Shown here: positions 1-64,000 of the stretch, piece after piece | How the letters are laid out: each line of letters begins with the position of its first letter | How positions within the stretch are numbered: the stretch's first letter is position 1 | DNA from: Mycobacterium sp. ITM-2016-00316 | Lineage (GTDB): Bacteria; Actinomycetota; Actinomycetes; Mycobacteriales; Mycobacteriaceae | Length of the DNA: 64,000 nucleotides | Assembly: GCF_002968335.2 (NCBI RefSeq) | Contig: NZ_CP134398.1 | Coordinates: 1,798,001 to 1,862,000 of the forward strand | Direction of reading: 5' to 3' | Translations under genes and position numbers: made by a program | Notes under the pieces: model-generated | The model's input: only the letters and a program-made list of their open reading frames with translations | Databases searched by the model: none | What the model was told of the DNA's origin: nothing

Positions 1-124
1 GCACGTGCCGCTGCGCCGGCGGAGAAGTGAGTAAGTCACTGCCCGCCTTGTAGCGACAAAGCAGCGACAACTCACGTGCTGCCGGTAGTGGCCGAAGCCG
101 CAGTTCATACGGCACGATGGGGAT

Positions 125-1789
125 GTGCCATTGTCCGAAGCGGGCCTGCTTGGCGCGGCAGGCGGCGTCGTGTTTGCCCGGGGTGAGGACTACGTCGGGT
201 ATGTCCGCGGGCTGCGGGTCGCCGACACGAAGGCGTACGCGTCCGTCCAGGCCAAGCGGGTGTATACCGTGGAACTCGATTGGTCCGGTTCGGTGCTCGG
301 TGGATGGTGCACCTGCCCGCATTTCGAGGACGGCCATTTCTGCAAGCACCTGGTCGCAGTCGGGCTCGCCGCGATCGACACCGGCCGCGTCGCAGTCGAC
401 CTTGACGCCAACGGTGCACCCGATACGGCCTTGGATGACGCGGTGCGGGCGATGGATCTCGATGAGCTACGCGAGCAGGTGCTCGATCTTGCCCGCCGCG
501 ACGACAGTGTGCAACGGCTGATCGAGATCCGAACCATGGCAGCGTCGAGTGATGGCGCCGAGGCCGCACCTGAGCTGGATGCCTATGTGCGAAACGCACT
601 GTCGTTTCGCGGCTTTATCGACTATCGGCGCTCGTTCGACGTTGCGGGCGTGGCCGCTGACGTGCTCGACGAGTTGGAAAGCTACCTGGACGGTGGGGCC
701 GCCGAGGCGGTGCGCCCCGCGTTACTGCGAGCGGTGACCCGGTTGCGCAAGATCATGGAGGAGGCCGACGACTCGTCGGGGTCGATCGGCTTTGAATGTG
801 AAAGGGCGGCTTCCCTTTATGCACGGGCGTGCCGATTGGGCCGGCCCGATCCCGTCAAGCTCGCCACCTGGCTGGTGAAATTTCGCGCCGACTCGCCGGG
901 CTGGCCCGAACTGGTCCTTGCCGATTTCGTCGACGCGTTCGACGAACCTGCGCTGGCGACCTATCGGCGGGCGGTGGCCGCGGTGGACCGCAAGTACGCC
1001 GACCGAGAAAAGTGGACTCGGTCGGAAATCGACCGAATGGTACTTGAACTTGCCGACCACGACGGCGACGTCGACCAAGCCGTCGACCTCTTGAGCCGAC
1101 GCGACCACCCGCAATACGGGGCGATCGTGGATCGGTTGCGGGCCGCCGGCCGAGCCGATGAAGCGGTCGGGTGGATTGACCGCGCGGTCACCGAGGGCCG
1201 AGTATCCAGTCACGGTGGCGGCAATGACTTCTGGTTGAGCCCCGATGCCGTTGCGCAGACCTACCTGAGCCTGGGCCGTCTCGATGACGCTCTCGATGTC
1301 ATGCGGGCCGACTTTGTCCGGCAGCCTTCGGTTCCCACTTACCGTGTCTTGCTGGACTTCGCGACAACCATCGATCGCGCCGACACCGAACAGGCATGGG
1401 CGCTCGAGCATGCGGAGAGACTCGCGGCGGACCGATTCGCCCAGGGCGCGGTTCTGGTGCAGCTGTGGCTCAGTGAGGGTGATATCGAGGCCGCGTGGCG
1501 GGCCGCAGATCGCTACGGCCCGGGCTGGGCCTGGAAGGAACTGGCGCAACGCGGTGCTGATGCCCGACCCGTCGCCGCGGCTGACCTGTACCGTCCGCAG
1601 CTGGAGACCGATTTGCGGTATCCCAACTCCAAGATCTATCCCGATATCGCTGCGACGCTGGCCACCATGGCGAAGCTGTACGAAAAGGGCGGACGCAGTG
1701 CCGATTTCGCGCTCTTCATGGCCGAGATCCGGCGGGAGTACGGCCGACGGCCATCGTTGATGAAGGCACTCGACGCCAAGAAACTCTGA
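125..1789 (+). CDS. SWIM zinc-finger protein
   Basis: A 554-residue protein starting at GTG 125. Around residue 62 it carries a Cys-x-Cys-(x)n-Cys-x-His arrangement (WCTCPHFEDGHFCKHL), which is the SWIM zinc finger expected to bind DNA or protein. The segment before it (FARGEDYVGYVRGLRV) is the usual strand leading into SWIM domains. The remaining 450 residues are alpha-helical and repeat-like, similar to the TPR-like tails of actinobacterial SWIM proteins. The reading frame is open back to a TAG at 86, so a start slightly upstream is possible, but no better start is seen. The gene converges with the DUF2786 gene only 13 bases away. Its role is unknown; family members are usually annotated only by the zinc finger. 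Confidence 0.85.
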   Translation: MPLSEAGLLGAAGGVVFARGEDYVGYVRGLRVADTKAYASVQAKRVYTVELDWSGSVLGGWCTCPHFEDGHFCKHLVAVGLAAIDTGRVAVDLDANGAPDTALDDAVRAMDLDELREQVLDLARRDDSVQRLIEIRTMAASSDGAEAAPELDAYVRNALSFRGFIDYRRSFDVAGVAADVLDELESYLDGGAAEAVRPALLRAVTRLRKIMEEADDSSGSIGFECERAASLYARACRLGRPDPVKLATWLVKFRADSPGWPELVLADFVDAFDEPALATYRRAVAAVDRKYADREKWTRSEIDRMVLELADHDGDVDQAVDLLSRRDHPQYGAIVDRLRAAGRADEAVGWIDRAVTEGRVSSHGGGNDFWLSPDAVAQTYLSLGRLDDALDVMRADFVRQPSVPTYRVLLDFATTIDRADTEQAWALEHAERLAADRFAQGAVLVQLWLSEGDIEAAWRAADRYGPGWAWKELAQRGADARPVAAADLYRPQLETDLRYPNSKIYPDIAATLATMAKLYEKGGRSADFALFMAEIRREYGRRPSLMKALDAKKL

Positions 1790-1802
1790 CGTCCAGTGCT
1801 TG

Positions 1803-3098
1803 CTACCCCGCAATCGGTCTGCGTACATCCAGGTGGGCAAGGTCGGCAGCGACGCGCCCGGCCGCCAGCCCGGTGGCGTTGGACGCCGACACCGCCCGGG
1901 CGATGGCGGCCGGGAAGAGTCGGTCGAACAGGTCGTCGGCCGCCTGGCTGCGCGCCGCCAAGACCGGTAGCAGCTTGTCGTGATCGACGTTGGCGGCGGC
2001 GTCCGAACTGGCGACGGTGAGACGTTCGCCGATGCGGAGGGCGTAGGAGACGAGAAACGATTGACGGAATGATCTCGTTCTGGCCTGCCCACTGGCGTTT
2101 TGGCGTCCCGCGGCCAGCATGGCCCGGTTGGCCTGCACCAGCAGCGACGTGGTGAGCAGCTCAACGGATTCCAGGTCAGCATCGGCGCCGACGATGGTGA
2201 CGAAGCCGAGCTTCTCCGCCCACACCATGCGACAACGATTGGCCGTCGCCACTGCCTGCACCAGCGTCGCCTTGGCGCCGGCGTAGGGATTGTCGATCCA
2301 GAGCCGCCGCGCGGCCGCCTCTGCCGTGCGGCCGGCCTCGTGGTTGTTGATGGCGTGGTGCAGCGAGTACCTGCTCATCAATTCTTGCGCCTTGGCCGAA
2401 AGAGCCTCGGCCTCCTCGGGGAACCTGGTGGCCTCGGCCTTTGCGAGTAGTCCGCGCACTCGGCCGAGCACCTTGGCGTCGGCTTCGCCGACCACCAACG
2501 CGGCGTGCCGGCTCGCGCCGGGCAAGGGCAGCAACGGCTCCAGGACCGGAAGCCGCCCCAGGAACCGGAGCACGTTCAGCACCACCGCCAAGGCCGCGCG
2601 ATGACTGACCGCGCGTCGGTCGGCCCAGTCCCACATCTGCGGCGCGTGGGCGGTGGGATCGATCCCCGCGGACAGCGCATTGAGGTCCGCCCGCCATCGA
2701 GGGTGCAGTGTTGCGGTGGCGTACTGCGCAGACTCGCGCACGATCGCCTCGGCCAGATAGTCGGTCGCCGATGCATCGAGGTGGCGACGAACAAGTTCGT
2801 GGAGGTCACTCGGCGACCAGCCCGCCTCCCACGCCCGGCCGATGGCACCGGCCATGGCGACTTCGGCGGCGGTATCGAGGTCACGGGTCCAGCCGGAAAA
2901 CTCCTGGATCAGCTCAGCGGCGTGGACATCGGCGTCGTGGTCGGGACAGTTCGCCGAGGCGTACAACGCCGCGACGAGGTGGTCGAGTAGGACGATGCGG
3001 TCATGGCCCGGCTCGGGCTCGCGGTGGTCATGCTGAAATGAGGCGCGGCGGCGGGCCTTCTGCTTGGCCGCGCGCTTCTGGCGGTTGTGTCGGCTCAT
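1803..3098 (-). CDS. DUF2786 domain-containing protein
   Basis: A 431-residue protein. The central segment around residues 215-250 (VLGRVRGLLAKAEATRFPEE, then a helix ending in AQELMSRYSLHHA) is the DUF2786 signature. The N-terminus is very basic (MSRHNRQKRAAKQKARRRAS), which suggests nucleic-acid contact. The C-terminal part (ERLTVASSDAAANVDHD) matches the tail often fused to DUF2786 in actinobacteria. No catalytic motif is visible and the family has no assigned reaction. It is convergent with the SWIM gene and divergent from the DsbA-like gene. Identification rests on the family motif; function is unknown. Confidence 0.85.
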   Translation of the reverse strand: MSRHNRQKRAAKQKARRRASFQHDHREPEPGHDRIVLLDHLVAALYASANCPDHDADVHAAELIQEFSGWTRDLDTAAEVAMAGAIGRAWEAGWSPSDLHELVRRHLDASATDYLAEAIVRESAQYATATLHPRWRADLNALSAGIDPTAHAPQMWDWADRRAVSHRAALAVVLNVLRFLGRLPVLEPLLPLPGASRHAALVVGEADAKVLGRVRGLLAKAEATRFPEEAEALSAKAQELMSRYSLHHAINNHEAGRTAEAAARRLWIDNPYAGAKATLVQAVATANRCRMVWAEKLGFVTIVGADADLESVELLTTSLLVQANRAMLAAGRQNASGQARTRSFRQSFLVSYALRIGERLTVASSDAAANVDHDKLLPVLAARSQAADDLFDRLFPAAIARAVSASNATGLAAGRVAADLAHLDVRRPIAG

Positions 3099-3260
3099 GT
3101 CCGGATTGTGTCGGAGGGGTACGACAGGTCACTGGTCGCTCGGGTACGCACGTTGGCGGTGCTCGGACCGTCGATGGGTGGCGCGGCGACGGCGATGTCG
3201 ATACGAGCATCTGCAACGGTCTCCTTGTCAACTGACGATGCAGGGCCCGTTCGCCCCGGC

Positions 3261-3938
3261 ATGATGGGTGTCATGGACCGAACCTGGGTGAACCGGCCGA
3301 TGCGCGCCGTCGGGGCAATTCTCGCCGTGGTCGCGGCGCTGCTGTTAGCGCCGGCCGCGGGCTTCGCGCATGCGGCGGTCGCGGCGCCTGCCGGCGATGT
3401 GATCTCCATCGGTGACCCGCATGCGGTCGGGCAGGTCGATCTGTATCTGGATCCGCTGTGCCCGTTCAGCGGTCAGCTGATCCAGGAACAGGGGGACGAT
3501 ATCGGGCAGCGCATCGAGAACGGCTCGCTGCATGTCAACCTGCGGTTGGTGAACTTCCTCGAAAAGTATTCGGCCAGCGGCACATACGACAGCCGGGCCA
3601 TCTACGCGGCGTTCGTGGTGGCTGGGCAGTCACAGTCCAGCGATGTCACATGGCGTTTCGTGCAGCAAATCTTCTCCGCCGAGCACCAGCCGCACGAAGG
3701 TGGCTCCACCGATCTGGACAACAACCAGCTGGCTGATCTGGCCGCCGGTGCGGGAGCCCCACCGGCCGCCCTCGACCTCATCAGGATCGGCCTGCCGATC
3801 GGTTACGACGCGCGGGTGATCGCGGCCAATAACCTCGCTCTGCTGCACCAGTTTCCGGAGCCGGGGGTTCCACTGGTGTTGATCGACGGGCAGCCCATCG
3901 ATGGGAATTCGGACTGGTTGGGTCAGGTCGCGGGCTGA
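3261..3938 (+). CDS. Secreted DsbA-like thioredoxin-fold protein
   Basis: About 225 residues, starting at one of three in-frame ATGs (3261, 3264, 3273). The frame is open further upstream but would run into the divergent gene, so the longer start was rejected. A hydrophobic segment (AVGAILAVVAALLLAPAAG) ends in an Ala-rich cleavage region typical of a Sec signal peptide, so the product is likely exported. The mature part has the thioredoxin-fold entry VDLYLDPLCPFSGQL and a late cis-Pro loop (PGVPLVLIDG). In DsbA-type proteins the motif is normally CPxC; here the second cysteine is Ser (CPFS). Such a protein cannot form the usual disulfide, so it may act as a chaperone or isomerase-like factor or have lost redox activity. 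Assignment to the fold is firm; the role is inferred. Confidence 0.8.
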   Translation: MMGVMDRTWVNRPMRAVGAILAVVAALLLAPAAGFAHAAVAAPAGDVISIGDPHAVGQVDLYLDPLCPFSGQLIQEQGDDIGQRIENGSLHVNLRLVNFLEKYSASGTYDSRAIYAAFVVAGQSQSSDVTWRFVQQIFSAEHQPHEGGSTDLDNNQLADLAAGAGAPPAALDLIRIGLPIGYDARVIAANNLALLHQFPEPGVPLVLIDGQPIDGNSDWLGQVAG

Positions 3939-3941
3939 CCC

Positions 3942-4523
3942 TCACGGGCGGCCCAAAGGAAACGTCGGACCAATCAGCTGGGCGAATGCCTCCCGCGACG
4001 CGGCCGGTCCGGGCGGCCATGCCTGCTGCCACTCCCGCAGGGGCACATCGGCGTCGGGTTCGAATCGTGCCGTCATGAGCCGGTACTCGTGATCGCGCCA
4101 ACCTTTCAGCCGCCAGTCACCGCCGGCGAACTCGCTGAGCCGTTCGGCCTGGCGCTGTTGAACTTCCGGAGACGCGCCACCGCGCAGCCCGATGCCGTTC
4201 ATCAGGCTGTGCCGCCCCAGTGCGAAGGGGCGGAATCCCCACACCTGGGCGATCGCGTCGTTGACGGAGCGGCAGTCCGCGCAGGCCAGCCAAGACCACC
4301 GCGAGATTCCGCCTGCCGTGGCGCGGAAGCAGACGATGCACAGGTCGTCGTGACGCGAGACGTCGACACCCTCCCACTTCTGCGGGGAGTCTTCGTGGCG
4401 GCAGGATTGCCACAACGTGCGCTGCACCGGTCCGCGCAGGCCGCCGCACGGAATATGTACCGAGAGTTCGGTGATGCGTTCGCGCAGAGCAGCATCCGCC
4501 GCTGTCAGGGGTTGGTCGGTCAT
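3942..4523 (-). CDS. Hypothetical protein with paired cysteines
   Basis: A 193-residue protein starting at ATG 4523, preceded by an AGGA-containing site about ten bases upstream. The frame stays open to 5048, but the extra N-terminus is Arg/Pro-rich shadow sequence antisense to the next gene, so it was dropped. Visible features are CXXC-like pairs (CIVC near residue 60 and CADC near 80) plus earlier Cys and His residues, suggesting a small zinc site. The C-terminal half is Trp-rich. I do not recognise the family. Its stop lies 3 bases from that of the convergent DsbA-like gene. Confidence 0.65.
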   Translation of the reverse strand: MTDQPLTAADAALRERITELSVHIPCGGLRGPVQRTLWQSCRHEDSPQKWEGVDVSRHDDLCIVCFRATAGGISRWSWLACADCRSVNDAIAQVWGFRPFALGRHSLMNGIGLRGGASPEVQQRQAERLSEFAGGDWRLKGWRDHEYRLMTARFEPDADVPLREWQQAWPPGPAASREAFAQLIGPTFPLGRP

Positions 4524-4820
4524 CGTTCGCCGTTCCTGGCGGCGCCGCGTTCGGGCGCCCACCGCTTGCACTGTCGTGCCCGCTCTTCCCCTGGGGCACC
4601 GTGCGGTGGCGCGCGGTTGCCGGGACGACGGGCCAGGTACCCGAACAGTCGTCCGCTCGTGAGCTGTCTCCGAGGATACGGCTCCACTCCGACATGTCGG
4701 TGTCCCGCGATATCCTGAAGACAGATTCCAGACCTGCCCGCCGAGTTCATCGGCGCGAGGCGATGGTCGGCACACACCACTGATGGGCCGCCTTTGACGA
4801 GGCGGACGAAGGAGGTACCG

Positions 4821-5789
4821 ATGAATGGTTACGACGTAATCGGCGATGTCCACGGCTGCGCCGACGACCTCGAGGCATTGCTTGCCCTGATGGGGTACGC
4901 CGTCCGCGAGGGCGCCTACCGGCACCCCGACCGCACCGCGATCTTCGTCGGCGACCTCATTGATCGCGGGCCCGATCAGCTGCGGGTGCTGCAGACGGTC
5001 AAGGCGATGATCGACGCCGGCAGCGCGCGAATGGTGTTGGGCAACCACGAGTTCAACGCACTCGCCTACGCCACCGAGTGGCCGCGCGGCTCGGGCAAGT
5101 ACCTACGGCCGCATGACGACCCCGGCAATCCGGACGCGGCGAAGAATGAGAGACAGCATGCGGAGTTCTTGCGTCAGGTGACGGGGCAGGCGCGCGCGGA
5201 GTACCTGGCCTGGTTCCGGACGCAGCCGCTGTGGCTGGACCTGGGTGGGATCCGGGTGGTGCATGCCTGCTGGCATGAGGCGTCGATGGCGGCGCTCGGT
5301 GATGACCGGATCAGTACCGATGAGCAGCTGGTGCGGGCTTCGACGAAGGGCGACCCGATGTATGAGGCGGTGGAGACGCTGCTCAAGGGACCCGAGATCA
5401 GTCTGGTTGAGCATCGTCAGCCGCCTTACCTCGACAAGGACGGGCACTCCCGCGGTGCCGCCCGGCTGCGGTGGTGGAATGGCACGGCGACAACGCTGGC
5501 CGACCTCGCCGAGATCAGCAGCACCTTCACGACCCAGCACGGCGATCCCTACCCGCCGCTACCGGATATCGAAGTGTCACAGGACTACGTCTACGACGAA
5601 CAGATCCCGGTGTTCTACGGGCACTACTGGCGCCAAGGCTCGCCGCGGCATCTGCACGACTGGACCGACTACGCCGCGTGCGTGGACTTCAGCGCGGTCA
5701 AGGGCGGGGCGTTGACGGCGCACCGGTGGTCGGGGGATACGCAGATTGATCCGGCCCACTACGTGTGGGTCGGCAGCAGCGTGGGGTGA
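4821..5789 (+). CDS. PP2A-like metallophosphoesterase
   Basis: A 322-residue calcineurin-type phosphoesterase. The start at ATG 4821 is set by a strong ribosome binding site (AAGGAGGT, 4809-4816). The dinuclear metal motifs appear in order: GDVHG near residue 8, GDLIDRGP near 47, GNHEF near 73, and VVHACWH in the middle of the protein. This is the layout of the prokaryotic serine/threonine and diadenosine-tetraphosphate phosphatase group (PrpA/ApaH-like). It should hydrolyse phosphate esters in the cytoplasm using two divalent metals. The substrate cannot be read from sequence. It stands alone, divergent from the gene at 3942-4523 and convergent with the ATPase gene. Confidence 0.9.
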   Translation: MNGYDVIGDVHGCADDLEALLALMGYAVREGAYRHPDRTAIFVGDLIDRGPDQLRVLQTVKAMIDAGSARMVLGNHEFNALAYATEWPRGSGKYLRPHDDPGNPDAAKNERQHAEFLRQVTGQARAEYLAWFRTQPLWLDLGGIRVVHACWHEASMAALGDDRISTDEQLVRASTKGDPMYEAVETLLKGPEISLVEHRQPPYLDKDGHSRGAARLRWWNGTATTLADLAEISSTFTTQHGDPYPPLPDIEVSQDYVYDEQIPVFYGHYWRQGSPRHLHDWTDYAACVDFSAVKGGALTAHRWSGDTQIDPAHYVWVGSSVG

Positions 5790-5867
5790 ACGGAACGGGT
5801 TGGTGGATCACCGGGGCAGTCATCTCCGCCGTCGCGAAACCTCCGTGACCGTCAGCAGTCCGGCGCG

Positions 5868-7013
5868 TCAACCATTGGCGCGAATGTAGGCCGCGAACCC
5901 GGGAATGGTGAATCGCAGCTTGCCGCGCCCAACCGCCTCGATATAGCCGCCGTCGATCAGCTGCTGCCGGGGTCGGCTCACCGCGGTCGTCGCTACCCCG
6001 AGTTCGGCGGCGATCGCCGCGCGCTCCACCGGGCCGTCCCCGACTTCGGCCATGGCCGCCAGGAACCGCTGCTGCTCGGGTGTGACGCGGGTCAGGCGGG
6101 TACGAAACAGGCCCGTCATGCGGTCCTCGATCTCCTCCTCGGCCCGCCGGACGTGGCCCACGTTGATCGTGCTCCCGGCGGTGGGACGGGCGATCTCCCA
6201 GGTGGAGTCGCCGATGAGCTGCACCTTGTGCGGGTAGCCGGCGGCGAGCTCGATGGCGGCCATGATCGCCTCGTCAGACCAGGTGACCCGGTGATGCTCG
6301 GCGGGCAACCGGATCGCCTCGGCAACGGCGACGTCGGTGAGCAGGCCGAGTTCGACGAACCGGGACCGCTCGCCGAAGGTGGCCGCCTCGGTCACCGCCG
6401 GCGGCAACGAGGGCAGGCCGGCGGCGATCACCGCGACCGGTATGGCGTCCGGGGCGCCATCGAAGTGCTGCAGCCCGATCAGCAGGCTCTTGCGATCGCT
6501 CAGTTGGGCTTCCTGGAACTCGTCGACGAACACGACGAGCCCCTTGGCGGCATGCGCGCGGCTGAACCGACCGGCATCCTCGAGCAGCTTCTCCAACACG
6601 GCCGAGCCCGCCGCTTTGTCCTTGGCGGAAAGCGTCGCGCCGACCTTGACTCCCGGGATCCCGAACTCGACCTGGACCTGGGCCAGTCGATCCAGCAGCG
6701 CGTTCGCCCGGTCCCCGAAGGAATGGTCCTTGACCGCCGCGCTCAATCCCTGCGCCATATCGGGCGACATCGGTCGGTCATCTCGGCCGGTGACCCACAC
6801 GGTCAGGAAGCCTTCGGCGAGCGCGTCGCGCTGGGCCATCCGCAGCAGCGACGTCTTCCCGAGGCCACGCGGAGCATGGAAGGCCAGCAGGGGCCCGCCG
6901 GAACGCCCGAGCATGCTCAGCCGGGCTACCTTGTCACGGATGAGCTCGCGTTCACGGCCACGGCCGGCCAGGTATTCCGGCAGCGACCCGGGTGCGTACG
7001 GGCTCGGCTCCAT
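5868..7013 (-). CDS. ORC/CDC6-like AAA ATPase with winged helix
   Basis: About 381 residues. GTG 7019 and ATG 7013 are both in frame; GGGAGG at 7022-7027 sits eight bases from the ATG and only two from the GTG, so ATG 7013 was chosen. The Walker A motif is APRGLGKTS, the Walker B is LVVFVDEFQE, and the C-terminal 80 residues (ERAAIAAELGVATTAVSRPR) form a winged helix. This is the plan of archaeal-type ATPases of the ORC/CDC6 or NACHT-like STAND group: an ATP switch coupled to DNA binding. An inverted repeat lies directly upstream of the start, which fits self-regulation. Function is otherwise unknown. Confidence 0.8.
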   Translation of the reverse strand: MEPSPYAPGSLPEYLAGRGRERELIRDKVARLSMLGRSGGPLLAFHAPRGLGKTSLLRMAQRDALAEGFLTVWVTGRDDRPMSPDMAQGLSAAVKDHSFGDRANALLDRLAQVQVEFGIPGVKVGATLSAKDKAAGSAVLEKLLEDAGRFSRAHAAKGLVVFVDEFQEAQLSDRKSLLIGLQHFDGAPDAIPVAVIAAGLPSLPPAVTEAATFGERSRFVELGLLTDVAVAEAIRLPAEHHRVTWSDEAIMAAIELAAGYPHKVQLIGDSTWEIARPTAGSTINVGHVRRAEEEIEDRMTGLFRTRLTRVTPEQQRFLAAMAEVGDGPVERAAIAAELGVATTAVSRPRQQLIDGGYIEAVGRGKLRFTIPGFAAYIRANG

Positions 7014-7036
7014 CGGCACACCTCCCGCATAGTTCG

Positions 7037-7069
7037 GTATAGATCACCCAGAAGTATACGGATCTATAC
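7037..7069. promoter_or_regulatory. Operator-like inverted repeat upstream of ATPase gene
   Basis: GTATAGATC (7037-7045) and its exact reverse complement GATCTATAC (7061-7069) flank a 15-base spacer, 18 bases before the start of the ATPase gene on the minus strand. A second, overlapping palindrome reads GTATA-6-TATAC (7054-7069). On the minus strand TATACT (7058-7053) could serve as a -10 box inside the repeat. The geometry suits a dimeric repressor, possibly the winged-helix ATPase itself. The arrangement is seen directly; the regulatory role is inferred. Confidence 0.5.
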
Positions 7070-7100
7070 GGGCGGCCTGCGAGTCACCTTTCGCCCAGCT

Positions 7101-7384
7101 TCACGCCTGAACGGTGTGCGGGTAGGCGCCCTCTTCGCTGTCGAATTTCTCACGTACGTCGTAATCAGCCGCATTGACAGCAGCTTTCGCGTACTCCTGC
7201 ATGTCACTCGCTGGGTAGCCGGTGAGGACGGGCGGCGCCGTGCGAAGACTCTCATCGATGGTTCCACACGTTCAGTTGATGGACTTTTGCCTGGCGTGAT
7301 GACAACTGCTTCGCGCAGCGCGGCGACGAGTGCTTTCGACCTATCCGCCGGCGTGGGATCCGGGTGGCCCGGCGTGGCGGCCAT
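7101..7384 (-). pseudogene. Small gene, probably frameshifted
   Basis: From ATG 7384 one frame reads a plausible coding stretch (MAATPGHPDPTPADRSK, then ALVAALREAVVITPGKSP). Near 7258 the sense moves to another frame that continues with IDESLRTAPPVLTGYPAS, then DMQEYAKAAVNAADYDV and EKFDSEEGAYPHTVQA, and stops at 7101. The second part has no start of its own: an in-frame TGA lies just before it. The two parts join with a one-base deletion around 7258. It overlaps the end of the membrane-protein gene and belongs to the type VII-linked cluster. It could also be a sequencing error. The product family is not recognised. Confidence 0.4.
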
Positions 7385-7970
7385 GGCGTTCTCGAGCAGG
7401 CAGCCGGCGCAGACGGAGAAAATATGCGCTCAGGTAGGCGATCGGAAAGACACCAAGCGTGATCGCAGACGCGAGGATGAGTTGGTTGCTCTGACCTGAG
7501 GCAATTCCGGCTCCGAGAAGTGCATCGCGGTATCCGAACGCTGCTCCGGCGATGACGATTCCTCCGGCCGCAATAGCGGCGAGCCACGGACTGCCTTCGC
7601 CGAGGAAAAACGACACAATTCCGAACGCCAGAACGGCTATTGCCACCAGCAGGCGCCACCACGATCGCTTGGCGGTGACTCCTGCGCCGTAGGGCTGTGG
7701 TGATCTGCTGTAGAAGGAGATTGCGCGGCCTTTGAGGCTCAGAAACGGCGTGTAGGCGTACGCAACGAATGCCGCGACGACGCCGGCCAACGCCAATGCG
7801 CCGACCGCCGATTTCCACCCTTGCGGCTGCGCGATGAAGTATGCCGAGATGGCAGTTACCGCGGCTCCCGCCCAGTAGGTGATTCGACCAGCCCGCATGT
7901 TCTTGCGCGGCGCGAGAGCCATCGCGGCCAGTCCCGCAATTGCCGATATGAAAGCGACGTCGTCCATCAT
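7341..7970 (-). CDS. Multi-pass membrane protein, type VII-linked cluster
   Basis: About 209 residues. The ATG at 7970 overlaps the stop of the upstream 510-aa gene in the ATGA manner, so translation is probably coupled; an ATG at 7985 is an alternative. At least five hydrophobic segments are visible (for example FISAIAGLAAMALA, VGALALAGVVAAFVAYAY, LLVAIAVLAFGIVSFFLG, and IAAGGIVIAGAAFGY). The C-terminus is Arg-rich and may be cytosolic. No family is recognised. Placement directly after a probable ESX substrate suggests a membrane partner or immunity-type protein, which is inference only. Confidence 0.65.
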   Translation of the reverse strand: MMDDVAFISAIAGLAAMALAPRKNMRAGRITYWAGAAVTAISAYFIAQPQGWKSAVGALALAGVVAAFVAYAYTPFLSLKGRAISFYSRSPQPYGAGVTAKRSWWRLLVAIAVLAFGIVSFFLGEGSPWLAAIAAGGIVIAGAAFGYRDALLGAGIASGQSNQLILASAITLGVFPIAYLSAYFLRLRRLPARERHGRHAGPPGSHAGG

Positions 7971-9499
7971 TTTCCGGAGAGCCATTCGTACGCTAACTGT
8001 CCTGCATTTTCGCCGTAGATGGCGCCGACTGTGCCAAGGGTGGCGGCCCCGATGAACACGCCGGGAGGGCCACCGAACGCACCAATCTCAGCGCCGACAG
8101 CCCCAAGCGCCCACGCGCCAGCCATTCCACCACCCGTCTTCGCTGCCACCTGTCCGACAGGTGCGCCGTTCTGTATTTCGTACAGTCCGACTCCGAAGCC
8201 GACGAGATTTCCGGCGACACCCAGGCGACTGCCGACCGACTTCAGCGCCTCCACGTCGCTTGGTGTGTACGTCTTGACCGACTCTTCCCAGTGGCTGCCG
8301 GTTGGGAGGGAATCGGCGGTCCTGTCGAATGCTTCCTTTATTCCAGCCATCGGCTTTCCCGCCGCGGAAGCGGCATCGACCAATTCCTTGGGGATGATGC
8401 CGTGGGACATGCTGCTCGCGGCCTGTGCCGCGCCATCGGGCGACATTCCCGCCTGCACGAGCTGTTCCTCTACGCGGGAAATCACCAAGGCGCGAGCGTC
8501 GGACTGGCTCTGGTTGATTAGTGCGGTTGCTTGGTCAGGAGAGATCGGCGGTGTATCGAGCAAGCCCTGTTCGAGTTTCTGTTGGAGGTCGAGTCGAGTC
8601 CGGGCCTGGCTACGTGCATCGCCTCCGAGAACCGGGTCCGCGGGAAGCGGGCCGAGTGAGTTTGCTGTGTGGTAGTCATCGAGACGTTGGCCGGCGTAAC
8701 GAACCTCTTCAAGCGACGCGGTCGGATTGTTGACGGTCGCGTAGTCACGGAGGCGCCCGGCCGCTGCTTGCTTCTCCGGTGTCCACGGTCCAGGTGAGCC
8801 GACGATCGCTTGGTCGGCCGCGCGCTGTCCACTGCCATATTGATCCGCGTCAGCAATTGCATTCTCGGTCGAAGCCGCTTCCTGTCGGCCTTCACTATCT
8901 GTCAAAGGGCTCGACTCATAGCCTTCCGAGGCCATTTCGAGGCGGGACGTGTCCAGTTGACTGGCGTAGCCGTCGCGAATTGCGTTCATCTCGTCGACCG
9001 CCTGCCGCGTTCTGTCAATCGCCAGTTGTTCGAGTTCAGACGTGTCTACGGGTTGGCCGTTGGCGTTGGCGAAAGCGATCTCACGAGTGATCTGGTCATC
9101 GATCATGCGGAGTGCTGCGTTGAGGTTGCCGACCGAAATATCCCCACTACGCTGAGCTTCAGCCAAGGTAGCTGCGATGTTCTGTAGGTCCACAGCCACG
9201 CGATCAAGTTGCTCGCGATTGAGCTGCAGGGACTCCGTGGCCCGACGAACTTCGGCCGAGTCGTTGATTGGATGCCCGCCTCCGTCTTGGCGGTCCCATG
9301 CGGCCTCGAATCGCTGCTTAGCGGCTAGAAACTCTTCCGTTGTCTCGCTAGTACACACTCCGGCGCCGCGAAATGCGGTGGCGAGTTCGCTGATCTCCCC
9401 AGGCGACCCGCTCTGGACCGTGCGATTCAGTTGCCACGGGTCGCCGCCAGCATTCGCGGCGAGATTGTCAGCGTCGAGGTGCCGAAACTGATCGGTCAT
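7967..9499 (-). CDS. Mycobacterial ESX substrate-like protein with C-terminal Gly-rich domain
   Basis: A 510-residue protein starting MTDQFRHLDADNLAANAGG. The N-terminal 150 residues (WQLNRTVQSGSPGEISEL, then FLAAKQRFEAAWDRQDGGG) match the helical module that begins many mycobacterial proteins misnamed 'putative alpha/beta hydrolase', which are linked to type VII (ESX) secretion. The middle is helical and Gln/Ala-rich. The last 80 residues are Gly-rich and hydrophobic (VGFGVGLYEIQNG, GGMAGAWALGAVGAEIGAFG) and could insert into a membrane, as in pore-forming toxin tails. Six bases upstream is a DUF2563 gene, which often precedes such substrates. Export and a toxin-like role are inferred. Confidence 0.7.
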   Translation of the reverse strand: MTDQFRHLDADNLAANAGGDPWQLNRTVQSGSPGEISELATAFRGAGVCTSETTEEFLAAKQRFEAAWDRQDGGGHPINDSAEVRRATESLQLNREQLDRVAVDLQNIAATLAEAQRSGDISVGNLNAALRMIDDQITREIAFANANGQPVDTSELEQLAIDRTRQAVDEMNAIRDGYASQLDTSRLEMASEGYESSPLTDSEGRQEAASTENAIADADQYGSGQRAADQAIVGSPGPWTPEKQAAAGRLRDYATVNNPTASLEEVRYAGQRLDDYHTANSLGPLPADPVLGGDARSQARTRLDLQQKLEQGLLDTPPISPDQATALINQSQSDARALVISRVEEQLVQAGMSPDGAAQAASSMSHGIIPKELVDAASAAGKPMAGIKEAFDRTADSLPTGSHWEESVKTYTPSDVEALKSVGSRLGVAGNLVGFGVGLYEIQNGAPVGQVAAKTGGGMAGAWALGAVGAEIGAFGGPPGVFIGAATLGTVGAIYGENAGQLAYEWLSGK

Positions 9500-9505
9500 T
9501 GCCAG

Positions 9506-9817
9506 TCAGCCGATGGTGCGTGCAGCCGAGTCCAGATTCTGTTGACTCGCCGCGTCTTCCGTTGCAAACATCGCCGCACCGGACTTCGCCTTCTGAGCCA
9601 AGATCTCAAATCCCTGTCGACTTGCGTGCATGGCGGCCACTTGCGCTTCGTGGTGTCGTTGCAGAGCGCCTTGGAACTCGTGCGCGGCGTCGAAGTCGCC
9701 GAACACACCACTTGGCATAGGCGCCGAAGCAAAGTGATTAGCTCCACGCCGCACGATCTCTCCAGCGCTCGCCGAGAAATCCGCCCCCATCCGCAGCAGA
9801 TCGGTATCGATGATCAT
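9506..9817 (-). CDS. DUF2563 family protein
   Basis: A 103-residue protein. ATG 9817 is preferred over the GTG two codons upstream because GGGGAG lies about seven bases before it. The sequence pattern (IDTDLLRMGADFSASAGE, then MPSGVFGDFDAAHEFQGAL) matches the mycobacterial DUF2563 family, which is WXG100-sized, all-helical and found beside ESX substrate genes. Family members probably act as secretion partners or chaperones of the downstream large protein, by analogy with EsxA/EsxB-type pairs. No WXG motif is seen. It is the first gene of a minus-strand operon with the 510-aa protein and the membrane protein. Confidence 0.75.
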   Translation of the reverse strand: MIIDTDLLRMGADFSASAGEIVRRGANHFASAPMPSGVFGDFDAAHEFQGALQRHHEAQVAAMHASRQGFEILAQKAKSGAAMFATEDAASQQNLDSAARTIG

Positions 9818-9885
9818 GTGCACTCCCCTCGCCAGGAGAGTCTATCGGGTCCTGCTTACCCGCTACTACACCGATTTCTCTTGCG

Positions 9886-10338
9886 TTACTGCACCTCGAA
9901 GCCGTACTTCACCAGCGGCGCAAGAGGCTCGGCGTTGTGTCCTTCGGCGAGAAACAACCATCTGAGGCCCACTTCATCAGACCGGGCGGCGTACCGGTGG
10001 GCGCCGTCGATTGCAGCGATATCGGCGCGCAGGTCTTCTTCTCTTTCGTATACGCCTACGGTCATCGCCAGACCCCCGGGGGCTGTGAGACAGATGCCTG
10101 AGTCGGATGCGCGAGGCAGTGGCGGATCGGGGAGATCCTCGATGATCATCGGTCCGCCGCATGCTGCGACGATCCATGCGAATCCGTACGGCGTCCGGAA
10201 CGGCTGGAGCGGTGGAGTCGTTGGTTGAGTCATCGCGGGCGCAGTAGTGGTGCCCGGCGTAGGCGAATCAGATCGCTCATTAATCAAGTACGTGATCCCA
10301 GCGGCGGCAATCACAGCCAAGAGTGCCGAGTCAATCAC
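9886..10338 (-). CDS. Membrane-anchored hypothetical protein
   Basis: A 150-residue protein from GTG 10338. The N-terminal segment (SALLAVIAAAGITYLI) is a probable membrane anchor or uncleaved signal; a Thr/Pro-rich linker follows (TPGTTTAPAMTQPTTPP), then a globular domain likely outside the membrane. This layout is common for small mycobacterial cell-wall proteins. There is no lipobox cysteine. It lies 68 bases upstream of the DUF2563 gene on the same strand, so it may be in the same transcription unit. Family not recognised. Confidence 0.6.
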   Translation of the reverse strand: MIDSALLAVIAAAGITYLINERSDSPTPGTTTAPAMTQPTTPPLQPFRTPYGFAWIVAACGGPMIIEDLPDPPLPRASDSGICLTAPGGLAMTVGVYEREEDLRADIAAIDGAHRYAARSDEVGLRWLFLAEGHNAEPLAPLVKYGFEVQ

Positions 10339-10416
10339 AATGATCGCCTTGCTACGGCGCAGAGACGCGTCCAGAAACTGGCTGCCGGCATTCCACCATC
10401 ACTCACAGCCAAGTTT

Positions 10417-10737
10417 CTACCTCACAGAGGTTCGGTGCATGTAGATCGAGCTGCGCTGGTCGCTGGGGCTGTTGTCCACTCCGATGCGCGCCCCGGAATC
10501 GAGCAGGCGCTCGGCAAGTGCATTGCCCGCCGCGTCAGGGACAGGCGTCCGGGGTACTCCGCCGTGGTCAAGTGGCTGGCTGCGCGACTTCCGGACGGTG
10601 GGCGGCAATTCCAGGGCGGTGATCTGGATCGGGGCGCGGCGGAAGTGATGGAGGCTTTCCTTCTCTTCACCGGCGATCCTGCAGCCATCCGGCTGCGCGA
10701 CCTACTGGCTTCGGTCGGAGGCAGAGTAGTTTTCCAT
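10417..10737 (-). pseudogene. Possible small broken gene (in-frame amber at codon 12)
   Basis: An ATG at 10737 with an upstream GAGGGA starts MENYSASDRSQ, then meets TAG. The same frame continues open to 10417 with protein-like sequence (VAQPDGCRIAGEEKESLHHF, later PDAAGNALAERLLDSGARIG). Third-position G/C in this frame counts near 80%, against under 70% for the competing plus-strand frame, so this strand looks the more likely coding one. The stretch from 10339 to 10802 holds no other convincing gene. It sits at the left edge of the defence island. Not recognised, and could be chance. Confidence 0.3.
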
Positions 10738-10802
10738 GCCGGAGTCCCTCACGGACGCCGATAAAGCGTGGTCTTCTCGCAGCCCCGGGTTAGCCTGCGA
10801 GC

Positions 10803-13800
10803 GTGGATGTCGGACTTTACGAAACGTTGCTCACCGAGCGCCTGAATTCGGCACTCGCTCATGACACTGGACTACAGGCTGCGCTCAGCGCAGTAGACGA
10901 CGCCGAACAGGCACTCGTCCTCGCTCGGCACCTCAGCCCACTCATCGAGCGCCAACTGCGAGCAGCCCGAGGTGCGGACGAACGAGCGCAGCTGACCCGA
11001 AAGATTCTTGCCGCACTTGGGGACTCCGACCTACTGTCCGAGAACATCTACCAAGATGACCCGACCAAGATCCGGCGGTTGGATGCTGTGACGGCTGATG
11101 TGGTGGGTTCGGTTCGGCCGCCACGGCCGGCGACGCCACTGTCGGATGCCGCACTGATGACCAACGCGCGCAACGAACCAACCTTGGCTGCCGAGCTGCG
11201 GGCGGAGCTTGCCAGTGCTGACCAAGTCGACTTGCTCTGCGCATTTGTGAAATGGCACGGTCTACGCCTGCTCGAGCGTGAGCTCAACGAACTGCGCGAA
11301 CGCGGGGTTCCATTGCGGGTCATCACCACCACCTATATCGGTGCCACCGACGCCAAGGCGCTGGACCGGCTGGTCGATGAGTTTGGTGCCGAGGTCCGCA
11401 TCAACTACGACACCAACATGACACGGCTGCACGCGAAGGCGTGGCTGGTGCGGCGCAACACGGGGTTCCATACCGCATACGTCGGCTCGTCGAACCTGTC
11501 GCACTCAGCGTTGGTGGACGGCCTCGAATGGAATGTGCGGCTGTCGGCGATCGCCACGCCGCACCTACTGGAGAAGTTCCGTGCCACATTCGACTCCTAC
11601 TGGGAGAACCGTGATTTCGAGCCCTATCAGCCCGCCGCGGACGGTGATCGACTGCGCAACGCCCTCGAGGTCGCGTCAGGCAAGAAAGCGCGCGATCCCT
11701 TCGAGATCACTCTGTCGGGATTGGAAGTCACGGCGAAGCCGTACCAGGCCGAGCTGCTCGAACAGCTGGATGCCGAACGGGTGCTGCACGACCGGCACCG
11801 CAACCTGATCGTCGCGGCGACAGGCACTGGTAAGACAGCGATCGCCGCGCTCGACTACCGCCGTCTCCGCGAAGCGCGCGGCGCAAATCTGAAGCTGCTG
11901 TTTGTGGCGCACCGCAAGGAGATCCTTGAGCAAGCGCGCAGGATGTACCGGGAAGTCCTCACCGACGGCACATTCGGCGAGTTGCTGGTGGCTGGTCAGC
12001 AGCCGGAGAAGTGGCGTCATGTCTTCGCGAGCATTCAGTCGCTGACGACTGAACGGCTTTCGTCTATTGAGCCGAGCCATTTCGATATCGTCGTCGTCGA
12101 CGAGTTTCATCATGCGCAGGCGGCGTCTTACCAACGGTTACTCGACCACATCAACCCCGTCGAACTGCTCGGTCTCACCGCGACCCCGGAACGTAGCGAC
12201 GGAGTCGACGTCCGATCCTTCTTTGACGGACGTACGGCAGCCGAATTGCGGCTATGGGATGCCCTTGAACAAAATCTGCTATGCCCGTTTCACTACTTCG
12301 GCATCCATGACAACACGGACCTTGAAGCATTGCAGTGGAAACGCGGCGGATATGACGTCGCGCAGTTGAACGCGCTCTATACCGGCAACGACGCGCGCAC
12401 GCGGATCGTCCTCGACCAGCTGCGCGACAAGATCACTGACGTCAGCGACATGCGTGCACTCGGATTCTGCGTCAGCGTTGATCACGCTCGCTACATGGCG
12501 GAGAAGTTCGAAGCTGCCGGGATCCCGGCTCGGGCCGTTGTCGGTCTCGACGACACAGCTGACAGGCGCGGCGCACTAGCCGCGCTGCGAGACCGAGACA
12601 TCAACGTGCTCTTCACCGTTGACCTTTTCAACGAAGGTCTCGACATCCCGCTCGTGGACACCGTGCTGTTCCTTCGGCCCACCGAAAGTGCCACTGTATT
12701 CCTCCAACAGCTCGGCCGCGGATTGCGGCTTGCGCCCGGCAAGTCGGTCTTGACGGCCCTGGACTTCGTGGGACATCAACGCCGCGAATTCAGATTTGAC
12801 CAGCGGTTCCAGGCGCTCACTGGCTTGGCGCGCAAGCAGCTTGAACGGCAAGTGGAGGAGGGGTTCCCGTTCCTTCCATCGGGTAGCCAGATCATCCTCG
12901 ATGCGGTGGCGAAGGAGCTCGTCCTTGCCAATGTGAGACAGCAGGTTTCGCCGAAGAAGACCGCTCTGATCGCCGAGATACGTTCCTACCAGCATCACGA
13001 CCTCTCGGGCTATCTCGACGAGTACGAGCGAAGCCTCGACGACATTTTGCGCCCCGGGCGATCGTGGACCACACTTTGTCGCGATGCAGGCAAGCTGAGT
13101 GATCAGCCTGGGCAGCGAGAGTCGGATCTAGTGAAGCGGCTTAAGGCCGTCGCGCACGTGGACGACCGTCGCCGTGCCGACGCCTATCAGGCGTTGCTCG
13201 GCGGCGTCACTCTGGGCGGCTCCGTCACTGAACGCCGCCTGGCTGAGATGCTGTTTTACTCGTTGTTTCCCAATGGCGGTGGATTCGATAACGCCGCAGA
13301 TGGCGTGAGTGCCGTACAGGCTGAACAGGTCGCCGACGAGATGAGGCAGATCGTCGACATCGCCTTCGACGCCGCGCGACGCAGCACCTACGACCTGGGC
13401 GCATTCATCCCGACGCTGTCCGACGTGCCGTTATCGCTCCACGCGACGTACTCGCGTGAGGAGATCTTGGCAGCCCTTGGTTGGACTGCCGAGGGACGTA
13501 GTCCGGCGACGATGCGCGAGGGTGTCGCGTGGTGCCCGGCGGTGAATGCCGACGCCTTCCTAATCACGCTCAAGAAGTCCGATACCGACTATTCGCCGAC
13601 GACGATGTATCGGGACTTCGCGCTGAGTCACGACCTGTTCCACTGGGAGTCCCAGTCGACGACGTCAGCGGCCTCGCCGACCGGGCATCGGTACATCAAC
13701 CACCGCACTACCGGCTCGCACATTCTGCTGTTCGTGCGGGAGACCAAGAAGTCCGTGTTCGGCGACGGTGCACCGTACGTATTCCTGGGCCCGGCGGACT

Positions 13801-13901
13801 ACGTGTCACATGAGGGGGAGCGGCCGATGGCGATCACGTGGCGCTTAAGGCAGTCGATGCCAGCGGAGGTGTACCTGGGGGCGCGGGCCGCGGTTGCGTG
13901 A
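10803..13901 (+). CDS. PLD-nuclease/DEAD helicase/DUF3427 fusion protein
   Basis: A 1,032-residue protein from GTG 10803. Residues about 110-290 form a phospholipase D-like domain with one HxK motif (LHAKAWLV near 209) followed by GSSNLS. An SF2 helicase core follows: Walker A AATGTGKT near 340, DEFH near 433, TATPERSDG, and motif VI QQLGRGLR. The last 150 residues carry the DUF3427 pattern (SHDLFHWESQS, later GSHILLFVRETKKS). Proteins with this exact three-part plan are frequent in bacterial defence loci. It could track or unwind invading DNA and cut it with the PLD-type site. It leads the plus-strand set of the island, 156 bases before the next gene. A similar fold occurs in type III-like restriction enzymes. 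Confidence 0.85.
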   Translation: MDVGLYETLLTERLNSALAHDTGLQAALSAVDDAEQALVLARHLSPLIERQLRAARGADERAQLTRKILAALGDSDLLSENIYQDDPTKIRRLDAVTADVVGSVRPPRPATPLSDAALMTNARNEPTLAAELRAELASADQVDLLCAFVKWHGLRLLERELNELRERGVPLRVITTTYIGATDAKALDRLVDEFGAEVRINYDTNMTRLHAKAWLVRRNTGFHTAYVGSSNLSHSALVDGLEWNVRLSAIATPHLLEKFRATFDSYWENRDFEPYQPAADGDRLRNALEVASGKKARDPFEITLSGLEVTAKPYQAELLEQLDAERVLHDRHRNLIVAATGTGKTAIAALDYRRLREARGANLKLLFVAHRKEILEQARRMYREVLTDGTFGELLVAGQQPEKWRHVFASIQSLTTERLSSIEPSHFDIVVVDEFHHAQAASYQRLLDHINPVELLGLTATPERSDGVDVRSFFDGRTAAELRLWDALEQNLLCPFHYFGIHDNTDLEALQWKRGGYDVAQLNALYTGNDARTRIVLDQLRDKITDVSDMRALGFCVSVDHARYMAEKFEAAGIPARAVVGLDDTADRRGALAALRDRDINVLFTVDLFNEGLDIPLVDTVLFLRPTESATVFLQQLGRGLRLAPGKSVLTALDFVGHQRREFRFDQRFQALTGLARKQLERQVEEGFPFLPSGSQIILDAVAKELVLANVRQQVSPKKTALIAEIRSYQHHDLSGYLDEYERSLDDILRPGRSWTTLCRDAGKLSDQPGQRESDLVKRLKAVAHVDDRRRADAYQALLGGVTLGGSVTERRLAEMLFYSLFPNGGGFDNAADGVSAVQAEQVADEMRQIVDIAFDAARRSTYDLGAFIPTLSDVPLSLHATYSREEILAALGWTAEGRSPATMREGVAWCPAVNADAFLITLKKSDTDYSPTTMYRDFALSHDLFHWESQSTTSAASPTGHRYINHRTTGSHILLFVRETKKSVFGDGAPYVFLGPADYVSHEGERPMAITWRLRQSMPAEVYLGARAAVA

Positions 13902-14057
13902 TGTAGCCGATGTAGCAAACGACACGCCGAAGCACACCCGGCCGCAGCCCGCAATTTCTAGCGACCCCCGTCAATATTTGCTGCCGTAGGCCGGATATCG
14001 GCCGATTGGTCGGTGACTTGTCCTAAAGTGCCTATCAGTTGTTCAAGGGGAGGCGCA

Positions 14058-17000
14058 TTGTCGGACAATCGAACCTTGTCGGAGTGGATCAGCGACGAGG
14101 AGTACCGCTGGCGTGCGCTGTTGCAGCCTGTCAGCCTGGTGATCGAGGCCGACTTCTCCGAGGATGATATCCGCGAGGCGCAGCGCAAATTTGGGGCCAC
14201 GGTCCGTCAGCTTGAGAAGCAAGAGATTCCGTATCGCAAGATTATCAAGCGTTACCCGGCGTTGACCCTGCTGACGTTGGTGGGGCATGCCGCGCTGGCC
14301 TACGACCACGGCGCGTATTGGGAAAGTTACTGGGACGAGCTGGGGATGGCTCGCAACGCCGACTTCGAGAACGACATCCGGCGGAGCATCGTCGACATCC
14401 TCGACAAGTTCTCGCTGGCAAGATTCCCCGACATCGAACGCGACAGCAACCGCAAGTACGTCATGATGCTCGCCCTGCACGCGGGCATACCGATCCACTC
14501 ATTACGTGACCTGCTGGTCGTCATCCATGAGCACATCACACAAGGGCGCCCGGCAACCGGGGCCGCCGTCATGGAATGGCTGCAGGAACCTGGCAAGGAA
14601 TACCGGACGTCCACGTTGGACGTGCCAGTGCGGAACTTCTTGATCAACGGCGCTGAATTCGCCGCCGACATCCTCGACCGAATCATCGAGTTCATCCAGG
14701 AAGCGACAGTCGACCCGACCATCTTCGATCGCGAGTTGAATGCCGGGACCACAGGTTTGCCCACTGTGCTGCTCGAAGAGTTGGTTCAGCAGCTCAAAGA
14801 CGCGCCCCTACACATCCGGAGGCGTCGCATCGGCGCCGGCACGTTGGCGCAACCATCGGTGACCTACTTGGTCGACGACGACGAGATTGTCCTGGAACTG
14901 CCCACGCCTACGGATGGCACCGACTCACCCTGGCGGGTCTCGTTCGACGGCGAAGTGCGGGAAATACTCGCGGGCCGACGCTGGGGCGAGGGAAACCAGA
15001 CTGCCGTCGCGCGCGCTGCGGTGCCGGGCCCAGTTCGTGAAGCTATCGTGTCCCATCCGGACACCCCATCTTCATCCATCGCGTTGGTCGTGCAATCGGA
15101 CCCGCTCCTCATCTTTGATGAGACGGGGCGGTGGATCGCCCGGCGTGACGGTCTGAAGGACTGCGTATGGGCGGTGTTTCCCGAGGACCACCAACTGGTG
15201 GATGCCTACTCAAAGCAACCTGTTGAGTATCGCGACACGGGAAATCCCGCAGGCTGGCACCGTTGGCGAAGCGTGTTCGTCGAACTCGACGACATCGGCG
15301 CTCTGCAGCTGTACCGGGACGGCACGGCGGTGGGTACGCAGCGCCTAGTTCGCAAGGACGCCCGTCCGCGTTTCGTGCTGAGCGAGCCGGCGGTCGGTGT
15401 ACTCACGCCAGAGGGGCGCTCCGTTTATACCCAGCGCCCCTGGGTGATCCTGCCATCGACCCACGCGGATCCGCCTCCAGAATGGAAAGTCCAGGTTCGC
15501 CGAGTGGGCGAGACCGATTTCTTGGTTAACGAGACGTGGCTGGGCGAGGATGAGGAGACCAGCGTCGATCCGTTCGACGACGCCGAGGAAGCCCAGCTCG
15601 GATACTTCGAAATTCTGGTGACCGGTCCGATGGGTTCGGATGCCCGCTGCGTTGTGTACGTGTTTGAGGGCCTCCACGCTGGCTTTGAGCCTGTCATTCG
15701 GGTACCAGCGCTGGGCGGCTTGTCTGTCTGCACCGCAGTGGTCGAGGCTGAAGGATGCGAGGGCCTTCCTCACGAGCCGATCACGTTCGACAGTCGCGTA
15801 ATCGAGCGGAAGCTCGATGTCCGTAACGACGTCATCGCCGATTCGGTCATTCTTCGACCCCCGCACGTCGAGATCCGTAGCGGTGAAGCCGGGGTCCCTA
15901 TCGCGTGGCGAATGACTCCTGATGTCAACGATCCCGAAGACTTCGCCCAAGATCGATTCGTCGCGATTCGCGCGCCGGGGATCGGTCGAGTCGATTTCGG
16001 CTACTTCTCCGATCTTGGCGATCTGATCCAAGCCGACACGAGTCCCCGACGTCGGCAGAACGACGTATTCGAGACGCGGACCCAGCAATTCGCCGATACG
16101 GCGCGCCACCATCCGACGGGCCGCGTGGTGGCCACCTTGCATACCGAAGCCGGTCCAGTCGACGTCACCGTTCTCCTAGCGCGTCCGCGGTTGTTGGCCT
16201 CTGCTGTGCATCTGGTGAACAACGCACTGGAATTCAGCGACGTTGCGTCGGTCGATGACCTCGCCGTGCACGTCTGGAGAATGACCGCTCCTTGGCAGCC
16301 CCCGGAATCATTCCCGGTGGTCGACGGGAGCGCGACGTTGCCCGATCATTTCATTGGACACGGTGAGCTGCGGTGCCAGCTCTTCGTCGACGACCCGTGG
16401 GTGGCCGTGGACCCACCGGCGGCCCCGTCTGCGTCCGCGTTCCAAATCGAGCAGCCGGGCTGGTGTGCCGACGGCACAGCAGAACAGGTGATGCTTGCCC
16501 GGCACGTCGCCACGGGCGAATCCGCTCTCGACGAAGTGAGCGTGCGGCCCGAAGTCTGGACCGCGATGGCCCGGTTGCACGCCGATGGCAAACCTAAGCG
16601 TTTCGCAGGTCTGATCAGAATCTTGACCGCAGATCCTCGACCCGCGTTGGAATGTTTGGGCGACAGCACGATCTCTGCCAACGACAAGATGGCCATGCTG
16701 ATCCGCAGTGAACTCGTCAACCACAACTTCACGGCTGACGACACCTCGAACGAGCTGCATCCACATCCATGGTTCGGGTGCATGGTTGAACTCGCCGACC
16801 TGCCGTCGCTTCATCACCGCCGCCATAAAGTTCCCGCCGAGCGCGCAGAGACGTTGGCCTACTTGCGAGACCGCGGCGGCGAACCACTCACGGAGCTACT
16901 GCGCACGGGTAAGACCGCAAAATTCCACGACACTTGCTTTGATTCTTCGGTACTGGAGTTGAGCTTCGTCCCGGGTAACCGCATCGAATCGAAACTCCAC

Positions 17001-17444
17001 GAGATCCAGCAAGTGCCCCACGCGCAGCTGGACCATGCGAACCTCAGGGCCGGCATCTATGAGGCGTTGTGCGGGCGAACCCAGTGGGGAGCATTCGGAT
17101 GGTCATCAAACTTTGAGCAGCAGTTGTCGATGGTCCTCACGCCGCTCAAACGCGCCTCGCGCCTCGCGCACGAGACCATCACCATGCGCCAGGACGGGGT
17201 GCGCGGCATCGATACCGTCGAGCACCCGTGGATGCTGATGTCCGTCCAGTCACTGACCCTTGCGTTCCTTGCGCGCCTCGAGGCCTACGGTCGCATCGAA
17301 GGCCGCTACCTGAACTCTGGCCTGCTCAGGGACTGGTCGCAGATGGCGAAGTTCTGTCCGACCATGGTGGCGAACGATTTATTGATCGCCGAGGCAGTAG
17401 TGCTCTATGACCGACGCGGCGACCTCATTGGAGAAGATGCATGA
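14058..17444 (+). CDS. Large unrecognised defence-island protein (DruH-like candidate)
   Basis: A 1,128-residue protein. TTG 14058 was chosen because AAGGGGAGG lies four bases before it; the frame opens further upstream without a ribosome site. I see no nuclease, ATPase, methylase or zinc motif. The N-terminal 250 residues are helical (EYRWRALLQPVSLVIEADFS), the middle is beta-rich with a GWHRWRSVFVELDDIGALQL strand set near residue 400, and the C-terminal 300 residues are helical. It overlaps the DUF1998 helicase gene by four bases, so the two are made together. A large domain-less protein coupled to a DUF1998 helicase is the layout of Druantia type III (DruH-DruE). That label is inference from architecture, not a sequence match. 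Confidence 0.6.
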   Translation: MSDNRTLSEWISDEEYRWRALLQPVSLVIEADFSEDDIREAQRKFGATVRQLEKQEIPYRKIIKRYPALTLLTLVGHAALAYDHGAYWESYWDELGMARNADFENDIRRSIVDILDKFSLARFPDIERDSNRKYVMMLALHAGIPIHSLRDLLVVIHEHITQGRPATGAAVMEWLQEPGKEYRTSTLDVPVRNFLINGAEFAADILDRIIEFIQEATVDPTIFDRELNAGTTGLPTVLLEELVQQLKDAPLHIRRRRIGAGTLAQPSVTYLVDDDEIVLELPTPTDGTDSPWRVSFDGEVREILAGRRWGEGNQTAVARAAVPGPVREAIVSHPDTPSSSIALVVQSDPLLIFDETGRWIARRDGLKDCVWAVFPEDHQLVDAYSKQPVEYRDTGNPAGWHRWRSVFVELDDIGALQLYRDGTAVGTQRLVRKDARPRFVLSEPAVGVLTPEGRSVYTQRPWVILPSTHADPPPEWKVQVRRVGETDFLVNETWLGEDEETSVDPFDDAEEAQLGYFEILVTGPMGSDARCVVYVFEGLHAGFEPVIRVPALGGLSVCTAVVEAEGCEGLPHEPITFDSRVIERKLDVRNDVIADSVILRPPHVEIRSGEAGVPIAWRMTPDVNDPEDFAQDRFVAIRAPGIGRVDFGYFSDLGDLIQADTSPRRRQNDVFETRTQQFADTARHHPTGRVVATLHTEAGPVDVTVLLARPRLLASAVHLVNNALEFSDVASVDDLAVHVWRMTAPWQPPESFPVVDGSATLPDHFIGHGELRCQLFVDDPWVAVDPPAAPSASAFQIEQPGWCADGTAEQVMLARHVATGESALDEVSVRPEVWTAMARLHADGKPKRFAGLIRILTADPRPALECLGDSTISANDKMAMLIRSELVNHNFTADDTSNELHPHPWFGCMVELADLPSLHHRRHKVPAERAETLAYLRDRGGEPLTELLRTGKTAKFHDTCFDSSVLELSFVPGNRIESKLHEIQQVPHAQLDHANLRAGIYEALCGRTQWGAFGWSSNFEQQLSMVLTPLKRASRLAHETITMRQDGVRGIDTVEHPWMLMSVQSLTLAFLARLEAYGRIEGRYLNSGLLRDWSQMAKFCPTMVANDLLIAEAVVLYDRRGDLIGEDA

Positions 17445-20400
17445 TCGACCGGCTTGACCCGCTGGAAACCGCGAAGCAGATCGAAGGAAGTTACAAGCGC
17501 TACCTCAAGACACTCCTCGCTCCACGGGATGAACGCCTCGCTACGGCGTTCGACGCCGAGATTGATGCCAGCACCTTGTTGACCAAGGGGCCGATTCTTG
17601 AGATGACACCGCCCTACGAGACCGGCGCAACGTGCCGCGAGCTGATCGCCGAAGGTGTGCTCGATCAAGACTTCGATCGGATCGGTTCGTCGTTTCCGTT
17701 GGACCAGAGTCTGTACGTGCATCAAGAGACGGCAATCCGCAAGTTTGTCGCTGGACGAAACCTTGTGGTGAGCACGGGAACTGGCTCAGGCAAGACAGAG
17801 AGCTTCCTTATCCCGATCATCAATTCACTGATCGAAGAATCCCGCAACAGCACTCTCGGTCCAGGAGTCCGCGCGCTGCTGCTGTACCCGATGAATGCAT
17901 TGGCCAACGATCAGCTGAAGCGATTGCGGGCTGTGCTTGCCTCGTTACCTGACGTCACCTTCGGCCGCTATACGGGGGAGACCCAGCAGCGGGCCGACGA
18001 CGCCGAAGCCGAGTTCCGGCAGGGCAATCCAGGAGTACGACGGCTGCCGAATGAGCTGCTGAGCCGCGATGAAATGCAGGCGACACCACCACATTTCCTG
18101 CTCACGAACTACGCGATGCTGGAATACCTGTTGCTTCGCCCGGCCGACATGGTGCTGTTCGACGGACCAAACTCAGGCACGTGGCGGTTCATCGTCATGG
18201 ACGAGGCACACGTGTACGACGGCGCACAAGGCTCCGAGGTCGCGCTGCTGATCCGCCGCCTCAAGCAACGTGTCGCATCCGGTGCAAACCTGCAGTGCAT
18301 CGCGACATCTGCGTCATTGAACGGATCTGTCCGCAATGATCCGCACGGCGAGGCAATGGAGTTCGCCCAGAATCTCTTCGACGCCAACTTCGAGTACATC
18401 GACGGCGATCTCGCCCGACAAGACTTGGTTGAACCGGTACGCAAGAAACACACCCCCACTCCGACATGGTCGCTCACGGGCGAGCAGCTCCTCGGGTTGC
18501 GTAGTGGCTCGGTCCAATCCGCCGATGTGCTTCCATCAACGGCTGCCGCCGAAAAGTTGGCCAGTGAGCGGTCGATGGTCGAGCTCAAAGACGCACTGAG
18601 CACGGGCCCGGTCGACGTGTACGCCCTCCGTGACCGATTGTGGCCCGGAGACGAGCAGTCCGCAGAAAAGCTCGATGCCCTGGTTGAGCTGGGCAGTGCG
18701 ACGCAAGACGACGCAGGCCACCCCGTACTCTCCGCGCGCTACCATCTCTTTGTCCGCGCCACAGAAGGTGCATTCGTCAGTTTCAACGAGCCCGGCCCGC
18801 GTGTATTTCTCGCCCGCCACGAGATCGATCCCGACACTGGCCGAGCAGTTTTCGAATTTGGAACATGCCAGCGCTGCGGAGCCGTCCATCTCGCCGGCGA
18901 TCTTGACCTTCGCAAGGGCCAGGATTACTTCGTCCCCGCGAAGGCCGCCGATAGGTCGGTCAACTGGTTAGTCCTCGCCGATGAACAGGGCGACATAGTC
19001 CGTGACGAGGACGAGCTCACCCTTGCCGACAACGACGCGAAGTCCGGCACCTCCGACCCCACCACCCGCCGACTGTGCACCGGATGCGGCCTGCTGACCG
19101 ACGCGGCCGCGACCGGCTGCACCGGACCGCAGTGCAATGGCGCACAGCTCCTCCTTGTTCGCGAGCATCCCCGCGCCACCCGCGTGATGAGCCGCTGCAC
19201 CGAATGTGGCACACAATCACGCCAGGGTGTTCGCCGACTCCGCACTGATGTGAATGCCGCACCCGCGGTCGTCACCACAGCCTTGTATCAGCAGCTGCCT
19301 GAAGCGGCCGATGAGTCGGCAGACCAGGTCGGTGGAGGGCGCAAGCTACTGATGTTTTCCGACTCGCGTCAGTCAGCGGCCTTCGCTGCACCCTACTTGG
19401 ACCGTACCTACACACGAATGTTGGAGCGGCGCTACATCACCCAAGCGCTGCGTGATCCGGCCGCGGCAGATGGTTCTCTCACAGTCAACGACCTCGCCGT
19501 GCTCACACGGGAAAAGGCAGACGCGGCCGGGCATTTTCCGCGCGCGATGGGACGCATCGAGATAAGCAGGGAAGTCAATCAATGGGTGTCGGGCGAATTG
19601 ATGACGTTGGAGACCCGCCAATCGCTTGAAGGTCTCGCGCTGATGCGCGTCGAACTCAGGCCACAGGCTTCGATTCCGCTGCGCGGATTCACGGCGCTAG
19701 GACTGACGGACACCGAGTCCTGGGCGTTGCTCAATGAGCTCGTAAAGACCGTCCGACTCCAAGGTGCTGTGACGGTGCTGGATCACGTCGACGTGAAGAA
19801 CGAGCGATTCGCTCCACGGAACACACGGGTCCGAATGCGCTCGACCGGTTCGGATCGCGCCAAACAGATCATCAGCTGGAGTCCCAGTGGCACCGGGACC
19901 ACTAACAGCCGAGTCACGTTCCTACGCAAGGTCCTTGCCGACCTGTCCAATGACACTCCAGCGGAACGGATTCTCGAAGGCTGCTGGAAGCTGCTCGAGT
20001 CCAGCGGGCTCCTGGCGTCCGAGGCCGAGCGCGGATCAGGTGGCTACGTCTACCAACTCGACGCCAACATGCTTTCCGTGTCCGACGCAGCGGACAGCGA
20101 GTGGTACCAATGCGAAACCTGCCGACTACTGACCGCGTTCTCGGTCCGCGACATCTGTCCCAACAGTCGATGCACCGGGAAGCTCAAACCCTTCGAGCGT
20201 CCAGATCCCGCCGGCGACCCGAATCACTACCGGGCGGTTTACCAAACCATGAACACCGCGCCGCTGAGCGCACGCGAGCACACCGCTCAGTGGAGCGCCA
20301 AAGAAGCGGCCGAGATCCAGCGACAGTTCATCAGCGGCGCAGTCAATGTCCTGTCGTGCTCCACGACCTTCGAGCTCGGCGTCGACGTCGGCGATCTGCA

Positions 20401-22072
20401 ATCGGTGTTCATGCGCAATATGCCACCCAAGACGGCCAACTATGTTCAGCGGGCCGGGCGCGCGGGCCGTCGAGCGGCGTCGGCCGCGTTGGTTGTCACC
20501 TACGCAAACAGATCAGCCCACGACCTTGCGCAGTACCAGAATCCGACGTCGATGATCGCCGGCCAGATGCGCATCCCGTGGGTGCCAGTGGACAATGCTC
20601 GCATCGGGCGCCGCCACGCACACTCGATTGCCCTCGCTGCGTACTTCCGTGACCGCTACGACGCTGGAGAAGCGTGGTGGAAGACAGCCGGGAGATTCTT
20701 CTCGCCGGAAGACGGCGGCCGTCCGTCACCCGCGGACGGCTTGCAGGATTTCCTGACACCGGTGCCTGCCGCTGTCCAGCAGGCACTGACCGAGGCGCTG
20801 CCCGTCGGTGTGCAATCGGAGATCGGAGTGCACGACGGCAGCTGGGTTGCTCCGCTGGTCGAGCTGGTCGAATCGGTGCAGAAAGAGCTGATCCAGGATG
20901 TCGCCGATATCGAAGAGCGGCTCGAAGAGTCGATCAAGGCTCGAAAGTTTAGTGTCAGCAAGCAGCTTGAGGAGACCAAGAAGACGATCTTGAGCCGAGC
21001 GCTGCTCGGTCATTTGGGCAGCCGAAACATCCTTCCTAAGTATGGGTTTCCCGTCGATACCGTTGAGTTCAACACCCTGAACTCTGCAGACCCGGTAGGG
21101 CGCAAGTTGGCACTGGACCGTGACCTGTCGCAGGCGATCTACGACTACGCACCCGGCAATCAGGTGGTTGCCGGCGGGAAGCTATGGACATCTGCTGGGC
21201 TGCGAAGGCGACCTGGCAAAGAACTGGTTCGACACAAATACAGAGTGTGCAACGCCTGCGGTCGCTTCGAACGTGGCACTGAGCTCGACCAGTCCGTTCC
21301 GTGCCCGAGTTGCATGGAGCCGTTCAAGTCGATCAGGACGATGATCATCCCGGAGTTTGGCTTTGTCGCCGCAACCGATACGAAGGATGTGGGCAGCGCA
21401 CCGCCGGTGCGGCATTGGCACGGCGGAAGCTACGTCGAGACGCACGGTGACGAGACCGGGCTTCACCACTGGGCCGGCCCTAACGGCATGAAGGTGACTG
21501 CGCGCGCGGGCGTCAGGGCGTGGCTGGCCGTCGTGTCCGATGGGTCTGGCGAGGGCTTCCAGATGTGCCAATGGTGCGGCTGGGCGGCATCGGTGGAGCG
21601 GGGCAGCAGGCGGCGCAAGCACAACCGGCCCGAGAATGGGCGCGAGTGCGATGGTCCGCTGGAAACGATCTCGCTGGGTCATCGCTATCAGTCGGATATC
21701 GCGGAGTTCACCTTCGATGGTGTGCCCTATATGAAAGATCAAGATTCGAACTGGCTTTCAGCGTTGTACGCGATCCTTGAAGGAGCGTCGTATGCGCTTG
21801 AGATCACGCGGGACGATATCGACGGGGCGCTGTCGTGGAGTGCCGACCACAAGCGAAGCCTCGTTCTCTTCGACACTGTGCCGGGCGGTGCGGGGTCTGC
21901 GAAACGAATTGCAGAGAACATCGAGGTGGTCTTAGAGTCTGCCGTCAAACGGGTGACGAGTTGCGAGTGCGGCGAGGAGACATCGTGCTACGGGTGCCTG
22001 CGGTCGTACCGCAACGCGCGGTTCCATGAGGAGCTGTCGCGGGGCGCGGCTCTGAACCTGCTGGGGGTGTGA
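17441..22072 (+). CDS. Zinc-rich DUF1998 DEAD/DEAH helicase (DruE-like)
   Basis: A 1,543-residue SF2 helicase whose ATG overlaps the preceding stop (ATGA). Walker A is STGTGSGKTE near residue 114 and the motif II box is DEAH near 252. The second RecA lobe has FELGVDVGDLQS and YVQRAGRAGRR near 980-1010. Several cysteine sets are inserted or appended: CQRCG, CTGCG with GPQCNG, CTECG, CETC, CNACG with CPSC, and CQWCGW. The C-terminus (VLFDTVPGGAGSAKRIAEN, then CECGEETSCYGCLRSYRN) is the DUF1998 zinc module found in DruE, DrmB and MrfA-type proteins. Size and organisation fit DruE of Druantia better than the shorter YprA/MrfA. It probably translocates on DNA as the motor of a defence complex with the upstream protein. 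Confidence 0.8.
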   Translation: MIDRLDPLETAKQIEGSYKRYLKTLLAPRDERLATAFDAEIDASTLLTKGPILEMTPPYETGATCRELIAEGVLDQDFDRIGSSFPLDQSLYVHQETAIRKFVAGRNLVVSTGTGSGKTESFLIPIINSLIEESRNSTLGPGVRALLLYPMNALANDQLKRLRAVLASLPDVTFGRYTGETQQRADDAEAEFRQGNPGVRRLPNELLSRDEMQATPPHFLLTNYAMLEYLLLRPADMVLFDGPNSGTWRFIVMDEAHVYDGAQGSEVALLIRRLKQRVASGANLQCIATSASLNGSVRNDPHGEAMEFAQNLFDANFEYIDGDLARQDLVEPVRKKHTPTPTWSLTGEQLLGLRSGSVQSADVLPSTAAAEKLASERSMVELKDALSTGPVDVYALRDRLWPGDEQSAEKLDALVELGSATQDDAGHPVLSARYHLFVRATEGAFVSFNEPGPRVFLARHEIDPDTGRAVFEFGTCQRCGAVHLAGDLDLRKGQDYFVPAKAADRSVNWLVLADEQGDIVRDEDELTLADNDAKSGTSDPTTRRLCTGCGLLTDAAATGCTGPQCNGAQLLLVREHPRATRVMSRCTECGTQSRQGVRRLRTDVNAAPAVVTTALYQQLPEAADESADQVGGGRKLLMFSDSRQSAAFAAPYLDRTYTRMLERRYITQALRDPAAADGSLTVNDLAVLTREKADAAGHFPRAMGRIEISREVNQWVSGELMTLETRQSLEGLALMRVELRPQASIPLRGFTALGLTDTESWALLNELVKTVRLQGAVTVLDHVDVKNERFAPRNTRVRMRSTGSDRAKQIISWSPSGTGTTNSRVTFLRKVLADLSNDTPAERILEGCWKLLESSGLLASEAERGSGGYVYQLDANMLSVSDAADSEWYQCETCRLLTAFSVRDICPNSRCTGKLKPFERPDPAGDPNHYRAVYQTMNTAPLSAREHTAQWSAKEAAEIQRQFISGAVNVLSCSTTFELGVDVGDLQSVFMRNMPPKTANYVQRAGRAGRRAASAALVVTYANRSAHDLAQYQNPTSMIAGQMRIPWVPVDNARIGRRHAHSIALAAYFRDRYDAGEAWWKTAGRFFSPEDGGRPSPADGLQDFLTPVPAAVQQALTEALPVGVQSEIGVHDGSWVAPLVELVESVQKELIQDVADIEERLEESIKARKFSVSKQLEETKKTILSRALLGHLGSRNILPKYGFPVDTVEFNTLNSADPVGRKLALDRDLSQAIYDYAPGNQVVAGGKLWTSAGLRRRPGKELVRHKYRVCNACGRFERGTELDQSVPCPSCMEPFKSIRTMIIPEFGFVAATDTKDVGSAPPVRHWHGGSYVETHGDETGLHHWAGPNGMKVTARAGVRAWLAVVSDGSGEGFQMCQWCGWAASVERGSRRRKHNRPENGRECDGPLETISLGHRYQSDIAEFTFDGVPYMKDQDSNWLSALYAILEGASYALEITRDDIDGALSWSADHKRSLVLFDTVPGGAGSAKRIAENIEVVLESAVKRVTSCECGEETSCYGCLRSYRNARFHEELSRGAALNLLGV

Positions 22073-22298
22073 CCGGGATCAGGCAGTGCCGGCACAGTAG
22101 ACCTCCGCGAGATGGGGAGGGGCCGGGTGTCGGGGTGGATTGGCGATTACGGGTAGTGATGCATTGGAACGGAGAGGACGCTTGCCGTGATGTCGGCTGA
22201 CGGGGTTCTGGTTGCCAGTAATCCGGCGGTCTCATCGGTAGTGTCTCCGGGGTGAAGCGGTTGTGGACATTTATGCCCAGATCGTGCGACGAGGCGCA

Positions 22299-25200
22299 AT
22301 GAAGCCCGACTCTCCGCTCTGGAAGGTCATGGGCGACCCGGCCACTCCCGCCGAGGCCGCCGCGCTGGATGCCTTCCGCGAGCTCCTCCCGGATGACGGC
22401 ATCACCACTGCCTGGGCGAACCTGACCTTCATTAACGATCAGGGGCGCACCGCAGAGGTCGACGTACTCCTGCTGACCACCCAGGGGATGTACCTGGTCG
22501 AACTCAAGGGCTGGCACGGCACGATCCGCGGCAACGCCCAGCGCTGGAACCAGGCGCAGCGGAACGTCGAGAACCCACGACTCCTTGCTGACCGCAAGGC
22601 CAAGTGGCTGAAGGGTCTCCTTCAAGATCGAGCACCCAACCAAGCAGCGAGAGGGCTGGTACCGCGCATCCACGCCGTCGTCGTCATGCACGGGGAAGGC
22701 AGCACCGTCGAGATTGCGGCTCCCGGTGACATCGGAGTGCTGACCCTCGACGGGTACCACGTCACCTCGAAGCCGCGCCTCCTGAAGCTCTCCGACTTCC
22801 TCAAACAGCCCCCGCACGACTTCCGCCAATCGATCGACGTCCAGCGAGCACGGCAAGTCCGCACTCTGTGCGACGCCGTCGGATTCGCCCCGACGCCGAA
22901 GGTCCGCATGGTCGGCGACTTTGTGGTCGCCGACGACGAGCCCATCGCCCAAGGCAGGGACTGGCAGGACGTACTCGTCAACCTTCCCGCGTTGCCGAAC
23001 ATCAAGCGTCGGCTGCGCCTGTACGACGTCCCCGCAACCGCCTCACCTGCAGACCGCCAGCACATCGAGCAGCTTGCGCAGCGCGAGTTCCAGCTCACCC
23101 AGGGGCTGCGCCACGGCGGCATCGCGGTCCCCATCGACTTCAAGCGAACCGACGACGGCCCGGCGCTGGTGTTCGAGCACGACTCTCAAGAGCTCCCGCT
23201 CGATGCCTACATCGCCGGGGAGGGTGCCGAGCTCGACCTCGACCAGCGACTCTCGCTGGTACTCAGGCTGGGCGAGATCCTGCGGTTCGCCCACAACGTC
23301 CACCTTCGCCACCGGGCGCTGTCGCCGCGCCGTGTATGGGCAACCCCCGTCAAGGACGCGCTGCCCAACCTCACAATCCGTGATTGGTACTTCGCCCAGC
23401 GCGACAGCTCGACTCGCAACGTCTCCCGCCTGACCGCGATCAGTGCGGGAGTTGATGACCTCATGGGCGTTGCAGACCAGGACGACTGGCTGTGGCTCGC
23501 ACCCGAGGCCCGCCACTCCGTCGAAGGACTCCCACCGATACCACTTGACGTTTACGGATTTGGCGTCCTGGCCTACCTCATCCTCACCGGGAAGCCGCCC
23601 GCTGAGACCTTTGTCGAGCTGGAGCAACGGCTGTCTGAGGCGGGCGCCCTCGACCCGCGCGCAACGTCGCCAGGCATGCCCGACGACGTGGCCGAAGTCG
23701 TCGCCATGGCAACCCGTGCCGTCGAGTCGGAGCGATTGTCGACGATTGAAGAGGCGCTCGAACTCCTCCGACTGACCAGCGATGAGCTTCGTCGTAGGGA
23801 CCACGCCGAGGACCCAACGCCGGTGGAAGATCCCGTCGACGCGCAGACCGACGATATTGTCGCCGACCGCTTCATCGTCACTAGTCGTCGTGGTGAAGGT
23901 TCTAGCGGCGTCGCACTCGGGGTCCATGACACCGACTCTGACGACCCAAGCCGCGAGCTCGTCCTCAAAGTCGCTCGGACGGAGTCCGCCGCGCGCAGGC
24001 TCTCGCCGGAAGCCGACGTGCTGAGAGCGCTCGACCACCGCCGGGTGGTGCGCCTTATGGCAGGGCCGCTCGACGTCGGGCACAGACGAGCGCTTCTTCT
24101 CAGCGACGCTGGCAAGGAAACGCTTGCTACGCGCCTCTCCAAAGAGGGGCGGGCGACAGTGGGTCAGCTTGAGCAGTATGGAAGCCAGCTGCTGGAAGCA
24201 ATGATCTACGTGGAGTCGCAAGGTGTCTTTCACCGAGACATCAAGCCGGCCAACCTCGGTATCACGCCAGATCCCGGGACGCGGAAGCCGTCGCTGATTC
24301 TCTTCGATTTCTCGCTCGCGAGTGAGAGCGTGGACAACACGTCATCGGGAACGCCGAGTTATCTCGACCCCTATCTCGGCCGTGGTCGCCGACAAAAGTT
24401 TGACCGTGCCGCCGAGTTGTGGGCGGTCTCGACCACGCTCTTCGAGATGGCGACGGGACAGCTTCCGTGGTGGGGTGAGGGTGCCGGCCGTCCTGCCGAC
24501 CCGAGTGACCCGCCGATCATCGAGCCCACAAGCTTCGAGCCAGCCGTGGCGACTCAACTCACGGCCTTCTTCCAACGCGCCCTCCATCCGGACGCAGGAG
24601 CCAGGTTCAGCAGCGCCGACGAGCTGGCGGTGGCATGGCAGGGAGTGTTTGCCTCTCTCGACACAGACGACGACAGCGCAGCCGGAAGCGACGACCTCGC
24701 GGACGCGGCGACACTCGATACTCCGTTGGAGCGTGCGGGCCTTTCAGCGCGGGCGCTGTCCGCTGTCTCACGTCTTGAGGTGGCGACCGTTGGTCAGCTG
24801 CTGGGCGTCCACCCGACCCGGATCAACTCGATTCGCGGCCTCGGTGAGACCTACCGCAAGGAGATCCAAGCAAGGATCCGCGGCTGGCGAGCAAGACTCA
24901 GCGGTGGAGGAGAGGTCTCCGCCGATCAGCCCATGGGCACCGAGCGACTCGTATCCCTCCTGCTGGACCAGCTCAAAGGGACTGAGCGGACGGTGATCGA
25001 ACGTCTTCTGGGCCTGTCAGGCGACGCGGCACCAGGCGAATGGCCGTCCACAGGAGACACAGCTCAATCGCTTCGGATTACTCGCGACCAAGTCGCGAAC
25101 GCCGTAGACCGAGCGGTCACAACCTGGGGCAAGAACGCCTCGGCGATCGACAGCGTGCGCGCAGAAGCAGCCACGCTCCTTGCCCGCAACGGCCGGGTGA

Positions 25201-26470
25201 TGGCCGTGACGTCCCTCGCGAACGCATTGGTCGCCCAGCGCGGATCACTGCTCGACGGGGAGGACCGGACTCGCCATGGATCGGCCCTCCTGCGTTTGAG
25301 CTATGAGCTCGATGCGCGCATGCCCGAGCCAGCATTGGAACTCAGGCGAGTCATCGGAAAACGTGCCAATGTCATCGCCCTGCGTGAAACTGCGGACCCT
25401 GACGACTTAAGGCAAGAATTTCCACCAGCCGACATCCTGACCGAGACGGCTATCGAGTTAGGGCGTCGCGCCGATGAACTCGTTGCGACCGGGATCGTGC
25501 CGTTCGCAACCGCACACGCAGACCTCACTGACGTCGTGAACGAGGCCGGGGCGTCTCCGCTCATCGGCCTGACTGGGCGGCAACTCTTGACACTCGCCGC
25601 AGCAGTTTCGACGAAGGCGGTCGTGTCGGGATTCGACGAGCTGTACCCGCTAGACCTCGACCCACAGCAGGCAGTGGAGCGTGCGCTACGTGGCAAGCCT
25701 GGCCGGCGGATCAGTGAGTCCAATGTTCGTCGCACTGTGGCTGCACGTTTCCCACAGGTCGAGCTTCCCGCCGCGTCGCACCGACTCGACGCTCTCGTCT
25801 CCGCGGTCCTGCCCGGGGTGGTGAACCGCAACGGCGTCTACGAGCTGGCGTCCGAGGTGCGTTCCAGCACACATACAGCCTCAAGCCTCACTGTCTTCGC
25901 GCCGGTCGCTGTCGCCGAGGCGGCGGCAAAGCTCAAGGAGTCGCTCTCGCGAAACGGCGCCCTTACGTTGACCACACCGCCCAAGCGATACGTAAAGGCG
26001 GCACACGAACTACCGAAGCGGTACGGCGTCGAAGTTCTTGATGTCGCGTCACTGGTCGTGACCGCGACACGCGCACTCGCCAGGGAGCACGGGGCAAGTT
26101 GGGAGTTCGTCCTCGGCGTCGACGCTGAAAAGCGGGGCGGCGCGGAGTGGTCGAATCTCGTGGGCTTTGTCCAGCAAGCTGTGACACCAGTGTGGGAGGA
26201 AAGACTCGCAAGCGACATCCCGTTGCTCATTGTCCACGCGGGCCCCCTTGTCCGATACGGGATGGCAGGGCTTCTCTCAACCCTTCTCGACGTCGGCACG
26301 CCGCGACCCGCTGCCCGGTGGCTGCTGGTCGCCAAGCAGGGCAACCAGGCTGTCCCGCTGATGGAAGGCAAGCCCGTGCCACTCGGACCGAGCGGCTGGA
26401 TAGAGCTGCCCGCCGACCTCTCGCTTCTCACCGAGCCCTCAATTACTAGCAGTACTCCGGGAGTTCAATC

Positions 26471-26474
<4 letters not shown>
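22299..26474 (+). CDS. pglW: BREX-2 serine/threonine kinase PglW
   Basis: About 1,391 residues. ATG 22299 follows GAGG at good spacing; GTG 22263 in the same frame is an alternative. The N-terminus is a NERD nuclease-related domain (EVDVLLLTTQGMYLVELKG, residues 50-70). Two kinase-like domains follow. The first (about 230-490) has LRHRALSPRRV where HRD is expected, so it is probably inactive. The second (about 530-790) has the catalytic Lys in VLKVA near 557, HRDIKPANL at 645 and DFSLA at 670. A helix-hairpin-like segment (VHPTRINSIRGLGETYRKEI) and a long C-terminal domain complete it. PglW of Streptomyces phosphorylates itself and is required for BREX type 2 (Pgl) phage resistance. It is the first gene of the BREX operon. 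Confidence 0.93.
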
Positions 26475-36484
<10,010 letters not shown>

Positions 36485-36488
<4 letters not shown>

Positions 36489-37825
36489 CCGAGGTGCCGG
36501 GCAGCATCAGCCCCCGCCGCCGCAAGGACATCATCGACGCACTGCGACGCGGCACCGTGCCCCAACAGGGCCTCGACGTGCTTGCCGTCGGCTTGGCTCG
36601 CTTTGAGGACACCGTTGACGAAGAGTTGCAGACCGTCTCCGGTGGAGGCGCCGTATTCAAGGCCGTCCGTGGCGAGTACGGCTCTGGTAAGACCTTTTTC
36701 TCCCGATGGCTCACCGAGCGAGCCAAGCGAGCAGGGTTCGCAACCACCGAAGTGCAGATCAGCGAGACAGAAACACCTCTGCACAAACTGGAGACGGTGT
36801 ACCGGCGCATCACTGAGAACCTCTCCACCCCGACCACCCAGTCGGGTGCCCTCCGAGACGTGGTTGACGGCTGGTTCTACATTCTCGACCACGACGCCAA
36901 GGATGGAGCCACCTCAATACCAACAGGCTCAGAAGGAACGCTCGACCTCCTTCAACGTCGACTGTCCGATGTTTCGAAGGAGGCGCCGGCCTTTGCGGCT
37001 GTGCTGCGGCAGTACCGGCTGGCGCAGACGGCGGGGGACTCTGCGGAGGCCGATGGACTGTTAGCGTGGCTCGGTGGTCAGCCTCACGTAGCGGCGTCGG
37101 TGAAGCGTTCCGCTGGAGTTCGTGGCGACCTCGACCACTTCGGCGCACTCGGCTTCCTGCAGGGGCTGCTCACCGTCCTTCGCGATTCGGACTACGCAGG
37201 ACTCGTCGTCGTCTTCGATGAAGTTGAGACGTTGCAACGCATGAGAAGCGATGTCCGAGAGAAGTCGCTGAATGCTCTTCGTCAGCTCATGGATGAAATC
37301 GACGGAGGTCGATTCCCGGGCCTGTATCTCCTTCTCACCGGCACCCCCGCGTTCTTCGACGGGCAGCAAGGCGTGCAGCGTCTTCCGCCGCTGGCCCAAC
37401 GCCTTCAGACTGACTTCACTACGGACGCGCGCTTCGATAACCCGCGCGCCACGCAGATCCGCCTCACCGGATTCACGCCCGAGTCGCTGTTGGAGCTAGG
37501 CAGCCGCGTTCGTGACATCTACGCGACCGGAGCCAAAGATCCTGAGCGCGTTAGGAACGTCGTCGACGACGGTTACCTGCGAGACCTCGCAGCCGCCGTT
37601 GGAGGTGAGTTGGGCGGGCGAACCGGAATTGCGCCACGACTCTTCTTGAAGAAACTGGTCTCCGACGTCCTCGACCGCGTGGACCTCTTCGAGGACTTCA
37701 ACCCTCGCCGCGATTACCACCTCACGGTCAGCGCCGACGAGATGACGCCAACGGAGCGAGAAGCGCATGCCCGGAGCAACCGCGTTCCGGCGGAGAGCGT
37801 CGACGAAATCGAGTTGGACATCTAG
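36485..37825 (+). CDS. brxD: BREX-2 ATP-binding protein BrxD
   Basis: A 446-residue ATPase whose ATG overlaps the pglZ stop (ATGA). The Walker A motif is GEYGSGKTFF (Gly at about residue 63) and the Walker B is LVVVFDEVETLQRM near 240. The C-terminal third carries a winged-helix-like and arginine-finger region (GRTGIAPRLFLKKLVSDVLD). BrxD is a conserved BREX type 2 ATPase related to the DUF2791 P-loop group and may act as an adapter to the helicase encoded next, three bases downstream. Length and motif order match the family. Confidence 0.92.
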
Positions 37826-37828
37826 CCG

Positions 37829-39898
37829 ATGTCGGCTCCCACTGGCCTCGACGCCGCCATCGAATACCACATCGTCAACTCACTGGGGTGGCCCGCACTC
37901 AGACCGCTGCAGGCCGCCTCGGTCCAGCCGGTGAGGTCAGGTTCCGATTGTGTCCTCGTCGCACCCACAGCAGGGGGCAAGACCGAAGCCGCCGTATTCC
38001 CGCTCCTTTCCGAGATGGTCGAAGGCAACTGGTCAGGCGCGACCATCCTCTATGTCACTCCACTTCGTGCTCTCCTGAACAACCTCCACGCTCGCGTGAG
38101 CACCTATTGCTCCTGGCTCGGCCGCACGGCGGGGTTGTGGCACGGCGACGTGGGGCAATCTGAGCGTCGCAGGATGCTCGCTGATCGACCGGACATTCTT
38201 CTCACGACCCCGGAATCCATTGAGGCCATGCTCGTGTCACGACGAGTCGATCACGAGCGGTTCCTGGGGTCAGTCCGAGCCGTCGTGGTCGACGAGCTTC
38301 ACGCGTTCGCTGGATCCGACCGGGGCTGGCACCTACTCGCCGTGCTGGAACGAGTCGAACGGATCGCCGGCCGCAAGATCCAGCGCGTGGGTCTTTCGGC
38401 AACCGTAGGTAATCCGGAAACGGTTGGCACGTGGATGCAAGGCTCGACCGAGGGGCGGACACCGGTCGTGGTGGTGCGAGAGGACTCGTCGCCGGCACTG
38501 AGCCCGGAAATCACCGTCGACTACGTCGGGAGCATGGACAACGCTGCCACGGTCATATCCCGGCTCCATCGAGGCGAGAAGCGACTGGTGTTCGCCGAAT
38601 CACGCCGTTCCGCTGAGGAACTCGCCTTCCTCCTGCGCGAGCGCGGCGTTCAGACCTTCGTGTCCCACTCATCGCTCTCCGCCGACGAGAGGCGACAAAG
38701 CGAACGGGCGTTCGCCGAGGCCAAGGACACAGTGATTGTTGCGACATCGACGCTTGAGCTCGGTATCGACATTGGCGACCTCGATCGCGTCATCCAGATC
38801 GACGCGCCGCACACCGTCTCCTCGTTCCTGCAACGACTGGGCCGCACTGGCCGGCGACCGGGCACGAGCCGCAACACTCTGTTCCTCGCCACCAGCCTCG
38901 ACGGACTACTTGACGCTGCCGCCGTGCTGCTCCTGTGGAAACGCGGCTTCGTCGAAGATGTCGTTGCTCCACCACACCCGAGACACCTTGCTGCCCAACA
39001 ACTTCTGGCGTTGGCCCTTCAAGAAGGATCGTTCGGCACATCGGACTGGCCGCGGTGGTGGGGGGACCTTCCGCTCATGGCGGATGGCGCGGAGGTCCTC
39101 GCTTATCTGCGCGCACAAGAGTTCCTCGTTGAAGACTCAGGGTTACTGATGATCGGCCCGCGCGCGGAGAAGGAGTTCGGCAAGCGACACTTCATGGATC
39201 TACTTTCGACGTTCATTGCCGATCTTGAGCTGCGGGTCGTGGCCGGCGTCAAGGAGATCGGATTCGTCTCCCCACTGGCCCTCCCGGCCCGGCCGGACCG
39301 CGAACAACGACCCCTCGTTCTCGGAGGCCGCGGCTGGTTCGTGCAATACGTCGACTGGGAGCGCTTCACCGTATGGGTTGAGGAGGTTCCAACCAAGGGC
39401 GATGTGAAGTGGCCGTCAGGTGCAGTCGCGCAATCGTTCGAGGTATGCCAGGCGAAGAGGAAGGTGCTGCTTGGGGCGGAGCCTGACGTCGAGTTGTCCA
39501 AACGTGTTGCAGGAGCGCTGACGCGCCTTCGTGAAGAGCGCGCCACGGAGGTCGAGAACAACGGCCTTGTGATGCATCCGCGCGGTGTGGGAGGTACGCG
39601 ACTGTGGACCTGGGCCGGCCTGAAGGCGAACGCCACACTTCTCGCAGGGCTGGGTATTGAGGCGAGTGGTGTGGAGAACGAGAGCGTCGTTCTTCCAGAA
39701 GGCATCAGGGGAACTGATGTGAAGGCTGCGGACCCGGACGCCGTTCCGCGCGTCGATGACGAAGCGATCTCGGGGCTCAAGTTCTCCGTAGCGCTGCCGC
39801 CGAATCTGGCTGTCAGGACTCTTGGTGAGCGGCTGGCTGATCCGCGTGGCGCTGGGGAGACTGCCAAAGCGCGCATTGTCCGGTATCGCGCAGGGTGA
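37829..39898 (+). CDS. brxHI: BREX-2 helicase BrxHI
   Basis: A 689-residue SF2 helicase of the Lhr type. Walker A is APTAGGKTEA near residue 47, motif II is VDELHAF near 155, motif III is LSATVGN, and the second lobe has STLELGIDIGDLDRVI and FLQRLGRTGRRPG. The C-terminal 250 residues are the winged-helix and beta domains typical of Lhr-like enzymes. BrxHI ends the standard BREX type 2 gene set. The gene starts three bases after brxD. It should translocate on DNA using ATP, probably as the effector motor of the system. Confidence 0.92.
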   Translation: MSAPTGLDAAIEYHIVNSLGWPALRPLQAASVQPVRSGSDCVLVAPTAGGKTEAAVFPLLSEMVEGNWSGATILYVTPLRALLNNLHARVSTYCSWLGRTAGLWHGDVGQSERRRMLADRPDILLTTPESIEAMLVSRRVDHERFLGSVRAVVVDELHAFAGSDRGWHLLAVLERVERIAGRKIQRVGLSATVGNPETVGTWMQGSTEGRTPVVVVREDSSPALSPEITVDYVGSMDNAATVISRLHRGEKRLVFAESRRSAEELAFLLRERGVQTFVSHSSLSADERRQSERAFAEAKDTVIVATSTLELGIDIGDLDRVIQIDAPHTVSSFLQRLGRTGRRPGTSRNTLFLATSLDGLLDAAAVLLLWKRGFVEDVVAPPHPRHLAAQQLLALALQEGSFGTSDWPRWWGDLPLMADGAEVLAYLRAQEFLVEDSGLLMIGPRAEKEFGKRHFMDLLSTFIADLELRVVAGVKEIGFVSPLALPARPDREQRPLVLGGRGWFVQYVDWERFTVWVEEVPTKGDVKWPSGAVAQSFEVCQAKRKVLLGAEPDVELSKRVAGALTRLREERATEVENNGLVMHPRGVGGTRLWTWAGLKANATLLAGLGIEASGVENESVVLPEGIRGTDVKAADPDAVPRVDDEAISGLKFSVALPPNLAVRTLGERLADPRGAGETAKARIVRYRAG

Positions 39899-40049
39899 CG
39901 TGGTGCCTGGGGGAGAACAATCACTCCGTGCGGACGGTCGCGATACCAGCCGAGGTGAAACGACTCCGGCGGTGAATGCCATACAGGATTCACCGAATCC
40001 GACGATAGCTGGGCACACCGCCCGCTACGAGACACCTAGGAAGGCAATC

Positions 40050-40337
40050 ATGACCGGGGACTCAACAAATGAGGCTCCGCCCGAGTGGCTGTGTACTGGA
40101 ATATCCACCCAAGATGCACGGACGCTTATCGACAGGGGTGTGTCCGTGGCCATCGCACGCCAATGGTCAGACGCTGGCATCGGACCCGACGATGCCAGCG
40201 ATCGCCTCCAGAAGGCAGTGTCACTAAAGGACGCAATCGAATTCGGCGAGCGAGGGATTGCGTCGGGCTACATAGCCCGGACAGCGAACGGACCGCACTT
40301 CTACCTGACTGAAGCAAGCGTCGGGTATATCAGGTGA
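40050..40337 (+). CDS. Small protein with island-shared EWL/QW domain
   Basis: A 95-residue protein from ATG 40050, preceded by AAGG at good spacing (40041-40044). The frame is open upstream to 39822, but that part overlaps brxHI and has no ribosome site. Its whole length matches the N-terminal part of the minus-strand protein at 52851-53681: both show P/S-EWL-x-x-GI/GV, a VAIARQWSDAG- or VALALQWTDAE-like core, DDA and ERGI. The stop overlaps the GTG of the following nuclease-helicase (GTGA), so it may be its partner or regulator. No known family is recognised. Confidence 0.7.
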   Translation: MTGDSTNEAPPEWLCTGISTQDARTLIDRGVSVAIARQWSDAGIGPDDASDRLQKAVSLKDAIEFGERGIASGYIARTANGPHFYLTEASVGYIR

Positions 40338-43150
40338 GCGGAGAATCGGCCATGGCGAATGGCTTCACGGCGCTGTATGAGCAGCTCGGCATTGACCCAA
40401 AGAAGAAGGGCACGCAGTTCGAGCGCATTGTCAAGTTCTTCCTGGAGAACGACCCGTACTACGCGCACGAGTTAGTACGGGTCGATCTGTGGAAGGACTC
40501 CCCACACAAGTGGGGCACGAAGGATCTGGGCACCGACCTGATCGCCGTGCACCGCGACGGGGGGCTGTGGTCGATTCAGGCCAAAGCCTATGGCCCCAAT
40601 TACAGAATCACGAAGAGGGACGTGGATTCATGGCTGAGTGACTCCAACCGCCCAGAGGTCACCTACCGGCTGCTGGTCGCGACGACCAACCGTATTGGGG
40701 GCAATGCGGAGTCCACGATCAAGGGACAGGCGATCAAGGTTGGCACCCGGCTTCGGACAGATCTGGAAGAGGCTGATGTCACATGGCCCAGCTCATTAGA
40801 GGATCTGCGGACCCCGAAGCCCAAACCCAAGGCGCCACTGCCGCATCAGGTCGAGGCGGTCACGGACGTGGTCAATGAATTCCAGGTGCATGATCGCGGC
40901 CAGCTGATCTCGGCAACCGGCACCGGCAAAACCCTCACGGCGTTGTTCATCAGCGAGAAGCTCGAGGCCCGTCGGGTGCTGGTCTTAGAGCCCTCGATCG
41001 CCTTGGTGGGACAGAACCTTGGTGCGTTCATGACCAATAAGACTGTGGACTTCACGCCCGTGGTGGTGGCATCGGAAGTCAGCGAAGGGGATGACGTCCG
41101 GGTGAGTGATCTGGGTTTGCCGGTGACCACCAATCCCGAGGTGATCGCGGCGGAGTTGCGGACGGGCGCCTCCGTCACGGTGTTTTCTACCCTGCACTCT
41201 TCACCGGAGATCGCCGCCGCGTTCCGGCTGGGCAACGTGCCGGAGTTCGATCTCGTCATTGTGGACGAGGCCCATCATCTGGCGCTGCAGGCGGATTCAA
41301 GATTCGCCACCGTTCTCGACGACAAGAAGATCCCAGCCAAGAAGCGGTTATTTATGACCGCTACACCGAAGACCTACGACCTCGAGAAGGTGCTGGAGCC
41401 TGCCCTGAAGGCCGGCGTTGAGCTGGCGTCGATGGACGATGTTGAGAAGTTCGGTCGGGTGTTTCACGAACTGAGCTTCGGCGAGGCGATCAAGCGCAGA
41501 CTGCTTTCGGACTATCAGATCATTATCGTGGGCGTCACCAAGGACGACCCGGTGGTGCGCAAGGTCCTCCTCGACGAGACCAATCAGGGCCGGTTCATCA
41601 CCCTCGACGGCGCCAACGTCAAGCCTGATGAGCCTCTCAACATGCGATCCGTGGGCGGGCAGATAGCCCTGATCAGGGCGATGCGTAAGCACGGATTACA
41701 TCGCGTTGCCGCGTTTCATTCACTGGTAAAGCGCTCACGAGAGTGGGCTGACTCGCTCACGGAAGTCAATCACTGGATGCCTGCGGACCAGCGCATCGAC
41801 AATCTGTCGGTTGCCCATCTTTCGTCGGCGAACTCAGCGTTTGAACGTCAGCAAGTATTAACGGCCCTTCGCAGCCCTGGCAAGGACACGTATGCGGTGG
41901 TGAGCAACGTTCGACTATTCGGCGAGGGTGTCGACGTGCCGAACCTGAATGCAGTCGCGATTATCGATCCCAAAGGGTCGGAGATCGACATTATCCAGAC
42001 AGTAGGTCGGGTTCTGCGGCTTGACCGCAATGACCCCGACAAGATCGGCACAATCGTTCTGCCGGTGTTTGTCGACGCCACGGACGATGACCCCGTGAGC
42101 GCGATAGCAAACTCACTTTATGAGCCAATCCATCGGGTCCTCATGGTGCTGCGTAACGAGGATGAGAGGTTCGCTGAAGAGATCAACATGGTGAGGCTGA
42201 GACTCGGCGCACAGAGGGGTGGATACAAGAGGACAATTGGTCTGTCTCATGTGGCGGAGATCGACATTCCCGCCATCACCGAAGACATCCTGCAGGCGTT
42301 TGAGGCGCGTCTGGTGGAACGGCTGTACTCCTCCTTTTCGTTCTGGGTCGATTTGATCAAGGAGTACAAGCAGGAGTTCGGTAACACAAACATTCCCACT
42401 AGGGTCGACGGTGCGGTATTCCGTTACCGCGGCCACGCTCTGGGGAACGTGACCAATATTTTTCGCACCTGGGCCAAGAACGGCAAGCTCAGCGCGGAAC
42501 GCATAGCGCAGTTGGACGCGTTGCAGTTTCAGTGGGCTCCTTTCGATGAACTCTGGGAGGAAGGGCTTCTCCGGGCTGTTGGCTTTCATAATGAGCACGG
42601 AATTATGCCTACATCAGGACCGGATGCCCGGTGGCTTCAATTGCAGCGGTCCGCCAAGAATCTCGAAGCCGATCGCAGGGAACGACTGGACAAGGAGTTG
42701 CCGGGGTGGGCGCTGTCCGCCCGTGATGTCAAATGGGATGCTAACCGCCAGGAGGCACTGAAATTTGCCATGGAGCACGGCCATGCAAACATCCCGCAGG
42801 ACTACGCGGTGGGAGGCGTCAATGTCGGTTCGTGGGTTTCTACCCAGCGAATAAACAAGGACAGGCTTGGTTCCGAGCGCATCGCTTTGTTGGAGGAGAT
42901 CCCCGGCTGGACTTGGGATGGGCAACTCGCCAAATGGATGGAGATGTTCGACAAGCTCAGTGTTTTCGAGAAGCAGCATGGGCACACCAGCATTCCCAGG
43001 GACTACCCGGATAAGAAGCTGATGTCCTGGGTCAAGGCCCAGCGCAAGAGGTGGCGAAATGGGGTCCTCGGCGAAGAAAGGATCAAGCTGCTGAACAGTC
43101 TTAACACCTGGGAGTGGCAGCCCAAGGGCCGCGGTCTCATTGCCACCTGA
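40334..43150 (+). CDS. Mrr-like nuclease/SF2 helicase with helicase-associated repeats
   Basis: A 938-residue protein starting at GTG 40334, overlapping the preceding stop; ATG 40352 is an alternative. The N-terminal 150 residues form a restriction-endonuclease-like domain: TDLIAVHRDGGLWSIQAKAY gives the D-(x)n-QxK layout of Mrr-type PD-(D/E)xK nucleases, near residues 68-84. The SF2 helicase follows with Walker A SATGTGKT near 195, DEAHH near 310 and motif VI IQTVGRVLR. From about 670 onward four helicase-associated (HA) repeats occur, recognisable by recurrent Trp and G-[HN]-[AT]-[NS]-I-P (HGHANIPQDYAVGG, HGHTSIPRDY). It is probably a DNA-cleaving helicase of type I/IV-like restriction acting beside BREX. 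Confidence 0.85.
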   Translation: MSGESAMANGFTALYEQLGIDPKKKGTQFERIVKFFLENDPYYAHELVRVDLWKDSPHKWGTKDLGTDLIAVHRDGGLWSIQAKAYGPNYRITKRDVDSWLSDSNRPEVTYRLLVATTNRIGGNAESTIKGQAIKVGTRLRTDLEEADVTWPSSLEDLRTPKPKPKAPLPHQVEAVTDVVNEFQVHDRGQLISATGTGKTLTALFISEKLEARRVLVLEPSIALVGQNLGAFMTNKTVDFTPVVVASEVSEGDDVRVSDLGLPVTTNPEVIAAELRTGASVTVFSTLHSSPEIAAAFRLGNVPEFDLVIVDEAHHLALQADSRFATVLDDKKIPAKKRLFMTATPKTYDLEKVLEPALKAGVELASMDDVEKFGRVFHELSFGEAIKRRLLSDYQIIIVGVTKDDPVVRKVLLDETNQGRFITLDGANVKPDEPLNMRSVGGQIALIRAMRKHGLHRVAAFHSLVKRSREWADSLTEVNHWMPADQRIDNLSVAHLSSANSAFERQQVLTALRSPGKDTYAVVSNVRLFGEGVDVPNLNAVAIIDPKGSEIDIIQTVGRVLRLDRNDPDKIGTIVLPVFVDATDDDPVSAIANSLYEPIHRVLMVLRNEDERFAEEINMVRLRLGAQRGGYKRTIGLSHVAEIDIPAITEDILQAFEARLVERLYSSFSFWVDLIKEYKQEFGNTNIPTRVDGAVFRYRGHALGNVTNIFRTWAKNGKLSAERIAQLDALQFQWAPFDELWEEGLLRAVGFHNEHGIMPTSGPDARWLQLQRSAKNLEADRRERLDKELPGWALSARDVKWDANRQEALKFAMEHGHANIPQDYAVGGVNVGSWVSTQRINKDRLGSERIALLEEIPGWTWDGQLAKWMEMFDKLSVFEKQHGHTSIPRDYPDKKLMSWVKAQRKRWRNGVLGEERIKLLNSLNTWEWQPKGRGLIAT

Positions 43151-43414
43151 TCAACGGCCCGAGTGCTCGACAGATTTGTAGGCCAGGAAAGTGTCAGTCC
43201 TTCGGCGAGAACTTTTGTCGCACAGAAACCGTCGCCGCGTCGATGGCTAGCGATAGTGTGGCTCGACAGCCCCGGATTGACGTGCGATGCACGGCCGGTG
43301 GCAGCGACTGTTGGTATAAGGAGAAGCGGGGGCGACGGAATGCGAGTGTTGGTTGGCAGACTGCCACAGTGCTCCTAGCGAACAATCCCATGATCTGCGC
43401 AGAAGGAGCACCGA
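43151..43414. other. Gene-free stretch before mcrB
   Basis: No reading frame here has convincing codon use. It holds a TATAAG (43315-43320) that could be a -10 box for the McrBC operon, and GAAGGAG at 43400-43406 is the ribosome binding site for GTG 43415. No terminator hairpin or repeat is evident. This is the only sizeable break between the BREX-side genes and the McrBC-side genes, so the two sets are probably transcribed separately. Confidence 0.4.
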
Positions 43415-45661
43415 GTGACGAGCACTGCCGAGGTGGGGACGTTTGCACGTGCGGCGGCGGTAGGTGTTGAGGCGGTCGGACGACACCTGATCGATTCCGG
43501 GTTGGCCAACGACGACTCACTGCTTACCCCCGGCCGGCCGGTCTGGACCGCTTCCAATCTCGACGAACTCGCTGCGGCGTACGTCGATAAGCCCGATGCC
43601 GGACCCGGCGGATTCTTCGAGAAGCTGGAGCATCAATTGGCGGATTCGTCCCCCGATGCTGTTCAGCTATTCGCCGAGCTGCTCATCATGAACATGCTGC
43701 CGATTCTCAACCTCGGCGGCGTCCTGAAGGTCAAGCAGGTGGAGAACGTTCTCAGCATGAGTAGTTCTCCGGTTACGCTGCCGGATGCCGTTAGAGCAGC
43801 GCTGCTCGGCGGTGGAGTGTTCAATGGTGGGCAAGCGTTCACAACCTATCGGTGGGCGCAGATCGTCTACCTAATTCAGTTCGCCCGCCATTTCAAGTCG
43901 CTGTCCGATCAACGTCGGGTCGACGCCGTCGCTGAGCCGTTGATCTTCCGGGAAGTAGTGAACGCGGTACCGACCGGTCAAGCGGCCCAACGGCAGTCGC
44001 TGCTTTACTTGGCATTTCCTCATTTCTACCTGCCGGTGGTGAACATCGACCACCGCACGGCGCTCCGCGACGGTCTCGCCGGAAGGTTCCTCGCCGCGCC
44101 ATCAGGTGACCTTGATGTCGATATTGCGCAGATCTACGAAGCTCTCACTGAGGCTGAGGGCGGACACGTCGACCTCTACGCCAAACCTTGGATAGAGCGC
44201 TGGTTGAAGCCGCCTGCGCCTACCCTGCAACACGCGTGGAAGATTCACGGATCCAATGTCAAAGGGCAAGACATGGTGCCTATCTGGCGACGCAAGGAGT
44301 CGGTGTCGCTGGCCGCGAGCCTACTGCGGCCGATCGATGCCGATGTCACACGCGAGCAGCTGAAAGAGTTCGTCGAAACCGATTACAGCTCATCCGGTTA
44401 CGCTGCACGCCAGGAGAAGGTTGACGAGTTCTCTGCCTTCCTCGAGCGGATGCGTCCCGGAGATCTGGTCGTCACAGTAAGCCATGGCGCTATCCACTTC
44501 GGCACGGTCGCCGGTCCCCCTGAGTTTGTCGTGAGCACTGACGGGCGATCCAACCTGCGCCGGCCAGTGAAGTGGTTCGACCATCCGTGCCCTTGGTCCG
44601 ACGTCCCGGACGACGTTGCGGCACGTCTAAGCGCGCAGGGCGAGGTTCTCGAGCTGAGTCAGCATCTAGAGCTACTGACCGCGTTGGCGGAACGAAAGCC
44701 GCAGCGGAATCCGTCGTCAGGCGTCCATCTGCGAGATGCCACCAGCGAACTGGCAGGTCGTCTTCACGTCGGCATTAATTGGGTGCAGGACTGCATCGAG
44801 CTCTTACGCGAGCGTCGTCAGCTTGTGTTCTACGGACCACCGGGCACCGGAAAGACTTACATTGCGAGGGAACTCGCTAACTATCTAACCGACTCGTCGA
44901 ACGTGAAGCTGGTTCAGTTCCATCCGGCCTACTCGTACGAAGACTTCTTCGAAGGCTTCCGGCCGAAGAGCGAAGCAGGCGGCCATATTACGTTTGAGCT
45001 GAAGCCCGGCCCGCTTAGATCTCTGGTCGACAAAGCTGCCGACAACCCCGAGGACGCCTACGTTCTGATCATCGACGAGATCAACCGCGGCAATCTACCG
45101 AAGATCTTCGGAGAACTCTACTTCCTGTTGGAGTACCGCGACCAGACAATCGACCTTATGTATTCTTCGGACAGCTCCGAGCCCTTCTCGCTGCCCAAGA
45201 ATATCTTTGTGATCGGCACCATGAACACAGCCGACCGTTCTATTGCGCTTGTGGACGGCGCGCTACGTCGACGATTCGCGTTTCTGCCTCTGCACCCATC
45301 CGAGGAACCCACCCGTGGGATCCTCCGTAGTTGGTTGGTGGCCAACGGTCACACGAGCCGGCTGGCCGACATCCATGAGGAGCTTAACTCGCGCATCGCC
45401 GACTCCGACTTCAAAATCGGGCCCTCATACTTCATGCGAGGACGCCTCGCCCAGGACCACACGGGTAAGGCATTGGAGCTCATGTGGCGCACCGACATCC
45501 TGCCGTTGCTGGAGGAACACCATTTCGGCGACCACAATGTAGACGTTCCAGCCAAATACGGGCTGGACGTGCTGAGGAAGAGTATCGCTGCGAGATCGGC
45601 TGCGGCTCAACGTGATAGAGACGAATTGGACGACGATGCCGGCATCGCTGGTACTGACTGA
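43415..45661 (+). CDS. mcrB: McrB-like AAA+ GTPase of a type IV restriction system
   Basis: A 748-residue protein from GTG 43415 with GAAGGAG eight bases upstream. The C-terminal AAA+ domain has Walker A FYGPPGTGKTYIA near residue 473, Walker B LIIDEINRGNLPKIFGE near 550, and GTMNTADRSIALVDGALRR. The MNTADRS element is the McrB signature linked to GTP use. The N-terminal 400 residues lack the E. coli McrB DNA-binding domain and instead resemble the long N-terminal region common in actinobacterial homologues (FFEKLEHQLADSSPDAVQLF); this part presumably selects modified DNA. It overlaps mcrC by up to 50 bases. Together they should translocate on and cut DNA carrying modified bases. Confidence 0.88.
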   Translation: MTSTAEVGTFARAAAVGVEAVGRHLIDSGLANDDSLLTPGRPVWTASNLDELAAAYVDKPDAGPGGFFEKLEHQLADSSPDAVQLFAELLIMNMLPILNLGGVLKVKQVENVLSMSSSPVTLPDAVRAALLGGGVFNGGQAFTTYRWAQIVYLIQFARHFKSLSDQRRVDAVAEPLIFREVVNAVPTGQAAQRQSLLYLAFPHFYLPVVNIDHRTALRDGLAGRFLAAPSGDLDVDIAQIYEALTEAEGGHVDLYAKPWIERWLKPPAPTLQHAWKIHGSNVKGQDMVPIWRRKESVSLAASLLRPIDADVTREQLKEFVETDYSSSGYAARQEKVDEFSAFLERMRPGDLVVTVSHGAIHFGTVAGPPEFVVSTDGRSNLRRPVKWFDHPCPWSDVPDDVAARLSAQGEVLELSQHLELLTALAERKPQRNPSSGVHLRDATSELAGRLHVGINWVQDCIELLRERRQLVFYGPPGTGKTYIARELANYLTDSSNVKLVQFHPAYSYEDFFEGFRPKSEAGGHITFELKPGPLRSLVDKAADNPEDAYVLIIDEINRGNLPKIFGELYFLLEYRDQTIDLMYSSDSSEPFSLPKNIFVIGTMNTADRSIALVDGALRRRFAFLPLHPSEEPTRGILRSWLVANGHTSRLADIHEELNSRIADSDFKIGPSYFMRGRLAQDHTGKALELMWRTDILPLLEEHHFGDHNVDVPAKYGLDVLRKSIAARSAAAQRDRDELDDDAGIAGTD

Positions 45662-46832
45662 GGGCGGTCCGCCCGAGACGGTCAGGCTGTCCGCTTCGGA
45701 GTATCGCGCATTTACTGACCTAGAACTCGCGGCGGTCACTCCGACGCTCGAAGATGGGCTCTTCGAGGTGGCTGCTGGCCGGAAGGTCGGCGCTGTCACC
45801 GTCGGTGGGCTCCAAGTCGTAATTCGACCGAAGATCACAGATCTGAACCGCCTGCTGTTCCTGCTCGGATACGCACAGAACCCGCAGATATGGCGTAATG
45901 ACGCTGTGCAGCTCGAGGCGGCCGACGATCTCTTACCTGCGGTGGCTGAGTCATTTGCGCGCCTTGCTACCCGTGCTGTCGAACAAGGACTTCTGCAGGG
46001 ATACCGGACGGTCACCGACACGCTGCCGGTACTGCGAGGTCGCATCTTGGCCAGTGAGCAGATGAGCCGGCTCTACGGGGTGCCCGTCCCAATCGCGGTT
46101 GAGTATGACGACTTCACGGTGGACATCGCCGAAAACCAAATTCTTGCGATGGCCACGCTGCGGCTGTTGACAATCGCGCGCATCAGTGAGCCCGCGCGCA
46201 GGCTGTTGCAACGACTTCGACGCGCACTGGCTGAAGTTTCGGTACCTGCGCGCGGCGCGCAGGTACCGCGGTGGCAGCCGAGTCGGTTGAACGTCCGCTA
46301 CGAGTCCGCGCTCCGTCTGGCCGAGATCGTGTTGGCTGCTGAGTCTTTCGATCACCACCTTGGTCGTGTGACAGTGACGGGCTCTATGTTCGACATGTGG
46401 CGTATTTTCGAGGACTTCGTTTCCGTCGCGCTGCGCGAGTCTCTAGCAAGCCGGGGCTGGCACTGCGAAACACAGGCCGCACTGCATTTGGACGATGAAC
46501 GGCAGGTTGACATGCGTCCTGACCTCCTATGCCGCCAACTCGGATCACCGACGGCAGTGGCCGATGCGAAATACAAAGCCGAACGCCCTGAAGGCTTTCC
46601 AAACGCTGACCTGTACCAAATGCTGGCATACTGCACCGTTCTGGGGCTTTCGGATGGACATCTCATTTACGCGAAGGGCAACGAGTCGGTCAGCGTGCAC
46701 ACAGTACGGAATGCTGGAGTGACAATCAGTTGCCACGCGCTGGACCTAGCCTTGGCGCCAACCGATCTACTGCGACAGGTTGACGACGTGGTGAGCGCGA
46801 TGACCTCCATCCAGTCAACCGAACTCGTCTGA
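45612..46832 (+). CDS. mcrC: McrC-like nuclease subunit
   Basis: A 406-residue protein. GTG 45612 gives the longest form; ATG 45636 is equally possible, and both overlap the mcrB end. The N-terminal part (FEVAAGRKVGAVTVGGLQVV, then RPKITDLNRLLFLLGYA) is the McrC beta domain that contacts the McrB hexamer. The C-terminal nuclease has the PD-(D/E)xK layout: MRPDLLC near residue 300 and ADAKYK near 317, in a module ending with LYQMLAYC. In the E. coli system McrC supplies the cutting activity and stimulates McrB GTPase. Its TGA overlaps the next ATG (TGATG), so a third gene belongs to this operon. Confidence 0.88.
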   Translation: MIETNWTTMPASLVLTEGGPPETVRLSASEYRAFTDLELAAVTPTLEDGLFEVAAGRKVGAVTVGGLQVVIRPKITDLNRLLFLLGYAQNPQIWRNDAVQLEAADDLLPAVAESFARLATRAVEQGLLQGYRTVTDTLPVLRGRILASEQMSRLYGVPVPIAVEYDDFTVDIAENQILAMATLRLLTIARISEPARRLLQRLRRALAEVSVPARGAQVPRWQPSRLNVRYESALRLAEIVLAAESFDHHLGRVTVTGSMFDMWRIFEDFVSVALRESLASRGWHCETQAALHLDDERQVDMRPDLLCRQLGSPTAVADAKYKAERPEGFPNADLYQMLAYCTVLGLSDGHLIYAKGNESVSVHTVRNAGVTISCHALDLALAPTDLLRQVDDVVSAMTSIQSTELV

Positions 46833-47572
46833 TGGAGAGGCGACCACTGGAGAAGGGAACTAGTACCCGACTCGACACCGTGGACATGGCAGATGGCTTG
46901 GGATGGCAGATTGAGTCAACAGACCGAGCTGGCACCTTCATCAGAGGGACGGTCACCATCGAGGTCCACTATGCGGCCAACGATGTAGTCGAGAGAGCGG
47001 TCAAGCGTGGTGCGGACGGCGACGTCGACACTACCGGGGGTGGTGTGACCGCAAGAGTCGATCAGCTGCGGTCATGGCTCGCCTGCCAGGACGGCGTGCG
47101 AGAACTCGTCGAGGCGACCGTTTCAGGATCGCAGCTCTACTCGGAATTTTGGAGGCAGTTCCGTAGCCGAGTAGCTGCCGAGTATCCGGACTGGAGGGCG
47201 CGATCAGGCACGTCGAGAACCGCGCCAAATGCCACGCTACCGACTGGCGTGCCACGGACCTTTTTCTGTTCGGCCTTCAAACCTGGACCCCTGCGCCTGG
47301 AGCTGGCGTTCGGACACCTTGATCCTGCGGTTAACCTTGCCCGCTTTGAATCCTTGCGGGCGAAGAAGGGCCAGTTCGAGTTCGAGTTGGGGGAGAGTGT
47401 TGTGTGGGACGAGATGCCGGGCAAGAACGACACTCGCCTGTACGTGGTGTCGGCATTCACCAGCGTCGCCGATCGCGACCAGTGGCCGGCAATGATGGAG
47501 TGGCTCATCCAAAAGCATCTAGGGTTTCGACGAGCGATTCAAGCCGTCGGTGGTTTAGATGCTGATCGTTGA
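46832..47572 (+). CDS. McrBC-linked protein, module A plus DUF4268-like tail
   Basis: A 246-residue protein whose ATG overlaps the mcrC stop. The first 85 residues (TRLDTVDMADGLGWQIESTD to QLRSWL) form a module repeated in the next plus-strand gene. The second half (LRLELAFGHLDPAVNLARFE, then WPAMMEWLIQKHLGFRRAI) resembles DUF4268, a domain found next to restriction genes and often described as nuclease-associated. No clear catalytic residues are visible. Coupled translation with McrBC suggests an accessory or specificity protein. The DUF4268 link is moderate; the N-terminal module is not recognised. Confidence 0.65.
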   Translation: MERRPLEKGTSTRLDTVDMADGLGWQIESTDRAGTFIRGTVTIEVHYAANDVVERAVKRGADGDVDTTGGGVTARVDQLRSWLACQDGVRELVEATVSGSQLYSEFWRQFRSRVAAEYPDWRARSGTSRTAPNATLPTGVPRTFFCSAFKPGPLRLELAFGHLDPAVNLARFESLRAKKGQFEFELGESVVWDEMPGKNDTRLYVVSAFTSVADRDQWPAMMEWLIQKHLGFRRAIQAVGGLDADR

Positions 47573-47665
47573 ACAGAGTGTGCGCCGCTCCACAGCTGCG
47601 TACTCATCTTTCGCTCGAACCACGCGGTGTGAGGGTATGGACCAGACTTCAAGGAGGGTTGACCA

Positions 47666-48364
47666 TTGGCAGTAGGAACAGGGTCCCGGTTAGATACCGT
47701 CGACATCGCCGATGGCTGTGGCTGGCAGGTCGAGTCGACTGACGACACTGATATTTTCAGCAAGGCTGCTGTCAGCGTGGAGATCCGCTATTCAGTGAAC
47801 GATGGGATCGTGAGCGCGGTGAAACGCGGTCCGAACGACGAAGTCAACGCCCTCGCGGAGAGTGCTCTCGATAAGGTCGACCACGTGCGGTCTTGGCTAA
47901 CTGGCCGGCAACTGGCAGCTGCCCAAACTGCCACCTACCCAGAGGCGTACTCCACCTACGAGTCCGGTGCTTGGACCCGCCAGCAGTTTATCGCCGCCGT
48001 GGAGGACCCAAGCGATCGATCGTTCCTACTGAGGTTTTTTGAGTTGGTGGATGCCAACGGCCAACTCCGGTCGCAGGGTACCCATTCCCGGCTTCACTAT
48101 GGAAAGCGGCCCAGTGGCTACCTATTCGTGTACCCGTTCGGCCGACGGTTCCCACCATTCAAGCTTTCCATCAAGGACGGCAATCTCATGATCTCCGGTT
48201 GTTGGAAGGGAAATTTCAAGCATTCGGGGTCACACGGATTCGCCGAGATCGCATCGATGTTGGGCCAAGACGAGCGTGGTCCGGCCAGAGTAGTGCCGGT
48301 CAGAGGTCTCGATCCGGACGATGTGTGGGCCGTGGGGGACAGGGTTTCCCAAGCTGTCAATTGA
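47666..48364 (+). CDS. Paralogue of the McrBC-linked protein with a different tail
   Basis: A 232-residue protein starting at TTG 47666, fixed by AAGGAGGG (47651-47658) eight bases before it. Residues 5-90 match the preceding gene closely (SRLDTVDIADGCGWQVESTD; VKRGPNDEVN; KVDHVRSWL). The C-terminal 120 residues (GTHSRLHYGKRPSGYLFVYP, then FKLSIKDGNLMISGCWKGN) are unlike the DUF4268-like tail of its neighbour and match no family I know; the beta-rich pattern looks like a small-molecule or nucleic-acid reader. It may be a swapped variant of the same adapter. Its TGA and the TGA of the converging helicase gene share the palindrome TCAATTGA. Confidence 0.65.
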   Translation: MAVGTGSRLDTVDIADGCGWQVESTDDTDIFSKAAVSVEIRYSVNDGIVSAVKRGPNDEVNALAESALDKVDHVRSWLTGRQLAAAQTATYPEAYSTYESGAWTRQQFIAAVEDPSDRSFLLRFFELVDANGQLRSQGTHSRLHYGKRPSGYLFVYPFGRRFPPFKLSIKDGNLMISGCWKGNFKHSGSHGFAEIASMLGQDERGPARVVPVRGLDPDDVWAVGDRVSQAVN

Positions 48365-50744
48365 AAAGCTCCGCGTACTCGACAAACGCATTCAATGTCC
48401 CGATTAACCGCATCTCCTCGACGTTGTGCGCCCGCGCATTCAGAAGTTCCTCAGTGCACACCAGGTACGCCAGGCATCGTGCGCGACTGATCGCCACGTT
48501 GAGCCGGTTGCGTGAGAACAGGAAGTCGGCCGTCCGTGTCATGTCGTCGCGACTGGAGGTGGTCATGCTGAAGAAGATCACTGCGGCCTCGCCGCCCTGA
48601 AACTTGTCCACGGTCCCGACCGGGACATGCGCAGTGAGCGGGTTGCTGTCAAGCCGCTCTCGGAGCAGGCGAACTTGATCGTTGTACGGCGCGACGACCA
48701 TGAAATCACTTGTCGTCAAGGCCTTCTGCTCGCCCTCCATGTTCGTCCATTCAGTAACGACCAGCTCCTCGACCTGCGCGGCGATTATCTCGGCTTCTTC
48801 TGTCGAAGATGTCGTGCACCCTCTGTGCGTCGCTCGCAGCCAACGTAGTCCAGTCCCCGCCATCGTCGACTGCCGCGAACAGTCTGGATGGCTGCGCAGC
48901 CGACCCTCGTAGATCTGGTCGGAAATGAAGCGGCATACGTCGGGGTGCATCCTCCAAGTGGTCTGCAGAAACACTCCCCGGTCTGCCGGCATGGTGGCGT
49001 CGTCGCCAAGCAGGTGTTCGAGGACACTGCGTCCGGAGTTGCCGGGATGCGAGGCCTGGGCAACCTGCGGCAATTGCAGTGGATCGCCGAGCAGGATCAG
49101 GTTGCGGGACGCGCATGACGCGGCCAGCGCGTCCGCCAGCGCCATTTGGCCCGCTTCATCTATCAGAAGGACGTCGACCGGTGCCGCCTGCATGACATCG
49201 GAGGCGAACAACCATGTCGTCCCGGCAACAAGATTGAACTCAGGTCGCGCACATATTTTGTTGTCGGTTGCGTTGCGGATGCTGGGGATCGTCGCGGTCG
49301 TGCCCGTGGGCGGTTTGCGCACGGCATTCAGAAGGCTGAGATCGGCGTTGTCGCTGAACACATCGACGCACTTCTTGAGGACGTTGCTGATGGCGTGGTG
49401 GCTGGTGGCAGTCACTCCCACCCGTAATCCTGATCGGATGAGGGCGTGTATCAGATGGGCTGCACTGTAGGTCTTTCCAGCTCCCGGTGGGCCCTGGATG
49501 CCGCCGCAGCTGTTATCGAGTTGGGTGACCCATCGCGTCATGTCTGCGAGGTTGTCGGTGAACAGAGTACCGCCGGGTCGGTTGCCGTCGAGGAATAGGG
49601 GGAGGTCGCGACGAAGCAGCGCCGCTGTCACCGAGTCGGCACCGGCTGGCCACTGTGAAACAAAGGTCGACAGCCTGCCAGGTTTGGGCTTTGCCGCGAT
49701 CCAGTCGTGCAGGACGGCCGAAGCGGGAATGAAGTCCGCTTTCTGCAAATCTTCATTCCACACGAGGTCGATGTAGCGTTCTTCCTCATTTAGATTGTTG
49801 ATGCTCGGAAAATATGCCTGGTCGTCGGGCGCCTGCACAACCACGCTGCCGCCACTCTTGGGCATGCGCTCAAGATTCTGCTCGGGAAAGCGGAACCGCA
49901 TGGCAGGAAGCAGCTGCTTGCCGCCTTTGCTGGTCCGTTCGATCCGTTCTACTAGCGTCATCGCGGTGATGGCTTCGGGATCGTCGAACAACTCCGTCGA
50001 ATCCGACTGCACTGTTACTAGCTTCGGGGCAAGATACGCGCGCCACTCGCGGCGCCAGTAACCGAGGAGATCTCCAAGGAAATACTCGTGTGACTCAGGC
50101 GCAAAGGAATGCATGCGGACAATCTGCTCATCGAGTTCGGGAAGCGCTTCTTCCGGATCCAGATACGCTGCACGCCAATCGCGGTCGGCCGGCCGTTTAG
50201 CAAGCAGCCAATCTCTGAGTGCCATCGTGGCTCGGACGTCATCCTCGTTGTATCTGGCGATGCCATCGAGATCTGAGCTGAAGCCCGAAGTCATGAACCG
50301 CTCGTATTGCACGACAGCGCCGGCGCCCTTGTCGATATCGTGACTTCGTTGGTAACCGGTCAGCCGCTCCAGATGCTTGAGTCCGTAGCTTTCGACGCCA
50401 GCCTGAAAACTATTGAGCGCCACGACATACAGGTCTACGAATAATCCGGTGTCGACCATCTCGCGCAGCACCTCTTCACGCACACGGTGTTCTGTCGCCA
50501 GCCTTTCCAGCGAGGACCGCTCCGTGTGGTTGTAGTGATAGACGTGCATCGTTGGGTACGCCTCACGGCGAGCTGCCAGATAGTCGATAAGGGCGGAGAC
50601 AGCTGCGGCCTCGCCTTCGAGATCGTGTGCCCACCAGCATCGGTAGTTCCACTTGTCCTGGCTATCGCATTCGATCAGACCGAAAAGGAAGAACAGTCCG
50701 GCATCGGAGCGCCAGAAGGGGTGACCTTCGAAGTCCAGAAACAC
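48357..50744 (-). CDS. C-terminal part of a TM0106-type nuclease/helicase (RNase H-like and Upf1-like helicase)
   Basis: A 795-codon frame that can begin at GTG 50744 (GAAGG lies five bases upstream), but it continues in the same frame from the gene fragment at 50775-51701 across one TAG. It starts with the RNase H-like segment VFLDFEGHPFW with a matching DIDK further on, then an SF1 Upf1-like helicase: Walker A GPPGAGKTYSA near 425, IDEAGQMALADAL, GDPLQLPQV, TTWRMHP, VDKFQGGEAAVI, and NVAISRARC. In intact homologues, N-terminal RecB nuclease, RNase H-like and helicase parts form one protein of about 1,100 residues. All motifs downstream of the amber remain intact, so the break is recent, or this piece is made by reinitiation. 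Confidence 0.8.
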   Translation of the reverse strand: MFLDFEGHPFWRSDAGLFFLFGLIECDSQDKWNYRCWWAHDLEGEAAAVSALIDYLAARREAYPTMHVYHYNHTERSSLERLATEHRVREEVLREMVDTGLFVDLYVVALNSFQAGVESYGLKHLERLTGYQRSHDIDKGAGAVVQYERFMTSGFSSDLDGIARYNEDDVRATMALRDWLLAKRPADRDWRAAYLDPEEALPELDEQIVRMHSFAPESHEYFLGDLLGYWRREWRAYLAPKLVTVQSDSTELFDDPEAITAMTLVERIERTSKGGKQLLPAMRFRFPEQNLERMPKSGGSVVVQAPDDQAYFPSINNLNEEERYIDLVWNEDLQKADFIPASAVLHDWIAAKPKPGRLSTFVSQWPAGADSVTAALLRRDLPLFLDGNRPGGTLFTDNLADMTRWVTQLDNSCGGIQGPPGAGKTYSAAHLIHALIRSGLRVGVTATSHHAISNVLKKCVDVFSDNADLSLLNAVRKPPTGTTATIPSIRNATDNKICARPEFNLVAGTTWLFASDVMQAAPVDVLLIDEAGQMALADALAASCASRNLILLGDPLQLPQVAQASHPGNSGRSVLEHLLGDDATMPADRGVFLQTTWRMHPDVCRFISDQIYEGRLRSHPDCSRQSTMAGTGLRWLRATHRGCTTSSTEEAEIIAAQVEELVVTEWTNMEGEQKALTTSDFMVVAPYNDQVRLLRERLDSNPLTAHVPVGTVDKFQGGEAAVIFFSMTTSSRDDMTRTADFLFSRNRLNVAISRARCLAYLVCTEELLNARAHNVEEMRLIGTLNAFVEYAELFN

Positions 50745-50774
50745 GTCGCCTTCGCTAGGTTCGGGGAGTTTGTC

Positions 50775-51701
50775 CTATCCGCGGCCCCAGGTCTTGTCTG
50801 CGCCGATGTCGATTGCAGCGAACGGCGGCGGTGCATCGGCGTTGGCCTGTGTCTGTAGGAGCGCTTGCCCGGTCAGCCGACGCAGCCGTTCCTCACGTAT
50901 TCCTGCTACTTCTCGTTTAAGAAGTGAGAGCTCGGTGAGTGTCGTTGTGCCCGAGTCCGCCAGCGCTGCGATCTCGGGCTTGCGGATACCAGCGACATAG
51001 TGCAAGGAATCTTCGGCTCGCCAAGTGCCTTCGCAGACCTCAGAGAACTCGCAGAAGTCGCAGTGCGCGCATGGAACGGCTTTGGTAGATGTCGCTGGAC
51101 CTGCGTCGAGAGTTTCGGCCAGCCGCCCGCGCAGCCGACGCCAATATGCGCCGAAGTCGTTGACTTGCAGCGTTTCTACCTTGCCCGACCCGAGCCACAG
51201 GTGCATCTGGGCGGGTCGGGCGCCAGTTAGCGCCTCGATGGCATCGGCATAGAAACAGAGCTGCAGCACATGTCCTGGCTTTGCTTCTACTCGCGCCAGC
51301 TTCGCGTCGACCGGCTCGTACGAAATGGCACCTGTCTCGTCGTCGACGACGCGAATCAGAAAGTCGGCGATACCTCGGATGCCGTCGTGCACGAACGGCA
51401 TCTGGTAGACGACGTCGTGTCCGTCTGCCAGCGGGTTGCCGACACGGCTTGCCCAACTCGCGAAGGACTCACCTTTTGGGCGGTCCTCCACCTCGTGGAT
51501 CGACAAACCCTGTTGATCGTAGTGCTTTAGACAGTCCTGCTCATGCTTCAGGCCCTTGTCTGCCAACAGTCTTGCGAAGGAACCGAAGTGGACTTCAGGT
51601 TTGGGCAGGGAGCCGGCGTCGACTTGATGCCGCAACGCAAGATAGTGCTCGCAGTCCAGCCACGCGGTGATCTTCGACGGTGTGAGGAGCTGTTCGGGCA
51701 T
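50775..51701 (-). CDS. N-terminal RecB-like nuclease part, cut by an in-frame amber
   Basis: A 308-residue fragment from ATG 51701 (MPEQLLTPSKITAWLDCEHY), the usual beginning of TM0106-family nucleases; a longer frame to 51893 overlaps the next gene and was rejected. The RecB motifs are visible: GIADFLIRV, YEPVDAKLA, then LQLCFYADAI, plus the cysteine cluster CAHCDFCEFSEVCEG, which may hold zinc or an iron-sulfur cluster. It ends at TAG (50777-50775). The ten following codons in the same frame (DKLPEPSEGD) lead straight into the helicase part, so this is one gene with a nonsense codon at position 309. The nuclease half could still fold. Confidence 0.75.
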   Translation of the reverse strand: MPEQLLTPSKITAWLDCEHYLALRHQVDAGSLPKPEVHFGSFARLLADKGLKHEQDCLKHYDQQGLSIHEVEDRPKGESFASWASRVGNPLADGHDVVYQMPFVHDGIRGIADFLIRVVDDETGAISYEPVDAKLARVEAKPGHVLQLCFYADAIEALTGARPAQMHLWLGSGKVETLQVNDFGAYWRRLRGRLAETLDAGPATSTKAVPCAHCDFCEFSEVCEGTWRAEDSLHYVAGIRKPEIAALADSGTTTLTELSLLKREVAGIREERLRRLTGQALLQTQANADAPPPFAAIDIGADKTWGRG

Positions 51702-51745
51702 GTGGTCCTTTGAGTTCGTGTTCCCGGACTGGTAGCGCGCCAGCG

Positions 51746-52756
51746 TCACCCCAGAAAGGTGCGTGCGAACTGAGCTCTTGTCCCTTGGTAGAGGATCTGA
51801 TTCTCCAAAAGCATTGGCCGAGCGAGAATATTGGGTAGGAAGCTGCAGAACGCCAATCCGTTGCCGTCCTTGGACAGAACATCGGGGCACCACGCGCCAA
51901 GCAGCGGCGCTGCGGTAGCGCCCCCTGCAGCCTCGGCCGCGTTGAGCCGATTCGCAAGATCAACGGATTCATCGGAACCGGGAGCAACGGGCAGCTGAGT
52001 TACCAGCAACGCACCCTGCCCGAACTGTGGGTGTGTCTGATCGGTGAAGGTTCGCACTAGCGCGGTTTCTAGAGCGGTGTCTGGAGCCTGCGGATTCTGG
52101 GTGAATGCCGGCCGAATGCCGGTGTAGGGAACCTCGACGACAATGCCGGTGGCGTCAGAGTTGCCGTACCATCCCATGGTCGCTGCAAACTGTGCCAACC
52201 CTTGCGAAAGCGGTCCTTCGAAGCGGGAGGGCTTGGCTCCTTCGGGTACGACGACCTGTTCTGGGACATTCAGCATGTCGTCCATTTCGGGTCGGAGACC
52301 ACTCGTCGGATGGTTCGATGCAGCTGCCACGCCACCACATTCCCGCGCCAGGGCATGCGCCCGGGAGTGGGCCGCCGTGTTCTGCAGAACAGCGGCTGTC
52401 GCTAGGAGGTCGCCGAGCCAGCCGACGTTGTCCTCGTGCACGCCGATCGCACAACACTCATTGATCGTTGCTGCCTGCTCGTCCCACACCAGTGCGCTCA
52501 GTGTCGCCTGAAGGTTGACGACTCCCAGAGACCGCAACGGCTGGGCTGCAGGATCGACGTCCTTGACAACTTCGGTCCAGATCCGCAGGTTGCAGTAGCT
52601 CAGCCCCTGCGAACCCATGGGTGGGTCGACCTCAAAATGCTGGGCTAGGCGGTATCCCCACCAGGTGAAACCGCGTTCGCGCCGGGTTGCCCATCGATCA
52701 TCGATCATCAACTTCTCGTGCAAGATCCCCAGCATTTGCAGTCCCGGATCCGACAT
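51746..52756 (-). CDS. Unrecognised protein upstream of the nuclease/helicase
   Basis: About 336 residues from ATG 52756, chosen because GGGGAG lies five bases upstream; TTG 52795 in the same frame is an alternative. The sequence is rich in Trp and Cys (RGFTWWGYRLAQHF; SYCNLRIWTEVV) with a mixed alpha/beta pattern and no signal peptide, membrane segment or catalytic motif that I recognise. It is followed after 44 bases by the TM0106-type gene on the same strand and preceded by the 276-aa gene, so the three probably form one operon. Function unknown; position suggests a partner of the nuclease/helicase. Confidence 0.6.
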   Translation of the reverse strand: MSDPGLQMLGILHEKLMIDDRWATRRERGFTWWGYRLAQHFEVDPPMGSQGLSYCNLRIWTEVVKDVDPAAQPLRSLGVVNLQATLSALVWDEQAATINECCAIGVHEDNVGWLGDLLATAAVLQNTAAHSRAHALARECGGVAAASNHPTSGLRPEMDDMLNVPEQVVVPEGAKPSRFEGPLSQGLAQFAATMGWYGNSDATGIVVEVPYTGIRPAFTQNPQAPDTALETALVRTFTDQTHPQFGQGALLVTQLPVAPGSDESVDLANRLNAAEAAGGATAAPLLGAWCPDVLSKDGNGLAFCSFLPNILARPMLLENQILYQGTRAQFARTFLG

Positions 52757-52850
52757 CCATTCTCCCCATGCGTGGTCGTACTGTCCTTTCAGCAAATGGT
52801 CGCATACACCTCTGACAAGGTGTCGTCAATGACGTCGACCCGGCGCCTAA

Positions 52851-53681
52851 TCAACCAGTTTCGTACGTGCCGTCTTCCAGAGCCCCCTTGATCCAGTCAT
52901 CGAAATCGGGAATCCCAACTTCCGAAAGTGCACTATCCAAATAGATTCGAAACATGTCGTTGAATTCGAACCACTCGTCGTCGGCGCATCGGCGGTACTC
53001 GTGGGCGAGTTCGTCGCGGGCCTCAATACCCGAATCCATGAGTTCCTCGGCGAGGGCGACCAGTGCCGTGGCGAAGTCCAACCATTCTTCGGGAGTGCTG
53101 GCTCCGTCGGCGTTAGGCGCCGCCGCAGCAGCGCCCGCTAGTCGAGTAAACCCGTGATCACCGAACTCGCCCGTGTAACTGATCAGGGCATCCTTCCCGT
53201 CGGGCCAACCGGCCAGTCCGTTGATCGAGACCTCGGACATCATCGAAAGCCCTGAACCGCTCAGCACCGACCACTCGACGGTGTGTCCACCATCCCAGTT
53301 GAGAAATACTTCGTTCTCAATGTGCGAGCCGTCCCATGGAACTACCGACCACAGGCTGACGCGGAAACGTCCGGGTGTCACGACCTCCGGAAGTTGATGC
53401 AGTGGGTCTTCCTGCCAAGGTTCCAACTCGATGTCGAATCCGGTGTCGGTGGCGGTGATCTGTTCGGGCCGGATGCCACGTTCGTGCAGTCCCAGCACCT
53501 GGTCCTGCGGCACGCCCTTGTCGAGGAAATCGACCGCATCATCGGTGTCTAGCTCGGCATCGGTCCATTGAAGGGCGAGAGCGACCGGTACTGCGGCATC
53601 GGCGTATACCTGCGCTTCTACTTTGGGCACACCGGCCGTCAGCCATTCGGATGCGTCGGCTTCAGGGTGTTCAACGGACAT
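52851..53681 (-). CDS. Protein with island-shared EWL/QW domain at N-terminus
   Basis: A 276-residue acidic protein from ATG 53681, with GAAGGGA six bases upstream. Residues 10-80 repeat the fold of the small protein at 40050-40337: SEWLTAGVPKVEAQVYADAA, then VALALQWTDAELDTDDAVDF and GLHERGIRPEQI. The rest (RFRVSLWSVVPWDGSHIENE, then EEWLDFATALVALAEEL) shows no known domain. It heads the minus-strand set that includes the gene at 51746-52756 and the split nuclease/helicase. The short repeated domain is also known loosely from actinobacterial hypothetical proteins, but I cannot name it. Confidence 0.65.
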   Translation of the reverse strand: MSVEHPEADASEWLTAGVPKVEAQVYADAAVPVALALQWTDAELDTDDAVDFLDKGVPQDQVLGLHERGIRPEQITATDTGFDIELEPWQEDPLHQLPEVVTPGRFRVSLWSVVPWDGSHIENEVFLNWDGGHTVEWSVLSGSGLSMMSEVSINGLAGWPDGKDALISYTGEFGDHGFTRLAGAAAAAPNADGASTPEEWLDFATALVALAEELMDSGIEARDELAHEYRRCADDEWFEFNDMFRIYLDSALSEVGIPDFDDWIKGALEDGTYETG

Positions 53682-53826
53682 GTCATCCCTTCATGGTGTG
53701 CGGTGGGCGATTGCAGGTGGATGCCTTCAGTTTCGCGTACAACGAGCGGGCGCGATGGAAGTCTCGTGCGTTTGCGCCCGATGCAAATGTTGCACACCTG
53801 TCGGAGTCTCGTAGTTCAATCATCCC

Positions 53827-56241
53827 GTGGAGGAAGTTGAACCCGGGGGATCCAGTAATGCCGAGCAGTCCGTTCAGGACGCGATCCTGCAACTGCTCGA
53901 CACCGACAGCGACCTGGACGACGCTGCCCGCGAGCTCGTCCTTGGCGCCCTCGCGGAGGTGGTGGATCAGAACGCTGGGTCCACAGCGGACCTGTCGCCC
54001 ACGTACCTGGCCAACATCACGGTGTCCGGCTTCCGCGGCATCGGCTCCACCGCCAAACTCGACCTCCACCCCGCGCCGGGGCTGACCGTGATCAGCGGTC
54101 GCAACGGCTCCGGCAAGTCGAGCTTCGCCGAAGCCGTCGAGCTCGCACTGACCGGCAGCAGCTACCGCTGGCGGGGTAAGCAGGCGCTGTGGTCAGAAAC
54201 CTGGCGCAACCTGCACAAGCCGAACCCGTGTGCGCTGCGGGTCGGCTTCACCCGCGAGGGCAGCGGGCCGGTCAAGATCGGAGTGGACTGGGAGCCTGAG
54301 GCTGAACTGGCCGATCGCACGCTCTGGACACAACGCGACGGCGAGCAGGCTACCGACGGGATCGAAAGCCTCGGCTGGGCGGATGCACTGGAGCTCTACC
54401 GTCCGGTGCTGACGTACGAGGAGCTCGGCAGGCTCTTCGACGGTGGACCGTCTGCTCTGTACGACGCGCTGGCCCAGCTCCTTGGTCTCGAAGTCCTTGC
54501 CGCCGTGGAGAAGAAGCTGGCCGCCAACCTCAAGGAAGCGAAAGCGATCCGCGACACAGCTGATGGCGCACGCAAGCAGGCCGTGGTCGCGTTGTCAGCG
54601 TCCGATGATGAGCGGGCCGCTCCGCTGGTGAAGCTGCTGAAAAAGCATGTCCGCCCACTCGACGAGATCGTGGCCGCGGTGACCGGCACTGGCCGTATCG
54701 ACCGCGAGGTGATTCGACCGCTCGAAACACTCAGCCAGATTGCGCCGCCGCAGGTGGCCGACATCGAGAGTTGCGCGGCGCGGATGCGCGCTGCCGCGGA
54801 CGCACTGCGGCGTAGCGAGCAGGACTTGGCCGCGCTGACCGCCGAACGCGTGGACCTGCTGAACAGTGCGCTGGACTATCACTCGCGCGCCGGCGATGCT
54901 GACTGCCCGGTATGCGGGGATGGCCGCCTCAACTCCGCCTGGGCCGATCGTGCGCGGACATCGGTCGCCGAGGGCGAGCGATCAGTCACCGAATACCGCG
55001 CCGCGGCAGCCGACGCAAAGTCGGCCCGCGCAGATGCAGAGGCCCTGGCAAGGCAACTGCAGCCCGCGCCAGTGGTTCCCGGGGTTGCACCGGCGACCTT
55101 TGACGCCTACAACACGGCAGCGGAGCGGGCGCGGGCGCTACCCGTCGATCACCAGGAATGTGCGGCCCATCTCGAAACGGCACTGCTGGACGCCGTAGGA
55201 GCCGCTGAGGCCCTGCGGGACGAGGCGACAACGGCACTGGCTGAACGCGAGGACGCCTGGGGTCCGCTGGCAGAACAAGTGGCAGCGTGGATCCCGTCGG
55301 AGCGCCGCGCCCAACAACTCGATGGCCAGCTCAAGGCGATCACCGCCGCCCGGAACTGGGCCACGAAGCGAGGTGCCGAGTTCCGCAACCTACGACTCAA
55401 ACCTATTGCCGCCCAGGCCCGTCAGATCTGGGCTGAACTCCGTCAGGAAAGCAACGTCGACCTTGGCGAGATCACATTGGCCGGCACCGCAACCAAGCGA
55501 AAGGCCGTGCTCGGCGGCTCGGTGGATGGCGAGCCGACGCAAGCCCTGTCGGTAATGAGCCAGGGGGAGCAGAACGCCGTCGCGCTCGCACTGTTCCTGC
55601 CGCGTGCCACCTCGGTGAAGAGCCCTTTCCGTTTTGTGGTGCTCGATGATCCGATCCAGGCCATGGACCCATCCAAGATCGACGGGTTCGTCCGAGTCCT
55701 CACCGATATCGCCCGCACCCACCAGGTTGTGGTGTTCTCCCACGACGACCGACTGGCCTCGGTCATCAGAGAAACTGGGATCGACGCACGACTGATCGAG
55801 GTCGTTCGCGAATCTGGCTCCAAGGTCAGGACGCGCCCCAATATTGACCCCGCTCGGCGCCTGATCGACGACGCGTTCGCCATGATCCAGGACGACAAAC
55901 TCCACGACGATGTGAAGGGCCGGGTGGCGCCGAACCTGTTCCGGATGGCGCTGGAATCGGCGGCCAAGCAGGCGCACTACGCACGGCAGTCGATGTCGGG
56001 GACGGAACGGTTCGTTGCCGAGGGGCAGTGGCAGGCCGCGAAGACTACCCGCCAGCGCCTCGCGCTGGCAGTTCTCGGTGATGCGAAAGCCGATGTGTCG
56101 AGTTGGATCGGTGCGCAACCGGGCCGAAAGAACGTGCTGGATATCGGAAATGCCGGTGCTCATGGCAAGGTGGGCAAGCTATCCAAGGCGGATGTGCGTG
56201 ACCTAGAACGCGCGGTCGCCGATCTGGTCGGTGCGCAATGA
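53827..56241 (+). CDS. SMC/Rad50-like ATPase
   Basis: An 804-residue protein starting at GTG 53827. The N-terminal half-site has Walker A SGRNGSGKSSF near residue 90. A long charged helical middle carries a zinc-hook-like CPVC near 359. The C-terminal half-site has the ABC signature SVMSQGEQNAVALALF near 577 and Walker B FVVLDDPIQAMDPSKI near 605. This is the AAA_23/RecF-SbcC type ATPase common in defence loci. The last 100 residues form an extra helical domain ending NAGAHGKVGKLSKADV. Its TGA overlaps the ATG of the next small gene. DNA-end or nucleic-acid sensing is inferred from the family. Confidence 0.85.
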   Translation: MEEVEPGGSSNAEQSVQDAILQLLDTDSDLDDAARELVLGALAEVVDQNAGSTADLSPTYLANITVSGFRGIGSTAKLDLHPAPGLTVISGRNGSGKSSFAEAVELALTGSSYRWRGKQALWSETWRNLHKPNPCALRVGFTREGSGPVKIGVDWEPEAELADRTLWTQRDGEQATDGIESLGWADALELYRPVLTYEELGRLFDGGPSALYDALAQLLGLEVLAAVEKKLAANLKEAKAIRDTADGARKQAVVALSASDDERAAPLVKLLKKHVRPLDEIVAAVTGTGRIDREVIRPLETLSQIAPPQVADIESCAARMRAAADALRRSEQDLAALTAERVDLLNSALDYHSRAGDADCPVCGDGRLNSAWADRARTSVAEGERSVTEYRAAAADAKSARADAEALARQLQPAPVVPGVAPATFDAYNTAAERARALPVDHQECAAHLETALLDAVGAAEALRDEATTALAEREDAWGPLAEQVAAWIPSERRAQQLDGQLKAITAARNWATKRGAEFRNLRLKPIAAQARQIWAELRQESNVDLGEITLAGTATKRKAVLGGSVDGEPTQALSVMSQGEQNAVALALFLPRATSVKSPFRFVVLDDPIQAMDPSKIDGFVRVLTDIARTHQVVVFSHDDRLASVIRETGIDARLIEVVRESGSKVRTRPNIDPARRLIDDAFAMIQDDKLHDDVKGRVAPNLFRMALESAAKQAHYARQSMSGTERFVAEGQWQAAKTTRQRLALAVLGDAKADVSSWIGAQPGRKNVLDIGNAGAHGKVGKLSKADVRDLERAVADLVGAQ

Positions 56242-56576
56242 GCGCCGTCGAATTGTTGGGTCAAGCGCAGCGGGTGCTGAATGAGCCACGTAAGGACGGT
56301 CTCTCATCGCGCATGGCGGCAGTCCTGGCGCGGCAGGCGCTGGAATTGATTGTCGATCAACGGTGCATCGAAGTTGAAGCGCCGGCGTCATGGGCCAGCA
56401 TGCGCAGCAAGCTGGCGGTGCTGCGTTCTTTGGACACAGAGGAGGCGGCCGATTCAGCCGCGATCGCGTGGAACCGGCTCAGCAGCGCGTGTCACGTACA
56501 CGCTTTTGAGTTGCAGCCATCGGCGGCCGAGGTCGAGCACCTCTGCGGTGTTGTGGCGTCGCTGCTGTCTGTATGA
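56238..56576 (+). CDS. Small helical partner of the SMC-like ATPase
   Basis: A 112-residue protein whose ATG overlaps the stop of the SMC-like gene (ATGA), so both are made together. It is all-helical by pattern (RMAAVLARQALELIVDQRC; WASMRSKLAVLRSL). The end (LSSACHVHAFELQPSAAEVE) parallels the end of the ATPase (NAGAHGKVGKLSKADVRDLE): a His about five residues after Asn/Ala-Cys, then Ser-Ala-x-Val/Asp-Val. This resembles HEPN-like or DUF4145-like helical bundles, but an RxxxxH motif is not clear. It could be a toxin or sensor subunit controlled by the ATPase; this is inference. Confidence 0.6.
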   Translation: MSAVELLGQAQRVLNEPRKDGLSSRMAAVLARQALELIVDQRCIEVEAPASWASMRSKLAVLRSLDTEEAADSAAIAWNRLSSACHVHAFELQPSAAEVEHLCGVVASLLSV

Positions 56577-56579
56577 GTG

Positions 56580-57209
56580 TCAGGTGCTGATGCCGACGTT
56601 CCGCCTTGCGATTTTCGCGTGACGCGATTGGCTGCATCGTATCCACACTGCGGCGTCCAGCAGGCGAAGTGTCGAGATAGAACTAGTCGGTGCGTTGTCT
56701 GGACGGCAGGCTTCGATCGAGTCCCGGACCCCGGGGTCGCTCAGGCAGGCACGCAGGGCGACCCATGAATCGTCTCCGAGATTCAGCGCTTCAATGATCA
56801 CGCTGTCGACCACTGGGATCAGTCGGGGCCGCTTGCGTGCCATCAGCTTGCTGGCCCGTGTCCTGCCCACCTTGGGGAGCACGCGCAGCGCCCAGTACAA
56901 CGCCTCGGCATGCGCCAGGTCCTCGTCGGACACATTCCACAGGTCCACGTCGTCGGGGACCGCCGCGAGTAGATCGCTGAACTTATCCGCGTCGGTCTTC
57001 AACAGACTGCGGACGGACGGCGGCGGGAGCGCCACGTCGAGCAGAGTCACCGCCAGTAGGTCCGTCGTGGTGAAGCGATCGCGGTCGTTGTCGGGCAGGG
57101 TATCGAACGTCGTCGCGGCAAAAGGCCCGTCGGTGTCGAAGAACTGCTCAACGAGCCGCTTGGCGGGCTCGCCGACGAAGGACAGCACCCGGCTCTGAAG
57201 ATCGGTCAT
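56580..57209 (-). CDS. DUF6308 family protein
   Basis: A 209-residue protein. The central motif (LPKVGRTRASKLMARKRPRL, then IPVVDSVII) is typical of the DUF6308 family, which contains a helix-hairpin-like KVGxTxASKLLARKRP segment and a conserved Asp. This resembles DNA-glycosylase or HhH folds, and the family occurs near restriction and toxin-like genes in actinobacteria. Its ATG overlaps the stop of the 135-aa gene upstream, so they form a two-gene unit. The stop lies four bases from that of the converging small gene. Activity is unknown. Confidence 0.75.
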   Translation of the reverse strand: MTDLQSRVLSFVGEPAKRLVEQFFDTDGPFAATTFDTLPDNDRDRFTTTDLLAVTLLDVALPPPSVRSLLKTDADKFSDLLAAVPDDVDLWNVSDEDLAHAEALYWALRVLPKVGRTRASKLMARKRPRLIPVVDSVIIEALNLGDDSWVALRACLSDPGVRDSIEACRPDNAPTSSISTLRLLDAAVWIRCSQSRHAKIARRNVGIST

Positions 57210-57613
57210 TTCAGCTGCCGTCCTGGTCGCGCGTAGCGGTCATGAATTGCCTTGACCTGCCCCGCCCAAAAAGCCAGCTTGTCGTCGGCAGTGGCCGTAT
57301 TCGGCAGCAGGCCCAGCTCAGTGGCGAACTTATAGAAGCCTGGGCCAGGATCGTTCTGGCCGGTGTAGGACACGATCGCCGACAGCATGACTTTGGGGTC
57401 GCCGATGGTGCGGAGTACAGCTTCGCCGAGCACTGCGCCCACCGCGGCGCGGTCGCGTTCCAGGCCGAAGTCGAAGGGGATGTGACCGGCCCGAGCCAAT
57501 GCCGAATTCAGGTCGCTGTAATTGGTGGTGCGCTCCGACTGCGCCTTTTCGGTCAGAAAGCTGACGACGTTTTCAACCATTCGGTCCCACTCGTCGTCGC
57601 TGCGTCCGTACAC
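57206..57613 (-). CDS. Small partner protein upstream of DUF6308
   Basis: A 135-residue protein from GTG 57613. It shows the pattern W-x-V-(x)n-NYSDL-(x)n-AAVGAVLGEAV, then LSAIVSYTGQNDPGPGFYKF. The same sequence of features occurs in the next minus-strand protein at 57697-58317 (TYSQL, WIGDVLGRVI, LTSLCVTSDGTVGAGYKF), so they share a fold. The domain is a small alpha/beta unit seen in other defence-linked hypothetical proteins; I cannot name it. Its TGA overlaps the ATG of the DUF6308 gene, indicating joint expression. Confidence 0.65.
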   Translation of the reverse strand: MYGRSDDEWDRMVENVVSFLTEKAQSERTTNYSDLNSALARAGHIPFDFGLERDRAAVGAVLGEAVLRTIGDPKVMLSAIVSYTGQNDPGPGFYKFATELGLLPNTATADDKLAFWAGQVKAIHDRYARPGRQLK

Positions 57614-57696
57614 CCGTGCATCCTCCCCAAAGTCAACGGCTCATCAATTCTCGCAGAGCGTAACCGTGTGGTACGACAAGCCAGCAGCTCCGTTGC

Positions 57697-58317
57697 TCAG
57701 TCGCAGTTGTCGCACTGTCCTGTCATGGGTAGGGCCTGGTTGCACCTGGAGCAGAAATTCAACGGCACATCGAGCTTCGCCTGAGCTTTCTTGAAATCTT
57801 TCTTCGCCTGAGCCTTTGGCGTCAGTGTTGGCTTGCCGCCGTCCGGTGGAAGCTCAGCACCGAAGAATCTGTAGCACTCCAAGCGCGTATAGGCAGCGTG
57901 TTCGTCGAGATCGTCGAGGCCCTGGGGTAAAGGCTTATGTTCGTTGCCTGAGCTGGCGCGTTCGGCGGCATCAAGAGCGAACTTGTATCCAGCCCCTACT
58001 GTTCCATCTGAAGTCACACACAACGACGTCAACTGCGGCCATCCGTTACTCGCACACACAGAAATGACCCGACCGAGGACATCTCCGATCCAGTTCATCA
58101 CTAGGCCTCTGTGCGTGATGCCGGTCTGCATTTGGACAAACTCAGCCAGCTGCGAATACGTCACAAAGCCGTTGTACCGCTTTGCTGTTTTAGTCAGTAG
58201 CGCTACCGCATGAGGCTCCCATGCATCGAACGCATCTTGCATCGAGATCTTGTGGCCTTCTTGGTTCAGTGGCACTGCAATCCCCTGTCGTTTCTGGGCG
58301 GAACTTGATCCGGGCAT
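57697..58317 (-). CDS. Zinc-ribbon protein with island-shared small domain
   Basis: A 206-residue protein from ATG 58317; ATG 58242 is an alternative with the conserved part starting MQDAFDAWEPHAVALL. The N-terminal domain (TYSQLAEFVQMQTG, WIGDVLGRVISVC, then VGAGYKFALDAA) is related to the protein at 57206-57613. A Lys/Ala-rich linker (KAQAKKDFKKAQAK) leads to a C-terminal zinc ribbon CSRCNQALPMTGQCDNCD. The ribbon suggests nucleic-acid or protein contact. It stands 83 bases upstream of the two-gene DUF6308 unit on the same strand and may be part of that operon. Function unknown. Confidence 0.6.
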   Translation of the reverse strand: MPGSSSAQKRQGIAVPLNQEGHKISMQDAFDAWEPHAVALLTKTAKRYNGFVTYSQLAEFVQMQTGITHRGLVMNWIGDVLGRVISVCASNGWPQLTSLCVTSDGTVGAGYKFALDAAERASSGNEHKPLPQGLDDLDEHAAYTRLECYRFFGAELPPDGGKPTLTPKAQAKKDFKKAQAKLDVPLNFCSRCNQALPMTGQCDNCD

Positions 58318-58378
58318 TTGTTGCAGTTGTATCTGGTTCGTGCTGATCTGCGGTCAAGGACGGACATCGTGGGTGCCG

Positions 58379-59194
58379 CTATCGCCCAACCGATTTCGCT
58401 TTGAGTTTTGTGACTTTCTTCTTCAGCTCGGCGCGGGCGGCGATCAGGCGATCTGGATTGACTTTGCTTGAGAGCGTCTCCCGCGGCTTTCTTCCAAGAA
58501 AGAACGCGATCCGTTCTGCATTCGCACCGCTGGGGTGCGGCAGGCCGGCTAAGACGCGGGACTGATCAAGACCGGCTTGGGAAGTGGCGAACTCGACGAC
58601 TTCACTGACTTGCGTGCCCAAGGGCACGAAGATGCTGCGGCGGAGGCTGGCGACCTCTGGCACGAAGCCGAGTTCAACCTGTTCCCGCAGTATCGGTGTC
58701 GACAGCACTGGCGGTGCGCCGGAGTAATTCTTTCCGTCAACGAACACTGGATTGCGGCATACCGATGTGAAATGCACCAGGCTGGTATCGCCGTCCCACA
58801 GCAGCGCCGTCGACCGCACACCAAGCAGCTGATTGACTCCGATGCTGTCCAACATGGCGACGAGATGCGTACGCATGGGCCCAGAGAAGCTGGCAAATGA
58901 CCCGGCGGCAGCGAGCGACTCCGCTCCGTTGAGGCCTGCCAGTAGTCCGCGCCGAGCCTCTCTCAGAGCGTTGCCCATCTGCTGCCGTCCTGGGGTTAGC
59001 CCAACTAGAACGATGCGGGCTTCAGGATCCGCGTCATCAAATGGGGCGTAAGCGATGTCAATGCGCTTGTTGCCTGCCGTGCCGCTGCTAAGTAACAACC
59101 GTTTCGGAGTCTCGATCTCCTCCGAAAGTTGCTCGTCAGACATGCTTCGCAGCATCGGTGCGAAGCGCGCGAACATGTCACGCTGGGTGTCCAT
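58379..59194 (-). CDS. Uracil-DNA-glycosylase-fold protein
   Basis: A 271-residue protein. IVLVGLTPGRQQMGN near residue 60 matches the first UDG motif region (G-x-x-PG), and GLPHPSGANAERI near 220 matches the HPSxxN/R loop of uracil-DNA glycosylase-fold proteins. The first motif lacks the classical GQDPYH catalytic set, so it may be a distant or specialised member, as found near defence and phage-resistance genes. The C-terminal tail is Lys/Arg-rich (AELKKKVTKLKAKSVGR), good for DNA contact. It is the last gene on the right side of the defence island. Confidence 0.7.
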   Translation of the reverse strand: MDTQRDMFARFAPMLRSMSDEQLSEEIETPKRLLLSSGTAGNKRIDIAYAPFDDADPEARIVLVGLTPGRQQMGNALREARRGLLAGLNGAESLAAAGSFASFSGPMRTHLVAMLDSIGVNQLLGVRSTALLWDGDTSLVHFTSVCRNPVFVDGKNYSGAPPVLSTPILREQVELGFVPEVASLRRSIFVPLGTQVSEVVEFATSQAGLDQSRVLAGLPHPSGANAERIAFFLGRKPRETLSSKVNPDRLIAARAELKKKVTKLKAKSVGR

Positions 59195-59423
59195 CGTGGT
59201 CCTTCGGTGGTGCTGTACACGGTCATGTCACCGGAACGGCCAGGCAGCTGTCCGTCCACGGCGACGTTATCGCGCCGACGATGGCTCCGCGGGTTGTTCG
59301 TCCTGATAGCTCGTTTGCATGGAGTCAACGCCTGAACTGCGGGAAGAGGCGGCCTGCCACGGTCTGCTTTAGGGATGCGCCTGAACGCTTCGGGTATCAG
59401 TGCAGACTTCGACAGCACCTGTG
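59195..59423. other. Gene-free stretch at the right edge of the island
   Basis: Frames here are short and have poor codon use, and no tRNA, direct repeat, integrase remnant or hairpin is evident. It separates the UDG-fold gene from the vWA gene and from conventional chromosomal genes, so it may be the insertion boundary of the island. That is inferred from gene content alone. Confidence 0.35.
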
Positions 59424-60068
59424 TCACCCCTCCGCCAAGTCCGACCGCTGATCCTCACTGAAAGCCGGCATCGCAGCTTCGGCGTCGACCAACTTCGCGG
59501 TCCGGTACCCCCGCACATTCCCCGACATGGCGGCCATCGCCTCCCGGGACTTCCCCCGGCCGTAGGTGACCGCCTGCTCGGCCCTGACCCCGAGATCCTT
59601 GCCGACCTCGACAGCGTCTTGATCGGCGCCCATATAGAGGAACTCCCACCCGAATTGGTTGGTCTGCTGCTCGACCAGTGACTTGATTGCCGGCCGACTC
59701 CACTCGCGGCTGGAGTTCTCCATGCCGTCGGTCATGATCGCCACGACGACCGAGCCGGGCCGCTCGTCCTCGGCTAAAGCGTTGATCTCGGCTGCCGTGT
59801 CGGTGATGAGCTTGCCCATCGAGTCCAGCAGCGCGGTGCTGTTGCGTGGATTCAGTTCCAGCGCAGGCACTTCGCCGACGGGCACGGCGTGGTAGACGAC
59901 CTCGTATTCGCTGTCGAACTGCGCGAGCGTGACGCGGCATTCCCCGTCGCCGGCGCGCTGCTCGGTGAGGAACGCGTCGAAGCCGCCGACCACGTCGGAC
60001 TTGATCGACTGCATCGATCCGGAGCGATCCAGCAGGAAGGCGATGAGGGTGAGGTTCTGGTTCGGCAT
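59424..60068 (-). CDS. von Willebrand factor A domain protein
   Basis: A 214-residue protein with a complete MIDAS site: DRSGSM near residue 14 (DxSxS), a Thr in LNPRNSTALLDSM near 78, and MTDGMENSS near 113. It should bind a divalent metal and a partner protein in the cytoplasm; no signal peptide is present. The C-terminus (VTYGRGKSREAMAAMSGNVR) is typical of the bacterial small vWA family that includes TerY-like proteins. The 126-aa gene upstream is 23 bases away on the same strand, so they are probably co-transcribed. Confidence 0.85.
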   Translation of the reverse strand: MPNQNLTLIAFLLDRSGSMQSIKSDVVGGFDAFLTEQRAGDGECRVTLAQFDSEYEVVYHAVPVGEVPALELNPRNSTALLDSMGKLITDTAAEINALAEDERPGSVVVAIMTDGMENSSREWSRPAIKSLVEQQTNQFGWEFLYMGADQDAVEVGKDLGVRAEQAVTYGRGKSREAMAAMSGNVRGYRTAKLVDAEAAMPAFSEDQRSDLAEG

Positions 60069-60091
60069 GGTCGATTCCTTTCGGTTGTTGA

Positions 60092-60472
60092 CTACCGAGG
60101 CTTGGTGTTTCGGCGCGGCTTGAACCGCATCGGCTCGGCTGGGGGAGCGGGTGGCAGTGGAGTCTTGGCGTGCTTGTCGCTACGGGCGCGTTTGACGTCT
60201 TCGGCGGTGATCCGGTCGCCACTGCTGACGTACGGGTTCAGTCTCGGCGTACTGGCGAGGCGCGGGCCGACCGCGTTCTCCGTGAGGCCGGCGCTCTTTC
60301 CGGCCGCCGCGATCGACATTTCGTCGTCGACGACGGCGCGGGCCAGCTGCTCGTCGAGTAACTGGCTGACCTCTGTGAGAACCGACCGAAGGTGTTGCAG
60401 GGCTTGGTCGGCGGTTGCAGCGGTCTCGGCGTGTGCGAGGTCTGCGCGGATGCGTTCGTACCGGCTGGGCAT
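60092..60472 (-). CDS. Small helix-turn-helix-like protein next to vWA gene
   Basis: A 126-residue protein starting MPSRYERIRADLAHAETAAT. A helical N-terminal part (ALQHLRSVLTEVSQLLDEQL) precedes a segment that reads like a helix-turn-helix (MSIAAAGKSAGLTENAVGPR). The C-terminal tail is Pro/Lys/Arg-rich. This suggests a small DNA-binding regulator, possibly controlling the vWA gene it precedes by 23 bases. Family not recognised. Confidence 0.6.
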   Translation of the reverse strand: MPSRYERIRADLAHAETAATADQALQHLRSVLTEVSQLLDEQLARAVVDDEMSIAAAGKSAGLTENAVGPRLASTPRLNPYVSSGDRITAEDVKRARSDKHAKTPLPPAPPAEPMRFKPRRNTKPR

Positions 60473-60529
60473 GTGCCACCATACCGCACAAAGTGCGGAG
60501 TCCGCAATAACTGCGGATATCGAGATTCG

Positions 60530-61237
60530 TCATGGCCAGTCCCGCACCACGGCCACCAGGCCTGAGTGGTCGCTTTCGCCCGTCAACCGTGGGTCGTGGT
60601 CGAACTCGCAGACGCTGATCCGCGGCGCGAGATCCGGCGCTGCGTAGACGTAGTCGAGCCGGAAGCCGTTGTCGCCCGGTCGGCTGAACCAGGAGTACTC
60701 GCGGACGTCGGGGTGCAGTGATCGCCACATATCGGTGTACCCGGAGGCGATCAGCCGGCCGGGCATTTCCGGTCCGATGAACTTGGCTCCCCGGGGATCC
60801 TTGTCGAGATCGTTGGTGCCGGTGTTGAAGTCGCCGATCAACAGGTCGATGCCTTTTGACGAGGCGTCCCGGATCAGCTTCTCCCAGTAGGGGAGCTTCG
60901 CGGTGTTCTGCGGCATGTACACCCCGCATACGTAGGCGCCGTCGATCTCGGCGCACCACAGGTGTCGCGGGTCGAGCGACTCGCTGAACGCCCATGACCG
61001 CTCGATGCCGATGCGCGCGGCGATGAGCACGGTGTTCTCCTTCGGCCCCACCGGTGGATGCGAAGTGTCGTAGCCGACCTGCTCAAGACGGTCGATCAAC
61101 CGCGCGCCCACCGCGTTGGCGCGGAACTCGGTGACCACCAAAATGTCGGCGTCGTAGCCGAGCAGTCGGGTGGCCAGCGCCTCGGCGGACTTGGTGCCGC
61201 CGTGCCGGATGTTGAGTGTCGCGAGCCTCGTGCCCAC
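60530..61237 (-). CDS. Endonuclease/exonuclease/phosphatase family protein
   Basis: A 235-residue member of the DNase I-like EEP superfamily. The catalytic motifs appear in order: LATLNIRHGG near residue 5, VVTEFRAN near 35, LIGDFNTG near 135, FRLDYVYAA near 190 and GESDHSGLVAV near 222. The family hydrolyses phosphodiesters or phosphomonoesters with a divalent metal; the substrate (DNA, RNA or lipid phosphate) cannot be told. There is no signal peptide, so it is probably cytoplasmic. It is separated from its neighbours by 57 and 73 bases. Confidence 0.88.
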   Translation of the reverse strand: MGTRLATLNIRHGGTKSAEALATRLLGYDADILVVTEFRANAVGARLIDRLEQVGYDTSHPPVGPKENTVLIAARIGIERSWAFSESLDPRHLWCAEIDGAYVCGVYMPQNTAKLPYWEKLIRDASSKGIDLLIGDFNTGTNDLDKDPRGAKFIGPEMPGRLIASGYTDMWRSLHPDVREYSWFSRPGDNGFRLDYVYAAPDLAPRISVCEFDHDPRLTGESDHSGLVAVVRDWP

Positions 61238-61310
61238 CGAAGTGTCCTCTCGCTCGACGTGGAATCTCCAGCGAGCCGATCAGTATGAGGGCGGGTACCG
61301 ACAAGTCCGC

Positions 61311-62381
61311 TCAGCTGGGCGAATCCATCCACCGGGGCGCGAACCCGATGTCGAGTCGCACACTCGCTTGGTATCCCGACCACGTCGCGATTCCCGGTGG
61401 CTGGCTCCCGTAGATCCCGCGCGCCGCCGCGACGACGCGCGGGTACTCGGCGGGCCACCGGATCGCGTCGGCGATCTGCTCAAGCTTCTCGCGGTCACGA
61501 CCGAGCACCCTGTCGACGAGGTCGACCGCCGGCAGTGCATGTCGTTTGTCGGTGTTGCAGCGCGCGCACGCCAACACGAGATTGGCCAGTCCGTCGATGC
61601 CGACGAGTGACCACGGCAGCACGTGGTCGATCGGGCTGTCGGCCGGCAGATTGGTGTCGCAGTAGAAGCAGCGCGCACCGAACGCGTCCTTGAAGGGACA
61701 ACGCACCGCGGCCAATGCGGTGCGGTCCCGGCCGAACAGATGCCCGGCGATATCCGGCACCTCGGCGGTGAGAAACTTGTTCATCCGGCGCACGTCGTCG
61801 ACCCACATGATCTCCAGCGCGGGCTTGAGCAGGCCGGCCAGCCGGGCAAGGCCGGCCGCCACGCCCGGCATCAGCACAATCGCGTCACCGTGGGCTCGCA
61901 ACGTTCGCCGGGACACGTTGGCGTGCAGGAAGCTGTCGTCGTACAGGAACGGATCATTGGCGTCACCGGGAAGTCGCTGCAGCCGAAACAGCGGCTGCTG
62001 CGCCAGGCACAAGCCGATCTCGTCGATGGATGCCTGGTAGACCTCCGGCGCCGTCGTCATCACCACGCTCAATGAGGAAGCCGACGTCGCAGCGCGCAAG
62101 GCCCTGACGGCCCGCGGGATTCGCTCTTTCTCATTGCTCGACTGGCGCAGGTCATGGCCTTCGAAAGGGCGAACCTGACGCCAGTACAGCTGCAGCACCC
62201 GGTGCGCGAGGTCGGGGATCGGCACGGCCAGCTGGTCCGCCGGGTACTCGGGCAGGTTCTCGATGCAGTGGTCGATGAGCGCCATCAGGATCGCGAGTTT
62301 GTAGGTCGCGACCCGCACCCCGGTCTCCAGGATCGCCACCATGCGCTGCCCGAGCAGCAGGGGGTCGATGGCGTGCGGCAC
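61311..62381 (-). CDS. HNH endonuclease domain protein
   Basis: A 356-residue protein. The C-terminal third has an HNH module with zinc cysteines: RCFYCDTNLP, then IDHVLPWSLVG and ANLVLACARCNTDKRH, near residues 238-290. The N-terminal 230 residues are helical (YKLAILMALIDHCIENLP) and probably recognise DNA. This plan is common for stand-alone chromosomal HNH proteins in actinobacteria and is often described as a restriction endonuclease. It is likely part of the normal chromosome rather than the island, although a defence role is possible. Confidence 0.85.
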   Translation of the reverse strand: MPHAIDPLLLGQRMVAILETGVRVATYKLAILMALIDHCIENLPEYPADQLAVPIPDLAHRVLQLYWRQVRPFEGHDLRQSSNEKERIPRAVRALRAATSASSLSVVMTTAPEVYQASIDEIGLCLAQQPLFRLQRLPGDANDPFLYDDSFLHANVSRRTLRAHGDAIVLMPGVAAGLARLAGLLKPALEIMWVDDVRRMNKFLTAEVPDIAGHLFGRDRTALAAVRCPFKDAFGARCFYCDTNLPADSPIDHVLPWSLVGIDGLANLVLACARCNTDKRHALPAVDLVDRVLGRDREKLEQIADAIRWPAEYPRVVAAARGIYGSQPPGIATWSGYQASVRLDIGFAPRWMDSPS

Positions 62382-62495
62382 AAAGCCTTGGTAACGGGGC
62401 GCCGCCCATCCGGCTCAACTTGTCGGTGCCCGCTGTCATTCTGTCCGGCTGGCATGCGCACATCCGTCGCAGTCAATCGTGATGGGAGCGGAACG

Positions 62496-63299
62496 GTGAG
62501 CAAGGGTTCATCCGGTGGGTCTGGCGGCGTGGGCGTCCTGTTTGTCGTCATCGTCGTGCTCATCGCGGCGGTGCCGAAAGAGGTGTGGATCACCCTCGGA
62601 GCCATGACTGCACTCATCCTGGTGATCTGGATGGTCTCCAAAGCGGTTGAGGCTGCCGAGAAGAGACGTGTCGAGGAGCAGGAACGTCTACGCATAGAAC
62701 GCGTGGCGCAGGCGGCCGCCGCCAAGCATGAACGCGTGGAGTGGGAGCGCCGGGAGAAGCAGGCGCGCATCGACATGCTCGGGCCGCAGAATGCAGTGCT
62801 GATGGAGTCTGCGCTGAGAGCGGTCAAGCAGGTTGCCGGCACCGAGGCCGCTCGCGCCGGGTGGTTGGGTGATGTCGACTTCAGCACCGATATTGCCGGG
62901 ATCGCCGACGGCTTCGCGAAAGCGCATGCCCTGAACGCCGTGACGGGCAAGCTGTCGGCGCTGACCAAGCCGAACGCCGATGACCGCCGAATCCTCGCGG
63001 AGGCGCGCACCACCATCGCGAACCTGGAACGCACCGCGATCGAGCGGGTCGAACTGATCGCTCAGTGCGCCGTCGAGGCACGACACATCGACGCTTCGTT
63101 GCGCGCCGAGCGCGAGGATGCCCGCGTTGCCGAACAGCGGGCCGAGCTGCACGGCACGCTCAGCGCGATGCTCTACGGCATTGAGGCAACACCGGACTCC
63201 ACGCCGACGAACTCGGCGGTGGACGCGGTGATGGCGCGGGTGCAGGCCTACCGGGAGATCAAAAGCCAGATCGAACAGGCGCGCGGCGCCGGCGCCTGA
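62496..63299 (+). CDS. Two-TM coiled-coil membrane protein
   Basis: A 267-residue protein. GTG 62496 was chosen because GGGAG (62484-62488) lies seven bases before it; ATG 62454 is an alternative. Two adjacent membrane segments (GVGVLFVVIVVLIAAVP and VWITLGAMTALILVIWMVSK) are followed by a charged coiled coil (KRRVEEQERLRIERVAQAAA) and a helical cytoplasmic domain. No family is recognised. The layout suggests a membrane-anchored scaffold. Confidence 0.7.
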   Translation: MSKGSSGGSGGVGVLFVVIVVLIAAVPKEVWITLGAMTALILVIWMVSKAVEAAEKRRVEEQERLRIERVAQAAAAKHERVEWERREKQARIDMLGPQNAVLMESALRAVKQVAGTEAARAGWLGDVDFSTDIAGIADGFAKAHALNAVTGKLSALTKPNADDRRILAEARTTIANLERTAIERVELIAQCAVEARHIDASLRAEREDARVAEQRAELHGTLSAMLYGIEATPDSTPTNSAVDAVMARVQAYREIKSQIEQARGAGA

Positions 63300-63352
63300 C
63301 GAAGCGGTACTTGGTGCCGCGGGACCAGTCCGTGGCGTCGTACGGTGTTTTC

Positions 63353-64000
63353 ATGTCGAAGTCCCAGCGCCCTCGCGGCGGCGCACCGGCCGAACCCGAC
63401 CTGATGGGTGAGGTGCGCACGGCTGTGGCCGATCCCGACCCACTGCACCTGCTCAGCTACGTCAGCATGCTGCTGACCGCGGTGGATCCCCGCCGCAAGA
63501 AGCATCCGTTCGACGCTCCCGACGGGCCGAGCCGCGAAGAGTTGGCGGCGATGTTCATCGACGTACCGGCGCCGGAGACCACCGCACTGCTGGCCGTCAT
63601 CGCCGCCCTCGTCGACGACGAGATCCTGCGGGCGCGGATCCGACGAGAACTGGCCGCCCGGGATCACACCACACCGGACTGGCTGAGTCGGCTCGACCAG
63701 ACATCGGCGTACCGCGCTGTCCGCATGACGCACATCCTCGGTGACGGCGACAACATCATGATCGGCGCGCGGGTGGCGGGCGGCTACGAGGCCACCTGCG
63801 TCGTCTACGTCGACCACAACATGGGGCAACTGGTCAAGGACGCCTTCGTCATTCCCGAATCCATCGAGTACGTCGTCGGCCAATACCAGAGCCTCGACGA
63901 TGACCCGGACACGACGTGGGAGGACGTGAGCCTCGCCGATGCCCGCGCGTGGATCGAACCCGCGATCGACATGGCGGCTCGCACCTACCCGCCGCTGGAA
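63353..64000 (+). CDS. Hypothetical protein, cut by the window end
   Basis: A frame from ATG 63353 stays open to the last base, giving at least 216 residues starting MSKSQRPRGGAPAEPDLMGE. Codon use is strongly G/C at third positions, as expected of a real mycobacterial gene. The first half is helical (LLSYVSMLLTAVDPRRKKHP) and the second half has beta strands (IMIGARVAGGYEATCVVYVD). It lies 53 bases after the two-TM protein on the same strand. No family is recognised, and the 3' end is missing. Confidence 0.7.
   Translation, partial: MSKSQRPRGGAPAEPDLMGEVRTAVADPDPLHLLSYVSMLLTAVDPRRKKHPFDAPDGPSREELAAMFIDVPAPETTALLAVIAALVDDEILRARIRRELAARDHTTPDWLSRLDQTSAYRAVRMTHILGDGDNIMIGARVAGGYEATCVVYVDHNMGQLVKDAFVIPESIEYVVGQYQSLDDDPDTTWEDVSLADARAWIEPAIDMAARTYPPLE

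Follow-up and report, generated by a model that had tools for sequence, protein, structure and literature searches.

A putative DruH-DruE pair of an actinobacterial Druantia type III-like branch next to a SauUSI-like restriction enzyme gene in a mycobacterial defence island

An antiphage DruH-DruE system of mycobacteria has already been published, and the gene pair analysed herein is a further member of this kind, for which antiphage activity is predicted. The published example, Druantia III of Mycolicibacterium smegmatis (MSMEG_1253/1254), is likewise a two-gene system with overlapping genes. According to the available text of PMC13316683, it protects against several mycobacteriophages, for which both genes as well as an interaction of DruH with DruE are required; it blocks the circularisation and the replication of phage DNA and can be triggered by a minor tail protein. 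For the canonical Druantia III of Escherichia coli, the available text of PMC13192584 describes that DruE unwinds DNA with 3' single-stranded tails and that DNA is nicked by dimers of DruH, whose Ig-like domains are proposed as sensors of phage protein. In their available parts, these two sources disagree on a stable binding of DruH and DruE. The available part of PMC12458937 describes a distinct Druantia III-like branch that is most often nuclease-less, as well as DISARM (DrmA, DrmB, DrmC), which uses a YprA-like helicase together with a PLD nuclease and a protein containing DUF1998.

The window, a stretch of 64,000 nucleotides from Mycobacterium sp. ITM-2016-00316, contains three consecutive genes, A, B and C (Table 1), which compare with these systems as follows. 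Protein B has 1128 residues and M. smegmatis DruH 1132; protein C has 1543 residues and M. smegmatis DruE 1667, and both of the latter contain DEAD, Helicase_C and DUF1998 domains without a canonical nuclease domain, as far as the available text of PMC13316683 describes the M. smegmatis protein. The E. coli system has the same gene order and overlapping genes. Its DruH (PDB 9tud, 1119 aa) resembles B in size and in its predicted helical - beta - helical layout, but the two cannot be aligned by BLAST or PADLOC models. E. coli DruE, which we take to be PDB 9tu7 because of its 2108 residues, has the helicase and zinc core in common with C, but carries approximately 390 C-terminal residues that are absent from C and in which the available text of PMC13192584 places two PLD domains; the structure entries of that paper itself bear codes other than 9tud and 9tu7. 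In comparison to DISARM, the DUF1998 domain of the window is fused to its helicase (gene C), and the PLD domain is fused to a different helicase (gene A). We consider it very probable that the window contains two independent defence units that adjoin in a large defence island, and that the PLD-helicase is not a third component of Druantia.

The link between the pair and MSMEG_1253/1254 is made by family and published description, not by sequence. When the published DruH residue numbers were compared, the homologue of M. smegmatis MKD8 fitted at fewer than 4 of 11 positions (offsets within 12) and the protein of locus L157 at 6 of 11, but several other proteins, including canonical ones, reach 5 of 11 by chance offsets. 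With the published DruE residue numbers, the protein of locus L031 fitted at 5 of 9 positions at zero offset, but 5 were also reached by an E. coli DruE. MSMEG_1253/1254 may fall into a more divergent subgroup, e.g. that of L031/L157, the residue fit not being decisive. When 98 genomes were searched with the DruH of L031, no match was obtained at 1e-100.

Arrangement of the locus and its defence island

The source genome has 5.99 Mb in a single contig. An earlier note on this DNA, which was made from the letters alone, had described three genes before a BREX system, and all three open reading frames were indeed recovered where it had placed them, all on the plus strand, followed by a complete BREX type 2 gene set. 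Because 195 homologues of B exist and A, C and the BREX genes match their families over long stretches, none of them is a chance reading frame. Gene A ends 156 bp before gene B, and 190 bp separate the pair from BREX, all on the same strand. B and C overlap by 4 bp (ATGA, 17441-17444), which agrees with the translational coupling proposed before. A GTG start at 14013 would give B 1143 residues (14013-17444), 15 more than the TTG start at 14058; as this TTG lies four bases 3' of AAGGGGAGG, a good ribosome-binding site, the 1,128-aa form is likelier. A promoter and terminator scan gave nothing above chance.

Table 1. Positions of the described features within the window, with their assignments
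Feature	Position	Strand	Size or content	Assignment
Gene A	10803..13901	+	1032 aa	SauUSI-like type IV restriction enzyme (most likely)
A/B boundary	13902..13966		blastn conserved-block ends	suggested boundary between two units
Gene B	14058..17444	+	1128 aa, TTG start	probable DruH, actinobacterial Druantia III-like branch
Gene C	17441..22072	+	1543 aa	predicted DruE, YprA-family SF2 helicase with MZB/DUF1998
BREX type 2	22263..39898	+	PglW, PglX, PglY, PglZ, BrxD, BrxHI	neighbour, not part of the pair
HNH-domain gene	61311..62381	-		tail-to-tail with gene A homologues in some relatives

The defence island spans positions 10803-62381 and comprises, besides the type IV restriction enzyme, the Druantia III-like pair and BREX type 2, further genes: a Mrr_cat_2-helicase protein (40334-43150), an AAA_5 gene and a McrBC-component gene (43415-46832), a DUF4268 gene together with RNase H-AAA helicase and PD-(D/E)XK genes (48357-51893), and an SMC-like gene (53827-56241). 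Most of its 2-kb blocks have a G+C content of 58-64%, as compared to about 66-67% near the window ends.

The putative DruH-DruE pair

Gene C encodes DEAD, Helicase_C and MZB (PF09369) domains according to Pfam, as well as eight CxxC motifs, and thus has the domain composition that characterises the DruE helicase of Druantia III and III-like systems; MZB is called DUF1998 in the available text of PMC13316683. The earlier description of a zinc-rich DUF1998 helicase of 1,543 residues is therefore correct. Among the PADLOC models, DruE1 (629.7 bits) scores above DruE3 (560.3 bits), and the best DrmA model reaches 52.8 bits. In a DruE tree of 39 proteins, calculated by a quick search with SH-aLRT support only and with one MrfA-type row on a long branch, C falls into an actinobacterial DruE clade of 24 proteins (SH-aLRT 100), which is apart from the DruA-associated DruE proteins, from the three canonical type III rows and from the MrfA-type protein, a far outgroup. 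How the Druantia branches are joined at depth is poorly supported in this tree, and several long branches meet. Within the limits of the one MrfA-type row, C groups with DruE and not with MrfA, a housekeeping grouping that had been named as what would overturn the Druantia reading. On the basis of the PADLOC scores and the tree, an assignment of C as DISARM or ARMADA helicase was rejected.

Protein C ends 23 residues past its MZB match; no C-terminal nuclease was found, and the two C-terminal PLD domains of canonical Druantia III DruE are lacking. Of the 23 other actinobacterial DruE proteins, six extend 101-117 residues beyond the end of C, one extends 41, and sixteen extend at most 17 residues. 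The DruE proteins of the E. coli and Sinorhizobium type III systems continue for 390 and 371 residues, respectively, and an Azotobacter DruE that adjoins a canonical DruH for just 8. That C ends past its zinc domain fits the available description of the III-like branch in PMC12458937, which is most often without nuclease. The long extension gave no Pfam match in the five actinobacterial DruE proteins tested. Those of loci L008, L012 and L029 have a similar-looking extension of about 101-112 residues past the end of the window protein, and, judged by eye, one might guess that this is a degenerate Vsr-type nuclease.

For protein B, no match was found in Pfam, PADLOC, NCBIfam or PDB sequences, just as the earlier note had seen no recognised domain in this large protein. 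Among the 120 of its 195 homologues that were listed, all those with an organism name are mycobacterial. BLAST, phmmer and the PADLOC models detected no relation of B to canonical DruH, with a single chance row at E 0.26. PADLOC DruH3, by which a canonical Druantia III DruH is recognised, does not match B, and the pair was consequently filed as III-like rather than canonical III. However, the PADLOC DruH models also miss ten other actinobacterial DruH proteins tested, and the failure with B is thus at least partly a limit of model coverage. As the DruH of this branch escapes the models used, actinobacterial Druantia III-like systems may be under-counted wherever DruH is required for detection.

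A relation to canonical DruH emerged when profiles were compared. In forward hhalign comparisons of actinobacterial B-family alignments with canonical DruH, 27 diverse sequences against 31 canonical ones scored 62.6 (E 1.1e-5, 811 columns), the same 27 against 38 scored 64.7 (E 6.3e-6, 817 columns), and a re-alignment of 29 against 38 sequences scored 59.0 (E 2.8e-5). As controls for the pair that scored 62.6, 60 column shuffles reached at most 31.5, 40 block shuffles 29.4 and a reversal 19.8; two unrelated large families gave at most 24.3. With query and template swapped, however, the scores were 33.5, 33.1 and 30.8, which hardly differs from the best shuffle; with alignments restricted to close homologues, 25.9-28.2 was obtained. 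Comparing E. coli DruH as a single sequence with a profile made from 23 mycobacterial ones was unsuccessful. Of the alignments, A2 had 98 rows (96 of 124 listed proteins, the window protein and one Rhodococcus protein), and A5 consisted of 38 of 45 listed proteins.

The predicted structures point in the same direction. In the AlphaFold2 models of B (pLDDT 86.3) and of a canonical Hafnia DruH (81.9), roughly 250 residues are helical, and both models also contain an extended beta-rich region as well as a helical end of about 315 and 280 residues, respectively. In the register of the forward hhalign alignment, the predicted secondary structures of B and canonical DruH agree at 65.6% of 942 aligned positions, as compared to at most 51.7% in 24 shifted registers. 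When the model of B was searched against the PDB with Foldseek and VIA, mostly Ig-type and macroglobulin/complement chains were among the best 50 rows. DruH was absent from these 50 rows, but it was equally absent for the canonical DruH control model, and as the structure set therefore probably does not contain DruH, this absence carries no meaning. Homology of B and canonical DruH is thus favoured by the forward profile E-values, the lower controls and the in-register secondary structure, tempered by the drop of the swapped scores, and is not settled; B is probably a remote DruH relative. If confirmed by superposition, the profile and structure evidence would tie actinobacterial and enterobacterial DruH together.

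A large gene in the position of druH, directly upstream of the DruE gene and coupled to it, is a further characteristic of Druantia III and III-like systems, and this arrangement is found in the window; C also adjoins B in 30 of 31 other B loci. Genes B and C therefore look like the DruH-DruE pair of an actinobacterial Druantia type III-like branch, a two-gene system, and the type III plan that had been recognised from the letters alone was borne out.

Could the actinobacterial systems represent a Druantia type of their own, rather than belonging to type III? Such a type would be defined by its separate DruE clade, which excludes the three canonical type III rows, by a DruH that the PADLOC models do not see, and by a DruE that has no nuclease and extends no more than 117 residues beyond the end of C in the 23 other proteins, as compared to 390 residues in E. 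coli and 371 in Sinorhizobium. However, the two genes and their order are the same as in type III, DruH probably shares a remote ancestry with its canonical counterpart, and the 8 residues of the Azotobacter protein next to a canonical DruH show the same shortness. In their available parts, moreover, PMC13316683 calls the mycobacterial pair type III and PMC12458937 calls the distinct branch III-like. We regard a type of its own as rather unlikely, and the distinction is largely a matter of naming.

Possible mode of action

For the III-like pair, a mechanism can be inferred from the published relatives, in which DruE would act as helicase only. DruH, whose Ig-like beta core is flanked by helical ends, would sense a signal of infection, e.g. 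a phage tail or baseplate protein, and DruE would engage phage replication intermediates that contain single-stranded DNA. Together, both would block phage DNA circularisation and replication, resulting in a late or abortive protection. As DruE ends past its zinc domain, any cutting must come from DruH or from a host nuclease. The more specific idea of a Druantia type with a nuclease-free helicase, in which DruE only unwinds and holds the phage DNA while DruH, as an Ig-like sensor that is invisible to the models, carries out any cutting, is a tentative one that we consider less likely to hold than to fail.

Gene A and other neighbours of the pair

Gene A encodes PLDc_2, ResIII/Helicase_C and DUF3427 domains (Pfam), in agreement with the earlier reading as a fusion of a PLD nuclease, an SF2 helicase and DUF3427. 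It scores 1075.7 bits with the PADLOC mREase_IV model PDLC03659 across residues 108-1027 of 1032, and this almost full-length match to a one-gene enzyme family was counted in favour of a separate system. Its nearest solved structure is PDB 7clg (293 bits), an entry titled "Putative helicase" that we take to be SauUSI by its size and by the domain description in the available text of PMC7913695. According to the latter, SauUSI likewise has a PLD nuclease, an SF2 ATPase and a C-terminal domain in one chain, and the HxK and GSSN motifs are common to both enzymes; gene A thus has the single-chain PLD nuclease and SF2 ATPase with HxK that is expected of a SauUSI-like type IV enzyme. In gene A, the motifs are HxK at 210 (dyad 210, 212), GSSN at 228, GTGKT at 341 and DEFH at 433. 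The enzymes differ in that SauUSI has HxK(x)4E, while gene A has HxK(x)4R with arginine replacing glutamate, and in about 87 extra residues ahead of the aligned part in gene A; the C-terminal DUF3427 part is weakly alignable to residues 803-919 of 7clg (21 bits). Most likely, gene A encodes a type IV (modification-dependent) restriction enzyme of the SauUSI kind that works alone, is independent of the pair and neighbours it by chance. Its PLD nuclease would be driven by the SF2 motor, and, judging from the family, it should cut DNA with modified cytosine. In some relatives, the homologue is shortened (L081) or divided into two frames (L082 and L083), and the enzyme thus seems to decay locally.

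It is tempting to see a missing part in a nuclease-helicase that adjoins a Druantia without nuclease, and the earlier note had considered that, together with the PLD-helicase, the system may be an extended or new variant. In such a three-gene Druantia, the PLD-helicase would supply the nuclease that is absent from DruE, which would suit the common strand, the short distance of 156 bp and the lack of the C-terminal extension of E. coli DruE in C. The surveys give no sign of it. In 198 genomes of the same genus, including that of the window, full-length B was found in 10 and C in the same 10; of the 12 genomes with any B match, G004 and G152 have DruH fragments of 56 and 30 residues, respectively, and were not counted as carriers. 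Gene A was detected in 33 of the 198 genomes (E <=1e-60), including seven with partial matches of 39-40% identity, most in frames of 1300-1375 residues, which are probably another PLD-helicase. A and the pair coincide in one genome, that of the window, as compared to 1.7 expected (Fisher p 0.85), and the overlap is still one without the seven partial matches; hence the pair is absent in 32 of the 33 genomes with A, and A was found at this threshold in none of the nine other genomes with the pair.

In a wider draw, the B family occurred in 23 of 396 genomes, with A being checked only in the neighbourhood of the 13 further carriers, as the genome-wide A search covered the draw of 198. At order level, DruE was found in 10 of 298 genomes, each with a DruH-family gene directly upstream. 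A scan of named genome contigs with two narrow peptide patterns yielded 12 loci. The 31 other B loci are those of the genus draws, the order-level loci and one named Rhodococcus locus, with duplicates per genome counted once and two short contigs left out (L002, 6.3 kb with DruH and the start of DruE; L011, 3.7 kb with a partial DruH). C adjoins B in 30 of these loci, and the contig of the 31st ends 31 bases past the B match. Gene A was found in none of the 31, and the upstream sequence is 6.1 kb or longer in 29 of them. Conversely, neither B nor C was found in the available flanks of gene A in 20 loci of other genomes (out of 32 other gene-A genomes; two of the loci are short contigs). Conserved DNA, as aligned by blastn, breaks between the genes: with M. 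aurum (L007), it covers window positions 13967 to 22041 and stops short of A, whereas with the gene-A carriers L074 and L075 it reaches from 10785 and 10766 to 13901 and 13899, respectively, and stops before B. Judged by one pair locus and two gene-A loci, this suggests two units. In the limited set of literature searched, no report tied Druantia to DUF3427 or SauUSI. The earlier note had named a PLD-helicase gene that is not conserved beside the pair as a result that would overturn its reading, and this is what was observed. A conserved three-gene module is refuted by the survey, and, with A also matching a one-gene enzyme family, a three-gene variant is highly improbable.

The two-unit reading leaves the relation of the pair to the downstream BREX genes to be considered. 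That both form one functional unit could be suspected from their common strand and the distance of 190 bp, but in the 31 other pair loci (with varying flanks, two short upstream and one downstream) no PglW, PglX, PglY, PglZ or BrxD was found, and there was a single BrxHI homologue (53%), in L027; such a unit is very hard to reconcile with these data. Even less credible is that C is a housekeeping repair helicase of the MrfA/SftH type with an unrelated neighbour: it has the DEAD, Helicase_C and MZB domains in common with these, and SftH can substitute for DruE in assays according to the available text of PMC13316683, but the DruE models give 560-630 bits as compared to 132.4 bits for the DECH helicase model TIGR03817 (NCBIfam), C lies in the DruE clade, B precedes C homologues in 30 of 31 other loci, and an MZB helicase of 782 residues, which we take to be the MrfA/SftH of this genome, is encoded separately.

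With the pair and gene A regarded as separate units, the HNH gene at the other end of the island may tell something about its origin. A related HNH gene lies within 1 kb of the 3' end of A, tail-to-tail, in 5 of 20 gene-A loci, 10.4 kb off in a sixth and on the other side of A in a seventh; in the available flanks of the remaining 13, including the four closest relatives, none was found, which was counted against this line of argument. In the window, the HNH gene is 47.4 kb away from A with defence genes in between, and the comparison with the distance of at most 1 kb in some relatives suggests that cargo was inserted between A and HNH; this was counted in favour of two separate units. On one reading, the two genes would thus mark a site that was entered by Druantia, BREX and other cargo. 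In L029, a gene related to the HNH gene of the window is found near the pair as well.

Remnants of the pair were observed in two genomes. In L032 (G004, about 9673-10036), only the first 56 residues of DruH remain and are directly joined to some 190 bp from the 3' end of DruE, which looks like the result of a single deletion within the pair. In L033 (G152), a PglW stretch with 90% identity to that of the window is near a DruH fragment of 30 residues and a different PLD-helicase (35% identical), with the order being as in the window.

Other companions occur elsewhere. In L008 (1375-9912) and L112 (1-5315), DruH-DruE is accompanied by a second MZB protein with the gene of a UvrD-type helicase behind it, and in L108 (2802-5168) by the UvrD-type helicase. 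These neighbours resemble ARMADA type II, which, according to the available text of PMC12458937, co-locates with Druantia III in E. coli.
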